Shown here piece by piece: positions 1 through 64,000 of a stretch of DNA of 64,000 nt. The notes beneath the pieces are model-generated. The model worked only from the letters and a program-made list of their open reading frames with translations, searched no databases and was not told the origin of the DNA. The DNA is taken from positions 19,411,110 to 19,475,109 of the forward strand of contig NC_134030.1 of assembly GCF_964204645.1 (NCBI RefSeq), in the 5' to 3' direction. This DNA is from Tubulanus polymorphus (Eukaryota; Nemertea; Palaeonemertea; Tubulaniformes; Tubulanidae). How positions within the stretch are numbered: position 1 is the stretch's first letter; every line of letters starts with the position of its first letter. The translations under genes were made by a program, and so were the position numbers.

Positions 1-97
1 CACAGCATCGGACTCGCACGGCAGGGATTCTATTTTCTCTAACTCGGTTCTCCACACTTTCCTTGCTTTGATCAAGGTGATCTCTCCCGGCGGGGAG

Positions 98-200
98 GGG
101 TGCATCCTCTCCGCCAGGGATTCGAACCTGATGGCATCGAGATTGCCACGGTACGAAACCCTGCCACACTAGACCGAGTGTGCAGCTTCGACGATGTCAT
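98..200 (-). repeat. tRNA-derived SINE fragment
   Basis: The segment holds GGGATTCGAACC (minus strand GGTTCGAATCCC), a textbook Pol III B-box. Its flank reads GATGGCATCGAGATTGCC and then GGTACGAAACCCTGC. Nearly the same block recurs at 49405-49505, with weaker copies near 11118-11200 and 53540. No cloverleaf acceptor stem closes around it, so it is a dispersed SINE-like copy. It lies in the FASTKD intron or 3' flank. Confidence 0.6.
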
Positions 201-314
201 TATTAGCCAATCAGATAAGCCGTTTTACTTAAGCCCGGATTTTTCCGGCATTTGTAGTAATCGCCTGATGTACCGACCCATGAATGTTGCACCCAAAAAC
301 TTCGAATTACTTAC

Positions 315-1650
315 CGTCTTCGAGAAGTTGCGATATGAATTGCGAATCCAGTACGGAGTTGATATCTCGATTACTCGCGATCCCGAGCACGACTTTCGAC
401 CAGACGACCGACAGCCACAGTCTCGGGTCGGCCATACCCGAACACCGATCAGTCAGTTCGTTCAACGTCGCCGCGTCATCCGGTTTGAAATTCAAATTCG
501 CCAACGTCAACAGCATCGCGGCGACGTCGCGTTCCGACAGCTCGTCGGCGCGCGACGCCAAAAACTCGACGTACGCCTCGAGCAGGCGCTCGTCGCGCCA
601 ACGCAGCACGCTGAACGACGTCATCAGCCGCGTGACGACGGCCACCGAGGCGGCGCGCGTCGTCAGCGAGTCGGCGACCGTGCGCGACACCTTCTCGAAC
701 AGATTCTCGTCGTACAGTTTGAACAACGCGCACGCGTACATCAGATTCTGCAGCTGAACCGGGTTCAAGTTCACCGGGAACCGGTTCATGTGGTAGAGCA
801 ACGCGCGCAGCAGCGGCGTGTTGCGCGTGCGCTTCTTCGCGAGTATGTAGACGACGCGGTAGAGGTCCTTCCAGCCCATGCGGTCGGCGACGTCCAACGC
901 GCGTTCCTCGAGCTTCGCCATCAACGCGCGATCGTCGAGCCCGAATCGGTACATGAGCGTGACGATGTCGCGCGGGTTCGCGATCTCCGCCCAGCGTCGG
1001 TCGAGCGTTTTCAGCGCGGCGTCGTAGACGCGACGTCGCGTCGGCGTCGTACGAGCGTCGCGGTGTGCGTCCAACGCCTGCACGAACAGCGTCGGCGCGA
1101 CGCGCGGCAGCAGCCACAGCACGTGCTGTTCCAACGATTCGATCAGGTAGTCGTCGCGCGACGGGAACAACTCGAGCAGACTCTTCAACGCGCGCATCAC
1201 CAACGCGGCGTCCAGGTCGACGACCGAGCGGTCAACGACGGCGGCAAGCGTCTCGTAGTTCGGCGACCGCGTGATCGCGTCGATGGCCGCCGCGTCCAGA
1301 CTGCCGGTGCGCTTGAAATCGACCAGTCGTTCGAACGTGAGGACGACATCGCCGACCGACAGCTCGCCGACGAGCGCGGCGAACAGTTCGCTCGGCGTTC
1401 GAGCCGCGCGAATCTTCTCTTCGATTCCGTCAGTGACCGCGAATTTGTAGCCGAGGCTCTTCGTCGATAAAATCGCAGGCGCAGGCGACGACAACGCGGC
1501 TTCCGCCGACAGATCTTCCGTTAAGCCGACCAGCGGACGGACTTGCGTCGGACCGGCGGAGTAAAATGACACGGGCGTCGTTTTGGCGCGGTAGAAGCCA
1601 ATGGCGCCACGGCGGACCTGACGCCCTCCGAGCGACAACAGTCGTATCAT
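315..1650 (-). CDS. FAST kinase domain-containing protein (FASTKD4/TBRG4-like), first coding exon
   Basis: About 445 residues are open on the minus strand. The exon ends at a canonical donor, ACG|GTAAGT, at 315/314; reading through it gives only DGK and a stop, so the gene continues in exons beyond the left edge. The N-terminus (MIRLLSLGGRQVRRG) is Arg-rich with no acidic residue, as in a mitochondrial presequence. The body is helical repeats typical of FASTKD proteins, for example LLRALLYHMNRFPVNLNPVQ and then LQNLMYACALFKLYDENLFE. The family binds mitochondrial RNA and affects mRNA stability or processing. The usual FAST_1, FAST_2 and RAP domains would follow; at least RAP is missing here. 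Assignment to FASTKD4 among paralogs rests on my memory of the family pattern, so it is tentative. The exon is GC-rich with many CpG third positions, unlike its AT-rich surroundings. Open frames on the opposite strand at 100-1470 are shadows of this codon bias. Confidence 0.82.
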
Positions 1651-1789
1651 ACCAAACTCAGTCTGTAATCGATAAAAAAAACATTAGATCTCATCAATTT
1701 AGAAACGTCGCTCCCTCGAACCTTAATCGGTCTAATTGTAACTTAGCCCAAGCAACAAGCAATGAGCCAAAATCTTTGTATCGTCAGAT

Positions 1790-2657
1790 CCCCATCTGAC
1801 CTACGACCAGCCTAAATCTACCCTAGAATCCTTACCTGACATCTAAATCTACCCTCAAATCCTCCTCTAACCTCTCATCTGCCTAAATCTACCCCCAAAA
1901 CCTTATCAAACCTCTCACCTGCCTAAATCTACCCTCAAATCCTCATCTGACCTCTCACCTACCTATATCTATTCTCGAAACCTCATCAAACCTCTCACCT
2001 GCCTAAATCTACCCTCAAATCCTCATCTGACCTCTAACCAGCCTAAATCTACCCTCAAATCCTCATCTAACCTCTCACCTGCCTTAATCTACCTTCAAAA
2101 CCTCATCAAACCTCTATCCTGCCTAAATCTACCCTCAAATCCTCATCTAACCTTTCACCTGCCTAAATCTACCCTCAAATCCTCATCTTACCTTTCACCT
2201 GCCTAAATCTACCCTCAAATCCTCATCTTACCTTTCACCTGCCTAAATCTACCCTCAAATCCTCATCTGACCTCTCACCTGCCTAGATCTACCCTCAAAT
2301 CCTCATCGAACCTCTCACCTGCCTAAATCTACCCTCAAATCCTCATCGAACCTCTCACCTGCCTAAATCAACCCTCAAAACCTCATCAAACCTCTCACCT
2401 GCCTAAATCTACCATCAAATCCTTATCAAACCTCTCACCTGCCTAAATCTACCATCAAATCCTCATCAAACCTCTCACCTGCCTAAATCTACCATCAAAT
2501 CCTCATCAAACCTCTCACCTACCTAAATCTACCCTCAAATCCCCATCGAACCTCACCTGCCTAAATCTACCCTCAAAATCTCATCAAACCTCTCACCTGC
2601 CTAAATCTACCCTCAAATCCTCATCGAACCTCTCACCTGCCTAAATCTACCATCAAA
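1790..2657. repeat. 40-bp satellite array, about 21 copies
   Basis: The unit is CCTCTCACCTGCCTAAATCT followed by ACCCTCAAATCCTCATCTAA, exactly 40 bp. The pattern therefore realigns every two 60-base lines. Units vary mainly in ATCTAA, ATCAAA, ATCGAA or ATCTGA, and one unit near 2551 has lost two bases. The strand is pyrimidine-rich and almost free of G. The array begins about 140 bp upstream of the FASTKD start codon and so occupies its promoter or 5' region. Confidence 0.97.
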
Positions 2658-2792
2658 TCTTTGTTGGTAAGCTTTGATAATGCCGTGGATTGTGAAAATA
2701 TCCAATCATGAAACAACAGCTAAGCTCAAATTGACTTAGACACAATCATCTCGTTGGAACAATCGGCGATTTTTTTCATCGGGAACCTTTTC

Positions 2793-3490
2793 TGCAACAG
2801 ACCTAGTTACTGTCTGTCACGGCTGCTCTCTGTGCTACGTCTTGGTCCGTAATTTCGTTAATAATCTGTTTATCTACCTTTATTACGCATCAATTTGTTC
2901 AGTGATGAATTTGCATTCAGAAATAAACAAAAAATTTTACAAATTTTACTAAAGTTGTTTTTGTTTTCATCACAACTGTTCCAGGCCGGGGTTCAACTAC
3001 TGTCTGTCACACATGCTCTTCGTGCGACGTTTTGGTCCGTAATTTCCTTAACTATCGGTTTATCTGTAAATATTATGCATCAATTTGTTCAGTAAGGAAT
3101 TTGCATTCAGAAATAAATCATGAATTGGCATAGATTTGTTTGTGTTTTCATCCATCAGCGATAGTTTACCTAGCATACGCTACCGTAGTCCTGAAAAACG
3201 GCTTTCGCGGCCAGTCGCGTGGCGCCACCTACTGTATTTTGATATGTTAATGAGCAGGTGATGACGTCGCTGTAACGTTTCCGAGCGTCCGCAGAGCTGA
3301 TTTTTCAGCATTACGCGAGCGTATGCTGAGTAAACTATCGCTCATAAATGAAAACAAAAACAACTTAAGCAGAGATTGTGGTTTATTTCTGAATGCAAAT
3401 TCCTCACTGAACAAATTGATGCGTAATAAAGGTAGATAAACCGATTATTAACGAAATTAAAGAACAAAATGTCACACGGAGAGCAGGTGT
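2793..3490. repeat. Composite inverted repeat: two tandem left arms and one right arm
   Basis: A block of about 170 bp beginning near CTACTGTCTGTCAC and ending GCATTCAGAAATAAA occurs at about 2800-2970 and 2990-3120. It reappears inverted at about 3355-3485 (TTTATTTCTGAATGCAAATT). The interior between the facing arms is the TIR element at 3157-3342. This looks like a non-autonomous DNA element with duplicated end sequences. Confidence 0.8.
3157..3342. mobile_element. MITE with 25-bp terminal inverted repeats
   Basis: Left end AGCGATAGTTTACCTAGCAT and right end ATGCTGAGTAAACTATCGCT are inverted copies. The element is about 186 bp and has no coding capacity. It contains TGATGACGTCGCTG, a CRE-like TGACGTC. 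It sits in the middle of the larger inverted repeat 2793-3490. Confidence 0.8.
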
Positions 3491-3527
3491 GCCTGTGAAT
3501 GAATGAATGTGCAATCGACAGGTTTTT

Positions 3528-4831
3528 AGGCTTATATCTATTTCAACCTGACTTGAGAGCATTTCGGGTGGCCTAGCTCACTAAGTTTTGGTAGTACATA
3601 CCTGATAAAGGTCTTAATAGGACCAGAAAGGACAGGCAATCGACCTAAATCATCATTTTTTAATCCATTTGAAACTGTGTTGAAGGATATCCAAAAAGTC
3701 TTCACTGAAAGGGGTTAAATGAAGAGAAGTGACTCCATGATTTGAAAGTTTAACAATATGTTTTCATGCCTACGTACCAAACTTCAGTTGGTAGGCATGG
3801 AGACATATTGTTAAACTTTCAAATCATGGAGTCTCTTTTCTCTCAGGAACCCCTCTCAATGCACAGGGGTTTGGCGATGGGCTTGGATTTTATTTCCGGG
3901 TTGTTGATAATCTCGCGAGAATGGCGCTTAATATGAACTGCGAATAAATTCAAAATATCACGGAAATACCTTGTGTTTATATTGTTTATTTATCCGCTAT
4001 AAAGTTCTGATAAACAATTGGTCGTTAAGAATCATTATCAGACGGTCGTCACGCTTTACTATATAAAATCACAAGGGATGAAATGCCAGGCCTCCGCTGT
4101 ACTTAAATTTTCAGCCAGAAAGTTGGGACAGTCACGTGACATTCTGATGACGTCATCGCATTTAAAACTTCAACACGAAAAGTTAACATATTCACAGACC
4201 GATATCAATTGTCAGATTATGATTCATATGAAATAAATAACTTATAAGTAATAAATTATGACGAAATATATAATTCATAGTAAAAAAATGCATTTGAATG
4301 TAAGTTATTCTCAAATATTTTTCGTATCATAGTTTCCATCTTATATGCTTCAGGTTCGCGTTCAGTCAAATAAGAAGCGTTAAGTCACGTGACTGTCCCA
4401 ACTTTCTGGCTGGCACAACTCTGAAGGCGTTTCATCCCTTGTTCTTTTATATAGTAGCGTGACGACCGTCTGATAATGATTCTTAACGACCAATTGTTTA
4501 TCGAAACTATATAGCGGATAAATAAACAATATAAACACAAGGTATTTCCGTGATATTTTGAATTTATTCGCAGTTCATATTAAGCGCCATTCTCGCGAGA
4601 TTATCAACAACCCGGAAATAAAATCCAAGCCCATCGCCAAACCCCTGTGTCTCAATGCATACTTTTTGGATATCCTTCAATACAGTTTCAAATGGATTAA
4701 AAAATGATGATTTAGGTCGACTGCCAATGCATTCTGGCCCTAATAAGACTTTAATCAGGTATGTACCACCAAAACTGACTGAGCTAGGCCACCCGAAATG
4801 CTCTCAAGTGAGGTTGAAATAGACATAGGCT
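3528..4831. mobile_element. Long-TIR foldback element, arms about 450 bp
   Basis: The left arm 3528-4140 and right arm 4384-4831 are inverted copies from CTATTTCAACCT inwards to AGTTGGGACAGTCACGTGAC. The palindromic CACGTG closes both arms at the loop. The unpaired centre is 4141-4383 and has no useful ORF. The left arm is about 150 bp longer because another element is inserted at 3706-3858. Very long TIRs without a transposase indicate a non-autonomous DNA transposon. The open frame at 4018-4236 lies in the arm and is not a gene. Confidence 0.9.
3706..3858. mobile_element. Nested palindromic MITE inside one arm of the foldback element
   Basis: The ends TGAAAGGGGTT and AACCCCTCTCA are inverted. 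Within them GACTCCATGATTTGAAAGTT pairs with AACTTTCAAATCATGGAGTC. The equivalent site in the right arm (about 4655-4670) has only ATGCATTGAGA between AAAAAGT and CACAGGGG, so this is a later insertion with some rearrangement at the junction. Confidence 0.85.
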
Positions 4832-5393
4832 AGGCTAGTGGGCGGTCGTAGGCTATGACTTCAACAAACAATTAGTCAAAACAATTAAAAGGTCCTTGTA
4901 TAAATTAAGGGTAAAAGTGCAGATCCGCACCTCTCGTGATTGATGCAATCTACAGAATGACAGAATCCAGGCTAAAATCTTTCTAGTGAAGATATCCTAA
5001 AATTAACAGTGGCAATGTACTGAATTGCTGAATTTTGAATCTGAAACAATGATATTTAATGTAGTTGATTGAACCGTTTACGCGGAGATTTGTAGATCTG
5101 CACTTTTACCACATTCGCTGACATCAAACACTAACCTTAGTTCGATATCTTACAATGATAGGACGCGTATTTTAGTGGGATTTGCAGGTCGCTAATTTTT
5201 TAATGCGGCTAGGGGTTTCCCAAGGTGTCTAGCGACGTCATTTAGGGATTCCCGGAACGGAATTCGGCACCGGTCCTGAAGTCCGTATCGACGTCTCAAC
5301 GAGCGGGCCAGGTTCGAACCCCGAAAAAGTTTCACACCATATATTATAGTAGAACGCGGTTTAGAACCTGGTCATAATAATTAGCTTCAAGTT
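4832..5393. other. Unique intergenic sequence with one tRNA-like B-box
   Basis: No ORF or splice pattern is seen. CAGGTTCGAACCCCGAAAAA near 5310 is a B-box match preceded by CGTCTCAACGAGCGGGC. This is probably another SINE remnant in plus orientation. Confidence 0.4.
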
Positions 5394-5535
5394 TAAGTTC
5401 AAGTTCAAATTTATTTCACAGAAAGCATGACAGGCTATTTACACAGGTTGAGAGAAAACAAACAATAAAATTTACAATTAAAAAAAGCATAATTATAAAA
5501 AGAAATATAGCCGCAAAGCAGCGGATAACGGCCGG
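5394..5535. repeat. Dispersed repeat shared with 50468-50590
   Basis: AAGTTCAAGTTCAAATTTAT is followed by TTCACAGAAAGCATGACAGGC and an A-rich tract. The second copy near 50468 keeps the same order (TTCAAGTTCAAATCTATTTC, then AAGCTTGACAGGCTATGTAC). It is followed by GCCGCAAAGCAGCGGATAACG, itself related to 16285-16310. It is likely a SINE or retroelement 3' tail. Confidence 0.6.
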
Positions 5536-5638
5536 AATGAGTGAATGGTGGCGCATGTACGAGGAGGGTCCTCTGATAGCCCGGCCCATGTGGTCTACAC
5601 CGGGACTATTCATGATTATTGAATAATTTATCCGTTGA

Positions 5639-5930
5639 AGCTTAACGCACACGGCACCAAAAAAACGTTTTTTCCTTGTGAAAAAAAAACGTTTTCGCTG
5701 TTTTTTGCTATGCCGTGTGCGGGGGAGGCGAAACACAAAACGCCGAGCTGAAAAACGTTTTTCGCGAAACAAGCACTGCTTGATTTGCGAATAACGTATT
5801 GTGTAGTCGAAAACGTTTTTCGTCCCGTGTGCGTTGGTTTTATCTTTGCGGGCAAAACGTTTTACGAACGTTTTGTGAAAACGTGTTTTCTGTTTCAGCG
5901 AAACAAATGTTTTGCCGTGTGCGTTGGGCT
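5639..5930. mobile_element. Foldback element with GCACACGGCA ends
   Basis: AACGCACACGGCA at 5644 is inverted as TGCCGTGTGCGTT near 5914. The GTGTGCG end motif also occurs internally near 5711 and 5826. The interior is saturated with AACGTTTT and AAAACGTTTT. Open frames on both strands here are by-products of this low-complexity, self-complementary sequence. Confidence 0.75.
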
Positions 5931-6224
5931 ATCGTTTACATACAGATTAAAAACAATCAGTGATATTCATTCCTCCTCCCGGTTTCGAATCCGTAATAAT
6001 ACAGACAATTAACTACGTAACAAACAAGATTAATCTTGTATGGTAATGTAATGTAATGGTATATGGGAGGGCGGTAAATCTGGGGAGTTTTACTATGTAT
6101 TTATATTTGAGGAAACCTGGTAAAATGAAACTCGTAACTCTTCTGTTGATATAGTGTTTTCAGTAGCGAAACTGTGCGTTCACGGTTTTGATTGGCCCAG
6201 AGATGATGAGAAGCTCAGAGAAAC

Positions 6225-6413
6225 ATGCAGCAAAGCGTGTGCTCCGATAAGGAGACCCGCGAACAGTGCATTGAGGATTGCCACTACGCGGTGACAGCCC
6301 AACGTGTATGCAAGAAACATGAACACTCTGTCGATGCTTTAGTCGCCTGCGCCGGGTTCCTTATGGCTAGGAGGTTTGATGATGCGAGCTATGAAATGGC
6401 CTCGAAACAATAG
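6225..6413 (+). CDS. Small cysteine-rich ORF, 62 aa, possible last exon of a secreted protein
   Basis: The ORF has five cysteines spaced C-x8-C-x3-C-x9-C-x12-C, with varied GC-ending codons (GTG, GCC, CGC) unlike its surroundings. It includes REQCIEDCHYAVTAQRVC and ends in EMASKQ and TAG. Two in-frame TGA codons lie just upstream, so either the ATG at 6225 is the start or an exon begins at an acceptor such as GCTCAG near 6218. A signal-peptide-like start, MKLVTLLLI, occurs at 6125 but in another frame and stops after nine codons. I do not recognise the family. It may be a decayed copy of a small secreted protein. Confidence 0.35.
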   Translation: MQQSVCSDKETREQCIEDCHYAVTAQRVCKKHEHSVDALVACAGFLMARRFDDASYEMASKQ

Positions 6414-6524
6414 ATTGACTTGGATTTGCCAGAGAAATAATATGCTAGGAATAAAGATATTATGGTGAAAAATATAATCATAGCAATTAGTTCGATTATT
6501 CTTTTAATGCTGCAGAGTTTACTC

Positions 6525-6770
6525 TGAATAAGTATCAGTAATTACGGGGTCCGAACCCGGGACACCCCTGTACATCCTCTATTCAACATCAGGACCACTC
6601 GGAATCAGTATCAGTAATTACTGGGTTCGAACCCGGGACACCCCTGTACATTCTCTATTCAGAATCAGGACCACTTTGAATAGGTGTCAGTAATTACTGG
6701 GTTCGAACCCGGGACACCCCTGTACATCCGCTATTCAGCATCGGTACCACTCTGAATCAGTGTCAGTGGC
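6525..6770. repeat. About 75-bp tandem repeat, three copies, with B-box-like motif
   Basis: Each unit reads CAGTAATTACTGGGTTCGAA, then CCCGGGACACCCCTGTACAT and CTATTCAGCATCAGGACCAC. TAATTA, GGGTTCGAACCC and CCCGGG are all palindromic. GTTCGAACC matches a tRNA B-box. Copies begin near 6531, 6607 and 6681. Confidence 0.85.
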
Positions 6771-7344
6771 CTGACCTCTGAATGATTTATCTGATATTTT
6801 ATCATCAGACAAAGCGAAGTGCTACAAGAAGGCAATGTTTCGACTCATGAAATCCAATTTTAGAAATTGCTTTGAAAAAGAGAAGGAAAGAACTGGACCA
6901 TCAATATTCATCTGATATAGGATTAGGGATAATCCGACTTACGACTTACGACTTTACTGTATATTCCATGTAAACTAATCATTATCGTGGGATTCAAATC
7001 GATATTTACATCTGAGTCTGTGCTATTTCACAATCTCAGTACATGTACTACTTATGAAACTTCGCGTTACCAAGGTGAACAATGATACATAGTTACATCC
7101 CCTGTTTGAATACGTAAAACTATCCGGAGTCGAACCCCCGATAGAAAGGCATGAACTATTCCATCGAAACATGACCAAATATCGTGTAGACTGTGGATCG
7201 ATTAGATATTTAAACCGCGCACACTGCGCGCGTGACCCGTCATTTGAAAAACATATTACCATCTTGAAGTTTAATACGTTAATTTTCGAATTTATGCGGA
7301 CTTCAAACAAATATTGAAACTAATTGTAAACAGTTGAGCGCTCA
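6771..7344. other. Intergenic, 3' of the GPCR
   Basis: AT-rich sequence. A SINE-like B-box (minus strand GGGGGTTCGACTCCGGATAG) lies near 7120. The minus-strand frame at 7023-7310 has no recognisable features, and I see no polyadenylation signal I can assign with confidence. Confidence 0.3.
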
Positions 7345-8426
7345 CTAATCCTCGACTGATGACCGAGCCAGTAATAGTTTCAAACCAGCTCGCCTGAAAT
7401 TGGAATTTGTTATGCTGTAAAGGAGGAAGTTAGCGCACGAATCTACCACGGTCAGTCCGATACCCGTTTTCCGTACAACCATTCCATATTCGTATTTGTA
7501 GTTCACTTTTATATAGCCCCTAGAAATGAATAGGTGAATGATAAACACCGACTCGCAAACGATGTAATTAGTCACAACAGTTATAACCATTCTCAACACT
7601 CTTTTCTCTATCGAACTCGATTCCGTTCGTTTTTCAGTTTTTTGCGCCGATTGCAGCATCTTACCTCGTGACTTACGTTTGACAAGGAGATTCACGATTA
7701 AGGCCGTGTTTGTTATACAAAGGAATATCATCGGAATCAAAACCCCGAATATGAAATCGGGCCCGTTAACGGTCGTCTCGATCCATTTCAGAAGCACTGA
7801 GAGTAATTCCGGAAAATGCTGAGTGGAATCTTTTTGTTCATACTTATAGTCGGTCCCGATTCGCCGCATGGTTTTGCAAAAAGGATAGTCGATCTGGGGA
7901 TGAGTTGAGGAAAGTACATGGCTACTGAACCGAGGTGTATCATCGCTAACCACAAGTTGACGACTTTGCTCGTCCAAAAAACACGTGATTTCAAAGGAAA
8001 CAATACAATTACAAACCTCTCAAAACTCAACAAGAAAACACACCAGTTCCGAGTGAAAAGAAATATGTAATAACATCCGTGAGAAACTTCAACAAATGCC
8101 CTTCCGAAATACCAGTCATCCACACGAAAAACAATATCTCCTAGAAGTCGGTAAATATGAATGGTCCTAAGCGGGTACATGACAAATACAGAAAACGAGT
8201 ACAGAACATCATTGACGGCAACCGCTTTTACTAAGTAATAAGAACGACTTTTCATCGTGTTCAAAATTACGAGGGTAAAACTGTTGAATAGTATACTGAA
8301 AATCGTTGCCGGTCCGAAGAAATATATGTACGCAAATACGCTGAACTTAAAATCCCATCTGATCGCTCTCTGTTTCCATTTCTCGCAATCAGTCAACTCA
8401 ACGACTGCACCGGTCGTGTTTAGCAT
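7345..8426 (-). pseudogene. Rhodopsin-family GPCR (FMRFamide-receptor-like), single exon with one frameshift
   Basis: Two minus-strand frames, 8426-7788 and 7977-7345, together give a seven-helix receptor of about 359 residues. I start at the ATG at 8426 (MLNTTG, with an N-glycosylation site). TM1 is about residues 31-56 with the conserved Asn in LFNSF. TM2 is about 64-88 with VND. TM3 starts near Cys118 and ends in ERF in place of DRY. TM4 is about 154-173. In the other frame come TM5 (GVLIPMIFLCITNTALIVNL), TM6 (VITVVTNYIVCESVFIIHLF) and TM7 ending NFLLYSITNSNFRR, a NPxxY variant seen in invertebrate peptide receptors. The frame changes at about 7890-7925, right after TM4. The total length, 1082 nt, is one base short of a multiple of three. 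Both halves are otherwise clean, so this is a recent pseudogene, a tolerated indel allele or an assembly error. Ligand unknown; a peptide is likely from the family. Confidence 0.8.
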
Positions 8427-9766
8427 TGTGTGTTCAGCGATCCTGTACGAGTTGAAGAGGGAGAGAGAGAATGGCTTGTATATCAACGTTTTGACGCCAT
8501 CCACCGTACGTACCAATTACCATACTGGTAATTAATCGTGTTATAGATACATCGAGACCATCAGTAAACTCTGCCGTGTTTACCATACAATCTTTAAAAT
8601 CACATTTCATAATTCTAGCGTTGCTCACTCGACACAAAATGAAAGACACAATTAAGTATGACTTTTTTTCAGGAACGACATACATTTCCATCATGTTATA
8701 ATAACTCTTCGATTGTTAATAGTTTAGTTTACAGCAGCTTTTTCACCGTTGTAGTTTTCAGTGGTTCATGTGATAGCGATTTAATTAAGGTCCTATTGGA
8801 AAATAGAGTAGAGGTTCTGGATAAATGAGGATATATGAACATTAGTAAATTGTCCTAGTTTATAATACCCCAAGCACGTAATCTGGCTTTTTCTATAATT
8901 GATGTATAAAATAAATATGATTAATGTTAAAACCTTCCAATCGTTTCACGAGATTTTTTAGCAACAATCAATGTTGATTCAAATGAAGCCCTTGGGCTTG
9001 GTGCTGCTTTGTTTATTTCGTCGTTATTTCTACCATGAGTTTTTTCGAATAAATGATATTCACTTTTATCCGTGCCGACTAAGTTGGAGGCCCATGAATT
9101 GAAATGCTCTCAAATGCAAATGTGATGATATTTTTCAAAATAGAAGTACATTTTTTGCTCATTCGTTTGTTTATTTGCTTATTCACTCATTCAGAACTGT
9201 TTGTTTCCCAATTCTACACGGTTGACACGGTTCAGTAATAGTCCTCGGAGTAATCCGTAAGAATAGCCTTCGGAGTAGTCCGTACGAATCGTCGTAACTT
9301 TGAAGCAAACTCATAGATCAACTGCCCTCACCGGACAAATTTTCTATAATTATTGATAACATCTGAGACATTTGCATTCGTCGAACCGCCATCTTGATGT
9401 CCGATTCTGTTCGTTTAGCCAGTACATCTCGAACACTGGCCGGAGTACTCCGCAGAGTGAAACGAGCAGACTACTGGTAGTACTAAACACCGACCAAAAC
9501 CGTCCAATACAGACCAAAAACCGTCCAATACCGAGACACCGACCAAAATCCTCCCAGCCGATTAAAATCACTGGTCACACTGTACATTTCTTTTGAAAAG
9601 AGAACGACAAATCGGGACATCATCCTTTCATCAGATATAAGCGATTACGCCGATCCGACTTTATTAACTCGTCTAGGTTAACACGCTGGCCGCTCTTCTA
9701 CGAATCAACTCTTAAGAAAAGCACTTTTGCGGAGACTAAAATAACTATTTCATTTATTGGATTCAT
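8427..9766. other. AT-rich intergenic stretch between the GPCR and the thyroglobulin-domain gene
   Basis: This includes the likely GPCR 5' flank, with a GA-rich tract near 8456. Direct repeats CGGAGTAATCCGTAAGAATA and CGGAGTAGTCCGTACGAAT lie at 9247-9290. A short ACCGACCAAAA / CCGTCCAATAC repeat lies at 9485-9550. The open frames near 9350-9600 come from that repeat. Nothing else can be supported. Confidence 0.3.
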
Positions 9767-9975
9767 TCAGTTATTTTTATTTGCGCAAACTTTTTCCAAA
9801 ACGTCTAATTGTCCTATGTTAACACCCGTTCCGGTGTCTATATTACCGCGCCTATCCGAACAGAAGCACTCCGACCCCTTGCATTTGGTCGATTTGTAAT
9901 CCCCGTCATCTCTGCAGTCGAACAGTAGACCCACCATTCCGGTCAAACAAAATGAAAATTTTGCCCTGGCACAAA
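9767..9975 (-). CDS. Thyroglobulin type-1 domain protein, last coding exon
   Basis: The acceptor TTTTGTTTCAG|TTTGTGCC lies at 9976/9975, and the exon codes 68 residues to a stop at 9767. The pattern C-x2-DGDY-x4-C-x4-CFC-x9-GTG-x12-C matches the core of a thyroglobulin type-1 repeat (usually DGxY, QC, CWCV, GT, C). The usual Trp of CWCV is Phe here and the Val is Ser. The exon starts in phase 1 and joins the donor at 10506 in frame, giving a Val codon. Such domains occur in secreted or matrix proteins and in cysteine-protease inhibitors (thyropins). The protein ends shortly after the last cysteine (VCANKNN). Which protein this is cannot be told from these exons. Confidence 0.72.
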
Positions 9976-10284
9976 CTGAAACAAAAAACAAACTTAAAGG
10001 GGATATGTCAGGATATTTGAAAGAAAATTATATGGGGTCAGGAGGATTTTATACCCTAACAATGTATAATAGAAAAAAGTAGAAATATCTCCTACGGCAC
10101 CGGAGTGTATCGTTAACATTAGCCGATTCAGATCAGCCTCGGATTACTAAGTATTGTAAATAGTACGAATTTGTATTGAAATAACGTTGTAACGTTATGT
10201 TTTCAAGCTGAACATTTGATACATTGTTTCAAATTTCTGTTGAGCTTAAAGTTGACCTAGTCGGCCCGGCTGCCTTTCCAACTC

Positions 10285-10385
10285 TTACTTTCTTTTCAAA
10301 ATCATCGAGCTAACAATAACAGACCCGGCAGTTATAGAAATGAACTGATTACAAATTGTATTGCAGTTTACACGAACTGACGTCG
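10285..10385 (-). repeat. Partial copy of the GGCTAA-ended TIR element
   Basis: The minus strand reads CAGTTCATTTCTATAACTGC, CGGGTCTGTTATTG and a run of A. This matches the interior of the elements at 20631-20841 and 24239-24461 (CAGTTCATTTCTATAGCGGC). It sits in the intron between the two thyroglobulin-domain exons. Confidence 0.55.
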
Positions 10386-10505
10386 GCCGATTGGGAGGAA
10401 CGAGGTATTTGTTTAGCTTAAAACGCTTGTATTTTCTGTTTTTCGTAGTTGATCGTAAATACACATTTTCCTCAGTAAAACTGAGGAATACCAGCACTCA
10501 CTTAC

Positions 10506-10588
10506 CGCAGCTGCTTTTAAGACGCTCGCTATGAGGGAATTGATACTCGGGCATCTTCAGGGAGGTTCCCGGCGTCAAACAGTAGCAA
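10506..10588 (-). CDS. Thyroglobulin type-1 domain protein, penultimate exon
   Basis: An 83-nt exon lies between acceptor TCTTCAATTCAG|TTGC at 10589/10588 and donor TGCG|GTAAGT at 10506/10505. It reads CYCLTPGTSLKMPEYQF and continues to SERLKSSC, then G of the split Val codon. CYC corresponds to the CWC of a preceding thyroglobulin repeat, with Trp replaced by Tyr. SSCVCARAKF begins the next repeat. The exon begins with one base completing a codon, so an upstream exon in phase 2 is required. I searched to about 15 kb and did not find it. Frame and phase agreement with 9767-9975 is the main support. Confidence 0.62.
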
Positions 10589-10831
10589 CTGAATTGAAGA
10601 AATACTTCGTCAATAGAATAGAGGTGTTTCAAGATTCGTTTACTCGGGGATTTTTGAATGCAGAGGGCTGTTGCTCTGCGATGGCTTAGATTTTAGACGA
10701 TTCGGGAGAGCTAGGCGACAATTGGTCTTTTATATCCCTAACGTAGCATCCAATCTTAAGAGAAACTCCTAGACAACTTTTAAGCTGCTGCAACTGTGTA
10801 TTTGGGGCCGGATTCTCAAACTTAAAGACCA

Positions 10832-10971
10832 GGGGCCGGTTGCATAGTCATGGCTTAGATTTAAGACTGGTCTAAGACCAACTCAGTTCTATAGCTAATC
10901 TAACAATTCAAGACCGGTTTTAAGATTTAAGACCACTTTTGGACTTAAGTCACGACTGTGCAACTGGCCCC
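10832..10971 (+). mobile_element. GGGGCC-ended MITE, copy 1
   Basis: It begins GGGGCCGGTTGCATAGTCAT and ends GACTGTGCAACTGGCCCC, inverted relative to each other. The interior reads TAAGACTGGTCTAAGACCAA and TAAGATTTAAGACCACTTTTG. It is about 140 bp with no coding capacity. Further copies lie at 14833, 14971, 33321, 41161 and 52294, in both orientations. Confidence 0.92.
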
Positions 10972-10972
10972 A

Positions 10973-11061
10973 GGCGCCGGTTTTATAGACTGGTATTAAC
11001 TTTAACCCGGTTGAGTTAGCCCCCGGGTTAAAGTTGATACCAGTCTATAAAACCGGCCCCC
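10973..11061. mobile_element. Near-perfect palindromic element adjoining copy 1
   Basis: GCCGGTTTTATAGACTGGTA plus TTAACTTTAACCCGG is inverted as CCGGGTTAAAGTTGATACC plus AGTCTATAAAACCGGCC, with a loop of about 12 nt. The arms are about 36 bp with one or two mismatches. CAGCCTATAAAACTGGGCCC near 39992 is a remnant of the same end. Confidence 0.85.
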
Positions 11062-11084
11062 GTATTTTATGAATAATAGCCAGG

Positions 11085-11215
11085 GGCCCAGATTTCGAAT
11101 TGGCTAATAATGATATCATCTAAGCTGCTGCCATTCAGGCAGAGTCTGATCGTCCCTTGACAGATTCCTGTGTTGCCATCAGGTTCGAATCCCCGCCCAG
11201 ATGGGATGGGTACGT
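11085..11215 (+). repeat. tRNA-derived SINE
   Basis: AGCTGCTGCCATTCAGGCAG is followed about 50 bp later by the B-box AGGTTCGAATCCCCGCCCAG. The segment GCCATCAGGTTCGAATCC is the reverse counterpart of the copies at 98-200 and 49405-49505. Confidence 0.6.
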
Positions 11216-11559
11216 GCCTGCGATTTCCACCCGATGTATTCGTCGAGTCACACGTGTAATTTGCGCTAGTAACGCCATCTTTTAACGTTGCCGGTGACTG
11301 CACTCGCGCAGTAACGTTAGCGCCGCATCTCTCGTTTTTCTTCTCATCTAAAAAAGAAAAACGTTTTTTTTTCAGGGTAAAATGCATATTCAAATAGGAT
11401 TAACAACACTAATTTCTATTGGCTTTAGCTTATGTACCAACTCCCATTGATCCCATCGACTTCGATTGTAAACTAGAAAAAAAATCGACAGATTGTCGAA
11501 TGCCAAAACAACTGCTAGCGACACCTACTAGATAAGTGCCCTAACCGAAAATCCTGGAT

Positions 11560-11765
11560 TGCGTGCTCGTACACCGAAAGGGGTAAACGCTCGGACAGCA
11601 TCTCCACGCGACCTCGAATTGATACGCACCTATTAACAGAAGTCGATTGCAGGTCGTATCGACCGGGTCACAATAAAGATCATCCCCACATATAGGCGGC
11701 GCTGACGCCTGGAGCTCAGTCCCAAATGGAGAACAGTGGTCGCCTAGAATATTTCATCAAGTAAG
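11560..11765 (+). promoter_or_regulatory. CpG-rich promoter-like segment with a possible first coding exon
   Basis: A CpG-rich stretch contains CACATATAGGCGGCGCTGAC, a weak TATA-like context, and then ATG at 11727 in a good context (CCCAAATGG). It is open for MENSGRLEYFI and runs into the donor TCATCAA|GTAAGT at about 11760. It could be a 5' exon of a plus-strand gene, but I found no matching downstream exon. Confidence 0.25.
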
Positions 11766-12500
11766 TCGAATTACGTTTTCATAGAATGATCCTCTATAGG
11801 ATGAGTAACCCTATCATCATATCGCGCAGTGATTTTGATATCCAAGTAACGTTCGGAATAACAAATGGCCATCTCCACACTGCCCCCATATGACGTCATC
11901 AAACTTCCCTATTTAATGATTATGATTGGCTATACGTATTACAATGCTGCTCAAAGCGCTTTAAAGATGATGAAATAATCCCTTAGAACTGAAACGAATG
12001 GAAGGAAGAGAGTTCGTGTGCTAGCGAAAACCGATTGGCTAATTCAAATTAGTTTAGCTAGTTTAGCTTGACATTTTGTCTAGAGAAGATGACACCCCCA
12101 AATTCTTCCCATATGAGGATGTAATAGAATTACCATAATTCTGATCTCTTATATATTTCTTTCTCAAAATTCATGAATTATTCTACGAATGAACTTGACC
12201 TACCCAGCTGAGCTTGCGTTGGTGTGGTTCCCTTGACGTCACTTGCGGACAACGATATCATCACCAAAATTAATGAGGCAATCATTGGCGTTTGTAAGGA
12301 ATCCATCACTATAGTTAATTAGGATAGAAACCAGAGTCAGGGAGGCCTGGAACATAGATCATATGCATGATTACTGCAAGTACCCATGGACACAATTCAT
12401 GCAGATGTTATATGTCGCTACATCCGCTCTGGATGGGTCGAATTTAGGGAATGCTCAAATATAAGCAAAGAAGGAACGTGGCAGGGTATCACGGTGCTAT
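11766..12500. other. Unique intergenic sequence
   Basis: No ORF, repeat family or splice pattern is seen. TGACGTCA-like sites lie near 11892 and 12235. Confidence 0.3.
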
Positions 12501-12504
12501 CCAT

Positions 12505-12615
12505 TGTCACAATCCCTGTGAGGGAGGTACATGGCGCTGTCTCGCGATGTTATCAGGTTCAAATCCCTACAAGGAGGAACGTGGCAGAGCCTTACGCCAG
12601 TTGCAAATTCCTGCG
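12505..12615 (+). repeat. Two to three degenerate units of the 51-bp B-box repeat
   Basis: GATGTTATCAGGTTCAAATCCCTA, then AAGGAGGAACGTGGCAGAGCC, matches the unit of the 28190-28715 array, preceded by another partial unit (GTGAGGGAGGTACATGGCGC). The overlapping open frames here are not genes. Confidence 0.75.
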
Positions 12616-13061
12616 AAAAGGAAATGCGACGGCAGAGTGTCTACATATTCAAATAATCAAAATGTGACGTATAGATTTGCGGACTTTCACCATGTTCAAG
12701 CAGTCAATATGTGATGTAGTTTTGTAATGGTTATTTCGGTTCGATAGAAACGACAGTAGGACAAACTCCGTGCGTCCGTTTTCGACCGATATAACATTTG
12801 AATAGAAAAAGAATATTCAATCAAAGAGGCAGGGGCAGGTTTAGGTTGGAGGAAAGGGGGTCACCTCACACAAAGAACACTTCTAGCCGTGGCGGGAGTC
12901 CCGGTTGTAACTGTCTGGGGTCTACATTTTTAAAATTTAGGTTACATTTTTGCAATGTTATCGTGTATAAAGGAATACTTAATATATCAAGTCGGGTGAA
13001 ATATATCACTTGTGATTTTCTAAAGGTCACCTTGCTCAGAAGGTGGTTGAGTGGATGTGAG

Positions 13062-13078
13062 AACCCCCCCCCCCCCCA
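13062..13078. repeat. Poly-C tract
   Basis: An uninterrupted run of about 17 C follows GAGAA. The complement is a G-run able to form a G-quadruplex. The open frames spanning it (12798-13103 and 13051-13359) have no other support. Confidence 0.9.
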
Positions 13079-13379
13079 CCCACTTGCACGGCTTACCCTC
13101 TAAAAATCTGTTCGAGTATAAATACATGTATATGCCTATGGTTCGATCGGATGAGTATCAAATATCATCCTTTAATTCTAAAGGCCTACCTTCGAATCGT
13201 ATTAAGTTGAAAATACCGATCGTTCGTCGAATTCCTTCATTGCGTCGTGTTCTTCGAAGTCACGAGATTTTATCCGATATGCTTATTGTGTCGCATCGCA
13301 GAACGCCAGCGCGTCGCTCTGCTATACATAAATTAATAAGTATTTTCTGTACGTTATAACAGATGTCACATCCATTCAG

Positions 13380-14832
13380 CATATATGTGCATGTATAATA
13401 TAGATTATCAATACTCTCGCCCGCGCCTGTTTTGTTTGTATCAGTGTTGAGTTGAGTAGTCAGTGCTCGGCTGAGCCGCGGTAGATTCGAAGCAGTTCAA
13501 AATCCTTTAACCCGATTTCTTTTGTGTGTATCCGCCCTCTCTATCTCTCCCCCGCTTCCCAAATCCCTTTCAGTATATCGACATGACCTTTTCTACACAA
13601 CCCACTATTCCATCTGTTATTCCTTTTCCTTCCGTATCTCCCCCTCCCATTTCTACACTCCTATACACCGACACCCGTGCCCTATTTTCTCTTTCAGTCA
13701 TCCTATACCGACGCTACAGTGGCACTGGAGGATTCCTTGACGAGCGAGAATCCTCGAGTTTTCGATAGTAGTAACTCAGTTTTAACAAAACCCCGGCCCA
13801 GTTTTTTTATGACTACTCAACTCCCCCTACCCTCATCTGGCCTTGGATAATTTCAGTTCAAATCACTAAACTGCTACTCACCACGCGCGCTGTCTTTCAC
13901 GCCGCCATTTCAATTTGAATCCTTCAAACATCCTTGATATTAAAAAACAACCCAAAGTGAATTCATTAAAACAGGCTTAGATGCATGTAGATCCCCCAAT
14001 AGTATATTTTGTAAATAGCTGATGAAAATTTTTTCAGTATGGCCCGAATCAGCCACCATACAATGGTTTAAGTGTTATTTAGTCAATTTTTGATTTTGTA
14101 CTTTTTCGTAAAATTTTTCCTCCGTTACTATGTTGTTTTAATGGTTTCCAGCTAGCTTTTTTGCGGCCTTTGAAATAAAAAGAAAAAAAACATTTCACAG
14201 CTGCTAGCCGCCATTTTGTTAGGGTATTTTAGTTCAGTATTGTTCGGTAATCTTTTTCTCTTTTTGAAAAAAACTATTTTTTAACGATAGGTTACGATTT
14301 TGTGAATATGGTTGCAGTGTAAATAATTCGTATTCGTATTCGTGCGGCCCGCACGCTAAGCACCGCTCAACCCGTCACCACGCACGCTGTCTTCCGCCAC
14401 ACCACGATCTCTCTTCTTTCCGCACACATATTTCAATTAACCGATCTCATATATTAACCGACACAGATCAAAGCGCAGATTTATTTGTTGAGTTGATGTC
14501 AAGCGCCTTTTAATTCGCAATCAAACCACTTCAAACGCGACACTCGACTTTCCCGCGGATATCTCCGCGAAAGCGGGGCCCGGGTTGTGTATGCATTCGT
14601 CGTTCGTCGCGTTCCTTTCATCTGCGCTACGGAAAAAATGCCGGAGATTTATAGCGAAAATCCTCGGATTTATAGCTAAGCATTAAACGCGAGTCGAGAG
14701 ACACTGTATCGATATACATATATAGCAAAGACTCGACCTGTTTGAAATGGGAAATGTCACCTCCAAACAAATAAATAAGCGCGACAAAAATATGATACTT
14801 TTTGACGCCGTAAAAACCATCATCAATAAAGC
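13380..14832. other. Unique intergenic stretch, pyrimidine-rich then CpG-rich
   Basis: 13520-13700 is C/T-rich, and its open frames (13522-13768) are compositional. 14340-14720 is CpG-rich (CGCGGATATCTCCGCGAAAG is a palindrome near 14554) and might be regulatory. No gene is supported. Confidence 0.35.
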
Positions 14833-14970
14833 CTGGGTCGGTTGCAAAGTCATGGCTCGGGCTTAAGACCAGTCTTAGACCAAAGTTTATAGCCCATCTA
14901 ACAACTTAAGACCAGTCTTAAGGTTTTAGACAATTTTTGGACTTAAGCCTCAACTAAAGAACCAGCCCCT
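14833..14970 (+). mobile_element. GGGGCC-ended MITE, copy 2a
   Basis: CTGGGTCGGTTGCAAAGTCAT to AAGAACCAGCCCCT, with interior TAAGACCAGTCTTAGACCAA. It is more diverged at its ends than its neighbour and directly abuts the next copy. Confidence 0.85.
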
Positions 14971-15097
14971 AGGGGCCGGTTGCATAGTCGTGGCATAGAC
15001 CAAGGCCAGTCTTATATAGCCCATCTAACATTTTAAGACCAGTCTTAAGATTTGAGACCACTTTTGGACTTAAGTCACGACTGCGCGACTGGCCCCT
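14971..15097 (+). mobile_element. GGGGCC-ended MITE, copy 2b
   Basis: GGGGCCGGTTGCATAGTCGT to CGACTGCGCGACTGGCCCC. It is head to tail with copy 2a, sharing only a CCCCTAGGGG junction. It is slightly shorter than the others, lacking part of the centre. Confidence 0.9.
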
Positions 15098-16260
15098 GGC
15101 TTCCACGAGCGGTTTCCAGGTAGCTTTTTCCTGCTGCGCCATTTTGTGAAACATTAGTCGAAGTTAGAAATAATAGTGTTTTACAGGTTCTGCCCAATGA
15201 ACGAATGGTGTAGATGTCACTAGCAGATAGCCAGTATTGAGAAATGAAAATTATTACATGAAAAAACGCCAGAACATTGAAAACGTGACCTATGTCCGGA
15301 AGAATAATAGTAAACGCTACGTCCGATAGATGGCACTTAAGTATCCATGGAGCATCGCCTGAAACTTCAATATATCGTTGGTACATAAAAACATGGGGTA
15401 AAACATCAACCGATCACACCAGTGTTATTAAACACGTTTATGCACAGGTAGGATTTTTCATATGCCGTATCCCGGTAATGTATGATACCCCTTTGCGACA
15501 TCATCGCTCATGAAAATACGTACCCATTGGGAGCTGATTATGATTCATACAATTACAGCCTTAGTTCATTAATTCGTCGATTCCTCTAAAATTTACCACC
15601 TAGCTCTTCGTTCAGTTAGAAATTGGTTAACGGGTGTCCGGATGACGTATGCGTATCTCCTAGTGCTAAGCGGATCGGAATCGCAAGGTGCTGGATTCGT
15701 TTTCAAGTTCATATCGCATTTTCCTCGAAAGTAATAACGCAGGGCTTTTAATTGGACTTAATTATCGGGACTTTCCTCTTGCGTCAGCGTTACCCCCGGT
15801 GCAGGATCTACCAAAAGATTAAAACGTTGTGTAATCCATGCTTGGAGATTAGTATATAATTATATGAGCTGTTAATAATTTGGACATTTATCGCTTTCGA
15901 GGAACACGCAATAAGAACTCGAAAACAAGTTGACCTTGAATGCAATAAGAACTTGACCTTGAATTCAAGTTGACCGGCAACCAGAAAACAACTTGAAAAC
16001 AATCGATTTTCTCGATCGAATGTAGAATCATAATAGCTCGATTTCGATGTTGATTTTCACGTGTTACTGGAATAGTTAAGTTGGCCTTCTGTAGTACATA
16101 AATGTGATGTTTGATTAGTTCTTCCATTACGAGGACGACGGAGCCAAAATCCACACAAGACGATTCGTTTAAAAACCGGAGCTAGCTCGACTAGAGTGCA
16201 AAAATTAGATTTATTATTTCGCATGAGTATACGTTATTTAGCCAATTTTCGAAGAGTATA
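15098..16260. other. Unique AT-rich intergenic or intronic sequence
   Basis: Short repeats GACCTTGAATGCAATAAGAACT and GACCTTGAATTCAAGTTGAC lie near 15930-15975. No ORF with family features is seen. Confidence 0.3.
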
Positions 16261-16261
16261 G

Positions 16262-16460
16262 ATAAAGAAATAAATATATGAAATATGGCTGCAAAGCAGC
16301 GATAACGGGTTTTCTGGATGCATGTGATCGAAAGGAAAAATTAATTACCGGGTATTCGATGGAAAAATAGAATGAGATGATTTGGATATTATCGGAGCAA
16401 TCCTCTTTTTGGTTGAATGGTCTAACCCCAGTATAGTCCCCCGTGATTTGGAAATTCTCG
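16262..16460 (+). repeat. Dispersed repeat related to 38068-38250
   Basis: GCAGCGATAACGGGTTTTCTGG, then GATCGAAAGGAAA and ATTATCGGAGCAATCCTCTTT. The second copy has TAGCGATCACGGGTTTTCTGC, AATCGAAGGAAA and CTCGGAGCCATCCTCTTTCT in the same order. It is a SINE-like interspersed family. Confidence 0.55.
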
Positions 16461-18785
16461 GAGCCCTCCTTTATTTACTTACTAAATGACGTCACAAACT
16501 GTTATTTCGCCGGTGCTTGTTGTCTAACAATTCAATTCAATTGTTTATTTACAGTAACCTAATAAGTAATTTTAAGTTTCAAATAGGATGGAAAGTACAT
16601 TCAGGCAATCTGTTGGTTCAGAGAGACCGTTATTACAGTATCAATTTATACATTTCGTTTCGAAGCTGTCAGTTGCCGAATCTGAATGAAGATGAATTTT
16701 ATTTGACGAAATCGGCGGAAAATATATAATAATAATAATCAACAGAATTTCAAGAGGGTTTTCGATGAAAGTCAGAAAACTCTAATAAAAAACTAAACCC
16801 CTCGATGTAATGGTTGTTAAGGTGTTATATTATTAAGATGTATATTCTTGGAACTGTTTTGAGTCATATACAGAATTTTGGACTGCTGTTGAAATGATGA
16901 CGTTCTTCAACTAGGGGTAAGAGGCTGTGGACATCGGACCATCGCTGGTTCGTACGAAACTCCCGAACCGCACGCCCCCACGCGAAAAGCTATTTTCTTG
17001 TAAGTCGGTGTCTTTATGCAGGCGGCTTGGAATCTATCTATCGTACATATAGCTGGTAGATCTTAAAATCCCGTTTTTGGACGGCTGGCAAATGTGAAAC
17101 ACTCGGAGTGTTTAGAGAGGGTTAACGCGTATCCGTCGTCGAAAGTGCTCTCGGTGTAAGACGATAAGACCTCGCTGTTAAGTCGTCTTGTGCGCGGCGG
17201 CTATTTCAATAGACACAACTCTCCACGCCGCTCAACACCAGTAAAACACGTTAATAGTTCCATCGATCAATACGCGCTCAGAAACACACACACACACACA
17301 CGCATGGACACATTAAAGTGAATGCGCGATTGTCAGAGACATTTTTTTCCTCACTCACGATTTCTCTAAAAAAAAAAACGTTACCTGCTGCTCAAATGAG
17401 TCCCCAGAAAATGGCCATTCCGCATTCCACCGAAGATTTCGCTTGTGGCAAGTGTGGATCCACCGGAGGGGGCGCTGCTGTATGGTATGGGATATGGTTC
17501 TGGTCCAGACTGAGGGGGTTGCAATGAGGAATTCAAGCCTTGTAGCCAGGCCAAGAGGGCGTATGGAGGCTGAGAGGGGAGGGTGCAGGCTCTGAGAGCA
17601 TATTTCCATCGGCTTAGGAGTGGGGCTAAGGGAATGGGTTTTACAAGGCCAGGATATTAGGCCAGGCGGAAGGGTGCTTTGGTCCTCGGCTAACGACATG
17701 GTTCAGGTTCACGCTTAACGGATTGTTTGAGATACCTAATCTTTAGGGTCCACGGTGAGTAGCCTACCGGGGTCGAGGTATGATGTGGTGGCGCTAGAAA
17801 AAGGGATAAACCCAGGCTGTTGGAACTGTTCCAGTCTTTATTGGTTGGATGAATATGGCTCCAGTCTTTATGGGTTGGTTTAGAGATCCGGCGGAGGGAA
17901 AGGAAATAGCAGAGCTTTGAATGCATCGCTAAAAATCGGCGGCGAATTTTTCGTGTAATCACGCGCTTTCGCTAGGAAGCCACCAGTTTTCCGTGTGGAG
18001 TCTGCACTTAACAAACAGATAAACAAGAAACTAACAGAGCGACGCACAGACTAAGAGGATTTCGCGGATACTCCTTGACGCGGTCGACAAAGACGAGAAA
18101 TTCGGTCTTCGGGTGTTTTTAAAAACCGAATTTACGGAAGGGCTTTTAGGCCCACGCGCGTCGTAGTAATACGATGATCTATATAGCGGGGCTACTTCGC
18201 AAATAAGGATGGGTTGCCGAGTCGAGAGGCGCGCATAACCGCATCCCAATACATTAGTCTGATAAACCGTTTTAGATTAGTCATTACGCAGACAGTAATC
18301 AATCAATTTAGTCCGCGCTTGCAGGTTACGCTAAAGCATATCGGGACGCATTTTCCGAAGAAAGCAGACACCTCTAAGAGGAACTTTTCAAACGGACTTT
18401 ATAGTGATTGCATAATAAATAGACATAAAGAGCCCGTGTCGAATTAAGCCATCGTAACCGTGAAAATGGGTGCAGAGCCAACTCACTACGGATCCGACAC
18501 GACCGTGAAATAAAGTCCATGATAAAACCCGTACATTTTTTTCAATACCCTCAACCCGCTAAGCGCCACGCAGGGCATTATAATTTGGTTCGCTGTTTCT
18601 TTTTTCCCAATGCGGGAGAGACCGGAGAAGAACCTTCGACCAAGAAACCCTGTCGGCACCAGGGTTAGAACTCTGAATTGATGAGACCAGCGATGAATTG
18701 ATGAAACTCGTATATTATCTGTGAATCAAACTCGGTTCTCCCATCTCGGATATTCATCTACGTCTTATATTATGTGTGCACAGTT
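16461..18785. other. Mostly unique intergenic sequence
   Basis: A (CA)n microsatellite lies at 17286-17303. Direct repeats CTCCAGTCTTTATGGGTTGG and TTCCAGTCTTTATTGGTTGG lie near 17830-17880. The frames at 17318-17962 and 18031-18249 have no recognisable domain or clear paired splice sites; the latter (VFKNTRRPNFSSLSTASRSI) has coding-like composition but no more than that. Confidence 0.3.
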
Positions 18786-18789
18786 TGGT

Positions 18790-18985
18790 TCCAGTTTCGT
18801 GCGAGTTCAAACGCGGTTCGCCGCGCGCGTGTTTGTTCGAAGGGTCACGGTCGCGTGACCTATTTTATAGTCGCCTCGAAGCGGCGTCGTGTAGGCCTTT
18901 AATTACATCCGGTCTGCCGCCATTATAAAATCGAAACGCGATCGCGAAACGGCGTCTACCCTGCAGCTCCCTCCACCGATTCGTA
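18790..18985. promoter_or_regulatory. CpG-rich candidate regulatory element
   Basis: A GC-rich island lies within AT-rich surroundings. The near-palindrome GGTCACGGTCGCGTGACC, a nuclear-receptor or bHLH-like inverted site, is followed by CTTTAATTACATCCGG with a homeodomain TAATTA core and by CCGCCATTATAAAATCG. There is no ORF. Function is inferred from composition only. Confidence 0.4.
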
Positions 18986-18999
18986 GAAACTAAACGCTT

Positions 19000-20224
19000 G
19001 TTATTTGTTCTCGAAAAGATTTTTCCAAACCGAGTATCTCATTATAAGTGCTGTTTTCTTCGGATGTCAATCGTCGAAACAAATTCGCTAAATGGCGTTT
19101 AAAGTTTCATGCACCGGTGACTTAAATCCTCCTGGGAGCTTGGGAAGTGAAAAACACGGAATTGAGGAGTCGAATATTAAAAAAGAAAACTTTTGAGGCG
19201 TTTCCCATTTGATGTATACAGTAAACAGTATACTGTAAATTGTATTACGTTTTCATGGACACAAATAATTATGCAAAATTATGGATCCGCACTGCAGTTG
19301 TGTAGATCTAAGATGTCTCCGTACCAGGTTCCACAGCGTTGCGGGTGTATAATTCGCTTCTGAATCCAGTGCGCCGCGAGTAAGTTTAAATTGACACTTT
19401 TAAAGCCAGTTCGATCCGATGGAAATGTCAACCGTCTTGATTTCGGCTCGGAGCATAGTAATCAACTTTCTATTTCGGCCAAAAAGAATATATGTTCTGT
19501 TTCTGGTCAGGTCCTTCTGCACAAAATGATGCGGTTTTTTTCAAATCCTACATTTGACTATCGAATGTGATGGATTAGTCGACAGGGACAGATCCGAACG
19601 AACGTATAGTAGCCGGCCCTTTCAAAATTGATATCGATATCAACATGCTTTTGGTTTTCGTTTACAATCAGATAAAAGATGAATTGCTGGACTAAACTTC
19701 CGCGTTTGACGACATCGGTGACTAGATGGCGCTAGCGCACGGTGCGTGAATTTTGGAGCCGACTTTTGTTTCCGAAAAAAAAATTTCGAAACGGCGTTTC
19801 TAGATCGACGTGCGTGCTGAATAGAAACAGAATACATTTTTTGTTTGGCCTTATGTCAGCACAATATACATCAGACTGAAAAACCCCTCAAAACACATCT
19901 GAATCAGAAGGTTATTTTAAAGAACTTGAATAGATACATGGCAAGTCGCGGTACTAGGGGTGACAATCGTTTTCTATCTTGACACTATTTCCTCATGGAT
20001 GTATCCGGTAACCGCGTTACCAATTACTTCGTGATATAACTACATGGATTTGACATTTAGATGTCGGTGCTCCATTTATCCGCATCTCGAATTTCTTAAT
20101 AATCTCATGTAGATTGTATCAATCGGGAGAAGGGAACCACCCCTCAAGACGTCAAGTAACGAAGTCTGGACGGCGCTCAGTTCTCGGAAGTGTGCGGATA
20201 AAAATGTTTAATGTCTGCTACTTC
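19000..20224. other. Unique intergenic sequence
   Basis: No family resemblance was found. The minus-strand frame at 19640-19837 is basic and featureless. Confidence 0.25.
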
Positions 20225-20935
20225 ATTACAATTAATTCCTAGCTGAAGCACTGAAAACATGTGAAGTGTGGAGGATCAGTTTTTAAAGATGCCCTGATAA
20301 AATGTCTAATATCTGGTGTTTGTAGTTCATTTTCAATTAAAAATGTCTCAGGCGAAGTTCTGAATACATTTGAAGTGTGGACGATCAGTTTTTAAAGATG
20401 CGCTGGTGAAATGTCTAATATCTGGTGTTTGTAGTTCATTTTCAATAGAAAATGTCTCAGGTGAAGCACTGAACACATGTGAAGTGTGGACGATCATTTT
20501 TGAAAGTTTGCTGATAAAATGTCTGTCTGGTGTTTGTAGTTCATTTTCAATTAAAAATGTCTCAGGTGAAGCACTGAACACATGTGAAGTGTGGACGATC
20601 ATTTTTGAAAGTTTGCTGATAAAACGTCCAAGGCTAAACAAAAATGATACCTTGTTTCTCCGCTGTGGTCGGGTCATTTTTGTAAAATATGATGAAAATT
20701 GTAATCAGTTCATTTCTATAGCGGCCGGTTTCTTGTGGTAAAATTGATCACAATTCAAAAAAAAGTAATGTATAGGGTAGATAGGCAACCGGCCGGGTCA
20801 ACTCAGCAGAGCGGAGAAACAAAATATCACTTTTTAGCCTAATGTCTGGTATTTGTAGTTTATTTTCATTTAAACATGTCTCAGGTGAAGTACTGAACAC
20901 GTGAAGTGTGGACGATCAGTTTTGAACTGTTTGCC
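20225..20935 (+). repeat. 107-bp tandem repeat, about four units, interrupted by a TIR element
   Basis: Unit: GAACACATGTGAAGTGTGGA, then CGATCAGTTTTTAAAG, CTGATAAAATGTCTAATATC, TGGTGTTTGTAGTTCATTTT and CAATTAAAAATGTCTCAGGT. The last unit is split by the element at 20631-20841 and resumes AATGTCTGGTATTTGTAG. The same family lies at 29445, 35345, 36410, 49618 and 56690. The frames at 20348-20741 are read-through of this array. Confidence 0.9.
20631..20841. mobile_element. TIR element with GGCTAA ends, copy A
   Basis: AGGCTAAACAAAAATGATAC plus CTTGTTTCTCCGC is inverted as GCGGAGAAACAAAATATCAC plus TTTTTAGCCT. It is about 211 bp, non-coding and has a GGCCGG-rich middle. It interrupts a 107-bp repeat unit whose original sequence is known from its neighbours. 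The flanks are consistent with a TA target duplication (Tc1/mariner-like behaviour), with one TA mutated to CA. Confidence 0.88.
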
Positions 20936-21119
20936 GGAGTGATTAAGGTTTTGCAGGTTTTTATGAGTGATTAAGGTTTTCGTTTTTCGATTTCGACATT
21001 ATAGGTTATACGTGCACATACGCATGCATAACGCTTATTGAAAGGTCATTTCAACCATTACTCGCCGAAGCTATGTGTGAATGAGGTTAAAATCTGATAT
21101 TTCATAAAATGGGGAATCG

Positions 21120-21250
21120 GTACAAACCACATCACACTCAGTTTAGAAAATACGTAGTAAAAATTAGTTCATTTTCAATGAACTTTGAACTGGATTTTTA
21201 GGCTCCCTAATGGAAATATCGCCAAATAAGTCATCGAATTGTTATACGAC
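21120..21250 (+). repeat. Dispersed AGTTCATTTTCAATGAACT family
   Basis: AGTTCATTTTCAATGAACTT, then TGAACTGGATTTTTAGGCTCC. Similar blocks lie near 22843-22900, 32085-32130 and 43426-43470. Several are preceded by a GCCATCTGGCGGC or CTAGATGGCG motif. The first 20 bases are nearly self-complementary. Confidence 0.7.
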
Positions 21251-22570
21251 TGACGTTTCCAATAAAGTGTATATGGTATAGTTTTATTAGAAATTTATTT
21301 ACTAATCAGAAAAGTTGACTCGAATTTAATTGTAATGTAGAATAAATTGAAGCGCGGTAACCGAATAACCACTAGCGAACCTAGCGGATCCTCGCCTGCC
21401 GTACTTGGAATCCTCGATTGCCACAGTTAGTAGCGGTGCCGGCACCCCATTGTGCAAATTCAATCACAATTTCACGCTAGTTCTGTTTGATTCTTTTTGG
21501 TCTTGAGGTATTTAGATACCGGCATAAATGGAGAAATAGATGTAAAATCACTGTCACTTGTCCATAACAACACAGGACACTGGCTGTATAGATTAGCTCT
21601 CCAGAGGCCTCGGGAACGAGTCCCTGACTTCCCATTGAGGATATCCTTTTTGTCGAGAGAAAGATTATCAAAACTTGCAAAGTAATTGACGCTTGTCTTC
21701 CCTGAAACTGCATATCTGTGGATGTATTTCTTCAAGAATTTCCTATACCCGTCCCTGCCCTATGGACCCAGTTTCATAAAAAGGATTAACTCCTGAATCG
21801 ATTTAAGATAAAGTGAATTGATGAAGAAATAAAAGTCTAACTTTTTGTAAAACTGAAACCTGAAGGCTTCAGGCTACGGACTTTTGCTGCCAAACACCAA
21901 CAGACCAGATTTTATATGAAATATACCTTTTATTTTGAAATTTTCATCGATATTCACAGAAACATAGATTCCTATAGAGAAAGTAAAAACGACTTTTGTT
22001 CGAAAGATCGGGAACAGATTATGTTAGATACAACTATGTATGTAATATGTATATATATATATTTATATATACATATATATATATATTTTTCAAATTTAAA
22101 CAAAATGAAAACTTTTCAAATTTAATGCAAACCTCATTCGACACTTATTGTTCTCAATATTACATATTTCTATTTTCCAACCTCTAAAATAAAGTCCCTC
22201 AGTCAAACAGGACACATACGGCGATGATATATATATATTTATAGATGTTGTTTCGCGGAGAGTTCCGACGTTTTTCCGAGTTCTCTTGTTGGTTATCAAC
22301 ACCGTTCAGCCTTAAGAGAACTCGCCATAAGTAATATCAACAGGCATCCAGCGATGGGGTACAGGCAACTGTGGCAAGTGAGCAGTCACTAGGTGTCGCC
22401 AGCCGAAATAAATCAATCTTGAACATTTCAATGAAAAACGTATGCACTTTTCGTATCTCTGTCCTAACATATCAAATATCGATAAGAACTATGCAAATCT
22501 TCGGGTAGAAAATTATAATTGAAAATGAATCATTTTTCGAGACTCATAATCAAGTTGTAAGTTTAGAAAT
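21250..22570. other. AT-rich intergenic sequence with an (AT)n tract
   Basis: A 77-bp-family fragment (ACTAGCGAACCTAGCGGATCC) lies at 21370-21430. A TATATA microsatellite spans about 22043-22087. Frames near 21472-21735 and 21916-22302 show no family features. Confidence 0.4.
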
Positions 22571-22572
22571 CT

Positions 22573-22700
22573 AGGGCCAGGTGCTCATAAGTTGGTTAAA
22601 GATAACCGGCGGATAAATACCATAGCAACAATGATATTTCAATTGTCACTATGTCAACCATCCACTGGTTAACTGTAACCAACTTTTGAGCAACCTGACA
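22573..22700. mobile_element. Palindromic MITE, GGTTGCTCA-type ends
   Basis: CAGGTGCTCATAAGTTGGTTA plus AAGATAACC is inverted as GGTTAACTGTAACCAACTTTT plus GAGCAACCTG. It is about 128 bp and non-coding. Confidence 0.8.
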
Positions 22701-23287
22701 TCAACGGTTAGAATTTAAATGTAACTGTTCTAACCGTCTGTTTCATCGCGCCATCTGGCGGCATAGTCGGTACCACTTAGTTGAATGGGTAACCGGAACT
22801 AAACAGATGGCGCCATGAAACACTGGGTCAGACGTAGTGAAAACCAGTTCATTTTCGATGAAATTGGAACTTGTTTTTTAGGCTTACAAATCTGAAAACT
22901 ATCAAACAGTTCATGATCGAATAGATATAAGATTCACTTTCTTGCTTAGCTCAATTAGTTTACGGTTCTTGCAGATGACGTCGAGATTTGATTTACTTAT
23001 GTGAAATATCAACTCGAATTTGATTGAAACGTTGAAGAAAATTGAAGCGCGGTAACCGGATAATTACCAGCGACACCTTGCGGAACACTCACTTGCCACA
23101 TAATCGAGGCCGGTACCCCGTTCTTTTATTATCCGAGAAAGTAAAAACTGCTATGCGAAATATCGGATGCTGTATTAAATCCATTGAACGTGTTTTAGCG
23201 TCGACGAATCCGCTTCCGATTTTTGTCTTGTTTCTTTTTAATTAAGGCGAATTCGCTATATTGCGAAATTATCAGCCGAGAAATACC

Positions 23288-23437
23288 ATCGTTGAAAAAA
23301 AAAATAAAGCGTATCGATTTTTTTCGACGAAGATCAGGTTGCTATCGTCGAAATGAGTTGCATTGTTGTCGACTATCCCCTGGCAGACGAACGAAACGTG
23401 CAAGTTAAGTTCAAGGTCGTCCGCGTTGCTTACATTT
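23288..23437 (-). CDS. Candidate internal exon, extracellular-type protein
   Basis: A good acceptor, TTGTGTTTTTCAG at 23438, opens a minus-strand frame. It reads NVSNADDLELNLHVSFVCQG and IVDNNATHFDDSNLIFVEKN with balanced codon use and two N-glycosylation sequons. The 3' boundary is unclear: the frame runs into an A/T homopolymer and the first GT (ATG|GTATTT, near 23287) is a weak donor. No domain is recognised and no neighbouring exon is identified, so this remains a candidate. Confidence 0.3.
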
Positions 23438-23809
23438 CTGAAAAACACAAAAACAGAAACCGTTGAATGAAAATACAGTTGATTATCCATTTCGAAAAGT
23501 AAAGTTATTCGAGCAGCTATAAGCTCGGATTAACAGGACACACGAACGCGTCGAGTTGTGAGATACCGGTATACACCACCAGATGGCGTGAATAACCGAA
23601 AGTGTTCAGATTTTATAACGGGTCCATAATCCAGAATTTAGATTATTGCTCGCCCCTCGAAAACAATCTCAAACATAAATATCGTCACCAAATCCTAGAA
23701 CGATAAATGCAATTTATAACACGGTTTTTGGAGTAGTTTTCATCGATTTACTTCGCGAAGAAACATTGAATCGATTATAATCTGCAAAATACGTCGACAA
23801 CTGAGTGTA

Positions 23810-24175
23810 TACCAGCGACACCTAGAGTCTCATTTACCATAAGTAGAATCCTTCAATTTTTCGCAGTAGTTGGAGTCCTACTGCACAGTAGCGACAGTTG
23901 ATGGATCCTTACTTGCCACAAGTGGAATCCTCCATCCATTCTTCCGCAGTAGTTGGTCCTGCTGCCTACTAGCGTCGCCTTCCGGATCCTCACTTGCTGC
24001 GAGTAGAGACCTTGATCCCCAAAACAGCCGTCCTATTGCCCTAATGGATCCTCGCACGTGCGCCCAGGATTCCAGGAGTCGACAACGCGCAGTTGGATGT
24101 TTACTACTGCGGCAATCGAGGATTTCATTTGTGGCAAATCAGGAAACACCAGGTGTCGCTTGTAGTTACTCGGTC
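23810..24175 (+). repeat. 77-bp repeat family, about four diverged units
   Basis: Unit: ACTAGCGACACCTGGTGGAT, CCTCACTTGCCACAAGTGGA, ATCCTCTATTGCCGCAGTAG and TTGATGTCCTACTGCAC. CACTTGCCACAAGTG in each unit is a hairpin. The 116-residue frame here is repeat read-through. Other loci: 32290, 47408, 60565, 61742, 62365 and 63228. Confidence 0.85.
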
Positions 24176-24238
24176 TTCCACGCCACATCTAGTAGGAATA
24201 CCACTAAGATGAAATCATAAAGAGATAACTTCTGTTGT

Positions 24239-24461
24239 AAGGCTAAACAAAAATGATACCTTGTTTCTCCGCAGCGGCCGGGTCATTTTTGTAAAATATG
24301 ATAAAATTTATAGACAGTTCATTTCTATAGCGGCCGGGTCTGTTATGGTAAAATTGGTCACGATTTTAAAAAAAGTAATGTATAGGGCAGCTAGGCGGCC
24401 GGCCGGGTCAACATTTAAGCTCAGCAGAGCGGAGAAACAAGGTATCAATTTTTTTAGCCTA
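24239..24461. mobile_element. TIR element with GGCTAA ends, copy B
   Basis: TAAGGCTAAACAAAAATGAT, then ACCTTGTTTCTCCGC, inverted as GCGGAGAAACAAGGTATCAA and TTTTTTTAGCCTAA. The middle CATTTCTATAGCGGCCGGGT matches copy A. The flanking TA fits the same target preference. Confidence 0.9.
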
Positions 24462-24762
24462 AGCATGCCAGATACTGTTGTATTCACAAATATCTGTATT
24501 TATCGCGGATAGATTTCGAACAGCAGTTTCCTCGTAATCTTCTACGATATTTTACGTTTTACGTAACTTTTCAGGATTTCAGTTCAAACAAGCCTTGATT
24601 TTATTCCGAAACCGCGAGTGTTATTTTACAAGATAATGTGTCAAACACATTGTTGCAATTGTTTCTAAAATAAACAAAGAAACTATAGCGGGATAGCTGA
24701 CGCCACGTGGCCTCGAGATTAACGGTTAACGGTACCGATAAAAAAGTTGCGATCCCAATCAT

Positions 24763-25040
24763 TCGCCTGCCGGTTCAGAATGAATGAATGATTGTTTGAA
24801 TGAAATAGAACCGACATTTCCAATTATGTACTTCGATTTAAACAAACTGTTGTAAACCCGACCGCCGATCACACAACAATATCTGTACTTCGATTTCCGT
24901 TTCAAAATCAAACCCCCTGTTTCGCTCCCGGCAGGTGTGGTGGGTTTGTAAGGGACACCAAAATAAAAAAATTCAAACAAAATTTTTCAACCAAATTACT
25001 AACAGGGTCAATCCCTATTTCAAGACCAAAAAGCTGCGAT
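24763..25040. repeat. Interspersed SINE-like family B, copy 1
   Basis: CGCCTGCCGGTTCAGAATGA, GACCGCCGATCACACAACAA, CCCCCTGTTTCGCTCCCGGC and GTTTGTAAGGGACACC occur in this order. The same blocks lie in the same order at 25511-25765 and 54151-54425. Shorter pieces near 30216-30310 and 62220-62300 are related. It is non-coding. Confidence 0.85.
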
Positions 25041-25510
25041 ACGGCAATGTACCAATTAATATTGCCGATCAGTAACCGAGTCTAAAACTGCTATCGCGTC
25101 TCGTGGGCGAAAACCGTTCCAGCTTCTTGAATTAAACGCAAGCTATTCGAGAAGCAATGAGAACTTCTCCCTCAATATGAAACATAGTACGGTTTTCATT
25201 CGTTCGCAAAACACATTTCGAAAGATGATTCCTCGAGTGACCTTCGATGATCGCGGAAACAGGACTCGTTTTCAAAGCGACGATTATTTCGACGTCTCAC
25301 CTATTACTTGCAACCTGAACCTATAGATATGAAGGCTTAACGCCGGTTATATATTTCCGCAGGGGGAGGGGATTAGCCAGTCGACGAATGTTTTCATATT
25401 TGATAAGCTTCTTTCCTCGGGTGTGTTTTATATTGCACTCAGAAAAACAATAGACAAAAGGTTTGCATTCGGTTTTTTGAATAAAATGACTTTTCCGAAC
25501 GCCCGTCAAG

Positions 25511-25765
25511 GCTGGTCAGTCGCTTGCCGGTTCAGTTCAGTCGGACGATTATCAAAACGAACCAGAACCGAATTTACCGATTTTGTGCTTCGATGAAAAC
25601 AAAACATTATGTTGATCAACTATATGTGTACTTACATTTCTGGTTTCGAAACCAAACACCCTATTTCGATACCGGCAGGTATGCTGGGTTTGTAAGGGAC
25701 ACCGAATAAAAAAAAATCAAACGAAATCTACCAGGATCGACCCTAACCCTATTTTGCGATAGAAA
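25511..25765. repeat. SINE-like family B, copy 2
   Basis: GTCGCTTGCCGGTTCAGTTC, ACACCCTATTTCGATACCGGC, GGGTTTGTAAGGGACACC and AACGAAATCTACCAGG. It is more diverged than copies 1 and 3. The short ORF inside it is not a gene. Confidence 0.8.
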
Positions 25766-26802
25766 AATACTAACTAGCTGACTGAAAGTCAGAAAAAGTC
25801 AAAGATTTCGGTTGTATACGTCTCCTCGGTATAGAATAAAACTCAACAAATTCTAGATTGGAGTAATATCCATGGTTTTAAGGAATGCTGTAAAAATCTA
25901 AACGCGAGCGAATCTTCCAAATAAGTAAAACATGTTCCGGGTATTGTTTGTTTCAGAAATGTTCCAGAGAATCATTAACTAATTTTTCGCTAAAAATCAT
26001 CATCAATTTTCACAGTTAAATGGAAAAAATATCATTTTCAATTATCTGTATCAAAATTGTGTGGAATATGTACAGTTAAGAAAACAAAAATTTTATCGAA
26101 ATGTTAACCGATAAATGATACGCAGAAATTGGGTAAACCTGTTTAATTCCGACGTATTCCGCGCCGATTTTTGAATAGATTTTTTATCAGGATATGCGCA
26201 ACGCGCCGAGGACGCTGTCAGTTGGATAATGTCACGGAAAGATGAGAATCAAATTTCTTTTTCAACGAAATTCGTAAAACCTTACGAGCAGATTGCGAAG
26301 ACGCGTCTTCAAACAAGAGCGGAGTAAATTTCCAACATTTCCGACGTGGCAAAAAACACCCCGCTCGTGAAACTTTATGTGAATGCCGAATGCGGGCGGC
26401 TCCGATTACATTAAGGGGACTGGAGGTGACGACGAAACAGGTTTTTATCAAACAAAACTAAATATACGGATACTTATATTCTACACCAACATTGTTTGAA
26501 TTATTCAGCATTACCGAGAATTCGAAAACGTTCGTTCGTAGAGGTGGGCGTGCAGCACTTTCGTATCGGGTGACTTGATCAAGGGGTCTGGCACTAACCT
26601 CAAAGGCATAAAAATGATTCATGAAGTGAAAATAGGTGCAACTGATTTAGCGGTGGAAATATGTCGTTTTACGTTTTTGTTGTATCTCTTAGTGATCTTT
26701 CGAACTGACAAACTTCGTTAAACATTTGTAGGTTGAACTGGTAGACTTCAAAAGTACTTTTAAGTTCACGATTGATAGAACACTATATCCGTGTTGACGC
26801 GA
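25766..26802. other. Unique AT-rich sequence
   Basis: Nothing is recognised. The minus-strand frame 26218-26451 has coding-like GC content around 26270-26430 but no domain and no convincing splice pair. Confidence 0.3.
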
Positions 26803-27036
26803 TGTGGAGAGAATCCCACAATTATAACGAAAAAGTCCGAAAATGAAACTTCGAGATAGTAGTTTATTTCAACGTTTCGACTATATCCTAATAGTCATCT
26901 TCAGGAATAATGATTCCTGAAGATGACTATTATTCCTGAAGATGACTATTAGGATATAGTCGAAACGTTGAAATAAACTACTATCTCGAAGTTTCATTTT
27001 CGGACTTTTTCGTTATAATTGTGGGATTCTCTCCAC
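26803..27036. mobile_element. Near-perfect palindromic element with hammerhead-like core
   Basis: GTGGAGAGAATCCCACAATT is inverted as AATTGTGGGATTCTCTCCAC. The match continues inward for about 100 bp almost without mismatch. The centre holds CTGAAGATGACTATTA twice. On the plus strand CTGAAGA-T-GACTAT-TAGGAT-ATAGTC-GAAAC (about 26936-26967) has the order of a hammerhead core with a 6-bp stem II, but with one extra base after CTGAAGA. It is non-coding. Confidence 0.88.
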
Positions 27037-27763
27037 ATACTTTTAAGTTGTATGCGATTAGAACGCGTAACCTCGGGGTGGGTTATACATATATAGAGCT
27101 ATGTTGTAATTAGAGAACTCTAAGTGGTTTTAGAAATTAAAATTCCGAAGTATCTCTCACCGATTGGTTGGTTGAAATGATGAACTTAGCGAATTACTTT
27201 CCAATGATTCATCAACTAATGAAGTACTAAGCATGTGATTCGTGAATTTCATAAACTGAAGTACCTTTAAGTCATTCGTCGGTTAGACTTGCAAATTCCG
27301 TAAGTGTTTCAAGTGTATTGTGATTTTACATATCATATACTACACTTCCGGTTACTGCCAGTAGGTTGAACTGAAGTAAACTTTTGGCGGTAAAGGTCCT
27401 GCAAGTGATTCGTCGGTTAAATAAGTGTACTTCTAATTGAATGGTGGTTTTAAGGGTTTGAACTAGTAATTTGCAGAGTACTTCTTTTTAAAGTTTTCGG
27501 GGAGTATAACTGATATCCTGCTGTTGAAGGACTTTTAGTTAATTCGTAGCCAAGCGATAAAAGGGTTCAATTTGCAAAAAGAATAATGAACTAGTTTTGA
27601 GCGAATCTCGGGATGGACTGACGAGATTAGAATATTGCAACTAAGCTATACTGAAATGAACACAATTCGTTCAGCCCCCGTAAAAACGAAAACATCTGTA
27701 ACTGGGTCATGTGGAGCGTTTGAAAAATTTCTACCTGAAAATTAATTCTGCGACCTTTAAACT

Positions 27764-27766
<3 letters not shown>
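27037..27766. other. Unique AT-rich sequence
   Basis: Loose recurrence of motifs such as GATTCGTCGGTTA and AAGTACTT suggests an old degraded tandem repeat. No gene is seen. Confidence 0.3.

Positions 27767-27822
<56 letters not shown>
27767..27822. repeat. (TC)n microsatellite
   Basis: About 27 TC units after a C-run. The minus-strand frame with an RE repeat is an artefact of this tract. Confidence 0.97.
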
Positions 27823-27823
<1 letters not shown>

Positions 27824-28189
27824 AGATTAAACGAAAAAATCTATACAACAACAAGTGTTTTGTAAAGCATCGCGGGGGGATTAAAATAAACCGTGTGTAC
27901 GGCGTAATCTGCTTACGTCAGGGGAGTTAGTAAACAAATCAAAAACTTCGTGCGTCAATAACTTTTAAATCATCACCGCTTAGGAAAATACTATTACTAA
28001 TGATAATGATGATACTAACTATAATGACAATAGTCATATATGATTTAGCGCAGGTATCCAAACTAAGAGTCTGTTCAAGTGCACTCCAGATTTGGTATTA
28101 TTACCCCTAGCCTATAACTCTGTTTATGCATCATTCATCTCTCCCTGGGGAGAAGTTACATCCAAGCAGCTGCTAAGTGACAGGTTGTT

Positions 28190-28715
28190 TACCAGGTTCG
28201 AATCCCTGCGACGGGGGTATGTGGCAAAGTCTCACGATGTCATCAGGTTCAACTCCCTGCGAGGGAGGAACGCGGCAGAGTCTCACGATGTCATCAGGTT
28301 CGAATCCCTGCGAGGGAGGAATGTGGGAGAGTCTCACGACGTCATCAGGTTCAACTCCCTGCGAGGGAGGAACGCGGCAGAGTCTCACGATGTCATCAGG
28401 TTCAACTCCCTGCGAGGGAGGAACGCGGCAGAGTCTCACGATGTCATCAGGTTCAACTCCCTGCGAGGGAGGAACGCGGCAGAGTCTCACGATGTCATCA
28501 GGTTCAACTCCCTGCGAGGGAGGAACGCGGCAGAGTCTCACGATGTCATCAGGTTCAACTCCCTGCGAGGGAGGAACGCGGCAGAGTCTCACGATGTCAT
28601 CAGGTTCAACTCCCTGCACGAGAGGAACGTGGCAGAGTCTCACGATGTCATCAGGTTCAACTCCCTGCACGAGAGGAACGTGGCAGAGTCTCACGATGTT
28701 AACAGGTCCGAATCC
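28190..28715 (+). repeat. 51-bp minisatellite with a Pol III B-box-like motif in each unit, about ten copies
   Basis: Unit: CAGGTTCAACTCCCTGCGAG, GGAGGAACGCGGCAGAGTCT and CACGATGTCAT (51 bp). Units at the left edge have the exact B-box form GGTTCGAATCC; inner units have GGTTCAACTCC. GGCAGAGTCT resembles an A-box. Because 51 is divisible by three and the unit lacks stops in several frames, roughly 200-residue frames appear on both strands; these are not proteins. Related single or paired units lie at 12505, 40165 and 53535. Confidence 0.95.
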
Positions 28716-29440
28716 TTGCGAGGCTGAGTCGTCCAGGGCGTTCATCCTATCAAAATGCAATACTTCACGCTTGTGCGTCGTCGGTCGGTGGCAATCCTAA
28801 GCAATCCTGGGCAGTAAGGTAGATTTTTCTATGGCAAGAAAGTGTGTTACAGACTCTTAAGAATATTATCTTCATTTTTTCTTAGTCATCGGGTTCGAAT
28901 CCTGATTAATACACACAAGATCGCGTGTTGTTTATCGCGAGTTCCGATTAGCAATGTTCCGGCTGGCTAGTCAAAGCTCAGACGATCGGAACCGATCGAT
29001 CCTCGCTTGCCGCAGCTAGCAGCCACAGAATCGATGTAAGCTTATGCGAAAAAAAACTAATTATTGTAAAGCTACGAAAAGAAATCGGACTATCTGTTTT
29101 TCCTATCGGATAAACGGCCAAATATCTACGGGCTCGAGAGCTCCCTTATTTCATCGTTCACTTGGCAACGATAATCCGTGAGCTCCGATCGATTTTCAGA
29201 AATCGGCAGGTGATTTCAAGATGATTGCTATGAAATCTTTCCGCGTGCGTGACGATCGAATAGTTGACGTAAAGAAGGTTTATATCAATATGCAGTCAGA
29301 ACCCGATATATATATTTACAATGTTATTCTACTAATCTATTACCATCTAGAAAACACATACGTATTGCCTCCATGACTTCAGGATACTTTTATCAGCGCA
29401 CTTTCAAAATTTGATCGTTCATACTTAGTTCAGAACTTCG
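28716..29440. other. Intergenic sequence, partly CpG-rich
   Basis: A further B-box (CATCGGGTTCGAATCCTGAT) lies at about 28886 and a 77-bp-family fragment near 28985-29030. 29100-29260 is CpG-rich and unique. Confidence 0.35.
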
Positions 29441-29444
29441 CCCG

Positions 29445-29755
29445 GGACATTTTTAGTTGAAAATGAACTATAAACACCAGACATTAGACATTTTATCAGC
29501 GAATCATCGAAAACTAATCGTCCACTCTTCGCATGTGTTCAGTGCTTCACGTGAGACATTTTTAATTGAAAATGAACTACAAACACCAGACATTAGACAT
29601 TGAAGACATTGACACAAGCAAATTATCGAAAACTGGCCATCCAAACTTCACAAGTGTTCACAACTTCATCTGAGACATTCGTGATTGAAAATGAACTACA
29701 AACACCATTAGACATTTTATCAGCACACTTTTGAAAACTGATCGTCTACGTAGGG
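29445..29755 (-). repeat. 107-bp tandem family, three units, reverse orientation
   Basis: AATGAACTACAAACACCAGA, CATTAGACATTTTATCAGCG and CTTCACATGTGTTCAGTGCT recur about every 105 bp. This is the complement of the array at 20225. Confidence 0.9.
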
Positions 29756-29919
29756 ACACTGCAAGTCACGTGACCGGAATTAAAAAGGAGTTTGAATTCC
29801 CTATGTCAGGCTAGGATGACAAGCTTCATTGCAGTTTCACAAAACATATATCCCTAATCTCCTATCAAAAACTATAATTCCAGTGGTGCCATCTAGCGGG
29901 GAAGTGGGAGGTTATATGC

Positions 29920-30110
29920 GATCAACAAGGTGGGCGGACGAGTGATTTGATGTTCGGTCTCGGAGAATTAATCAAAATAAATCCCTCCTTTGTAAGATTA
30001 GCGGTCGCGTTTCCAATGGCTTCAGCGAATTAATGAATCCATTAATTTTTGCTGGATACGCTTTTTAAACGCGGCGTCGCCGGCGACGGCCGGGGGTCTT
30101 CAATCCATTG
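29920..30110. promoter_or_regulatory. Candidate conserved non-coding element with homeodomain-type sites
   Basis: GCGAATTAATGAATCCATTAATTTTTGC is an inverted pair of TTAATG/CATTAA sites. It is followed by ACGCGGCGTCGCCGGCGACGG, a GC-rich near-palindrome. The segment is unique in the window and lies between the neuropeptide exon and the left-hand genes. Regulatory role is inferred. Confidence 0.35.
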
Positions 30111-30899
30111 ATGTCACAATTCAGAAATATTCCAGGTTGACTAATGGCCTACGTTTTAAGACTACGTTTTAAGTCGGTTTGTCGGAATCATTTGAAATTA
30201 AGACATTTATCATAAGCGAAATGCACCGATATTTTAGTTTTGAGTTCAGATTTGTCGGAGTCGGTCGTCCGCACCCGGCAGGCCTGTAGTGAGGGAAACG
30301 CGAGGGCGGATTCATTTTTAGTTGGGCCAAACTGAACGGGGGTATGTGGCGAGGCCTTCTCCGAAAGGAAAGAAATCTTTGAGAATATCCTTTCTGGAAC
30401 AAAATGAGGCGGGACCCTCGTAGAGGTCATCTATCAGGCCGAGGATAAATTAATGTTCCCGTTGTTCGAATACCTGAGGTCGTGTACGTATCGGATGTTG
30501 AACAGATCCAAAGAGAGATTGAAAATATTAGATTTTACGTAACGATTCGATCATACTCATCAACCTAAAAATATGACGAAACATATGAAATGTATATAGC
30601 GAGAAAAGCTGTGCTTTAAATGGCAAGGTCACTTCGGCTGTAGCTGGAGATTTCTTGAGTTTCGAGGCCCAAGCAAGACGTTTTATGACTGTTTGGAGCT
30701 ACCTGGTCTGATAAATGACACCTACGCATCGAGGTTACTTCTCTTCTCTCGCAACCTAGGAGAAACTGAGGGTACCTGACAAAAGATGACCAGTCGCGAG
30801 GCCTTAGTATTGTAGCTCTAAAGTTTTTTTCCGCTCTTTCGACCCAGGAGCAGCGTCATTTAGTCCCAGAAGAGACCATTGATACAATACCATTTACGA

Positions 30900-31240
30900 T
30901 ACTGGCGCATTCATTCACGGCATATCGTCGTAAATTAATCTTCCACAGATTTCGATTTACTTAAGGATGGAAATTTGGACTAATAACATGTTGGTGAATC
31001 TTCTGAATTAACGTCGCCGAGAAAACGGACTTTTTTCTCGGCAACGGGATGATCATCTTTTCACGAAGTTGTTGTCAACAGTTTTTCTTACTGTGAATTA
31101 ATTCGGATGAAACCGATCGTCTGGCGGCTCGGAAAATGACGTCATATCCATAAATAATGTTTCGAGAGCGAGACATGCTCCAAACCGCCCACCATCCCCC
31201 GTACGGCCAAAAAAAAAATCGAGCACAATATGGCTGACTC
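30900..31240. promoter_or_regulatory. Candidate conserved element sharing a core with 61100-61160
   Basis: CCGCCCACCATCCCCCGTAC, then GGCCAAAA and ATCGAGCACAATATGGCTG, aligns with CCGCCCACCATTGATACGCC, AAAATCCAGCACGATAATGGC at 61108. Upstream GACTAATAACATG and ATTAACGTCGCC are homeodomain-type. There is no ORF. Confidence 0.4.
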
Positions 31241-31259
31241 ATGCCAAAGTTAAATCAGT

Positions 31260-31520
31260 CCAACTTCGATTATCTGACTTCATTAGGAATCACAGGTATC
31301 TTTAGACCACGACGAGTCTATGATGTAACAACTAAATACCAGTCTAACCTTATTTTTGGTTCTATAACCAAACTGATATTGAGACCAGTCCATGCTTATT
31401 TTGGCTCAATAGCTAATCTAACAACTTAAGTCCAACCAGTCCTAGATAATTTTGGTTCTATGTGTTATCTAACAACATAAGACCAGTTCCAGTTCATTTT
31501 GCTTTTATGAACACTTAAAA
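31260..31520 (+). repeat. Tandem array derived from the interior of the GGGGCC MITE
   Basis: About five units of the type CTAATCTAACAACTTAAG, ACCAGTCCATGCTTATTTTGG and TTCTATAACCAAACTG. These match the MITE middle (CAATCTAACAACTTAAGACC) but lack its ends. The larger array at 55480-55975 is the same kind. Confidence 0.8.
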
Positions 31521-31811
31521 CTAGTCTATGCTCATTGCTATTCTATGACCTATCTATCAAATTATTACTAAATCTTTTATATTTCATCACAATTTCAAGT
31601 TTAAAGTGGAAATAGATAGTTAAAATAACTTAGGATAAGGAGTTCATTTTAATTGAATAGAGTGAGAGGTTCCCCTCGTCGACTACTGACATCCTGAGTT
31701 GTTGTTAGATTGGCCAGAGTCTAACCGCTGATTAATTTTCAACCCAAACTTACGAGACCGAAGAGAACTCACGAAACATTATACGAATTGTCGATAGTCT
31801 GTTTAACTTAC

Positions 31812-31877
31812 CTACAGAGGAACGTTTTCCGCGTAGAGCGTGGAATCCCGTCGGGGTTCGTTTTTCCGACAATATTT
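31812..31877 (-). CDS. Neuropeptide precursor (tachykinin-related type), exon 3: mini-exon with one amidated peptide
   Basis: Acceptor CTAATTGTAG|AAATATTG lies at 31878/31877 and donor CCTCTGTAG|GTAAGT at 31812/31811, giving a 66-nt exon with phase-1 introns on both sides. Its first two bases complete the codon begun by exon 2 (C plus AA, Gln). It reads ILSEKR, TPTGFHALR, GKR and SSV. The peptide lies between a KR site and a GKR amidation/cleavage site, predicting TPTGFHALR-amide. The Phe-x-x-x-Arg-amide end resembles invertebrate tachykinin-related peptides (FxGxR-amide, with Ala at the Gly position) and natalisins. More peptides probably follow in exons further left that I could not identify. 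Secretory granule processing and GPCR signalling are inferred from the family. Confidence 0.75.
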   Translation of the reverse strand, partial: KYCRKNEPRRDSTLYAENVPL

Positions 31878-32036
31878 CTACAATTAGAAACAGCGTAAAC
31901 ACGATAAGATTATAGAATTTCAAACGTTCTCTATAAGACTCGGAGAGGAGCCGTGTTAACCGGGCGTAGAGTGAAAACAACAAGACGAAAAGTACTTTAA
32001 TGGTGAACTATTTAAATGAGGACTTCGTGTCACCGG

Positions 32037-32372
32037 CTATCCCGCTAGATGGCGTGCGTAACAGTGCGACAACCCCGTCAAAATCTAGTTCATTTTGAAT
32101 GAACATTCATCTAGATTTTTAGCCTCCGTCGTCAGAAATTAGGCAAATCACTCCTCTTGATAAACACAGATGATCTTAGGGTTCATATTTAAGGTGGTTT
32201 TTAACAAATCATCATTCAAGGAATTTGGGAAATTATGGATAGACTTTAATCTAATACGAGAAGAAATCCGGGAGTTGTTGTTTGAGCGCACACTAGCGAA
32301 CCTGGTGAATCCTCGCTGCATCCTCGCTTGCCACAAGTGGAATCCTCGATTGCCACGGTCGAACGTAGAGTC
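32037..32372. repeat. Fragments of two dispersed families
   Basis: CTAGATGGCGTG, then CTAGTTCATTTTGAATGAAC and TAGATTTTTAGCCTCC (the 21120-type family), lie at 32045-32130. TCCTCGCTTGCCACAAGTGG and AATCCTCGATTGCCACGG (the 77-bp family) lie at 32310-32360. Confidence 0.7.
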
Positions 32373-32704
32373 CCCATGAAAGCTCGAGCTTTCACTACTA
32401 GTGTATACTAGCTTCATCGGGTAAATGAATGAGTGACTTGATGAAGCTGATGAAACTTCTTTACTACATTAGTAGCGAAAGCTCGTGCTCCACATAAAAT
32501 AACTAACTTTAGCACTACACATCTCCGAATCTCTGTATTCAAACATATCCAAAACAGATTTAGAATGTGAAAAAGCCTAGAGGGGCGGATCCATGAGCCA
32601 TATCCCATTGTATTCCAGATTCAAAAGGGCCCTTAATTATTCTATACCTTCAGTACACTGAGTGACAGGGAATCATCTGATGTCATAGATCTATGATCTA
32701 TAGA

Positions 32705-33000
32705 TGATCTTTTTTTTTTTTCTTTCTATAAATTCTCTTTGTTTTGTTTCTTTATCTTGTTATCTTTGTTTGTTTGTTTTTTGTCTTGTTTTGTTCGTTT
32801 TTTCTTCTCTATTATAACTCAGGAGGGCGGTACATAACACAAGCACCGAGCTTCCTTGTACCGTCCTCGCTGGTTTGTTCTTAAAATACATTCTATATTT
32901 ACATCATTGTAACAATACAAATGTACGTATTATATAACCTATTGTATGAATATATAATGTAAAAACAATCGCAGTAAGTAAAGTTATTACTAATAAATAG
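32705..33000. repeat. T-rich tract and possible retroelement 3' end
   Basis: A poly-T and TTTG-rich stretch (32709-32810) is followed by AGGAGGGCGGTACATAACAC and GCTTCCTTGTACCGTCCTCG, a loose inverted pair around GGACGGTAC. I see it once only, so the family is uncertain. Confidence 0.35.
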
Positions 33001-33320
33001 GGCACCTCCAGTATGTAAAATTATGAGGGGATTCGATAGATGTTGAAGACACCGTCGCCATATTTTCTAGGAAGGCAAAATCTATCTTGAATATCTTGAA
33101 TATTACCTTGTGAAGCACGCTTTCCTCTAACTGCATAAAAACCATTTGGAGGCTGCCGTTTGACTGCATTTGCTGTAAAATATTAAAACGAACGCATGTT
33201 TAAAATGATAGTTGTTTTCACAGCGAAATTTCGCTATGAGCAACTTCAGGGCGCCAAAAAAAATATGTTCGTTATAGCCGATAGTTTCCTAGACAGCGGA
33301 ACCTCGTTACAACGAACTCC

Positions 33321-33461
33321 AGGGGCCAGTTGCAGAGTCGTGACTTAAGTCCAAAAGTGGTCTTAAATTTTAAGACTGGTCTTAGGTAGTTGGATTGGCT
33401 ATAAAACTTAGTTGGTCTTAGACTGGTCTTAAGTCTAGGCCATGACTATGCAACCGGCCCC
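33321..33461 (-). mobile_element. GGGGCC-ended MITE, copy 3
   Basis: GGGGCCAGTTGCAGAGTCGT to ATGACTATGCAACCGGCCCC, with the interior in reverse orientation (GACTTAAGTCCAAAAGTGGT). It interrupts direct repeats of about 90 bp (GAACCTCGTTACAACGAACT at 33299 and near 33580, and TCTGTTCGTTATAACCGATAG). Confidence 0.9.
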
Positions 33462-34684
33462 AGGACACCAGAAAATCTGTTCGTTATAACCGATAGACTT
33501 TTTAGACTGTGGAATAACCCCGTTGGAACTAACATCAGGGTATCAGAAAATATGTTCGTTTTAACTGACTGTTCTATCAGCGGAACCTCGTTACAACGAA
33601 CTTCAACGATCTGCTTTGATTTTTTTTTCTACACAAAAATGTTTATAATTAACAAAGTATATAAGATTTACAATATGGTATTTAGACAATACAATCTGGT
33701 TAAAACGAACCTTAGGGCACAAGGTAATCTCTCCATTATTATAACCGATATTGTTGATCAGACAATATATTGTTCCTAGGGCTTTATTTAATCTTCCTAC
33801 ATCGGGTTTTCTACGCAGTCAGCTTTAGCCGAAACATTATGATAAAAGTAAATGGCTAAAAAATTGATAAGTTAAAATTTTTATTACGGACATCAAGGCA
33901 CCAGAAAATAGATATAAACCTATTTATTCTACATCTGTGGCCACATGGCGGAAATTGAAAATTGATGTTCATCCCACGTGGGGAAAGAAATACGATAGTT
34001 TGCAAGTCGTGTTTCTGGTAGACTTCCAGAGATAGAGTTTCAATTTTTCAACTTAATCGCCGCGGTGTCTGGCTGATTCTAGTTCCCGGGAGCCGGTTAC
34101 ATTTCACTTCACTTCTCTTCGAAATTTGTCAATTTACACGTAAACCCAAGGGCTGCTTTTATGTTTGGTCTTGAATTCACTGTGACGTTAAAAGAGGACC
34201 TGAAGTGTTTGAACATCGCACTACTTTGACCAGACTTTATTGTATAGAAATCTGTTGTTTAGAAATCTTGTTCATTGTTTCGTATAAGTCCCGTTGGGTC
34301 TGATTCTAAAACTAAGTTCACCAACTCAATTTAGCTCAGAAATCCCTTTATAGAAGTTTAGTAGGTTTTTTCGCCTAGTTCATGGAGTTTTAAGATTTAG
34401 CCATTCCTCGAGAATTAAGCCCAGATTAAACGTTAGTTTTTCCAGATATCCCCCCGAACTAGGGTTTTAGTCTCCATAAACCCCTAGAATTCGCTGTTTC
34501 AATCGCTCTTCTCATAGAGCCCGTTATCTCACCTTTCCATCGAGGTCAAGTCATCCTCTTCCCCGATAATCCCAGTTTTCACAACCCTAAGAGCGCTGAA
34601 TTTCCCATACACAATGCCCAAACAGCTCGAGATTTAGTTTTTTCTGTAACTCTTATTTTAATTAGGTCCTTTCTAACCCACACC

Positions 34685-34687
<3 letters not shown>
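33462..34687. other. Intronic sequence of the neuropeptide gene, otherwise unique
   Basis: Degenerate tandem copies of TTCGTTATAACCGATAG and CAGCGGAACCTCGTTACAAC lie at 33230-33620. The rest shows no ORF or known repeat. Confidence 0.35.
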
Positions 34688-34741
<54 letters not shown>

Positions 34742-34830
34742 CATCATTATTATCATTATCATTATTATTATCATTATGATAACTATTATTATTGATGTAA
34801 TAATTATCATTGTCATTATCATTAACTTTT
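34688..34830. repeat. (TTA)n and (TTATCA)n microsatellite
   Basis: About 18 perfect TTA units from 34688, then ATCATTATTATCATTATC-type imperfect repeats to about 34825. An Asn-rich frame on the minus strand is an artefact. Confidence 0.97.
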
Positions 34831-35023
34831 TTCAGGGCATCGGCAGCTTCTATGAGTTCAGCCACTAGGCTTGTCGATGTCCTCTCTTTGCATTGATTGC
34901 CATTATTATTATGTTAATTAATCAATATGTTATTTATAATGCTTAGCTAAATAAAGATAATTATATTATATTCTACCCCTACGGTTCAGTTTCAATCCGA
35001 GAATTATACCATTTCTAACTTAC

Positions 35024-35204
35024 GTCGGTTGTAATCACTGCCGTGTTTGAGTTCCATTAGTCTCGTCAGTTCGTTAAGTACGAGTAGATTTTTGTTTTTG
35101 TCGTTACTGAAAGCGGATGACCGATCGATCGTCTCTTCAGATGAGCCACTTCTGTCCCGTTCAACGGGCGAAATGTCAGCGTTGAATATCGAGCTTAACA
35201 TCTC
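35024..35204 (-). CDS. Neuropeptide precursor, exon 2: spacer propeptide
   Basis: Acceptor TTTTGTTACAG|GAGATG lies at 35205/35204 and donor AACCGAC|GTAAGT at 35024/35023. The exon is 181 nt, 60 codons plus one base. It begins in phase 0, as exon 1 ends, and ends in phase 1, as exon 3 requires. It encodes an acidic, polar spacer beginning EMLSSIFNADISPVERDR and ending ELKHGSDYNR. No amidated peptide is seen in it; VERDR and NLLVLNELTRLMELK are not clear cleavage products. A long linker before the first active peptide is normal for tachykinin-type precursors. Confidence 0.68.
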
Positions 35205-35344
35205 CTGTAACAAAACAATACGATGCAAAAGATGAGCGCCTCGTAGCTTTGAGAAATCAATGGCTGCGGTAATAATGCAGCTTTTTCATCGGCTGTTCAG
35301 GATTTCAGACTCATCTAGCTGAAAACAATACTACAGTCACCAGA

Positions 35345-35665
35345 CATTAGACATTTTATCAGCACACTTTCAAAAACTGATCGTCCACACTTCACATGTG
35401 TTCAGTACTTCACCTGAGACATTTCTAATTGAAAATGAACTACAAACACCAGACATTAGACATTTTATCAGCACACTTTCAAACAATGAACATCCACACT
35501 TCACATGCGTTCGGAATATCGCCTGATGCATTTTCAATAGAAATTGAACAGGCATTATAAATCATATCGGTGCACTTTCAAAAACTACTCATCCATAAGT
35601 TCAGAACTTCACCCGAGACATTTTTGATCGAAAATGAATTATAGACACGAGACATTAGACATTTC
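35345..35665 (-). repeat. 107-bp tandem family, three units, reverse orientation
   Basis: CACCAGACATTAGACATTTT, ATCAGCACACTTTCAAAAAC and GATCGTCCACACTTCACATG, repeated, in an intron of the neuropeptide gene. Units diverge towards the right. Confidence 0.88.
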
Positions 35666-36404
35666 ATCAGCTCAATTCAAGGATTTTACCAGCGTCCATA
35701 GCATGTATATGAATATCCAAACCTAATGATAAAATCAGTCCATCTAGCGGATGAATAGGTTAGTAGGTCAGTCATCTGTTAGGTGACCTTGCCCATACTC
35801 CAAGGTTTTCATTGTCACCACACGATAGGAGAAGCTGTTCCTATAAGTAAGTTCTAGGTGAATTTGAGATATTTTCGGAGGGCTTCAATTTGCCCCCAAT
35901 ACATGTAAAATCGCTGCTTTCATACAGGTATTCCTTTAGATTCGAATCTTGTTTAGTATAAGCCGCCAGAAAACGCTACTTTGCGGCCATATTTAATATG
36001 AAAGATTGACATCGGATCACATCCTGCTCGCGAACCTGTACCGAAAGACAAAAAATCAATAGAGATCGTCGAATTTGAAAATATCATATTAATACATTGA
36101 TGAATATATGAGCTCTGCCTCATGGCTATATTCGTGGCCATATATCGGTATTGGTATTTTGGATATATTCTTCAAAACGATTTTTGAAGAAGACTTATTT
36201 AACCAGTCGATTTTGCGGCTTCTTTCAATAACGATAGTTAGAAATATCATCTTGATTTAGAAAGCTCGCTTATTGGAACGCTGCCCATTGCCGTTTTCAG
36301 TGCGTAGGTAGATTGGCACAAAACTTTCATGGCACTCGGACGCCTTTTCATGTAATTGATTCTTCTCAGATTCTGTTCTACATCTTTTATTTCTCGAAGA
36401 ATTA

Positions 36405-36745
36405 TGTAGCACCAGACATAATAGATATTTTATCAACACACTTTCAAAAACTGGTCGTCCACACTTCACCTGAGACATTTCTAATTGAAAATGAACTACA
36501 AACACCAGATATTAGACATTTATCAGCACACTTTCAAAAACTGATCGTCCACACTTCACATGTGTTCAGTGCTTCACCTGAAACATTTCTAATTGAAAAT
36601 GAACTACAAACACCAGGCATTAGACATTTTATCAGCGCACTTTCAAAAACTGATCGTCCACCCTTCACACGTGTTCAGTGCTTCACCTGAGACATTTTAA
36701 TCGAAAATGCCAGCACCAGACATTAGACATTTAATCAGCTCACTT
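36405..36745 (-). repeat. 107-bp tandem family, about three units, reverse orientation
   Basis: The same unit as 35345, including GTTCAGTGCTTCACCTGA and GAAAATGAACTACAAACACC. The overlapping 125-residue plus-strand frame is array read-through. Confidence 0.88.
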
Positions 36746-36749
36746 TAAT

Positions 36750-38740
36750 TCGAGAATCACTTTCGACTTTAATTTTCATTAATAATATCAGATTTTCTAT
36801 ATCGTCGTCACGACACAGGCCAGGTTTCATCAATGAGAGATGATACAAATTACAGGCAATTCATTAACAACAATTGGCATAAAGGATGACTAGAAAGTAT
36901 CTCAGTAGTTATTATGAATAAATGAATAGCAATGTCAATCAAAAGTTAAGCTGATACAATCGCATTCGCCAGAAGCGTACTAGATTACAGAGACGACGAC
37001 GTCTTCTATAGGGTTCACTACTGCGGGTAACCGAACATCTCAAAAAGCAATTACGTCATAGATCTCATTTTGTGATGAGTATAATCAGTTAATTTAGCAG
37101 AAACGCTAAAAGGTTGGCTGCGTTCCCATTTCAAAAATGAAAGTTATCCTCGAGTTTCTTGATAACACGATCGGTGAAATAAAAGCGAGATGGTTTTTTT
37201 TCAAAAATAAATATTTACACCGTATTTAGGCTAATCCGATGCCTGGGCGTTGTGTCACAAAAGACACGGCGAACTGGGGCCGCTGTGACGGATCCTGCGA
37301 GTGCAATTTCGCGGTCGCTTCCTAATGAAATTGAACGCTATTCTATTTTTCACACGTCGCGGGCAATATTTGCGGAGATAATGGATTAGAAGTTCTTCAC
37401 AGACACAGGCGCACACACCTGAGTTGATATCGAAAAAATCTTCCCTCGACATCGGCGAACCAATTCCGGAGAGAGCGCGCACGCAAACCCGGCTCCGTGC
37501 CTGCAACGAGCTTGTCGGCGTTTATTTCATCTCAAACTTTTAGAGGAACCTCAGTAATCTAATCGAAATGTTCATTCGCTCGAATGAAAGTAGATAACTG
37601 ATAAAATTGCAAACATAGCATCCCTCGTATTTTTATTTCTTTTTTATACATAAAAAGCGTGCATTAAAATAAGTGATTCGTTTCGTCGACGTCTCGCGAG
37701 TAATTTTCGTTTTACGACCGATCGGCGACCGGTTGGTCGTTCGCTGCAGTTAAAACACGAACTCGACGCCCGACGAAGCGACGGCGCCGTTTTGTGTCAA
37801 ATCATCATCAGACGTTCGGTCGAATAAAACCAATCTACAATTCAAACCGAGACGCGTAATTCGATTTCTTCTTCAACTGTTTATTTCGTGGCGTTTATGA
37901 AAATTCAATCAACGAAATGTCAACTCGAATTATCAGCAATTATTCGCCTTTTCCACGGTTGGAATTTTGATAATGGTCGGTGCTTTAAAAAAGTTCAGAC
38001 CAGTCGCGATAATGATAGTAATAGCAATAATAACAATGCTGATGATGAATAAAGATTCAGTGTTGTAGCGATCACGGGTTTTCTGCACATTTCACATTCG
38101 AATCGAAGGAAATGATATTGTAAAAGTTAATATCGTCTGGCATTCGAACCCGATATCGTAATTGGAGGAAATTGAGAAAGTTACGGAAATTGATGCGTGA
38201 TCTGGGTATCTCGGAGCCATCCTCTTTCTCTGGCACGTAAACGGCGCCACAAAGAAACGATCTAGCTACGCCCGATTTCCTTCAGCAATTAATGCGTACC
38301 ACACTATTACTTTATCTAAACAACGACTTTAAAATAGCATGGACAGCACATACATAAAATCTACTGGGCTTGGAAAAACTGATGTATTTCTGTCATAACT
38401 TTTCATCAGCTTTTTAGTAGTCGAATGATGGGTGAGAGATCTTTTTTTACGTTAACTGGAAAGGGGAAATAATATACACGGGAAAATAACAATATGGGTT
38501 TTTTTGCGGGATCGCTAATAAAGATTTCGGCCAGTCTCTCCGCAGGCACGTTATTCATTACAGAATAGAGCATAAACATCGTCAATTCAATTCAACATTC
38601 ATTCTACACAACCATGCATTATACATTTAGTTATGACACCATTTCAACTATAAGCCATCTAACAAAGCCTCATAAAGTAGAGGCCGAACCTTCTCTCTAA
38701 GTGTCTGAATATAAGGTCAGTAAGTGTATTCCTCGTGAAA
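36750..38740. other. Intronic sequence with a CpG-rich middle
   Basis: 37080-37520 and 37680-37900 are CpG-rich and unique (GAGAGAGCGCGCACGCAAAC; GACCGATCGGCGACCGGTTGG). They may be enhancers of the neuropeptide gene. The minus-strand frame at 37255-37506 is unsupported. 38068-38250 is a copy of the 16262 family. Confidence 0.35.
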
Positions 38741-38746
38741 TTAAAA

Positions 38747-39300
38747 AAATTTAAGATCCATAGAAGCTAAAACAGTACAAATCTCATTTTCTAATGAGTA
38801 ATATATATTCATTAAGCGAACGTTTTCGGGAGTTACATTATCTCCTCTTCGGGCATAGCGCAAGTGATTAAATTTACATATCATACTGGTACTTATATAG
38901 AATAAGACGAAGCTATTTACAAACGATTTCAAATTACTGAGTGACAAGATAATTACAATTCAAAGATAATTAATTACACACACAATCTAAATTACTGAGT
39001 GACGATATTTGACTAGTAGTTAATTATCTAAAAACATTGAGAATGAATCCTGACCCGTGTTCGAATAGTTGTTGATTAAGGGAGGGCTGTTGAGTTTCGA
39101 TAAAAAGTGCTTCTCTAATTTTGCAATCTAAATCAGAAGATCCTTTATCTAAAATTTTGATATTCTTTTCGCTAAACGAGACCTGACAGTCACGGCAATT
39201 TGACGGATGTTGGCCAATTGCTGAAGTCTAAATATATATTACTCATTAGAAAATGAAATTTGTATTGTTTTTGCTTCTATGGACCTTAAATTATCTAGAC
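38747..39300. repeat. Inverted pair of about 60-bp arms, 420 bp apart
   Basis: TTAAGATCCATAGAAGCTAA continuing to ATTTTCTAATGAGTAATATA at 38751-38812 is inverted at 39232-39295 (TATATTACTCATTAGAAAAT to TTCTATGGACCTTAAATTAT). It may be a foldback element or old TIRs; the interior is non-coding. Confidence 0.75.
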
Positions 39301-39330
39301 TATCTAGCTGAGATCTAATTAAAAAAATGG

Positions 39331-39414
39331 TTTGGATACCGAGCCTTGACTGTGCAGCAGGGCCCTCAAACATTTGGATACCGAGCCTTGACTGTGCAGC
39401 AGGGCCCTCAAACG
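39331..39414. repeat. Two tandem copies of a 41-bp unit
   Basis: TTTGGATACCGAGCCTTGAC then TGTGCAGCAGGGCCCTCAAAC occurs twice with no difference I can see, indicating a very recent duplication. Confidence 0.95.
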
Positions 39415-40052
39415 AAATGTGTCGAAAAAAATAAACAAATATGTATGTTTTGATGAACAAAAACTCAACCATTCGAAGTCATTTGTTCTTTTGAAAGCGG
39501 AAATGCACACAAGACGTCAACGACGTCTTTCAAATGTCTGGCAACGACATATATTTCATCATCAATGAAAAAAACCAAGACAAAGTTACTGCACTCAACG
39601 ACTAGAATAGAGTCTATTTTTAATCCACATGTTCAGAAAATGATCTCGGTAACGTTTTTAAGCTCGTCTCGGGTTGCAATCCCGCACCGTAGCATTCAAA
39701 TTACGTAGTCGGCCGAGTTTTGAATAATTAATCAAAACGGCTGAAGTTAACGATTAAATATATGCGTATGTATTCAGAATGTGCGTGATTTATTAAAATC
39801 TTCCCCGCTGTAAACGGACGCCGATTCAACTGAAAGCGCTGCTCGGTGTCTGCTCGGTCCGTGTTTTCTACGGACTATTATTCATATATCGTCAATTTTT
39901 GGCTGCATAAATGAATGGTTACGACAAAACTCACGCACGCACGCATGCACGCACGCACGCACACATACACGCACCGTGGGTTAAATGCCAGCCTATAAAA
40001 CTGGGCCCGGATGGCCCCATTCTTGAACTATTCAGAAAATTTACATCTTTAC

Positions 40053-40140
40053 ACTCGACCTAGTTTCCTCATCGCGGGCCTAGTTTCCTCATCGCGGGCC
40101 TAGTTTCCTCATCGCGGGCCTAGTCGCCTCATCGCGGGCA
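40053..40140. repeat. 20-bp tandem repeat, four copies
   Basis: GGGCCTAGTTTCCTCATCGC repeated; the last copy has TCGCC in place of TTTCC. Confidence 0.96.
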
Positions 40141-40164
40141 TTCTAATCCGATGGGGTCGCGGGA

Positions 40165-40335
40165 CAATGCGTCATCCCGCCCTCGCAGGGATTCGAAACT
40201 ACCGCGAGACTCTGCCGCGTGCCTCGTTAGCGGGCATTTGAAAACTGATGACATCGCGAGACTCTGCCACGTTCCTCCCACACAGGGATTCGAACCTAAT
40301 GACATCGAAAGACTCTGTCACGTTGGGTAACATGG
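40165..40335 (-). repeat. Units of the 51-bp B-box repeat, reverse orientation
   Basis: CTCGCAGGGATTCGAAACTA, GACATCGCGAGACTCTGCCA and CGTTCCTCCCACACAGGGAT, then TCGAACCTAATGACATCG. It represents about three diverged units on the minus strand, directly after the 20-bp repeat. Confidence 0.8.
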
Positions 40336-41045
40336 TAAGTCAACTTGAGCGGAACCACTCCTCTTAAGGTCGAAAGCTAAAAACAGCGTTTAAAGCGAAG
40401 CCCTTTCAAACATCACACGATTCTAAATGTTAAACGCTCTTTTTAGATTGTTGCGATTTCCTTTAATCACAAAACATTGAACAACGCGGATCGTCCCAGC
40501 AGTTTAGTTATTTGCCTTTGAAATTCGGAAAACAGGAACGCGATGATTAATACATCGACTTGGCCAAACCGAGTTTATCCGGAGCCGCTCACTTGGGAAA
40601 CGAAAGATCACCCTTCAGCGCAATTAATTTTAGGAGTTATCCTTTGATATAAAAAGCGGTTCATATAACCGTTTTTGAAGTCAATTGGACCAATCATAAC
40701 TCGCGTGTTGACTTGTTTATCTGAACGTAACTGATTTTGATCAACTACCGCGCGATGAACTCGGTCTGAAGAATATTCGCGTCGATACAAACTGCGACCG
40801 TACATCGACGACTTTTAAAAACGCGCTTAACAAGGTGACAAAATATCTTAGTTTTTTCGCCGAACGAAATGAATTATGATCTTTTCGTTCTAACGGAATG
40901 TTTTTCGCGTCTTTTGTAGAGACGAACGTTTATTTCCGAGAAAAAAAACCCATTTCGCAAAAAGAAAACATGTCACATATTTGGATCCAAGGAATCAAGT
41001 ATTTTCAGCTTGTAACCTCTCCTGTCGGAATAACTCAAACCTTGT

Positions 41046-41157
41046 ACCCAGTTCCAAGTTATGAGTTAGAGTTAACTCTGAGATAAAGTTAGTTCATTTT
41101 CAATGAGTTTACTCAGAGTTAAATCTTAATTCAGAACAGTGTAGTGTGAAACTGGGC
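41046..41157. mobile_element. Palindromic MITE with ACCCAGTTCC ends, copy 1
   Basis: ACCCAGTTCCAAGTTATGAG pairs imperfectly with the right end GTAGTGTGAAACTGGGCCC. The inner GTTAACTCTGAG pairs with CTCAGAGTTAA around AGTTCATTTTCAATGAG. It directly abuts the GGGGCC MITE at 41161. Confidence 0.7.
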
Positions 41158-41160
41158 CCA

Positions 41161-41301
41161 GGGGCCGGTTGCATAGTCGTGGCTTAGACTTAAGACCAGT
41201 CTAAGACCAACTTAGTTCTATAGCCGATCTAACAACTTAAGACCAGTCTTAAGATTTAAAGACCCCTTTTGGACTTAAGTCACGACTGTGGAACTGGCCC
41301 C
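41161..41301 (+). mobile_element. GGGGCC-ended MITE, copy 4
   Basis: GGGGCCGGTTGCATAGTCGT to GACTGTGGAACTGGCCCC, with interior TAAGACCAGTCTAAGACCAA. It has the same orientation as copy 1 at 10832. Confidence 0.92.
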
Positions 41302-41631
41302 AGGTGTACAGAAAAAGCCCGTGACGACCGTATAGGCGACTAGCGATTGGTCCATTAACCTTGTCGAGAATACAGTACGTTCCATTTTAGGAAAAAGAAC
41401 AGGAACTCCCAGGGCAGAGGCTAGGGGTGGGGTGTAACATTTGAGAGAAGTGATTTAAAAATGATACGCACTCGTGCGATTCTGTCTGCCGGATGATGGA
41501 AGGTCATTATCGACGTTGACAAAACCTGGCAAATTCATCATTTATTCAGATTATAGAAATAGACTGCGCTTATTATCGATGACGTGTAGAAATTGTAGGC
41601 TAATTCTCTCTGAGTTTGCAGCGTTGACTGG

Positions 41632-41985
41632 TGGAGAGGGAGAGGTAGAGGTAGAGGTAGAGGTAGAGGGAGAGGTAGAGGTAGAGGGAGAGGGAGAGGG
41701 AGAGGGAGAGGGAGAGGGAGAGGGAGAGGGAGAGGGAGAGGGAGACGGAGACGGAGAGGGAGAGGGAGAGAGAGAGGAAGAGGGAGAGAGACAGGGAGAG
41801 GGGCAGGGAGGGACAGGAAGAGGGACAGGGACAGGGACAGAGAGAGGCCCAGGGACTGGGATGGGAACGGGACAGGGACAGGGAGGGACAGGGACAGAGG
41901 CAGAGAGAGGGACAGGGACCGGGACAGGGACGGGACAGGGACACGGACAGAGACAGGAACAGGGACAGGGACTGGCAGAGGCCAA
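41632..41985 (+). repeat. Polypurine minisatellite, about 350 nt
   Basis: It starts as GAGGTA units, becomes (GAGGGA)n, then (GGACAG)n with interruptions. The plus strand is almost purely A/G until C enters the GGGACAGGGACAGGG part. EGEGEG, SPSPSP and similar frames on both strands are artefacts. Confidence 0.96.
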
Positions 41986-42621
41986 GGGGAGAGTCAGCGC
42001 CTAGCTATCCAACACGACAGTTTGTTCCACGCGAAAATAAGAATTAGCTCATTTTCATCTTTTTTTTCACCGCCATAGTTTTCTTATTAAACTGAAGAAC
42101 CCCAAAACACTATCACACGCGAAGCCTTTCAACAGATATCAGATATTTTACTCATCTTTAGTCGGTTTCGGATGCCGTTTTCGTTGATACTTGATTCACG
42201 AGTACAAACGAGAAACAAGAAACGTTCATACGATTTTGACTGAAATGTCAAACGAACTGAAGGACTGAGGAACGAGTTAACAACTAAACTAGCTACACCT
42301 GGTGAATCGGGCAGATTTTCGAAATTTGAAATGCGAAAAACGGCTAACGATAACTGACCGAACTTCGACTGCCAGAGAAGTAATCCTGAATTTACATTTA
42401 CTTATGCACACCATCCACTGGTCTTGTTAACCTTCATTTCAAATTAATTCTAATATTTTCATCATTTTTCCTAAGATTTGCTCCGATTCGTTTTGATTCG
42501 GTGTCCAAATACAAGCCTGCGCCACACCTACCGGCAGCGAAACTGAATGGGACGAGGCGCTGCGGGTAACCAACGATATCATAATAGAACGATAACCACA
42601 CTCAAACGTGGTGAACGGATA

Positions 42622-42871
42622 ATAAGATAAAAACCCACTATCTACAGATTAAAAGAATCTAAAAACAAGAATTTATTTATTCAATCTAAAATACATAGAG
42701 TACACAACGTTTCGATCTCATCCTAGAGATCATCGTCAGGTGTGACAACGCACCTGACGATGATCTCTAGGGTGAGATCGAAACGTCGTGGCTTATATAT
42801 ATTTTAGATTGAATAGAAAAATTGTTGTTTTTAAATTCTTTTAATATGTAGATAGTGGATTATTATCTTAT
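42622..42871. mobile_element. Palindromic element with hammerhead-like core, second type
   Basis: ATAAGATAAAAACCCACTAT, then CTACAGATTAAAAGAATCTAA, is inverted as TTCTTTTAATATGTAGATAGTGG and ATTATTATCTTAT. The centre on the plus strand reads CTGACGA-T-GATCTC-TAGGGT-GAGATC-GAAAC (about 42753-42785), mirrored at about 42706-42738. It shows the same layout as 26803-27036, with different stem sequence. Confidence 0.85.
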
Positions 42872-43611
42872 CAACGATATCAGAAACTGGAAATAACGTT
42901 TCGCGGGCCTTTGTCCCAATGTCGGACAGAGCTGGCGAGCGATGAACTAAACCTAGTGACGTCACCGTTTTCGCCGACTTCCTAATACGGGCATGTTATT
43001 GTTTCGTTGTTCCGTTCGGGGAATCGGATATAAACTGAAAATTAATTCATTTCGTCTCCCCTGAGACGAACGCAATTTGGCGGCGCGAATATCGATAACA
43101 TTTTAATAACCGACTTTTTATGACATTTTTTACGGCGAAAAAGATATATTGACGGACAGCTGAAATTTATCGTACTAATTACGAATTTAATTGCTCTGAC
43201 AATCGTAGAAATGACGGATACATTCTGCGCGTACTCAACCATGACTTGGGAATAATGAATAATTAATTTCCTTTTGGTTTGGAATAGAATTTTGATAATG
43301 AATTTTGAAGTGTTTTCAATTCTATCATTCTCACTTAGGATGTCGGGTACTAGAATGTTTGGGAGTAACTACAGGTTTGCCGCCAGGTGGCGTGATGATC
43401 ATTCCGCAGTGTTATGGTGTAAAACTAGTTCACTATCAATGAACTTTGAACGGAATTCTTAGGTTTCAAAATCGATACATTATCACATGACCCACACCCA
43501 GGTATTTGATAAATTCATAATTTTGATACTGGCATATCCTTTATTGTACTGCGCCGATTGAAGGTAACACAATTGTGTCGTATCTTGATTATACCTAAAT
43601 GATTACAGTTC

Positions 43612-43723
43612 TGGGTCCAGTTCCACAGTTCCGAGTTGGTATTTAACTCTGAATTGACTCATCGAAAATGAACTTACTTTAACTCAGAGTTAACTCCAAA
43701 CTCATAACTGCGGCACTGGGTCC
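43612..43723. mobile_element. Palindromic MITE with ACCCAGTTCC ends, copy 2
   Basis: TGGGTCCAGTTCCACAGTTC and GCGGCACTGGGTCCC are inverted ends. TTTAACTCTGAATTGACTCAT pairs with the right side around AAAATGAACTTACTTTAACTC. It is homologous to 41046-41157. Confidence 0.8.
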
Positions 43724-43996
43724 CGATGATAATAATGATAATACCAATGTTTAGAATTCAGTTGACATCGAATTTGAAAGAAAAAACTTTATACTGAGCA
43801 CGTTGTATTTAGGTAGCCCGCATGACGTCATACGCATAGCAAGTTGTCAGTGCGCGTTCAGAAAATTCGTGCACCTGTTATTCATTTTTCAAACCCGTAT
43901 ATTTATTCAAGTTCAGTGTTTATCGAAAAACTAACATTTATTACTGGTACGTATATCGGTTAGTAAACTATTGAATGAGATCATAATTTGAACGGA

Positions 43997-44197
43997 TTCG
44001 TTCGTTCGTTCGTTCGTTCGTTCGTTCGTTCGTTCGTTCGTTCGTTCGTTCGTTCGTTCGTTCGTTCGTTCGTTCGTTCGTTCGTTCGTTCGTTCGTTCG
44101 TTCGTTCGTTCGTTCGTTCGTTCGTTCGTTCGTTCGTTCGTTCGTTCGTTCGTTCGTTCGTTCGTTCGTTCGTTCGTTCGTTCTATCGTTCTATCGT
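43997..44197. repeat. (TTCG)n microsatellite, about 46 units
   Basis: Nearly perfect from 43997 to about 44182, ending with two TTCTATCG variants. Its NERT and RSFV frames on the two strands are artefacts. Every unit carries a CpG. Confidence 0.98.
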
Positions 44198-44199
44198 AA

Positions 44200-46625
44200 A
44201 AATTACGACATCTTTCGCACAAGATCGAAAACTCTTTGTTGTCACACCGCGCAAAAAACCGGCTACCAAAAGTATTTGTGTCTCATTAATCATTAAACTT
44301 CAACCCTGGAAAAGAATTTTGAATTAATTCTTGGATGAGAATGGAACAAACCGCACCATCCTTAGAATTTTTTTTCGCGAAATCCGTTGCGAGCTCAGTT
44401 CGGAAATGCGCACTTCCTTTGGCGGACAATCGAACCACGCGAAATTCAGATCAAAAGATTTCTTATGATATCGTAATCCGAAGCCGATCCAAAAGGTTTT
44501 AGAAACAAAGTTCACAACTGGAGGATCTGAAAAAATCGGAACTCGGAATCGAGAAGGAAAATAAAATGAAATTCGCGGATAAAGCTGCACCGCATAGGTC
44601 GCTCTGCGTTGAATATCTTTGAAGAAAAGATTCAATTTCCGAGTGGGTTAGATTTAAATTCGTTCGTTTTACCAATCCTTTGTAATACGAAAAGCAACCT
44701 CGATAAGAAAACAGGTAATTTGCACACCCGAGCGACACCCAACAGCCTCTCCCCTCAATCCGCCCGTGAACGCGGTAAGATACCTACTAAACACAAACCC
44801 TTTGTTTAACTGTTCATTCATTCTTACATTCATAAATTTGGACGTTAACGAATCTGGCCGTCTTCGAGCCGAATTTCGTCCCGAAAAAGATCTACCCGCC
44901 CGATGTTGGGAAACCGTTCTTTCCTTGGAGATAAATCATCCTTCCAGGTTTATCAACTTGCAATTGCTTGTAAACTAATAGAAATTGACTAGCAATCAAG
45001 TTACATTAGATTACATAAGAGATGAGGGAAAACCCGGTTTAATTCAGCCGAAAAGAAGAAAGTTCTTGTGAAAATTGATTTTAGCAACTTTTCGTTTATA
45101 GACAAACAGCTATAACCAACCATACTCAGTTCTTAATTACCGAGATCGCCCGATCAGTACGATGATGGCTATTAGTATATAGCCGAATCATGGTTCAAAT
45201 ATGTAAAACCTTTTCTCGAGAACTTTTCATGTTTAGCTGAAGTGATGTGGGTACTCATCTTACACGGATATGTAATGTATTTTTTTCGACTCGGGATGAG
45301 TAGACCTAAAGCTACTTCAGGGCACGGTTCAACAGATCTTCGGGCTCAACTTTTCGTAAACTCGTCCATTCAAATCAATCCATTTCTAAACAGTTTATAT
45401 AATGAACATCGTCGATTTACGAGTTTTTTGCATAATTTCGTGAGGATCTTCGGGGCTCGAAATCGGCAGGAATTGGATTTTAACCCCGAGGTTTCCGAGA
45501 ATCAAAGTAATTTGCATCCGGGCCAACTGCTATGACCACATAATTCGTTAATTTCAGTTTTCTCTGACTCTGGGGCACGTTTTCTAACCTGGATGACGGA
45601 ATTGGTGTAACTGCTTTGTGTACGAAATGAATGTTATGCTCTTTTCTAAAAATTGTTTTCGCTCTATCCCATCTGCAGGAACCAAACGGATTCTGAGTTA
45701 ATGGCAAAAACACGTCTGTTAATACAACGGTGTGTAGGGTGAGCGGTAAAAATGTCTAGATCATTTTCAAATAATTCTCTTTTTATTCTATACGGGTTCG
45801 TAGTCCGAACGAATTTAAAAATACGAATCAGTTGAAAAATCGATATTTATACGAAAGACAGAGCACCGTCCATCACGGCGAAAACGAGGTTGCATACGGC
45901 AGACGATTTGTTAAATCGAGCGCGATGCGGTGACGAGCGAGATTCGGCGAGATTTGACGAGGAAGGGAAATACGCGTGAACTGATGTCGTAAATAATACC
46001 GCAATTTCCGGTAACGATTCAGTCGACTTCCGGTCGGCCTCGTCAACTTTTTCTGATTGATTGCTACAATTTATACGATGTTACTAGTATGTAACGTGCG
46101 TGCATTCTATCTAATCAATATCGCCTCCAAATGTAAACAATAGTTATGTACCATTTTGCCCCTTAAAAGTCGAATAGATATCGCGTAACCGCTGCCCTGG
46201 TAAGTTCAAAAAGATGTTGGGTACATTTTCTGCCCTTAATCTAACGTCAAATAGGCGTCATGTGATTGATTAACCTTACCAATAATAATCCTTCACCAAA
46301 GATTTCAAAAAGAAAGTCTATCGCCACTTCGTGAAATCATTATTCATAATTAAATAACATTATTTTACTGCAATTGTTTTTACTGAAATATGAAACAATA
46401 TTATGCAATAGTAAATTCATATAGTTACAATAATGTAAATATAAATTGTAAAGTAAACTGTAAAGTTGCTGCCAATATTTTATTGTAAAAATACAACAAT
46501 ATTTCTAACAGTGTATATCTACCAACGAGTCAAAGTTTTGAACTTTTTAAAAATTTTATAAATTTCGATAACTTACACACGAATGAGTCAATAGCGACCG
46601 AGGATATATCACGATATATTTATTC
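44200..46625. other. Mostly unique sequence, intron of the neuropeptide gene
   Basis: The minus-strand frame 44324-44635 (103 aa, with RFRVPIFSDPPVVNFVSKTF) and frames near 45242-45713 have no domain or splice support. 45870-46040 is CpG-rich. 46370-46510 is AT-rich with weak self-complementarity. Confidence 0.35.
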
Positions 46626-46631
46626 ATTTAC

Positions 46632-46782
46632 CTTTACGTCGATTAGGTTACGATTCAACTGCTTCAGTTCGCTGACGATATCGTCGGTGTTGAATTCCGT
46701 TTCCAGTCCGGCTGCCGTGCATAAGATTATCAAAAACACCCCCATAACACTTCGCGTGTAATCCATTTCGATTCTTCGGTGG
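46632..46782 (-). CDS. Neuropeptide precursor, exon 1: signal peptide
   Basis: An acceptor, TTCGTTTCAG|CCACCG, at 46783/46782 gives 16 nt of 5' UTR before the ATG at 46766, so a non-coding exon lies further right. The 45 codons end exactly in phase 0 at GTAAAG|GTAAAT (46632/46631). MDYTRSVMGVFLIILCTAAG is a typical signal peptide with hydrophobic core VMGVFLIILC. It is followed by LETEFNTDDIVSELKQLNRN and LIDVK. Joined in phase to 35024-35204 and 31812-31877, it gives a secreted prohormone with an intron of about 11.4 kb and one of about 3.1 kb. Linking to exon 2 rests on phase, strand and plausibility, not on transcripts. Confidence 0.68.
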
Positions 46783-46989
46783 CTGAAACGAAAATGTTGA
46801 CGATATTGAGCTTTATCCGAGATATATTAGTCATATCTCGGGAGTTAACAGTTACTAACGGAAACACAGGAAGAATGCACGGGTCTCGTGCGAAGAAAAC
46901 AGGAAGGGACCGCCGCAACGAACGTAATCCCAATTCCAATAACAAATTCCATAGAATACATGGGGAAGTGTACAACACCATCTCTACGA

Positions 46990-48370
46990 TCAGTTAGCAA
47001 TTCATTTATGTTGGCTTAGAAATTCTGAACTTAGTATTTTCTTCATACAGATTGCTGAATGCTTTTAATGTAAATTCGCATATGTTTAGTTAATGTATAT
47101 TGCTTTCGTTATGATAGTCCCGAAATCGTCAATATACCGAAATCTTTGTTTAGGGTGTACAACATTACTAATTTATTGCATTGCAACGTATTGAATCGAT
47201 TCACTTTTCATTTCGGTGAAGGTGTTTTTAATCATCGACCTTCCCGAATTTACGTTTTTTTTTTAACTCGCGAATCCAATCTAGCCTCGATAAAGATTTA
47301 CACTTTCTACCCTCGGTTTTATTATAGTTTGCTTTGATAATCAATTTCCTCAAAGAGAAGAAAAAAATCAATTTTGAATCTAAATCTACAATAATTTGGT
47401 GAGTAACTACTAGCGACACCTGGTGGATCTCATTTCGCCCTTTTCTGCAAATGTAAGTTAAAAGTCAATCCTCGTTTCGGAACTGAATCCTCGATTGCCA
47501 CAGTAGCGCTGCGGGCACCCACGCGGTTTTACTAGCGCATACGGTAGATTTTCATATCTTCGCTTGCCACTGCAGTCGGTTCGTCAACAGTGCGTTCGAT
47601 GCCTTTTTTCAGAATAATCGAGTAAAAATATTGCGTCGTCACTACCTACAGAGACTCGAAACTACGATCGACAATTCGCCACTTACATCATCAACGCGAT
47701 CTTGTTAAGAATAGCAATCGAATCGATCTATGAATTTGTAAGACGCGTTTATGTCTTTCAGGTCACACCAATCGATAAAATCCCTGTATCTAACAATTAA
47801 TCCAGGTCAGGACAGGTAAACCAATCATGTCAGTCGGTAAAAAATAGCGCTTATTGTGACGGTAAGTATTTTGTCACAGAATTTCACAATATGAAATAAA
47901 TATGACTAATTTTTTTTTTCAAATCGATCGATTTGATCAAAATGACTGCTTTTGCAGTCTAAACCGCGAAATCGAAATATTGACTGTTGAAAAATCTAGA
48001 TTTAATTGTAATTGAAGCAATAAAACTAACATCGACACGCACGCCGAACCCGTTAAATAGTGCAGGTTTGGGTTGAGAAAACAACATATCAGCGTCAGAG
48101 CAATAATAAAAAATTACGTACGTCAAAAACTAACTCACTGGTAGGCTAGAGGCTAGTTCACTAATTACCTCGTAGAAGGAGACATCTTCCAAAATGGCTG
48201 ATGTTGTCTTGATGATTAATAAATTTTGTTACGCTTTTTTCTTTTATTACATCTAATGCCACCTTGTAATCATTCACATTTAAAACCAACCCTTGTCACA
48301 TCAACATGAAGCACTAAGCCCAATAACTGTGATGCCCGTCCTTCAAAAAACTCCAAACAATTTGGTTATC
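46990..48370. other. Intergenic or 5' intron sequence
   Basis: A 77-bp-family fragment lies at 47408-47540 (ACTAGCGACACCTGGTGGATC). 47560-47720 is CpG-moderate and unique. A donor-like GACG|GTAAGT at 47862 has no convincing exon before it. Confidence 0.35.
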
Positions 48371-48840
48371 TAGATCCTATGGTGGCTGATAAGGGCCAAA
48401 TGCATTAATGTTTACACGACCTCGATTATAGAAAAACTCAAAACGAAACCTATATAGCAAAAGCGAAAACTTCGTTTTTGCTAGGGCGAAAAAACGAAAT
48501 ATCATAGAGCATTGCTCTATGATTTTTTGTTTTTGCTCCATGATATTCGTTTTTGTGCCCTAGCAAAAACGAACTTTCGTTTTTGCTCTATTGAGTTATT
48601 TTCATATGACCTCGATTATAGAAAAATGCAAAACGAAACTTATAGAGCAAAAACGAACTTTTCGTTTTTGCTAGGGCACAAAAACGTATTTCATGGCGCA
48701 ATAATGTTTCGTTTTTGCGCGGTAAAACTCGTTTTTGCGCGGTTCGTTTTTGCTCTATAAGTTTCGTTTTGTGTTTTTCTATAATCGAGGTCGCGTGAAA
48801 ATTAGTGTATTTGGCCCCCTAATCAGCCACCATAAGATCT
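48371..48840. mobile_element. Foldback element rich in CGTTTTTGC
   Basis: AGATCCTATGGTGGCTGATA continuing to CACGACCTCGATTATAGAAA is inverted at 48770-48840 (TTCTATAATCGAGGTCGCGT to AATCAGCCACCATAAGATCT). The interior has many AGCAAAAACGAA/TTCGTTTTTGCT blocks and a second internal copy of the end, ACCTCGATTATAGAAAAATG, at about 48610. The frames here are artefacts. Confidence 0.88.
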
Positions 48841-49400
48841 ACACATCGTTAGATATACATTCGTCGTTGTATCGGTTTTTACGGCCTCAAAAATGCGTAT
48901 CCCGATTTTGTAAATTAATTTTCGTATTGGATTGTCAGTTTTTTTTTATTTCCAGTATCGGAATAGTGATAATTGCGCCAATGACGATGAAATCTAGAGT
49001 TGGATCGTTTTTTTTCGTTTCGTTTCGTGTCGCGCGCTGGTATTTCAAACAGTTCTGTTTCGACACGAGCCGCGCCGCCGAAACGATGTTATTTACTCCG
49101 GGAGTAATCGGTTTTCGTCGTCAGTTATAACGCAACTCGTCTATCGTTAATTAGCCGTAATTTCGTAGTAATTATAGTCCGGGAGTAAAAATATGGATTT
49201 GCACGTACGTGTGTGTGTTGGCAGTTTGTCGGGCCGCGGGGTACACGCGACGTGTGTATCAACGAGTCCGCAATTAACGTTAGATTCACGCGCTGTATGA
49301 TAGTTCAGATACGAGAGAGACTCAGCCGCCTATGATCAAAACAAAAACTCTTCTCGTTCGCTACTGAAACGGCCATCACTGTCAATGAAAAGTCCATCGT
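48841..49400. other. CpG-moderate unique sequence
   Basis: No family resemblance was found. CGTGTCGCGCGCTGG and CGAGCCGCGCCGCCGAAACG near 49025-49080 are CpG-rich and could mark a promoter, possibly of the neuropeptide 5' exon. The frame 48735-49130 overlaps the foldback arm. Confidence 0.3.
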
Positions 49401-49404
49401 AACC

Positions 49405-49505
49405 CATCCTCCCCCGGCTGGGATTCGAACCTGATGGCATCGTGATTACCAAGGTACGAAACCCTGCTACGCTAGATCGAGTGCGCAGCTTAGACGAACT
49501 TCGGT
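49405..49505 (-). repeat. tRNA-derived SINE fragment
   Basis: CCCCGGCTGGGATTCGAACC, TGATGGCATCGTGATTACCA and GGTACGAAACCCTGCTACG, then GATCGAGTGCGCAGCTTAGA. It is collinear with 98-200 over about 100 bp. Confidence 0.75.
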
Positions 49506-49617
49506 TATCGGAGTTAGTCGACCTAAGTCGAACTAAACGAAACCGAATGTCAGTTAGTCGGAACCTTGGTCCGGAAATGGGCGACCACGGTCGCTGTAGT
49601 TCCTTTGAGCAACTGAT

Positions 49618-49710
49618 CCCAGACATTTTATCAGTGCAAATTCAAAATCTGATGCATTCAGAACTTCACCTTTAAATTGAAAATGATACTAAAAAACCAG
49701 ACAATTGACA
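49618..49710 (-). repeat. Single degenerate unit of the 107-bp family
   Basis: CAGACATTTTATCAGTGCAAA, TTCAGAACTTCACCTTTAAATT and GAAAATGATACTAAAAAACC. Confidence 0.7.
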
Positions 49711-50146
49711 TTTACCGTGACGACTAAGTTTGGGAAAAATAAATAAAAATATTTCCACTGTGTCTAAAAGAATGCTGCTGGGCTGCAGATTACCTGGTTT
49801 AAACGTTTTTAATTAAGTCATCACGTGTCTCTCAGTCTGCCAGACATTATCAACCTCACAAAATCCCCGAATCCCTAACTTAAAAAATGTTCATCTTTCT
49901 GCCGCCAAACTTCGCATTAGTTCCCACAAACAACGACGATGTTAACATGGCGGCGGTTTGAATCAGTGGTGCGAAGTGCTTATTTTATGGCTACCATAGC
50001 ATCAACAAGGCACAACGAACGAAACAGTAAAAATTGTTGGACGGTAGAAAAATGCTTTGCTCGGATTTTCTCCCGAGACTACTCATTGTTAGATAGTTTT
50101 CAAAGCAACGCACGGAACACGTTGATGTTTTTTGCTATTAGTTCAA

Positions 50147-50400
50147 CTAAGCCATTTTAACTTGAGACCGATAAGCCTGCGATTTATGTTCTAGAAATAC
50201 GTTTAGATACGTGAACTCGTTTTCGGACGACTTGTTGTCCAAAAACGGGAGTCGAACGTTCTCATTGTTATCTGCACTCCGAATAAGCGCCGTCTCTCGA
50301 AATAACCACCATCCGTCAGTACAGTTTACCGACCAGGAAACAAAGGACAATATTCGAATGAAAATGCGGATACTCTCGCGAGAATTCCCGTGAGGATTGG
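50147..50400 (-). CDS. Unidentified minus-strand ORF segment
   Basis: The frame to a TAA at 50147 contains NCTDGWWLFRETALIRSADN and ends EHKSQAYRSQVKMA. Its composition is coding-like. The upstream part of the same frame, from 50468 rightwards, is the dispersed repeat shared with 5394, so the true start or acceptor must lie left of about 50450 if it is real. I see no clear splice acceptor. Confidence 0.2.
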
Positions 50401-50467
50401 ATCTTGAATGCACGCGAATAAGCAGTTGAGTAGTCGATTGCTGCGGCGTGTACCCTCGAAACAATAG

Positions 50468-50590
50468 TTCAAGTTCAAGTTCAAATCTATTTCGCAGAAA
50501 GCTTGACAGGCTATGTACAGAGATTGAGAGCAAAAACAAACGGACGATAAAATTTACAAATTTTGAACAAGCACAATATTGTGAAAAGGG
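50468..50590. repeat. Dispersed repeat, second copy of 5394-5535
   Basis: TTCAAGTTCAAGTTCAAATC, then AAGCTTGACAGGCTATGTAC and AAACAAACGGACGATAAAAT, in the same order as at 5394. Confidence 0.65.
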
Positions 50591-51324
50591 AGAGAAACGT
50601 AGTTTTTTGTGTGGGCCAAGCAAAGCCCTAAGGACTCGGGAAAAAGGAAAAGGGAAAGGAAATGAGAGTTGATAAATTTCGTTAATGTCAGCAGAGTTTA
50701 TACGCGTAAGCTAGAAAGTTCAGGAGAATGAGCAGAATGAATTAAGAGAAAGAGCCGTAGGTTTACAGTGAACACATTGTACGTATCTGTAAACATGAGA
50801 TATTTTCCATCTCAGAAAATGAATTTGTCATTTACGTGGAGGCGGCGGTTCCGATATGCGAAGAGTCAGTTTACAACTGGATACTCGCCTTCCGTATTAC
50901 CCCTTATTTGTTAGTTTTATTATCTTTATGTAGCGCAACGTTCGCACACACATCTCCTCCAGTTTTTGGCTTTCTGTCGCAGACTCTCTTCTTTCGGGTT
51001 CGAACGACCTTCACAATATGTGAGCACCAATTTACACGTCTTATTAGTAAGACTTTTCATCATAGGCGTCCCCGAGAGGGGTGTTGGGGTAGCGGGCGCA
51101 CCCCTTTTCGAGCTGAAGTTACTATGTAATCAATGTTCAAGATTTGTCTTCCCAATTTGACTAGTCTTTTAGGTCTAAATGGTTCATTTACAGCCTCGAA
51201 AAAGCCTTCAATTTTCAAAAAGTTGTTTAGGGGAGGCCAACCAAGCACCCGGTTTTTTAATACGTTACACTTTCAAATGAAAAATCGAAATACAATTGCA
51301 GATCCCCCGACCATAGACCCGTCT

Positions 51325-51440
51325 AAACTAGACTGGTCTAATTTGGAACGATACTTTTGTCCTCGTGAACGCTTGGTCCGGTCTAAATTGGAACGGACCA
51401 AATTTAGACCGGTCTTAATTTCGTCGTGTGAACGCGCCTC
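51325..51440. repeat. Inverted GGTCTAAATT motif cluster
   Basis: GACTGGTCTAATTTGGAACG, GGTCCGGTCTAAATTGGAAC and GGACCAAATTTAGACCGGTC form a hairpin-like cluster ending GTCGTGTGAACGCGCC. It is probably a MITE remnant. Confidence 0.5.
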
Positions 51441-51594
51441 ATATTTGTAAAATAGAAAACTCATTAACTAGACCTAAAAATGCCATGTTAGTTTAGGCTA
51501 TATCGAGTGATCCCTTTCGTCTCTCCTTTTCTATCTGACTGCCTCGCCCACCATCACTCAGCCACTTTTCCGCACCCACCTCAGTCTATCAAGA

Positions 51595-51817
51595 TCAGTC
51601 TCCGATTTTTATCGAGCGCAATCTTAAAGATTCGTCATTCACGCTGTATTTTCGATTTGCAAGTCTATCAACAATCGCTGAAATTTTCTTTTCCCGTCTC
51701 GATCGGAAATATCAAATTCGAAGAAAACCCGCAAAACATGTTATTGTCGTCCGTAGAAACGAGAAAGAAATTGTATTATCAGAAAACTCCTTCAGATTCG
51801 AATCCCACTTCATAACC
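51595..51817 (+). CDS. Candidate terminal exon with two competing open frames
   Basis: A long pyrimidine tract and CGCACCCACCTCAG form an excellent acceptor at 51594. After it, frame one reads SIKISLRFLSSAILKIRHSR and later SLKFSFPVSIGNIKFEE, ending NPTS at 51815; the PVSIGNI segment recalls the last strands of arrestin-domain proteins, but weakly. A second frame is also open from YQDQSPIFIERNLKDSSFTL through VIVVRRNEKEIVLSENSFRF to a stop near 51835. I cannot decide between them without upstream exons. Confidence 0.3.
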
Positions 51818-51984
51818 TTTAGATTGTGAAGAGAAATATTTGACCGTTGGAAGATCGTATTGCCGTCTGCAGTGACCAGATTCAGCGGTTATATATTTGT
51901 GGAACTTGGCGCGGCGTAACTATATGGAGAATTATCTAAGTCGACATCGTATTCTACGGAAGCCCCTAAGTGAAATACGAGATA

Positions 51985-52280
51985 ATTGTTTCTCAATGTC
52001 GAATTATCAATCCCAAATTCGACATAATAAGTCGAAATTCACCATAATTAGTCGAAATTCGCCATAATTAGTCGAAATCATGTTTAATTCGACTTATTTA
52101 TGTAGGAATTCGAGTTATAATGTGGAATTTCGAGTTATTTTATGTTGAATTTCGATAATAATGAGTCTTTGTGAAAATAAAACGAAATTCGACATAATCA
52201 ACTCGAAATTCGACATTATAAGAAAACTCTTAATTCGACTTATTGAATCGTATTTCGACTTTCTTTATGTCGAATTTCGA
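51985..52280. repeat. TCGAAATTCGACATAAT direct and inverted micro-repeats
   Basis: GTCGAAATTCACCATAATTA, GTCGAAATTCGCCATAATTA, TTCGACTTATTTATG, AACTCGAAATTCGACATTAT and TATGTCGAATTTCGA. It is a cluster of ten or more copies of TCGAAATTCG in both orientations that can fold on itself. Confidence 0.8.
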
Positions 52281-52293
52281 AGAAATAAGCTCA

Positions 52294-52431
52294 GGGGCCA
52301 GTTGCACAGTCGAGACTTAAAAGTCCATAATTGGTCTTAAATCTTAAGACTGGTCTTTAGTTAGATTGGCAATAGAACGAAGTTGTCCTAGACTGGTCTT
52401 AAGTCTAAGCCATTACTATGCAACTGGCTCC
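52294..52431 (-). mobile_element. GGGGCC-ended MITE, copy 5
   Basis: GGGGCCAGTTGCACAGTCGA to TTACTATGCAACTGGCTCC, with the reversed interior (TAAGACTGGTCTTTAGTTAG). It adjoins the micro-repeat cluster on its left. Confidence 0.9.
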
Positions 52432-52444
52432 AGGAGTCATCCAA

Positions 52445-52555
52445 CGGACCAGGCGATAGGTGTCTTGCCCGAACACACTACGGGCTTCGAACACTAGACC
52501 TGGCTTCCCCGCAGTCGGGTGCTCTAACCACTCGGCCACAACGCCTGCTCGAACA
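52445..52555 (-). repeat. tRNA-derived SINE with A- and B-boxes
   Basis: Minus strand: GGCGTTGTGGCCGAGTGGTT, AGAGCACCCGACTGCGGGGA and GTGTTCGAAGCCCGTAG. TGGCCGAGTGG is an A-box and GTTCGAAGCC a near B-box. The 3' side does not pair with GGCGTTG, so no mature tRNA can form. The tail CAAGACACCTATCGCCTGG resembles that of the SINE at 62087. Confidence 0.75.
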
Positions 52556-53324
52556 TCCCAAACAACAAGAGCACTGTCAAAGAAAAAAAAACTGTTCTGT
52601 CCTCAAGATGATTTGTCAATAACTAGAATGGTGTTGATATTTTGGGAATTCTAGGACGTGGATTCAGCGATTAATTAATTCATGCAGTCATTCAACACTC
52701 ACACAAGCTGACGGTGTTACTCGAGTCATTGCCATCTTTAAAGATGGTCCAGTGCCGTGTCAGTGTCGATGTTTAAGTCACTCACTTTTACAAAATGGAA
52801 TTATCGAAATCATTAAATATTTTGGTGGTCTATGCGCAAAACGAGAAACGCTTCTTTAAGCTCGGAATACAGCGGGAAAAAATGGAACTCTATGCCTTGA
52901 CGTTTCTCCACCGATTGCCCCGTGCGGTCTGGCGTTTGGTATTCACTCGAAATCGTAAATCGGAAAACGCATAAAAAACCTTCAAATTTTAAAAATTCCC
53001 ACGGCGCTCGTGATTGCCGGCAAATGAGTTTCAGCGATGGTATGTACGTACCCGCTCAAAGTTCGCCATCTTTTGAATATTGATTGGAATATTAACCGCA
53101 TTTTACGTGAATCGAATAGAGGCGCAGTAAGTACTATAGGGTTGGGGCGAATGAAAGCGTCATCGTCACTTGGTTTGATCACAACAACTACACGTGACGG
53201 ATGTGACATTGCTATTATGTTCGCGGGAAGTGTCAAGACAATCAATTACTTAAACATCTCTATTATATACTAGCTAACGTCGCGCTAGATAATACGATAA
53301 TATACTACTAATATTCTCTACGAG

Positions 53325-53400
53325 TCCCGTTGGCTCACTACTGGTTAACATGCTTGCTTTCTGTGTGCGAGACCCGAGTTCGAACCGCGTAATTTCAACT
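53325..53400 (+). repeat. tRNA-like SINE head
   Basis: GTCCCGTTGGCTCACTACTG, GTTAACATGCTTGC, then GACCCGAGTTCGAACCGCG. A- and B-box-like motifs are spaced as in a tRNA, but the acceptor stem does not close. Confidence 0.55.
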
Positions 53401-53534
53401 TGATTTAAAGTAGAGATTCTTCGATAGTATATCGATATTCACCGAAATTATTCTACTGATTTGAATTTTAGTTTAGCTCAGCTATTCGCTAAGAATTGGA
53501 GCCTTTAATCACAGACATTCCCGTATTTGTACGG

Positions 53535-53685
53535 AGGCATATCCATCGGCAAGGATTCGAACCTGATGGCATTAAAAGTATCACGACAGGTTGGGAACAC
53601 TGCCCGCGTAGCCCGAGTGCGCAGACAGCGCGTGGCAGTCTCGCGGTGTCATCCGGTTCGAGAGTGGATGTTACGCAAGGACACT
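53535..53685. repeat. B-box repeat units in both orientations
   Basis: GGCAAGGATTCGAACCTGAT (minus sense) is followed by CGTGGCAGTCTCGCGGTGTC and ATCCGGTTCGAGAG (plus sense). The two units face each other and are related to 98-200 and 28190-28715. Confidence 0.65.
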
Positions 53686-54150
53686 TAACAACAAAACCAA
53701 GGCCCTCACCTCAACCCTATGACTTCGCAAAGAAACACCTCAAAGCTTCGACAACAAAGGTTTAACAATGTTAACCGTTTAGAAAAGTTTTCCCGGCTTC
53801 GCTTTTGTTTTCGACGAATAGTTTTATATTGAATGAAGGAAAAAATTGACATTCGGTTAAATTCGAAGTCTTCGGCACGATGTATCAAAAATCGATCGCT
53901 TATATAGGGCGCATTGGTTGGCGCAAAATGTTACGCAAATTAAGTCATTCTCGGAAAGACGGCTTCGCTTTGTTTAGCCTCGAAGATTCATTGCTAGAAC
54001 AGATGTTTTCGCGGCAATATATCCAATCGACCAGGGTTAGCAGAAAACGACCAAAAATGTAAAAAGGAGGAAATGATCTTTAACCTTGTAACATAGTTAT
54101 TTCCAAAATATCGGATGTATTGAATTAGGCAGCGAATAAAATTCACCCCA

Positions 54151-54425
54151 ATCAGTCGCTTGCCGGTTCAGACTGGTTGGAAGATTGTTTGAATGAACCG
54201 GGTCCGAATTTCACAAATCTTTGATCTAACTCTTTGAATGCGGGTTACTTGACCGCCGATCACACATTCCCATATCTGTACTTCAATTTTCGATTTCGAA
54301 TTCAAACCCCCTGTTTCGCTCCCGGCTGGTGCGGTGGAATTGTAAGGGACACCGCGACAAACCGACAAATCAAACGAAATCTACCAATTTAATAAATGAC
54401 AGGGCCAACCCCTATTTTAAGATAA
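54151..54425. repeat. SINE-like family B, copy 3
   Basis: AGTCGCTTGCCGGTTCAGAC, GACCGCCGATCACACATTCC, CCCCCTGTTTCGCTCCCGGC and TGTAAGGGACACC. It is close to copy 1 at 24763. Confidence 0.88.
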
Positions 54426-54547
54426 AAAAAGTAAGTTGAACTTTCGAGGAGGGTGGATATTCGCGACAAGACGATTCGATTATGAACACAAGTTCCAATC
54501 GCGTGTCGCAGTAGTCGTACTAATTTAGAGATAGACCCCACCTTCAC

Positions 54548-54854
54548 CTGGGGGCGGAGAGATACAAAGAAAAGATCTCGATTAAATACTTCAACAGTTT
54601 CGCTCGTCGTTAAGTCATAATGATAGCACACATGGGCGGAGTGCGAATACGATTTACGTTTATCCGTAGACGCAATAAGAATTTCAAAATTAACGACGCA
54701 AATTGAATGTGTTCTTTTGGGTGGATCCAGAATGTATTGGATTTCTAGATTTATTTTCAGAAATGCATCAGACAGTTGAATATCAATTTCGCTTACAGCA
54801 TACTGTAACTCGAGACCGGTATCAGCTCGAATTTCGGCATGAATCTGGTACTGT
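54548..54854 (-). CDS. Candidate internal exon, unknown extracellular-type protein
   Basis: A minus-strand frame is open from an acceptor GTCAGATTTTAG (54855) to a donor CCCCCAG|GTGAAG (54548/54547), about 102 codons. It has alternating polar and hydrophobic residues typical of beta-strands, for example FLKINLEIQYILDPPKRTHS, and VVNFEILIASTDKRKS. The composition is natural and the frame has no low-complexity runs. I do not recognise the domain; integrin-alpha-like or another Ig-fold segment was considered but no diagnostic motif is present. Neighbouring exons were not found. Confidence 0.38.
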
Positions 54855-54948
54855 CTAAAATCTGACCGTCTCTGATTCGCAAGAGCAATCAACGATCATT
54901 TCGTTCTGTTCGACTCAAAAAACTGCCAGCTCATACGTGCATCTTCAC

Positions 54949-54985
54949 CCGTCAAGGGATTCGAACCCACTACGCTAAAGTTTTT
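54949..54985 (-). repeat. Isolated B-box fragment
   Basis: CAAGGGATTCGAACCCACTACG is a B-box in minus sense, similar to the other SINE pieces. It is followed to 55316 by unique sequence with no supported gene. Confidence 0.4.
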
Positions 54986-55316
54986 CCCCGAACCCCTTGA
55001 CCTCACGAGTCGTTGGAGTCGTTACTAGCCGACCAGAATCCAGTCGTACCAATCACAGCGCTTGTAACAAACGACATTGGGCTTCTGTTGGTTTTCCCCT
55101 TAAATGGACCAATCAGCGAACGTTTTACCGAACAAGGAAGTATTTCGCAATTCGATGTATGACGTCATGCTCAACAGCGCCAGTAATGAAATCGCGCTTC
55201 GTGAGGCCAGGGGGAAGCGAGTTCGGTAGTGATACCGGACCCCTGGCAAGCGAGGATGATGTGCAACCAATCCACTTGACTGTAGTGAACTGATATAAGT
55301 CTCATTACGGTTAACG

Positions 55317-55452
55317 AATAAAAAACCACAGAGAGATTTGTAGAAACAGTTTATATCCTTAACAATTTCGAGGTTAAAACTTAACCTCCTCTTCAGAGGA
55401 ACAAAAAAAAATAAATAAAGTGTTTCTACAAATCTACTGTGGGTTTTTTTCG
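55317..55452. mobile_element. Short TIR element with hammerhead-like core, third type
   Basis: AAAAAACCACAGAGAGATTT plus GTAGAAACA is inverted as TGTTTCTACAAATCTACTGT plus GGGTTTTTTT. On the minus strand CTGAAGA-G-GAGGTTAA-GTT-TTAACCTC-GAAAT lies at about 55363-55395. It has the same CTGANGA-N-stem-GAAA layout as 26803 and 42622, with an unrelated 8-bp stem. Confidence 0.8.
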
Positions 55453-55479
55453 AACCAATCTACTTCTTAAGACAACGTT

Positions 55480-55975
55480 TAAGCTAATATAGGTTCTATA
55501 AATATTTTAGCAACTTACGACCATTCTTAGATCAATTTAGACCCATGGTCAACTCGATAATATAAGACTAGTGTTGTAGGTACAATAGCCAATCTGACAA
55601 CTTAAGACCAGCCCTTGAAGCTCATTTGGTTCGACAGCCAATCTGACAACTTAAGACCAGTCTTAACCTCATTTTGGTTCTACAACTAATCTAAAAAAAG
55701 ACATAATACTAGTGTAAATTCATTTGGTTCGAAAAAAACCTAAGACAAGTCTAAGCTCAGTTTGGTTCTAAAACCATCTAACAACTTTAGACCAATCTAA
55801 GCTCAGTTTGGTTCTATAGCCAATCTAACAACGTAAGACCATTTTAGGTTTATTTTAGTTCTATGGCCGATCTGATAACTTAAGACCAGACTAAGCACAC
55901 GTTGGTTCAATAGCTAATCTACGTTACAACCTAGAGACCAGTCTAAGTACGTTTTGGTTTTATAGCCTCATCTTA
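55480..55975 (+). repeat. Tandem array of the MITE interior, about ten units
   Basis: Units of about 47 bp: TAAGCTCAGTTTGGTTCTATA, GCCAATCTAACAACTTAAGA and CCAGTC, progressively diverged. They match the centre of the GGGGCC MITE, without its ends. The array begins right after the TIR element at 55317. Confidence 0.85.
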
Positions 55976-56363
55976 AAACTAGTATCAGAAACCGCGAAGG
56001 TATATTCGCGAAAATATTTCGGGCTCTTTTTGTCGTCATTCAGGTATATGAGAACTATCGATCGCTGGTCTAATCGCAGTTCATGCATTATGTATGCCAA
56101 TCATGACCTGCGATATGCGCGACATTCCTTTGGAAATTACAACCGGGAATCAATTTGCGACTGATGCGGTCGCGTCCTCTCGGCAAATACTCTTGAAAGT
56201 TCAAATGCGGTTTTGATGAGCTACGACATCCCTCACGGTGAACGCGTTCGGGAAATGGATTCGCGCGATTGATACATATCCGAGCACTTAAGTTATATCT
56301 ATATACGCGTCTCGGAAATCGACGCTGTATCTATTTCAAAATAAACTCGTCGTTAATCCGATA
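55976..56363. promoter_or_regulatory. CpG-containing unique segment upstream of the small ORF at 56364
   Basis: Unique, moderately CpG-rich sequence with ATATCTATATACGCGTCTCG near 56295, TATA-like. It is a possible promoter only by position and composition. Confidence 0.25.
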
Positions 56364-56516
56364 ATGGCTAATATATCGACCGTTGATGAATCGTCGACGA
56401 CGAACGGAAATTCGGATATCGCGTCTAAATCGATCAGTATCGTCACAGAACGGCACCGCCTCCTACCGATACCCGACAACCGCCTCCGACAAGCGTGGGC
56501 AGGCGAGGAGGCGTGA
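56364..56516 (+). CDS. Small ORF, 50 aa, possible first exon
   Basis: ATGGCT in a good context opens MANISTVDESSTTNGNSDIA, then SKSISIVTERHRLLPIPDNR and LRQAW, stopping at TGA 56514. The sequence is Ser/Thr-rich and then basic, with balanced codons. Two other frames overlap it. It could be a 5' coding exon with a donor near CAAGC|GTGGGC, which is weak. I do not recognise it. Confidence 0.25.
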   Translation: MANISTVDESSTTNGNSDIASKSISIVTERHRLLPIPDNRLRQAWAGEEA

Positions 56517-56605
56517 GGCGCGTGCTTCCGATGACGTCATCGATTGTAGTGCTTTTGTTTTTCTATTCAGTTCACGTTATTTACGAACACGATTTAGGAG
56601 GAAAC

Positions 56606-57175
56606 GCGATACGAGAATTATTAAATGGCCGATTCATTTTGATATTCGAATATATGTCTCTCGTCAATTCTTGAACGCATGCGAAGTGGGGGTGATTAGT
56701 TTTAGAAAGTGCTCCGATAAGAAGTTTTATATTTGGTGTTTGTAATTGAAACGAGAATTATTAAATGGCCGATTCATTTTGATATTCGAATATATGTCTC
56801 TCGTCAATTCTTGAACGCATGCGAAGTGGGGGTGATTAGTTTTAGAAAGTGCTCCGATAAAAAGTTTTATATCTAGTGTTTGTAGTTGACTTACAATGAT
56901 AATGTCTCAGGTGAAGTTTTGAACACATGCGAAGTGTGGATGATCAGTTTTAGAAACTGTTCTGATAAAATGTCTAATATCTGGTGTTTGTAGTTCATTT
57001 CTAATTAAAAATGTCTCAGGTGAAATTCTGAGCGCGTGTGAAGCGAGGACGATCGGATTTTGAAAGTGTGCTGATTAAATATCTTTGTTTTCCATTCCAT
57101 TTTCCGTGGAAAATATCTCGAAAATATAAATTGTTCTGATCAAATATCTTCTGGTGTTTTCGTAATTTTCATTTA
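56606..57175 (+). repeat. 107-bp family array with a 140-bp direct duplication
   Basis: ACGAGAATTATTAAATGGCC through GTGCTCCGATAA and TTTGTA occurs at 56611 and again at 56751 with about five differences. It is followed by ordinary units (GATAATGTCTCAGGTGAAG; CTGATAAAATGTCTAATATC; TGGTGTTTGTAGTTCATTTC). The right end decays by 57175. Confidence 0.88.
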
Positions 57176-57732
57176 CGATTTAAGGCGTCTCCGATTATTT
57201 AATGATTCGGCCTCATGAGAACCGGATTAAGGTATATACGTATTTTGAGTTACAAACTCAGCCATCGGGATAAAGTAAACGTGATTAAAACCTCGCAGTC
57301 GAGGGATCGCACCGAAAGTAAAGAGATGAGAGAAAATATGTTATGAAAAAGCCCGATCGCAATTCAAGGGATTCCAATGAAATACGGATAGGATTTCATC
57401 CTGAACCATTGTTAGAATTCTTATCGGTATTTCCTTGCATCTCTGAAGATAAGGATAAGCATTCATCCGAAGCGATTAGGATTTACAGGTATCGACTACT
57501 AGCCCCAGGAAATAATACAGATCCTATTCTTAATTTTTTGACACCGTTAAAACCAATATCGTCCGTTACTTAAGCTTAAGGAGTATTTTTGAGTCGTTGT
57601 GCAGTACGTCACCTATTTTGGAATTTCGAAATAAGAATTATAAATGCTTACAAATTTGTCGTCATTTTTGACCGAATGACTGTACTTTAACAACTCGTAT
57701 TTTGATTTCAATGTTTTTTTTTATACAAAACA

Positions 57733-58302
57733 ATGAATTATGGATGTGTACTACGTCATCAATATTGGGCGGTGGTCAATTCAATTCAATTCAATTCAGT
57801 CGATATATTCAAAAGCAACATAAGTTTGTTGACCCAGCCTCATCATCATCGATATCATATTATTCTTTTTCGACAATATCGAGCAAATGCGAACATGTTG
57901 TTTTCCAAAAACGTCTACGGACATTCAAGTCAGTTTTCGCATCGTATGAGTCTAGCATCGCCTATCATACAAACTGTTCATCCGAGTGCAAGCGCGCTAC
58001 CGCTGATATTCCAATTTCAGACCAGCGACGGTCGCCTTTTGGCTTTTAGTCGGATTGGTATTTCACGCAATGTTGACGGGGATTTTTTTGCCAGCGCCAT
58101 CAACGCGAGAAAACACGCAGAGACCCGAGGCAATGTCCTGTCGATGATGAATTATTTTTCTACCGTTGTTATTTTCGACACAATTTCAGAGATGCTTCGT
58201 AAGATACCCGAATTGAAAGGTGGGCGATGGTTTAAAAATTCAAATCAGATTAGCAGCAACTGTCAGCGGGGCAGAGAAACGATTCTTCTGTTAAGAACCT
58301 AA
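57733..58302 (+). CDS. Unidentified 189-aa ORF
   Basis: The longest plus-strand frame in the window not explained by a simple repeat or gene shadow. The first third overlaps a (TTCAA)n tract and is doubtful; a more natural start is MLFSKNVYGHSSQFSHRMSL. The distal part has varied composition (FQTSDGRLLAFSRIGISRNV; MMNYFSTVVIFDTISEMLRK) and ends ETILLLRT at TAA. No signal peptide, membrane segment or domain is recognised. A second frame (57702-58049) overlaps it. It may be a lineage-specific gene, an intronless pseudogene or chance. Confidence 0.3.
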   Translation: MNYGCVLRHQYWAVVNSIQFNSVDIFKSNISLLTQPHHHRYHIILFRQYRANANMLFSKNVYGHSSQFSHRMSLASPIIQTVHPSASALPLIFQFQTSDGRLLAFSRIGISRNVDGDFFASAINARKHAETRGNVLSMMNYFSTVVIFDTISEMLRKIPELKGGRWFKNSNQISSNCQRGRETILLLRT

Positions 58303-58405
58303 TAAAAAATATGTTAGGCCTAAAATGCTTGTCAGTCCTTAGTACGAAGCGTCCTGGGGACATAGTTATTTTTTGTTTAAATATTTTGCTGATTGAAAAA
58401 AACTA

Positions 58406-58451
<46 letters not shown>

Positions 58452-58610
58452 AAGCCAACCAGCCAGTCATTCAGTCAGTCAGTCAGTCAGACATTCAGTC
58501 AGTCAGTCAGTCAGTCAGTCAGTCAGTCAGTCAGTCAGTCAGTCAGTCAGTCAGTCGGTCGGTCGGTCGGTCGGTCAGTCAGTCAGTCAGTCAGTCAGTT
58601 AGTTAGCAAG
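58406..58610. repeat. Tetranucleotide mosaic (CAGC)n, (CAGT)n, (CGGT)n
   Basis: CAGC units to about 58450, then CAGT units, five CGGT units near 58556, then CAGT again. It shows stepwise spread of point variants within one microsatellite. The QPAS / QSVS frame is an artefact. Confidence 0.97.
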
Positions 58611-58619
58611 CCAGCAAGC

Positions 58620-59315
58620 CACTCATCAAGGGTTCCTGTATTTGAATCCATAGTAGTATGCCTTTGATAACAGTCCAAGATTATTCAGAATGGACCCACT
58701 AGTTAGAACACTCTACGACGTAAGCCTAAATTGGAAAAAACCGAAAATGTCTACAATTGTTGTTAATCATTAAAATATGATGCCGGCGACGATTCTAATT
58801 CCGCTCGCGTATCGTCGTCGTCGAAACCACGAAGCCATAATTCCTAGTCGAGCGGAAGGTCGTGACTCACCGTTTTAACAAACCTATCAATTACAAGATG
58901 CAACATTGTCGCAAACGACAGCAGACGTATTTTGTCAATGGAGCTAATCTAACCGGCACGCGATTTTCATGTAGCCATTTTGTCGCCGCGGTGTTTATTC
59001 CGCGTGCGAATTTGACGAATTAATAACAATAATGATGGCGATATTTCTAGCCAGGCAAAAGCGGCTTTTTCTTTCTCGGCAGCCGGTATATGCTATTTAA
59101 CACGCGTTGTAATAAATAGTAAAAACACGAAGCGGTTCGACGACTTCAGAATACAATCGACACCCCCGTATTTCGCGCGGGATTCTCATGAGGTTTTCTA
59201 GCAGCAGCAGCAGCAGCAACAACAGCAGCAGCAGTGAATAATTCAACTGACGCAGCTGTATCACACATCAGACCGATGTTTAACACAGCAAAAAAACTAA
59301 TTTCACAGTTTTGAG
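58620..59315. other. Unique CpG-containing segment and a short (CAG)n
   Basis: 58780-59060 is CpG-rich with CCATTTTGTCGCCGCGGTGT and GACGAATTAATAACAATAATG (homeodomain-type TTAATA), a candidate regulatory region. CAGCAGCAGCAGCAGCAAC lies at 59201-59233. Confidence 0.35.
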
Positions 59316-59319
59316 CGTA

Positions 59320-60135
59320 ATTAGACTTTGAATCCAGTTCCGTAGTTGAGTGGCTCTAATTTGACTCGAAACCCGGTGTATTTTGATCTAACTCGAAACC
59401 CAGTTCCACTGTGTCAGTTGGTTTAACTGCAAACCCGGGTTCCACGGTTTTGTGGCTTTAATTTGGCTCTCGGTTCATTCCTTATGTCGCGTGGGTTTGA
59501 TTTAACCCTGAACCCAGTTACACAGTTGTGTGTGTGTGTGTTTAGTGGTTCAGTTCCACAGTTGTGTGGTTTGAATTTGAATATAAACCCAGTCCCACTG
59601 TGTCAGTTGGTTTAACTGCAAACCCGGGTTCCACGGTTTTGTGGCTTTAATTTGGCTCTCGGTTCATTTCTTATGTCGTGTGGGTTTGATTTAACCCTGA
59701 ACCCAGCTACACAGTTGTGTGTGTGTGTGTTTAGTGGTTCAGTTCCACAGTTGTGTGGTTTGAATTTGAATATAAACCCAGTCCCACTGAGTGGGTTTAC
59801 TTCGACTCTGGACCCCGTTCCACATGTCTGTGGGTTTAATTTTAACTCTGGATCTAGCTCCACAGTCCTGTGCCTTTTTGACACTGGATACAATTCCACA
59901 GTTGTGTGGCTTTAATTTACTCTGGATCAGTTCCACAGTTATGCGGTTTGAATTGCACTATAAACCCAGTTCCACTGTCTGGGTTTAATTCGACTATGGT
60001 TCCAGTTCCACAATTGTGTCGGTTTGATTCGAGCCTGGATTCAGTTCCACACTTGTGTGGGTTTAATTTGACTGGAAACGCAGTTCCACTGTGTGAGCTA
60101 AATTAACTCCGAACCCATTTCCACAGTCGCGTGGG
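59320..60135. repeat. About 40-bp minisatellite with a 189-bp higher-order unit
   Basis: Basic unit: AACCCAGTTCCACAGTTGTG, TGGTTTAATTTGACTCTG, highly diverged. A longer block beginning GTGTCAGTTGGTTTAACTGC repeats at 59411 and 59600 almost exactly, including its internal (GT)n. Frames here are artefacts. The CCAGTTCCACAGTT core equals the end of the MITE at 43612. Confidence 0.9.
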
Positions 60136-60560
60136 TCTGCGTAATTTATTCCATTTGTACAGGGTTTCTGAAACAAGGCCGTGTACTTGGTGGATTAAAA
60201 CGGATTTCTAGGCTTAATCTTGCGTTCTAAATTCCAACCAATTTCAGTTGTAGAAGACTGGACAAGAAAACCAGATATGCCATCGGAATTTACTGCTTAA
60301 GATTGTTGTAATTTTTTTGTTGTGGCTTTAAAGGTTTTCGGAGGTTGCTTCAGAATTTCTTTCGAGACTTTCCGCGACCTACCTAAGGCCAATTATTGGA
60401 ATTTCCATCCCCTGTTACATATTCTTGCACTGGTATCATCTATCTCTTTTGGCGAGACAAGACAAACGGATCATAAAAGAATCATTTTCTTTTTCATAGT
60501 GTTTGGTATTGCTTTCATTAATAGTTGATTAAATTGAAATTTATGATATTGGAGAGCGCA
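60136..60560. other. AT-rich unique sequence
   Basis: The plus-strand frame 60322-60528 has a hydrophobic C-terminus but no other support. Confidence 0.25.
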
Positions 60561-60564
60561 GGAA

Positions 60565-60935
60565 ACTGGTTGACTACAAGCGACAACTGGTGTGGATCCT
60601 CACTTGCCATAAGTGTAATCCTCTATTGCTGCAGTAGACAATGTCGCACTGCACACTAGCGACACCTGGCGGATTCTCACTTGCCCCAGGCGGAATCCTT
60701 TATTTCAACAATAGCAAATATCCAATTGCACACTAGAAAACCTGGTGGATCCTCACTTGCCACAAGTGGAATCCTATATTGCCGCAGTAGTATATATCTT
60801 ACTGCAAATAAGCGACACCTGGATAATCCTCACTTGCCACAAGTGGAGTCCTCTATCACCGCAGTAGTTGATATCCCTCTGCGCACTAACGACACCTGGT
60901 GAAACCTCGCCTGCCTCAAATTGATCCGTCTATTG
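60565..60935 (+). repeat. 77-bp family, about four and a half units
   Basis: GACTACAAGCGACAACTGGT, then CCTCACTTGCCATAAGTGTA and later regular units with CTAGCGACACCTGGCGGATT and CACTTGCCACAAGTGGA. The first three units are duplicated at 61742. Confidence 0.92.
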
Positions 60936-61080
60936 CTGGAGTGAGTATAGTTGACATCGAGTTCTCGATCGGTCAAATCCGTGTCTAACGTGTTGAACAT
61001 TTCAAATCGCAGGCCGTCGTTATGAATTTACATAATTATTAATAAACGCAAAAAACGGATAGAAATATCAAAATAGAAAT

Positions 61081-61530
61081 GCGCGCGAGCTCAATCAACA
61101 ATCCGCCCACCATTGATACGCCAAAATCCAGCACGATAATGGCAGCTTCGTGTTTGTACTTCGAGGGTTGAGTCGCGCGGAGGCTTATTAGAAAATAAAG
61201 TAACAATTACCTCGGTAATTTCGGCGTCGATCGTCGGCGCAGCGCGCGGTGGCCCGATTTATTTCGACGCGAAATTTCTGATTAGAACCGACCGATCGGC
61301 GACGTGATTATGTTTTTAGCTTCATTAGATACGGTGACGTACGGATGACGGGTTAAATAGAATATGTCAAGTTGATTTGTGACGCGCGCTGCGCCGGCAA
61401 CTGAGCGTCGCCGGCGCGCACTAATCAGTGTCAATAGATGAGCGTTTGTTTGACATTAAACGCCGCCTGCGCTGATTGTCAAATAAACAGAGTTCGCGTA
61501 AAAACAATCATCTGCGTCGACTCTATACAC
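61081..61530. promoter_or_regulatory. CpG-rich candidate enhancer
   Basis: The largest CpG-rich unique block in the right half: CCGATTTATTTCGACGCGAA, GACCGATCGGCGACG, CGCGCTGCGCCGGCAACTGA and GCGTCGCCGGCGCGCACTAA. It contains CTTATTAG and TGATTGTCAAAT sites. Its left end shares a core of about 45 bp with 31180-31235. There is no ORF. Confidence 0.45.
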
Positions 61531-61741
61531 AGTTAACTCTATATATAGTGTGACATCCGATCGTCAAAAGGCCCAGCTAGTCGAAGCTTAAAATTGAAGA
61601 TGTTTTTGATCATTGAATCGGGATTGAACGAGTTAATCATTTGATTGGCAGATTTAATTATCATAATGACGATGTGTGTCTTATATAGCGCTAAATCCAA
61701 CAGAGCCGTTTACATTTTTCGGTTACATTATAACCCCAGCC

Positions 61742-61990
61742 ATTTGACTACAAGCGAAAACTGGTGTGGGTCCTCACTTGCCACAAGTGTAATTCTCTAT
61801 TGCTGCAGTAGTCAATGTCGTACTGCACACTAGCGACACCTGGCGGATTCTCACTTGCCCCAGGCGGAATCCTTTATTGCAACAATAGGTAATATCCAAT
61901 TGCACACTAGAGACACCTGGTGGATCCTCACTTGCCACGAGTGGAATCCTATATTGCCGCAGTAGTATATATCTTAGTAGTAGTATATAT
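61742..61990 (+). repeat. 77-bp family, three units plus a short tandem
   Basis: TGACTACAAGCGAAAACTGG to CCTATATTGCCGCAGTAGTA is collinear with 60573-60800, about 1.17 kb upstream. It ends in three copies of AGTAGTATATATCTCTTAG-type repeats. Confidence 0.92.
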
Positions 61991-62086
61991 CTCTTAGCAG
62001 TAGTATATATCTCTGTACGTATCAGCCATCTTTTAAGCAACATCCAAACACCGAAAAGGCGCTAACATGCGCCCAGGTGTCATCTA

Positions 62087-62197
62087 TCAGGCCAGGTACC
62101 CATTTACTTCTGCTCGAGGATACGTAATGTACGGGGTTCGAACCCACACGAATTGGCTACCCAGAGTCGAGCGCTCTAACCACTCAGCCACTCCTCG
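62087..62197 (-). repeat. tRNA-derived SINE with strong A- and B-boxes
   Basis: Minus strand: GAGGAGTGGCTGAGTGGTTA, GAGCGCTCGACTCTGGGTAG and GTGTGGGTTCGAACCCCGTA, with tail TGGCCTGATAGATGACACCT. TGGCTGAGTGG and GGTTCGAACCC are near-consensus Pol III boxes. The acceptor stem does not pair. Confidence 0.82.
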
Positions 62198-62364
62198 TTT
62201 GATTTCGATTTCGATTTCGTTTCATTTAGTTCTGATTTGGTGTCCTTTACGAACTAACCGGCGAACCAGGGGATTCGATTCTGAAATCGGAAATCGAAGC
62301 GCTGAGTGAGATCACGGCTTTATTCGAGCATGGAAAACGCATCTGAGGCTTCTTGATGTCCCGC

Positions 62365-62530
62365 TGCACACTAGCGACACCTTAAATCCTGGATCCTCAA
62401 TTTCCACAAGTGAAACCACGTTTCAACATAGAATCGGTGTCCTACTGTACACTAGCGACACCTGGTGTTTCCTCACTTGCCACCCAGTGAGAACCCACGA
62501 CTGCCACTGACAGTAACGTCTCTGGATCCT
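62365..62530 (+). repeat. 77-bp family, two diverged units
   Basis: CCGCTGCACACTAGCGACAC, CTACTGTACACTAGCGACACC and TTCCTCACTTGCCACCCAGT. Confidence 0.85.
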
Positions 62531-62686
62531 CATTGATTTCGAAGACTGCCATTCGAATCTTTAATTGACAATTTCCTTCGTGCGATCGAGAACTGCCACG
62601 GCAGTTGATGTGCACCGGTATATAGCGCGCGGCGAGTTGTTTATCTCAATTTTATCCGAAATGAAATTCACCATATTGGCGTTTGA

Positions 62687-62953
62687 TCACGAGCCCGAAA
62701 TGTCGAGGGTTCGTGACGATCTTTTAAGTTGATTAAGCGTGCTTCTGAAAAACCGTGGTCTAGCCCGGAGCGTAATGTAAACCGGGCCTTCAAACAAAAC
62801 ACGTACGCCTCGGATATTTGGTTTTTGCGACGCGCTAAAGCGTTCTCGTACAGCGGAAGTCGGGATCGACGACCTTGAAGACGACGCGGCTGAAAGAAAT
62901 TCAGCGCTGGCTTTCAATCGACGTTCTCTCCAAACAGATTTTTGGGTAGACAC
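62687..62953 (-). CDS. Unidentified basic ORF, 88 aa
   Basis: GC-rich minus-strand frame starting MSTQKSVWRERRLKASAEFL and passing through SSSRSSIPTSAVRERFSASQ. It is Arg/Ser-rich, has no recognised domain and no clear splice sites. It may be an exon of a gene mainly off the right edge or a CpG-driven chance frame. Confidence 0.22.
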   Translation of the reverse strand: MSTQKSVWRERRLKASAEFLSAASSSRSSIPTSAVRERFSASQKPNIRGVRVLFEGPVYITLRARPRFFRSTLNQLKRSSRTLDISGS

Positions 62954-63227
62954 AAAATAGATGTTTGCATCCCTTCAGGCGAAACGCGGCGTATTTCAAC
63001 TGCCGATCTTTAATTAGATTCGCGGGGATTTAAGCGAAAATTCGGTAGTAACGCCTCGGTATTTGCCTCTCGCGAGTATCGCGTGCGTGTGTGGAATCGT
63101 CATACGATATTTTTGTGTCTTTTTTTTGTAAAACGAAGATGATTGAAGCGAGAAAAGATGATAGCTCCATAATTGAAGATGTTATTAAACCCCGGAATAT
63201 TTCACCTAACTAATTGCAGATTGAACT

Positions 63228-63600
63228 CAGTGCATCAGATGGATCTCCTCCTTACTTGCCGCAGGTTGAATCCTCGATTAACTTAATTACTGGCGCTGGT
63301 ACCGTTCAAAAGTGTAGCTGTGGTACATACCCATTCACCACCAAGGAATCCGTTTTTGCTGCAGAAGTTGATGTCCTACAGCGCACTAGCGACACCTGGT
63401 GGATCCTCACTTACCACAAGTCGAATTATTTCTGACGCAGTAGTTGATGTCGTACTGCACACTAGCGACACCTGCTGAATCCTCACTTGCGAAAAGTGGT
63501 ATCCTCTATAGCCGCAGTAGTTGATGTCCTACTGGACACTTGAGACACCTGGTGGATCCTCACTTGCAACAAAAGAAAACATCTATTGTCACAGACCGCC
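63228..63600 (+). repeat. 77-bp family, about four units
   Basis: TGGATCTCCTCCTTACTTGC, then CGCACTAGCGACACCTGGTG, GATCCTCACTTACCACAAGTC and three further units to about 63575. Confidence 0.9.
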
Positions 63601-64000
63601 TACGGTAAGATGTAGCAATACGCTGGGGCAGGCGGCGGTGTACGGGGACGCTAGGACTCGGGCAGCGGTGTACAACAACGGCTCTTAACGACAGCCATTT
63701 GATGTTGTCAGACCTAAGACCCTAACGCAGATCAAGGCGGTACTAGCGGCGTGAGCTATACTCTTACTGCTGAAATAAGCCCCCAGCGGAACCGGATAGA
63801 TAAGGACTTACGGTGACACGCGTCTTCTAAAAGCGCGATCGAAAATACTCTCTGGGAGTAAAAGATCAACGTATAATAAGATTAGGAGACGTCTGCGTTT
63901 CACTGCGGCAGTAGTAATGCACCGATTTCACTGTTTTAGACCTATTACTCACGCGAGAACTGTTCAGGTCCAACGAGTTCAAAACAACGTCGCGGCAAGA
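63601..64000. other. Unique sequence to the window edge
   Basis: No ORF or repeat family is recognised. A short direct repeat, GGCGGTGTACGGGGACGCTA / GGCAGCGGTGTACAACAACG, lies near 63630-63680. Confidence 0.3.

Follow-up and report, generated by a model that had tools for sequence, protein, structure and literature searches.

The window, that is, the whole 64-kb stretch of DNA analyzed here, carries on its minus strand a gene of at least four coding exons that encodes two peptides (Table 1). This gene very probably encodes a lophotrochozoan tachykinin-related precursor, both copies of which have Ala where FxGxR-amide has Gly. The first-pass annotation had proposed a neuropeptide precursor, which our analysis supports, belonging either to a divergent tachykinin or to a related amidated family; between these, the GF core, three tachykinin-receptor-like loci in the genome, the failure to find an FxGxR-GKR ligand, and the published tolerance of a Gly-to-Ala change lead us to favor tachykinin.

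Exons and Predicted Peptides

All described precursor elements lie on the minus strand; their splice sites are canonical and their phases fit together. Exon 1 follows an acceptor AG at 46784-46783, within the 5'UTR, and ends at donor GTAAAT; exon 2, which ranked first among the 17 rows of the scan, is bordered by acceptor TTGTTACAG and donor GTAAGT; exon 3 has acceptor ATTTTACAG and the weaker donor GTAATA; and exon 4 has acceptor TAATTGTAG and donor GTAAGT. The exons, splice sites, and phases previously described, together with the signal-peptide-like start, the spacer, and KR-TPTGFHALR-GKR, were all borne out when the sequence was read again, whereas the count of three exons and one peptide was too low, exon 3 and its peptide having been overlooked. 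Because exon 3 is symmetric in phase, skipping it would preserve the frame. The signal peptide was judged by hydropathy alone; of all 199 open ATG starts that the window contains, 2.5% reach the value of the exon 1 ATG.

Table 1. Elements of the precursor gene, in window coordinates
Feature	Position	Strand	Description	Phase
Exon 1	46782-46632	minus	End of 5'UTR, ATG at 46766, signal-peptide-like start, first part of spacer	0 out
Signal-peptide-like start	about 46766-46707	minus	From hydropathy; cleavage point predicted	
Exon 2	35204-35024	minus	60-residue spacer	0 to 1
Exon 3	33172-33107	minus	66 nt; KR-QPPNGFYAVR-GKR	1 to 1
Predicted peptide QPPNGFYAVR-amide	33126-33155	minus	Sequence seen; processing predicted	
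Exon 4	31877-31812	minus	66 nt; KR-TPTGFHALR-GKR	1 to 1
Predicted peptide TPTGFHALR-amide	31831-31857	minus	Sequence seen; processing predicted	

Aligned in register, peptide exons 3 and 4 are identical at 9/21 residues and 31/66 nt, and none of 20,000 shuffles gave as good a protein match; the likeness is greater in protein than in codons. Both copies have the core Phe and the terminal R-GKR from which amidation is predicted, and both have a small residue, Ala, third from the end (FYAVR and FHALR), so that neither conforms to a strict FxGxR-amide motif with Gly. A signal peptide (by hydropathy) and paracopies flanked by dibasic sites are both present. The N-terminal Gln of QPPNGFYAVR-amide may be converted to pyroglutamate.

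We give almost no credence to the idea that the reading frames are open by chance or that the gene has decayed. It would fit the long introns (11.4 kb), the suboptimal exon 3 donor, and the outcome of the search for a terminal exon, in which many phase-1 candidates were seen, none convincing. Against it, the adjacent copies agree in frame, length, and phase, their core codon differences are mostly silent, and the pattern KR-type x(4-12) FxxxR-G[KR][KR], found twice in the real window, occurred twice in total in 150 simulated windows (first-order Markov copies of the window). The gene is predicted to continue into one or more further 3' exons.

Searches of the Window and the Genome

Across the genome, six sites match GF-x-[G/A]-x-[R/S]-GK, of which only the two in the window have dibasic sites on both sides; the other four continue as GKI, GKW, GKF, and GKG. 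With the precursor as query (E up to 10), its own four exons were the sole matches. Elsewhere on the minus strand of the window, the other [FYW]xxxRG[KR] sites listed, at 48436, 40197, 24194, and 7462, lack both a preceding dibasic site and a second basic residue after RGR (one also includes a stop), and none of the other KR...GKR stretches resembled a further paracopy. No FxGxR-GKR ligand with an upstream dibasic site was found among 10 pattern matches in the genome, the patterns being blind to a Gly-type ligand that has other cleavage ends or is split by an intron.

Ten Hox genes in one cluster (Post2, Lox2, Lox4, Antp, and Lox5 among them) indicate that the host is a lophotrochozoan, and Capitella has a similar ten-gene arrangement. 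Among other peptide patterns, CCAP had 0 matches, a GFQGMRGK site was not found with up to one mismatch, and SIFamide, by pattern alone, had four one-mismatch matches versus two control matches. The three matches to FMRFG[KR]R read FMSFGNS, FMRFGQR, and FMSFGRS; the absence of an FMRFamide match would be surprising in an annelid or a mollusc. The CCAP, SIFamide, and FMRFG[KR]R patterns pointed to no particular phylum. CpG is high (o/e 1.28), as might suggest a hymenopteran, a reading rejected on the missing GFQGMRGK site, the scarcity of 7tm_6 matches, and the Hox genes. A COX1 family search gave no match, and an Rfam search (gathering scores) and a tRNA scan of the window returned nothing. 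A Pfam match of the precursor to CobA (E 0.13, below the family cut-off) was dismissed as chance.

Receptors and the Tachykinin Reading

Three genome loci, one on C2 (7.141-7.159 Mb) and two on C4 (4.073-4.076 and 22.976-22.981 Mb), resemble tachykinin receptors. Compared exon by exon with a Drosophila tachykinin receptor, their first exons are 52-58% identical and their TM6-7 exons 64-68% identical, and neurokinin receptors were the best solved structures for all three first-exon queries. The pairing of ligand and receptor is based on genome content, and the genome has 133 GPCR-like matches; 7tm_6 has only three, weak yet all above the family cut-off. Other receptors among the 133 GPCR-like matches could serve a separate amidated FxAxR family whose tachykinin-like ending arose by convergence, and the departure from strict FxGxR and a spacer without a known relative would also fit such a family. 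We consider it very improbable, as the entire xPxGFxxxR frame is common to tachykinins and three tachykinin-receptor-like loci would be left without a found ligand.

The best-scoring published peptides against the two copies were tachykinins (scores 34 and 26), versus 19 and 12 for the best of only six natalisins. A natalisin-type precursor acting on a natalisin receptor is in our judgment highly improbable, even though FxAxR is compatible with natalisin FxxxR, Drosophila NTL4 ends in FFATR-amide, and DTK6 (FVAVR-amide) is reported to be active on a receptor later assigned to natalisins (PMC6880623). Panarthropod natalisins share FxxxR-amide ends and several copies per precursor, but those compared are longer than the 9-10 residues seen here and have Pro before the core Phe in 5/6 cases (GF in 1/6), where both our copies have Gly; natalisins are, moreover, said to be restricted to Panarthropoda (PMC6880623), and the Hox genes point to a lophotrochozoan.

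Under the tachykinin reading, the signal peptide would bring the pre-propeptide into the secretory pathway, prohormone convertases would cut at the KR sites, a carboxypeptidase would trim K/R, and PAM would turn the C-terminal Gly into the amide; the released QPPNGFYAVR-amide and TPTGFHALR-amide would then act on at least one of the three tachykinin-type GPCRs. Expression, processing, and receptor pairing are all predicted here from sequence. In Aplysia, receptors accept Gly-to-Ala at this position, replacing the core Phe or the terminal Arg-amide cut activity most, and the tests together with natural variants suggest that the residue third from the end should be a small one, namely Gly, Ala, or Pro (PMC11365428). 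By analogy, since the Aplysia receptors accept the change, the Ala precursor should function as a tachykinin.

What we describe is a variant of a known signaling family and no new family; what makes it unusual is that both copies have Ala and that the searches turned up no Gly form. It is possible, although we hold this only tentatively, that the tachykinin system has shifted wholly from FxGxR to FxAxR, with a sole, all-Ala precursor, loss of the Gly form, and co-evolution of three duplicated receptors. If so, a bilaterian signal family would here have naturally changed its most conserved internal residue, the Gly of FxGxR/FxGLM being common to most protostome and vertebrate tachykinins (PMC6880623). 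Seemingly all-Ala tachykinins alongside three receptor-like genes offer a natural test of ligand-receptor co-evolution.

Comparison with Known Tachykinins

The tachykinin-related peptides QPHLGFHGSR-amide of Aplysia (PMC11365428) and pQPHFGFHGVR-amide of abalone (PMC9521575) resemble ours in the form xPxGFxxxR-amide, the length of 9-10 residues, the dibasic-flanked paracopies, the signal peptide, and the presence of tachykinin-type receptors in the genome; they differ in having Gly third from the end, where both copies here have Ala. The Capitella teleta tachykinin, named in a figure legend as an exception to FXGXR-amide (PMC11365428), likewise departs from FxGxR and may or may not be the same Ala variant. 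Ala forms are already known elsewhere as minor variants: cockroach tachykinin precursors (PMC1574313) and Drosophila DTK6 (PMC6880623) have the identical Gly-to-Ala change, but there reportedly as deviating peptides beside FxGxR copies, whereas here both copies found have Ala.

Exon structure of the precursor gene

The minus strand of the window carries a predicted multi-exon neuropeptide precursor gene, whose exons are listed in the table. Exons 1, 2 and 4 fit the three-exon model of the first-pass annotation, which had predicted a single peptide, TPTGFHALR-amide, and had overlooked exon 3. The product of exon 1 is MDYTRSVMGVFLIILCTAAG, a hydrophobic, signal-peptide-like start, followed by LETEFNTDDIVSELKQLNRNLIDVK. 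Joined, exons 1-4 give 149 residues of open frame, so far without a stop codon, and because exon 3 is symmetric, its omission leaves the frame intact. Exon 4 ends at a strong donor (GTAAGT), and the last exon or exons are expected between 31.8 kb and the nearest further minus-strand genes seen, namely the Thyroglobulin_1 exon around 9.9 kb and the GPCR of 8.5-7.3 kb; in this interval no terminal exon candidate could be singled out.

Coordinates of precursor exons, other window features and receptor loci
Feature	Position	Strand	Description
Exon 1	46782-46632	minus	after splice acceptor; ATG at 46766; phase 0 out
Exon 2	35204-35024	minus	60-residue spacer; phase 1 out
Exon 3	33172-33107	minus	KR-QPPNGFYAVR-GKR, one peptide between dibasic sites; phase 1 out
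Exon 4	31877-31812	minus	KR-TPTGFHALR-GKR, one peptide between dibasic sites; phase 1 out
FAST kinase-like frame	307-1650	minus	447 residues; FAST_1, E 3.3e-13; very GC-rich
Tandem array	1723-2662		40-nt units
GPCR-like frames	7345-8516	minus	two, overlapping; 7tm_1 slightly below Pfam cut-off (E 8.3e-7, 2e-6)
Exon-like open stretch	9770-9975	minus	Thyroglobulin type-1 repeat (E 3.4e-6, passes cut-off)
Inverted repeat	26802-27038		110 nt, perfect; 17-nt spacer
Tandem array	28091-28804		51-nt units; long open frames on both strands
Tandem array	43957-44232		4-nt units (seen as 8)
First receptor locus	contig 2, 7.141-7.159 Mb		first exon 58%, TM6-7 exon 66% identical to Drosophila query
Second receptor locus	contig 4, 22.976-22.981 Mb		first exon 55%, TM6-7 exon 64% identical to Drosophila query
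Third receptor locus	contig 4, 4.073-4.076 Mb		first exon 52%, TM6-7 exon 68% identical to Drosophila query

The window itself has two occurrences of the motif [KR][KR]-x(4-12)-FxxxR-G[KR][KR], separated by 1.3 kb on the same strand; 150 first-order Markov copies of the window together had two. The codon pattern GF-x-[G/A]-[F/L/I/M/V]-[R/S]-GK matches the 268-Mb genome exactly six times, two of them in exons 3 and 4; the remaining four lie elsewhere in the genome, read GKI, GKW, GKF and GKG, and so are without a second basic residue (one has Ser in place of Arg, but KK upstream). The 149-residue precursor, as genome query at E up to 10, matched its own four exons only. Exons 3 and 4 are both 66 nt long and phase 1-1, with their peptides in register; 9 of 21 residues are identical, a value reached in none of 20,000 shuffles, as are 31 of 66 nucleotides, and, counted by eye, the two exons use different codons for five of the seven core residues common to both (G, F, A, R, G, K, R). 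Given this likeness in register with mostly different core codons, the pattern is consistent with an old duplication of one exon, retained for the encoded peptide.

Lineage and genomic surroundings

A homeodomain search of the genome gave 38 matches. On contig 6, the same chromosome as the window, ten Hox genes lie collinearly on a single strand (5.318-5.635 Mb, L058-L067); from 371 bases read at ten places, and by signature residues, we take them to be Post2, Lox2, Lox4, Antp, Lox5, Scr, Dfd, Hox3, pb and lab. The gene read as Lox5 has KLNGPN after the homeodomain, and what is presumably an Evx-like gene lies 185 kb from Post2. Judged by these Hox genes, the DNA most probably comes from a lophotrochozoan. 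The arrangement is similar to that described for Capitella in PMC2603591, where a first scaffold carries eight Hox genes, a second lox2 and Post2, and a third Post1; Capitella Post1 has no identified counterpart here. The pattern FMRFG[KR]R gave no real site in the genome, a result that would be surprising in an annelid or mollusc.

Against solved structures, the frames at 7345-8516 reached a best E of only 0.0082, which points to an orphan-like GPCR and not a tachykinin receptor. At 50 kb below the window (L015-L019), blocks that recur every 7.5-7.8 kb contain a Gly-rich gene family as well as frames resembling reverse transcriptase, apparently through tandem amplification. CpG observed/expected over the whole window is 1.28, unusually high for a lophotrochozoan, and may indicate little DNA methylation.

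Peptide build and receptors

Both window peptides have the tachykinin-related build, xPxGF..R in 9-10 residues. The rival FxxxR-amide family, the natalisins, is described as Panarthropoda-restricted in PMC6880623. In a hand-picked set of 28 tachykinins and 6 natalisins taken from papers, with known FxAxR tachykinins left out, Gly precedes the core residue in 24/28 tachykinins versus 1/6 natalisins, and Pro does so in 5/6 natalisins. The two window peptides scored highest against locust GPSGFYGVR (34 and 26), with top scores of 19 and 12 against the six natalisins. Among lophotrochozoan peptides, Aplysia QPHLGFHGSR-amide (PMC11365428) and abalone pQPHFGFHGVR-amide (PMC9521575) come close. Neither window peptide has the strict FxGxR ending: the third residue from the end is Ala in both, whereas it is Gly in 28/28 tachykinins of the set, from which FxAxR forms were excluded.

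A Drosophila tachykinin receptor sequence gave 133 genome matches. Three loci were chosen by identity, not by E-value, the lowest E-value (4e-54) belonging to a different, intronless GPCR at 36% identity, followed by many weaker GPCRs. AHKRMRTVTNYFLVNLA is common to all three first exons, and the best solved-structure matches of each are neurokinin receptors (NK3R 6.6e-29, 1.3e-24 and 2.1e-45 for the first, second and third locus). NPY1R, the next class, reached 1.9e-15 at the first locus and 2.3e-27 at the third; for the second, neurokinin receptors alone passed 1e-20. These single-exon comparisons suggest that the three loci are tachykinin-receptor-like. The canonical ligand pattern FxGxR-GKR had 10 genome matches versus 13 for a reversed control, and none of the 10 combined a true FxGxR-GKR reading with an upstream dibasic site, although other cleavage ends or an intron-split motif would escape this search; the window gene is thus the only tachykinin-like ligand found by these patterns.

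Alanine at the glycine position

In the substitution data of PMC11365428, Gly to Ala at the third place from the end had no significant effect on potency at either Aplysia receptor isoform, and Leu, Asp or Lys there raised EC50 above 10 micromolar; its authors also point to some mollusc and Drosophila peptides that have Ala or Pro in that position. Cockroach FxAxR-amides were detected by mass spectrometry, as stated in PMC1574313. According to PMC6880623, Drosophila DTK6 (FVAVR-amide) was reported to activate the receptor that has since been assigned to natalisins; an FxAxR ending is therefore not enough to tell which receptor is used.

Its frame, the build of its peptides and the receptor-like loci in the same genome lead us to read the window gene as a real precursor of tachykinin type, most likely an FxAxR variant acting as a tachykinin. 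Of the earlier alternatives, a divergent tachykinin or a related amidated family, the evidence favours the former, though with Ala in place of the strict FxGxR glycine. In the main texts of the papers searched, FHALR occurs only in two whose titles concern other subjects. A figure legend of PMC11365428 names Capitella teleta as the exception to FXGXR-amide; the Capitella peptide may already be an instance of this variant. FxAxR forms are already known as deviating copies; what is unusual here is that both copies carry Ala, that the searches found no Gly form, and that there are three receptor-like loci.
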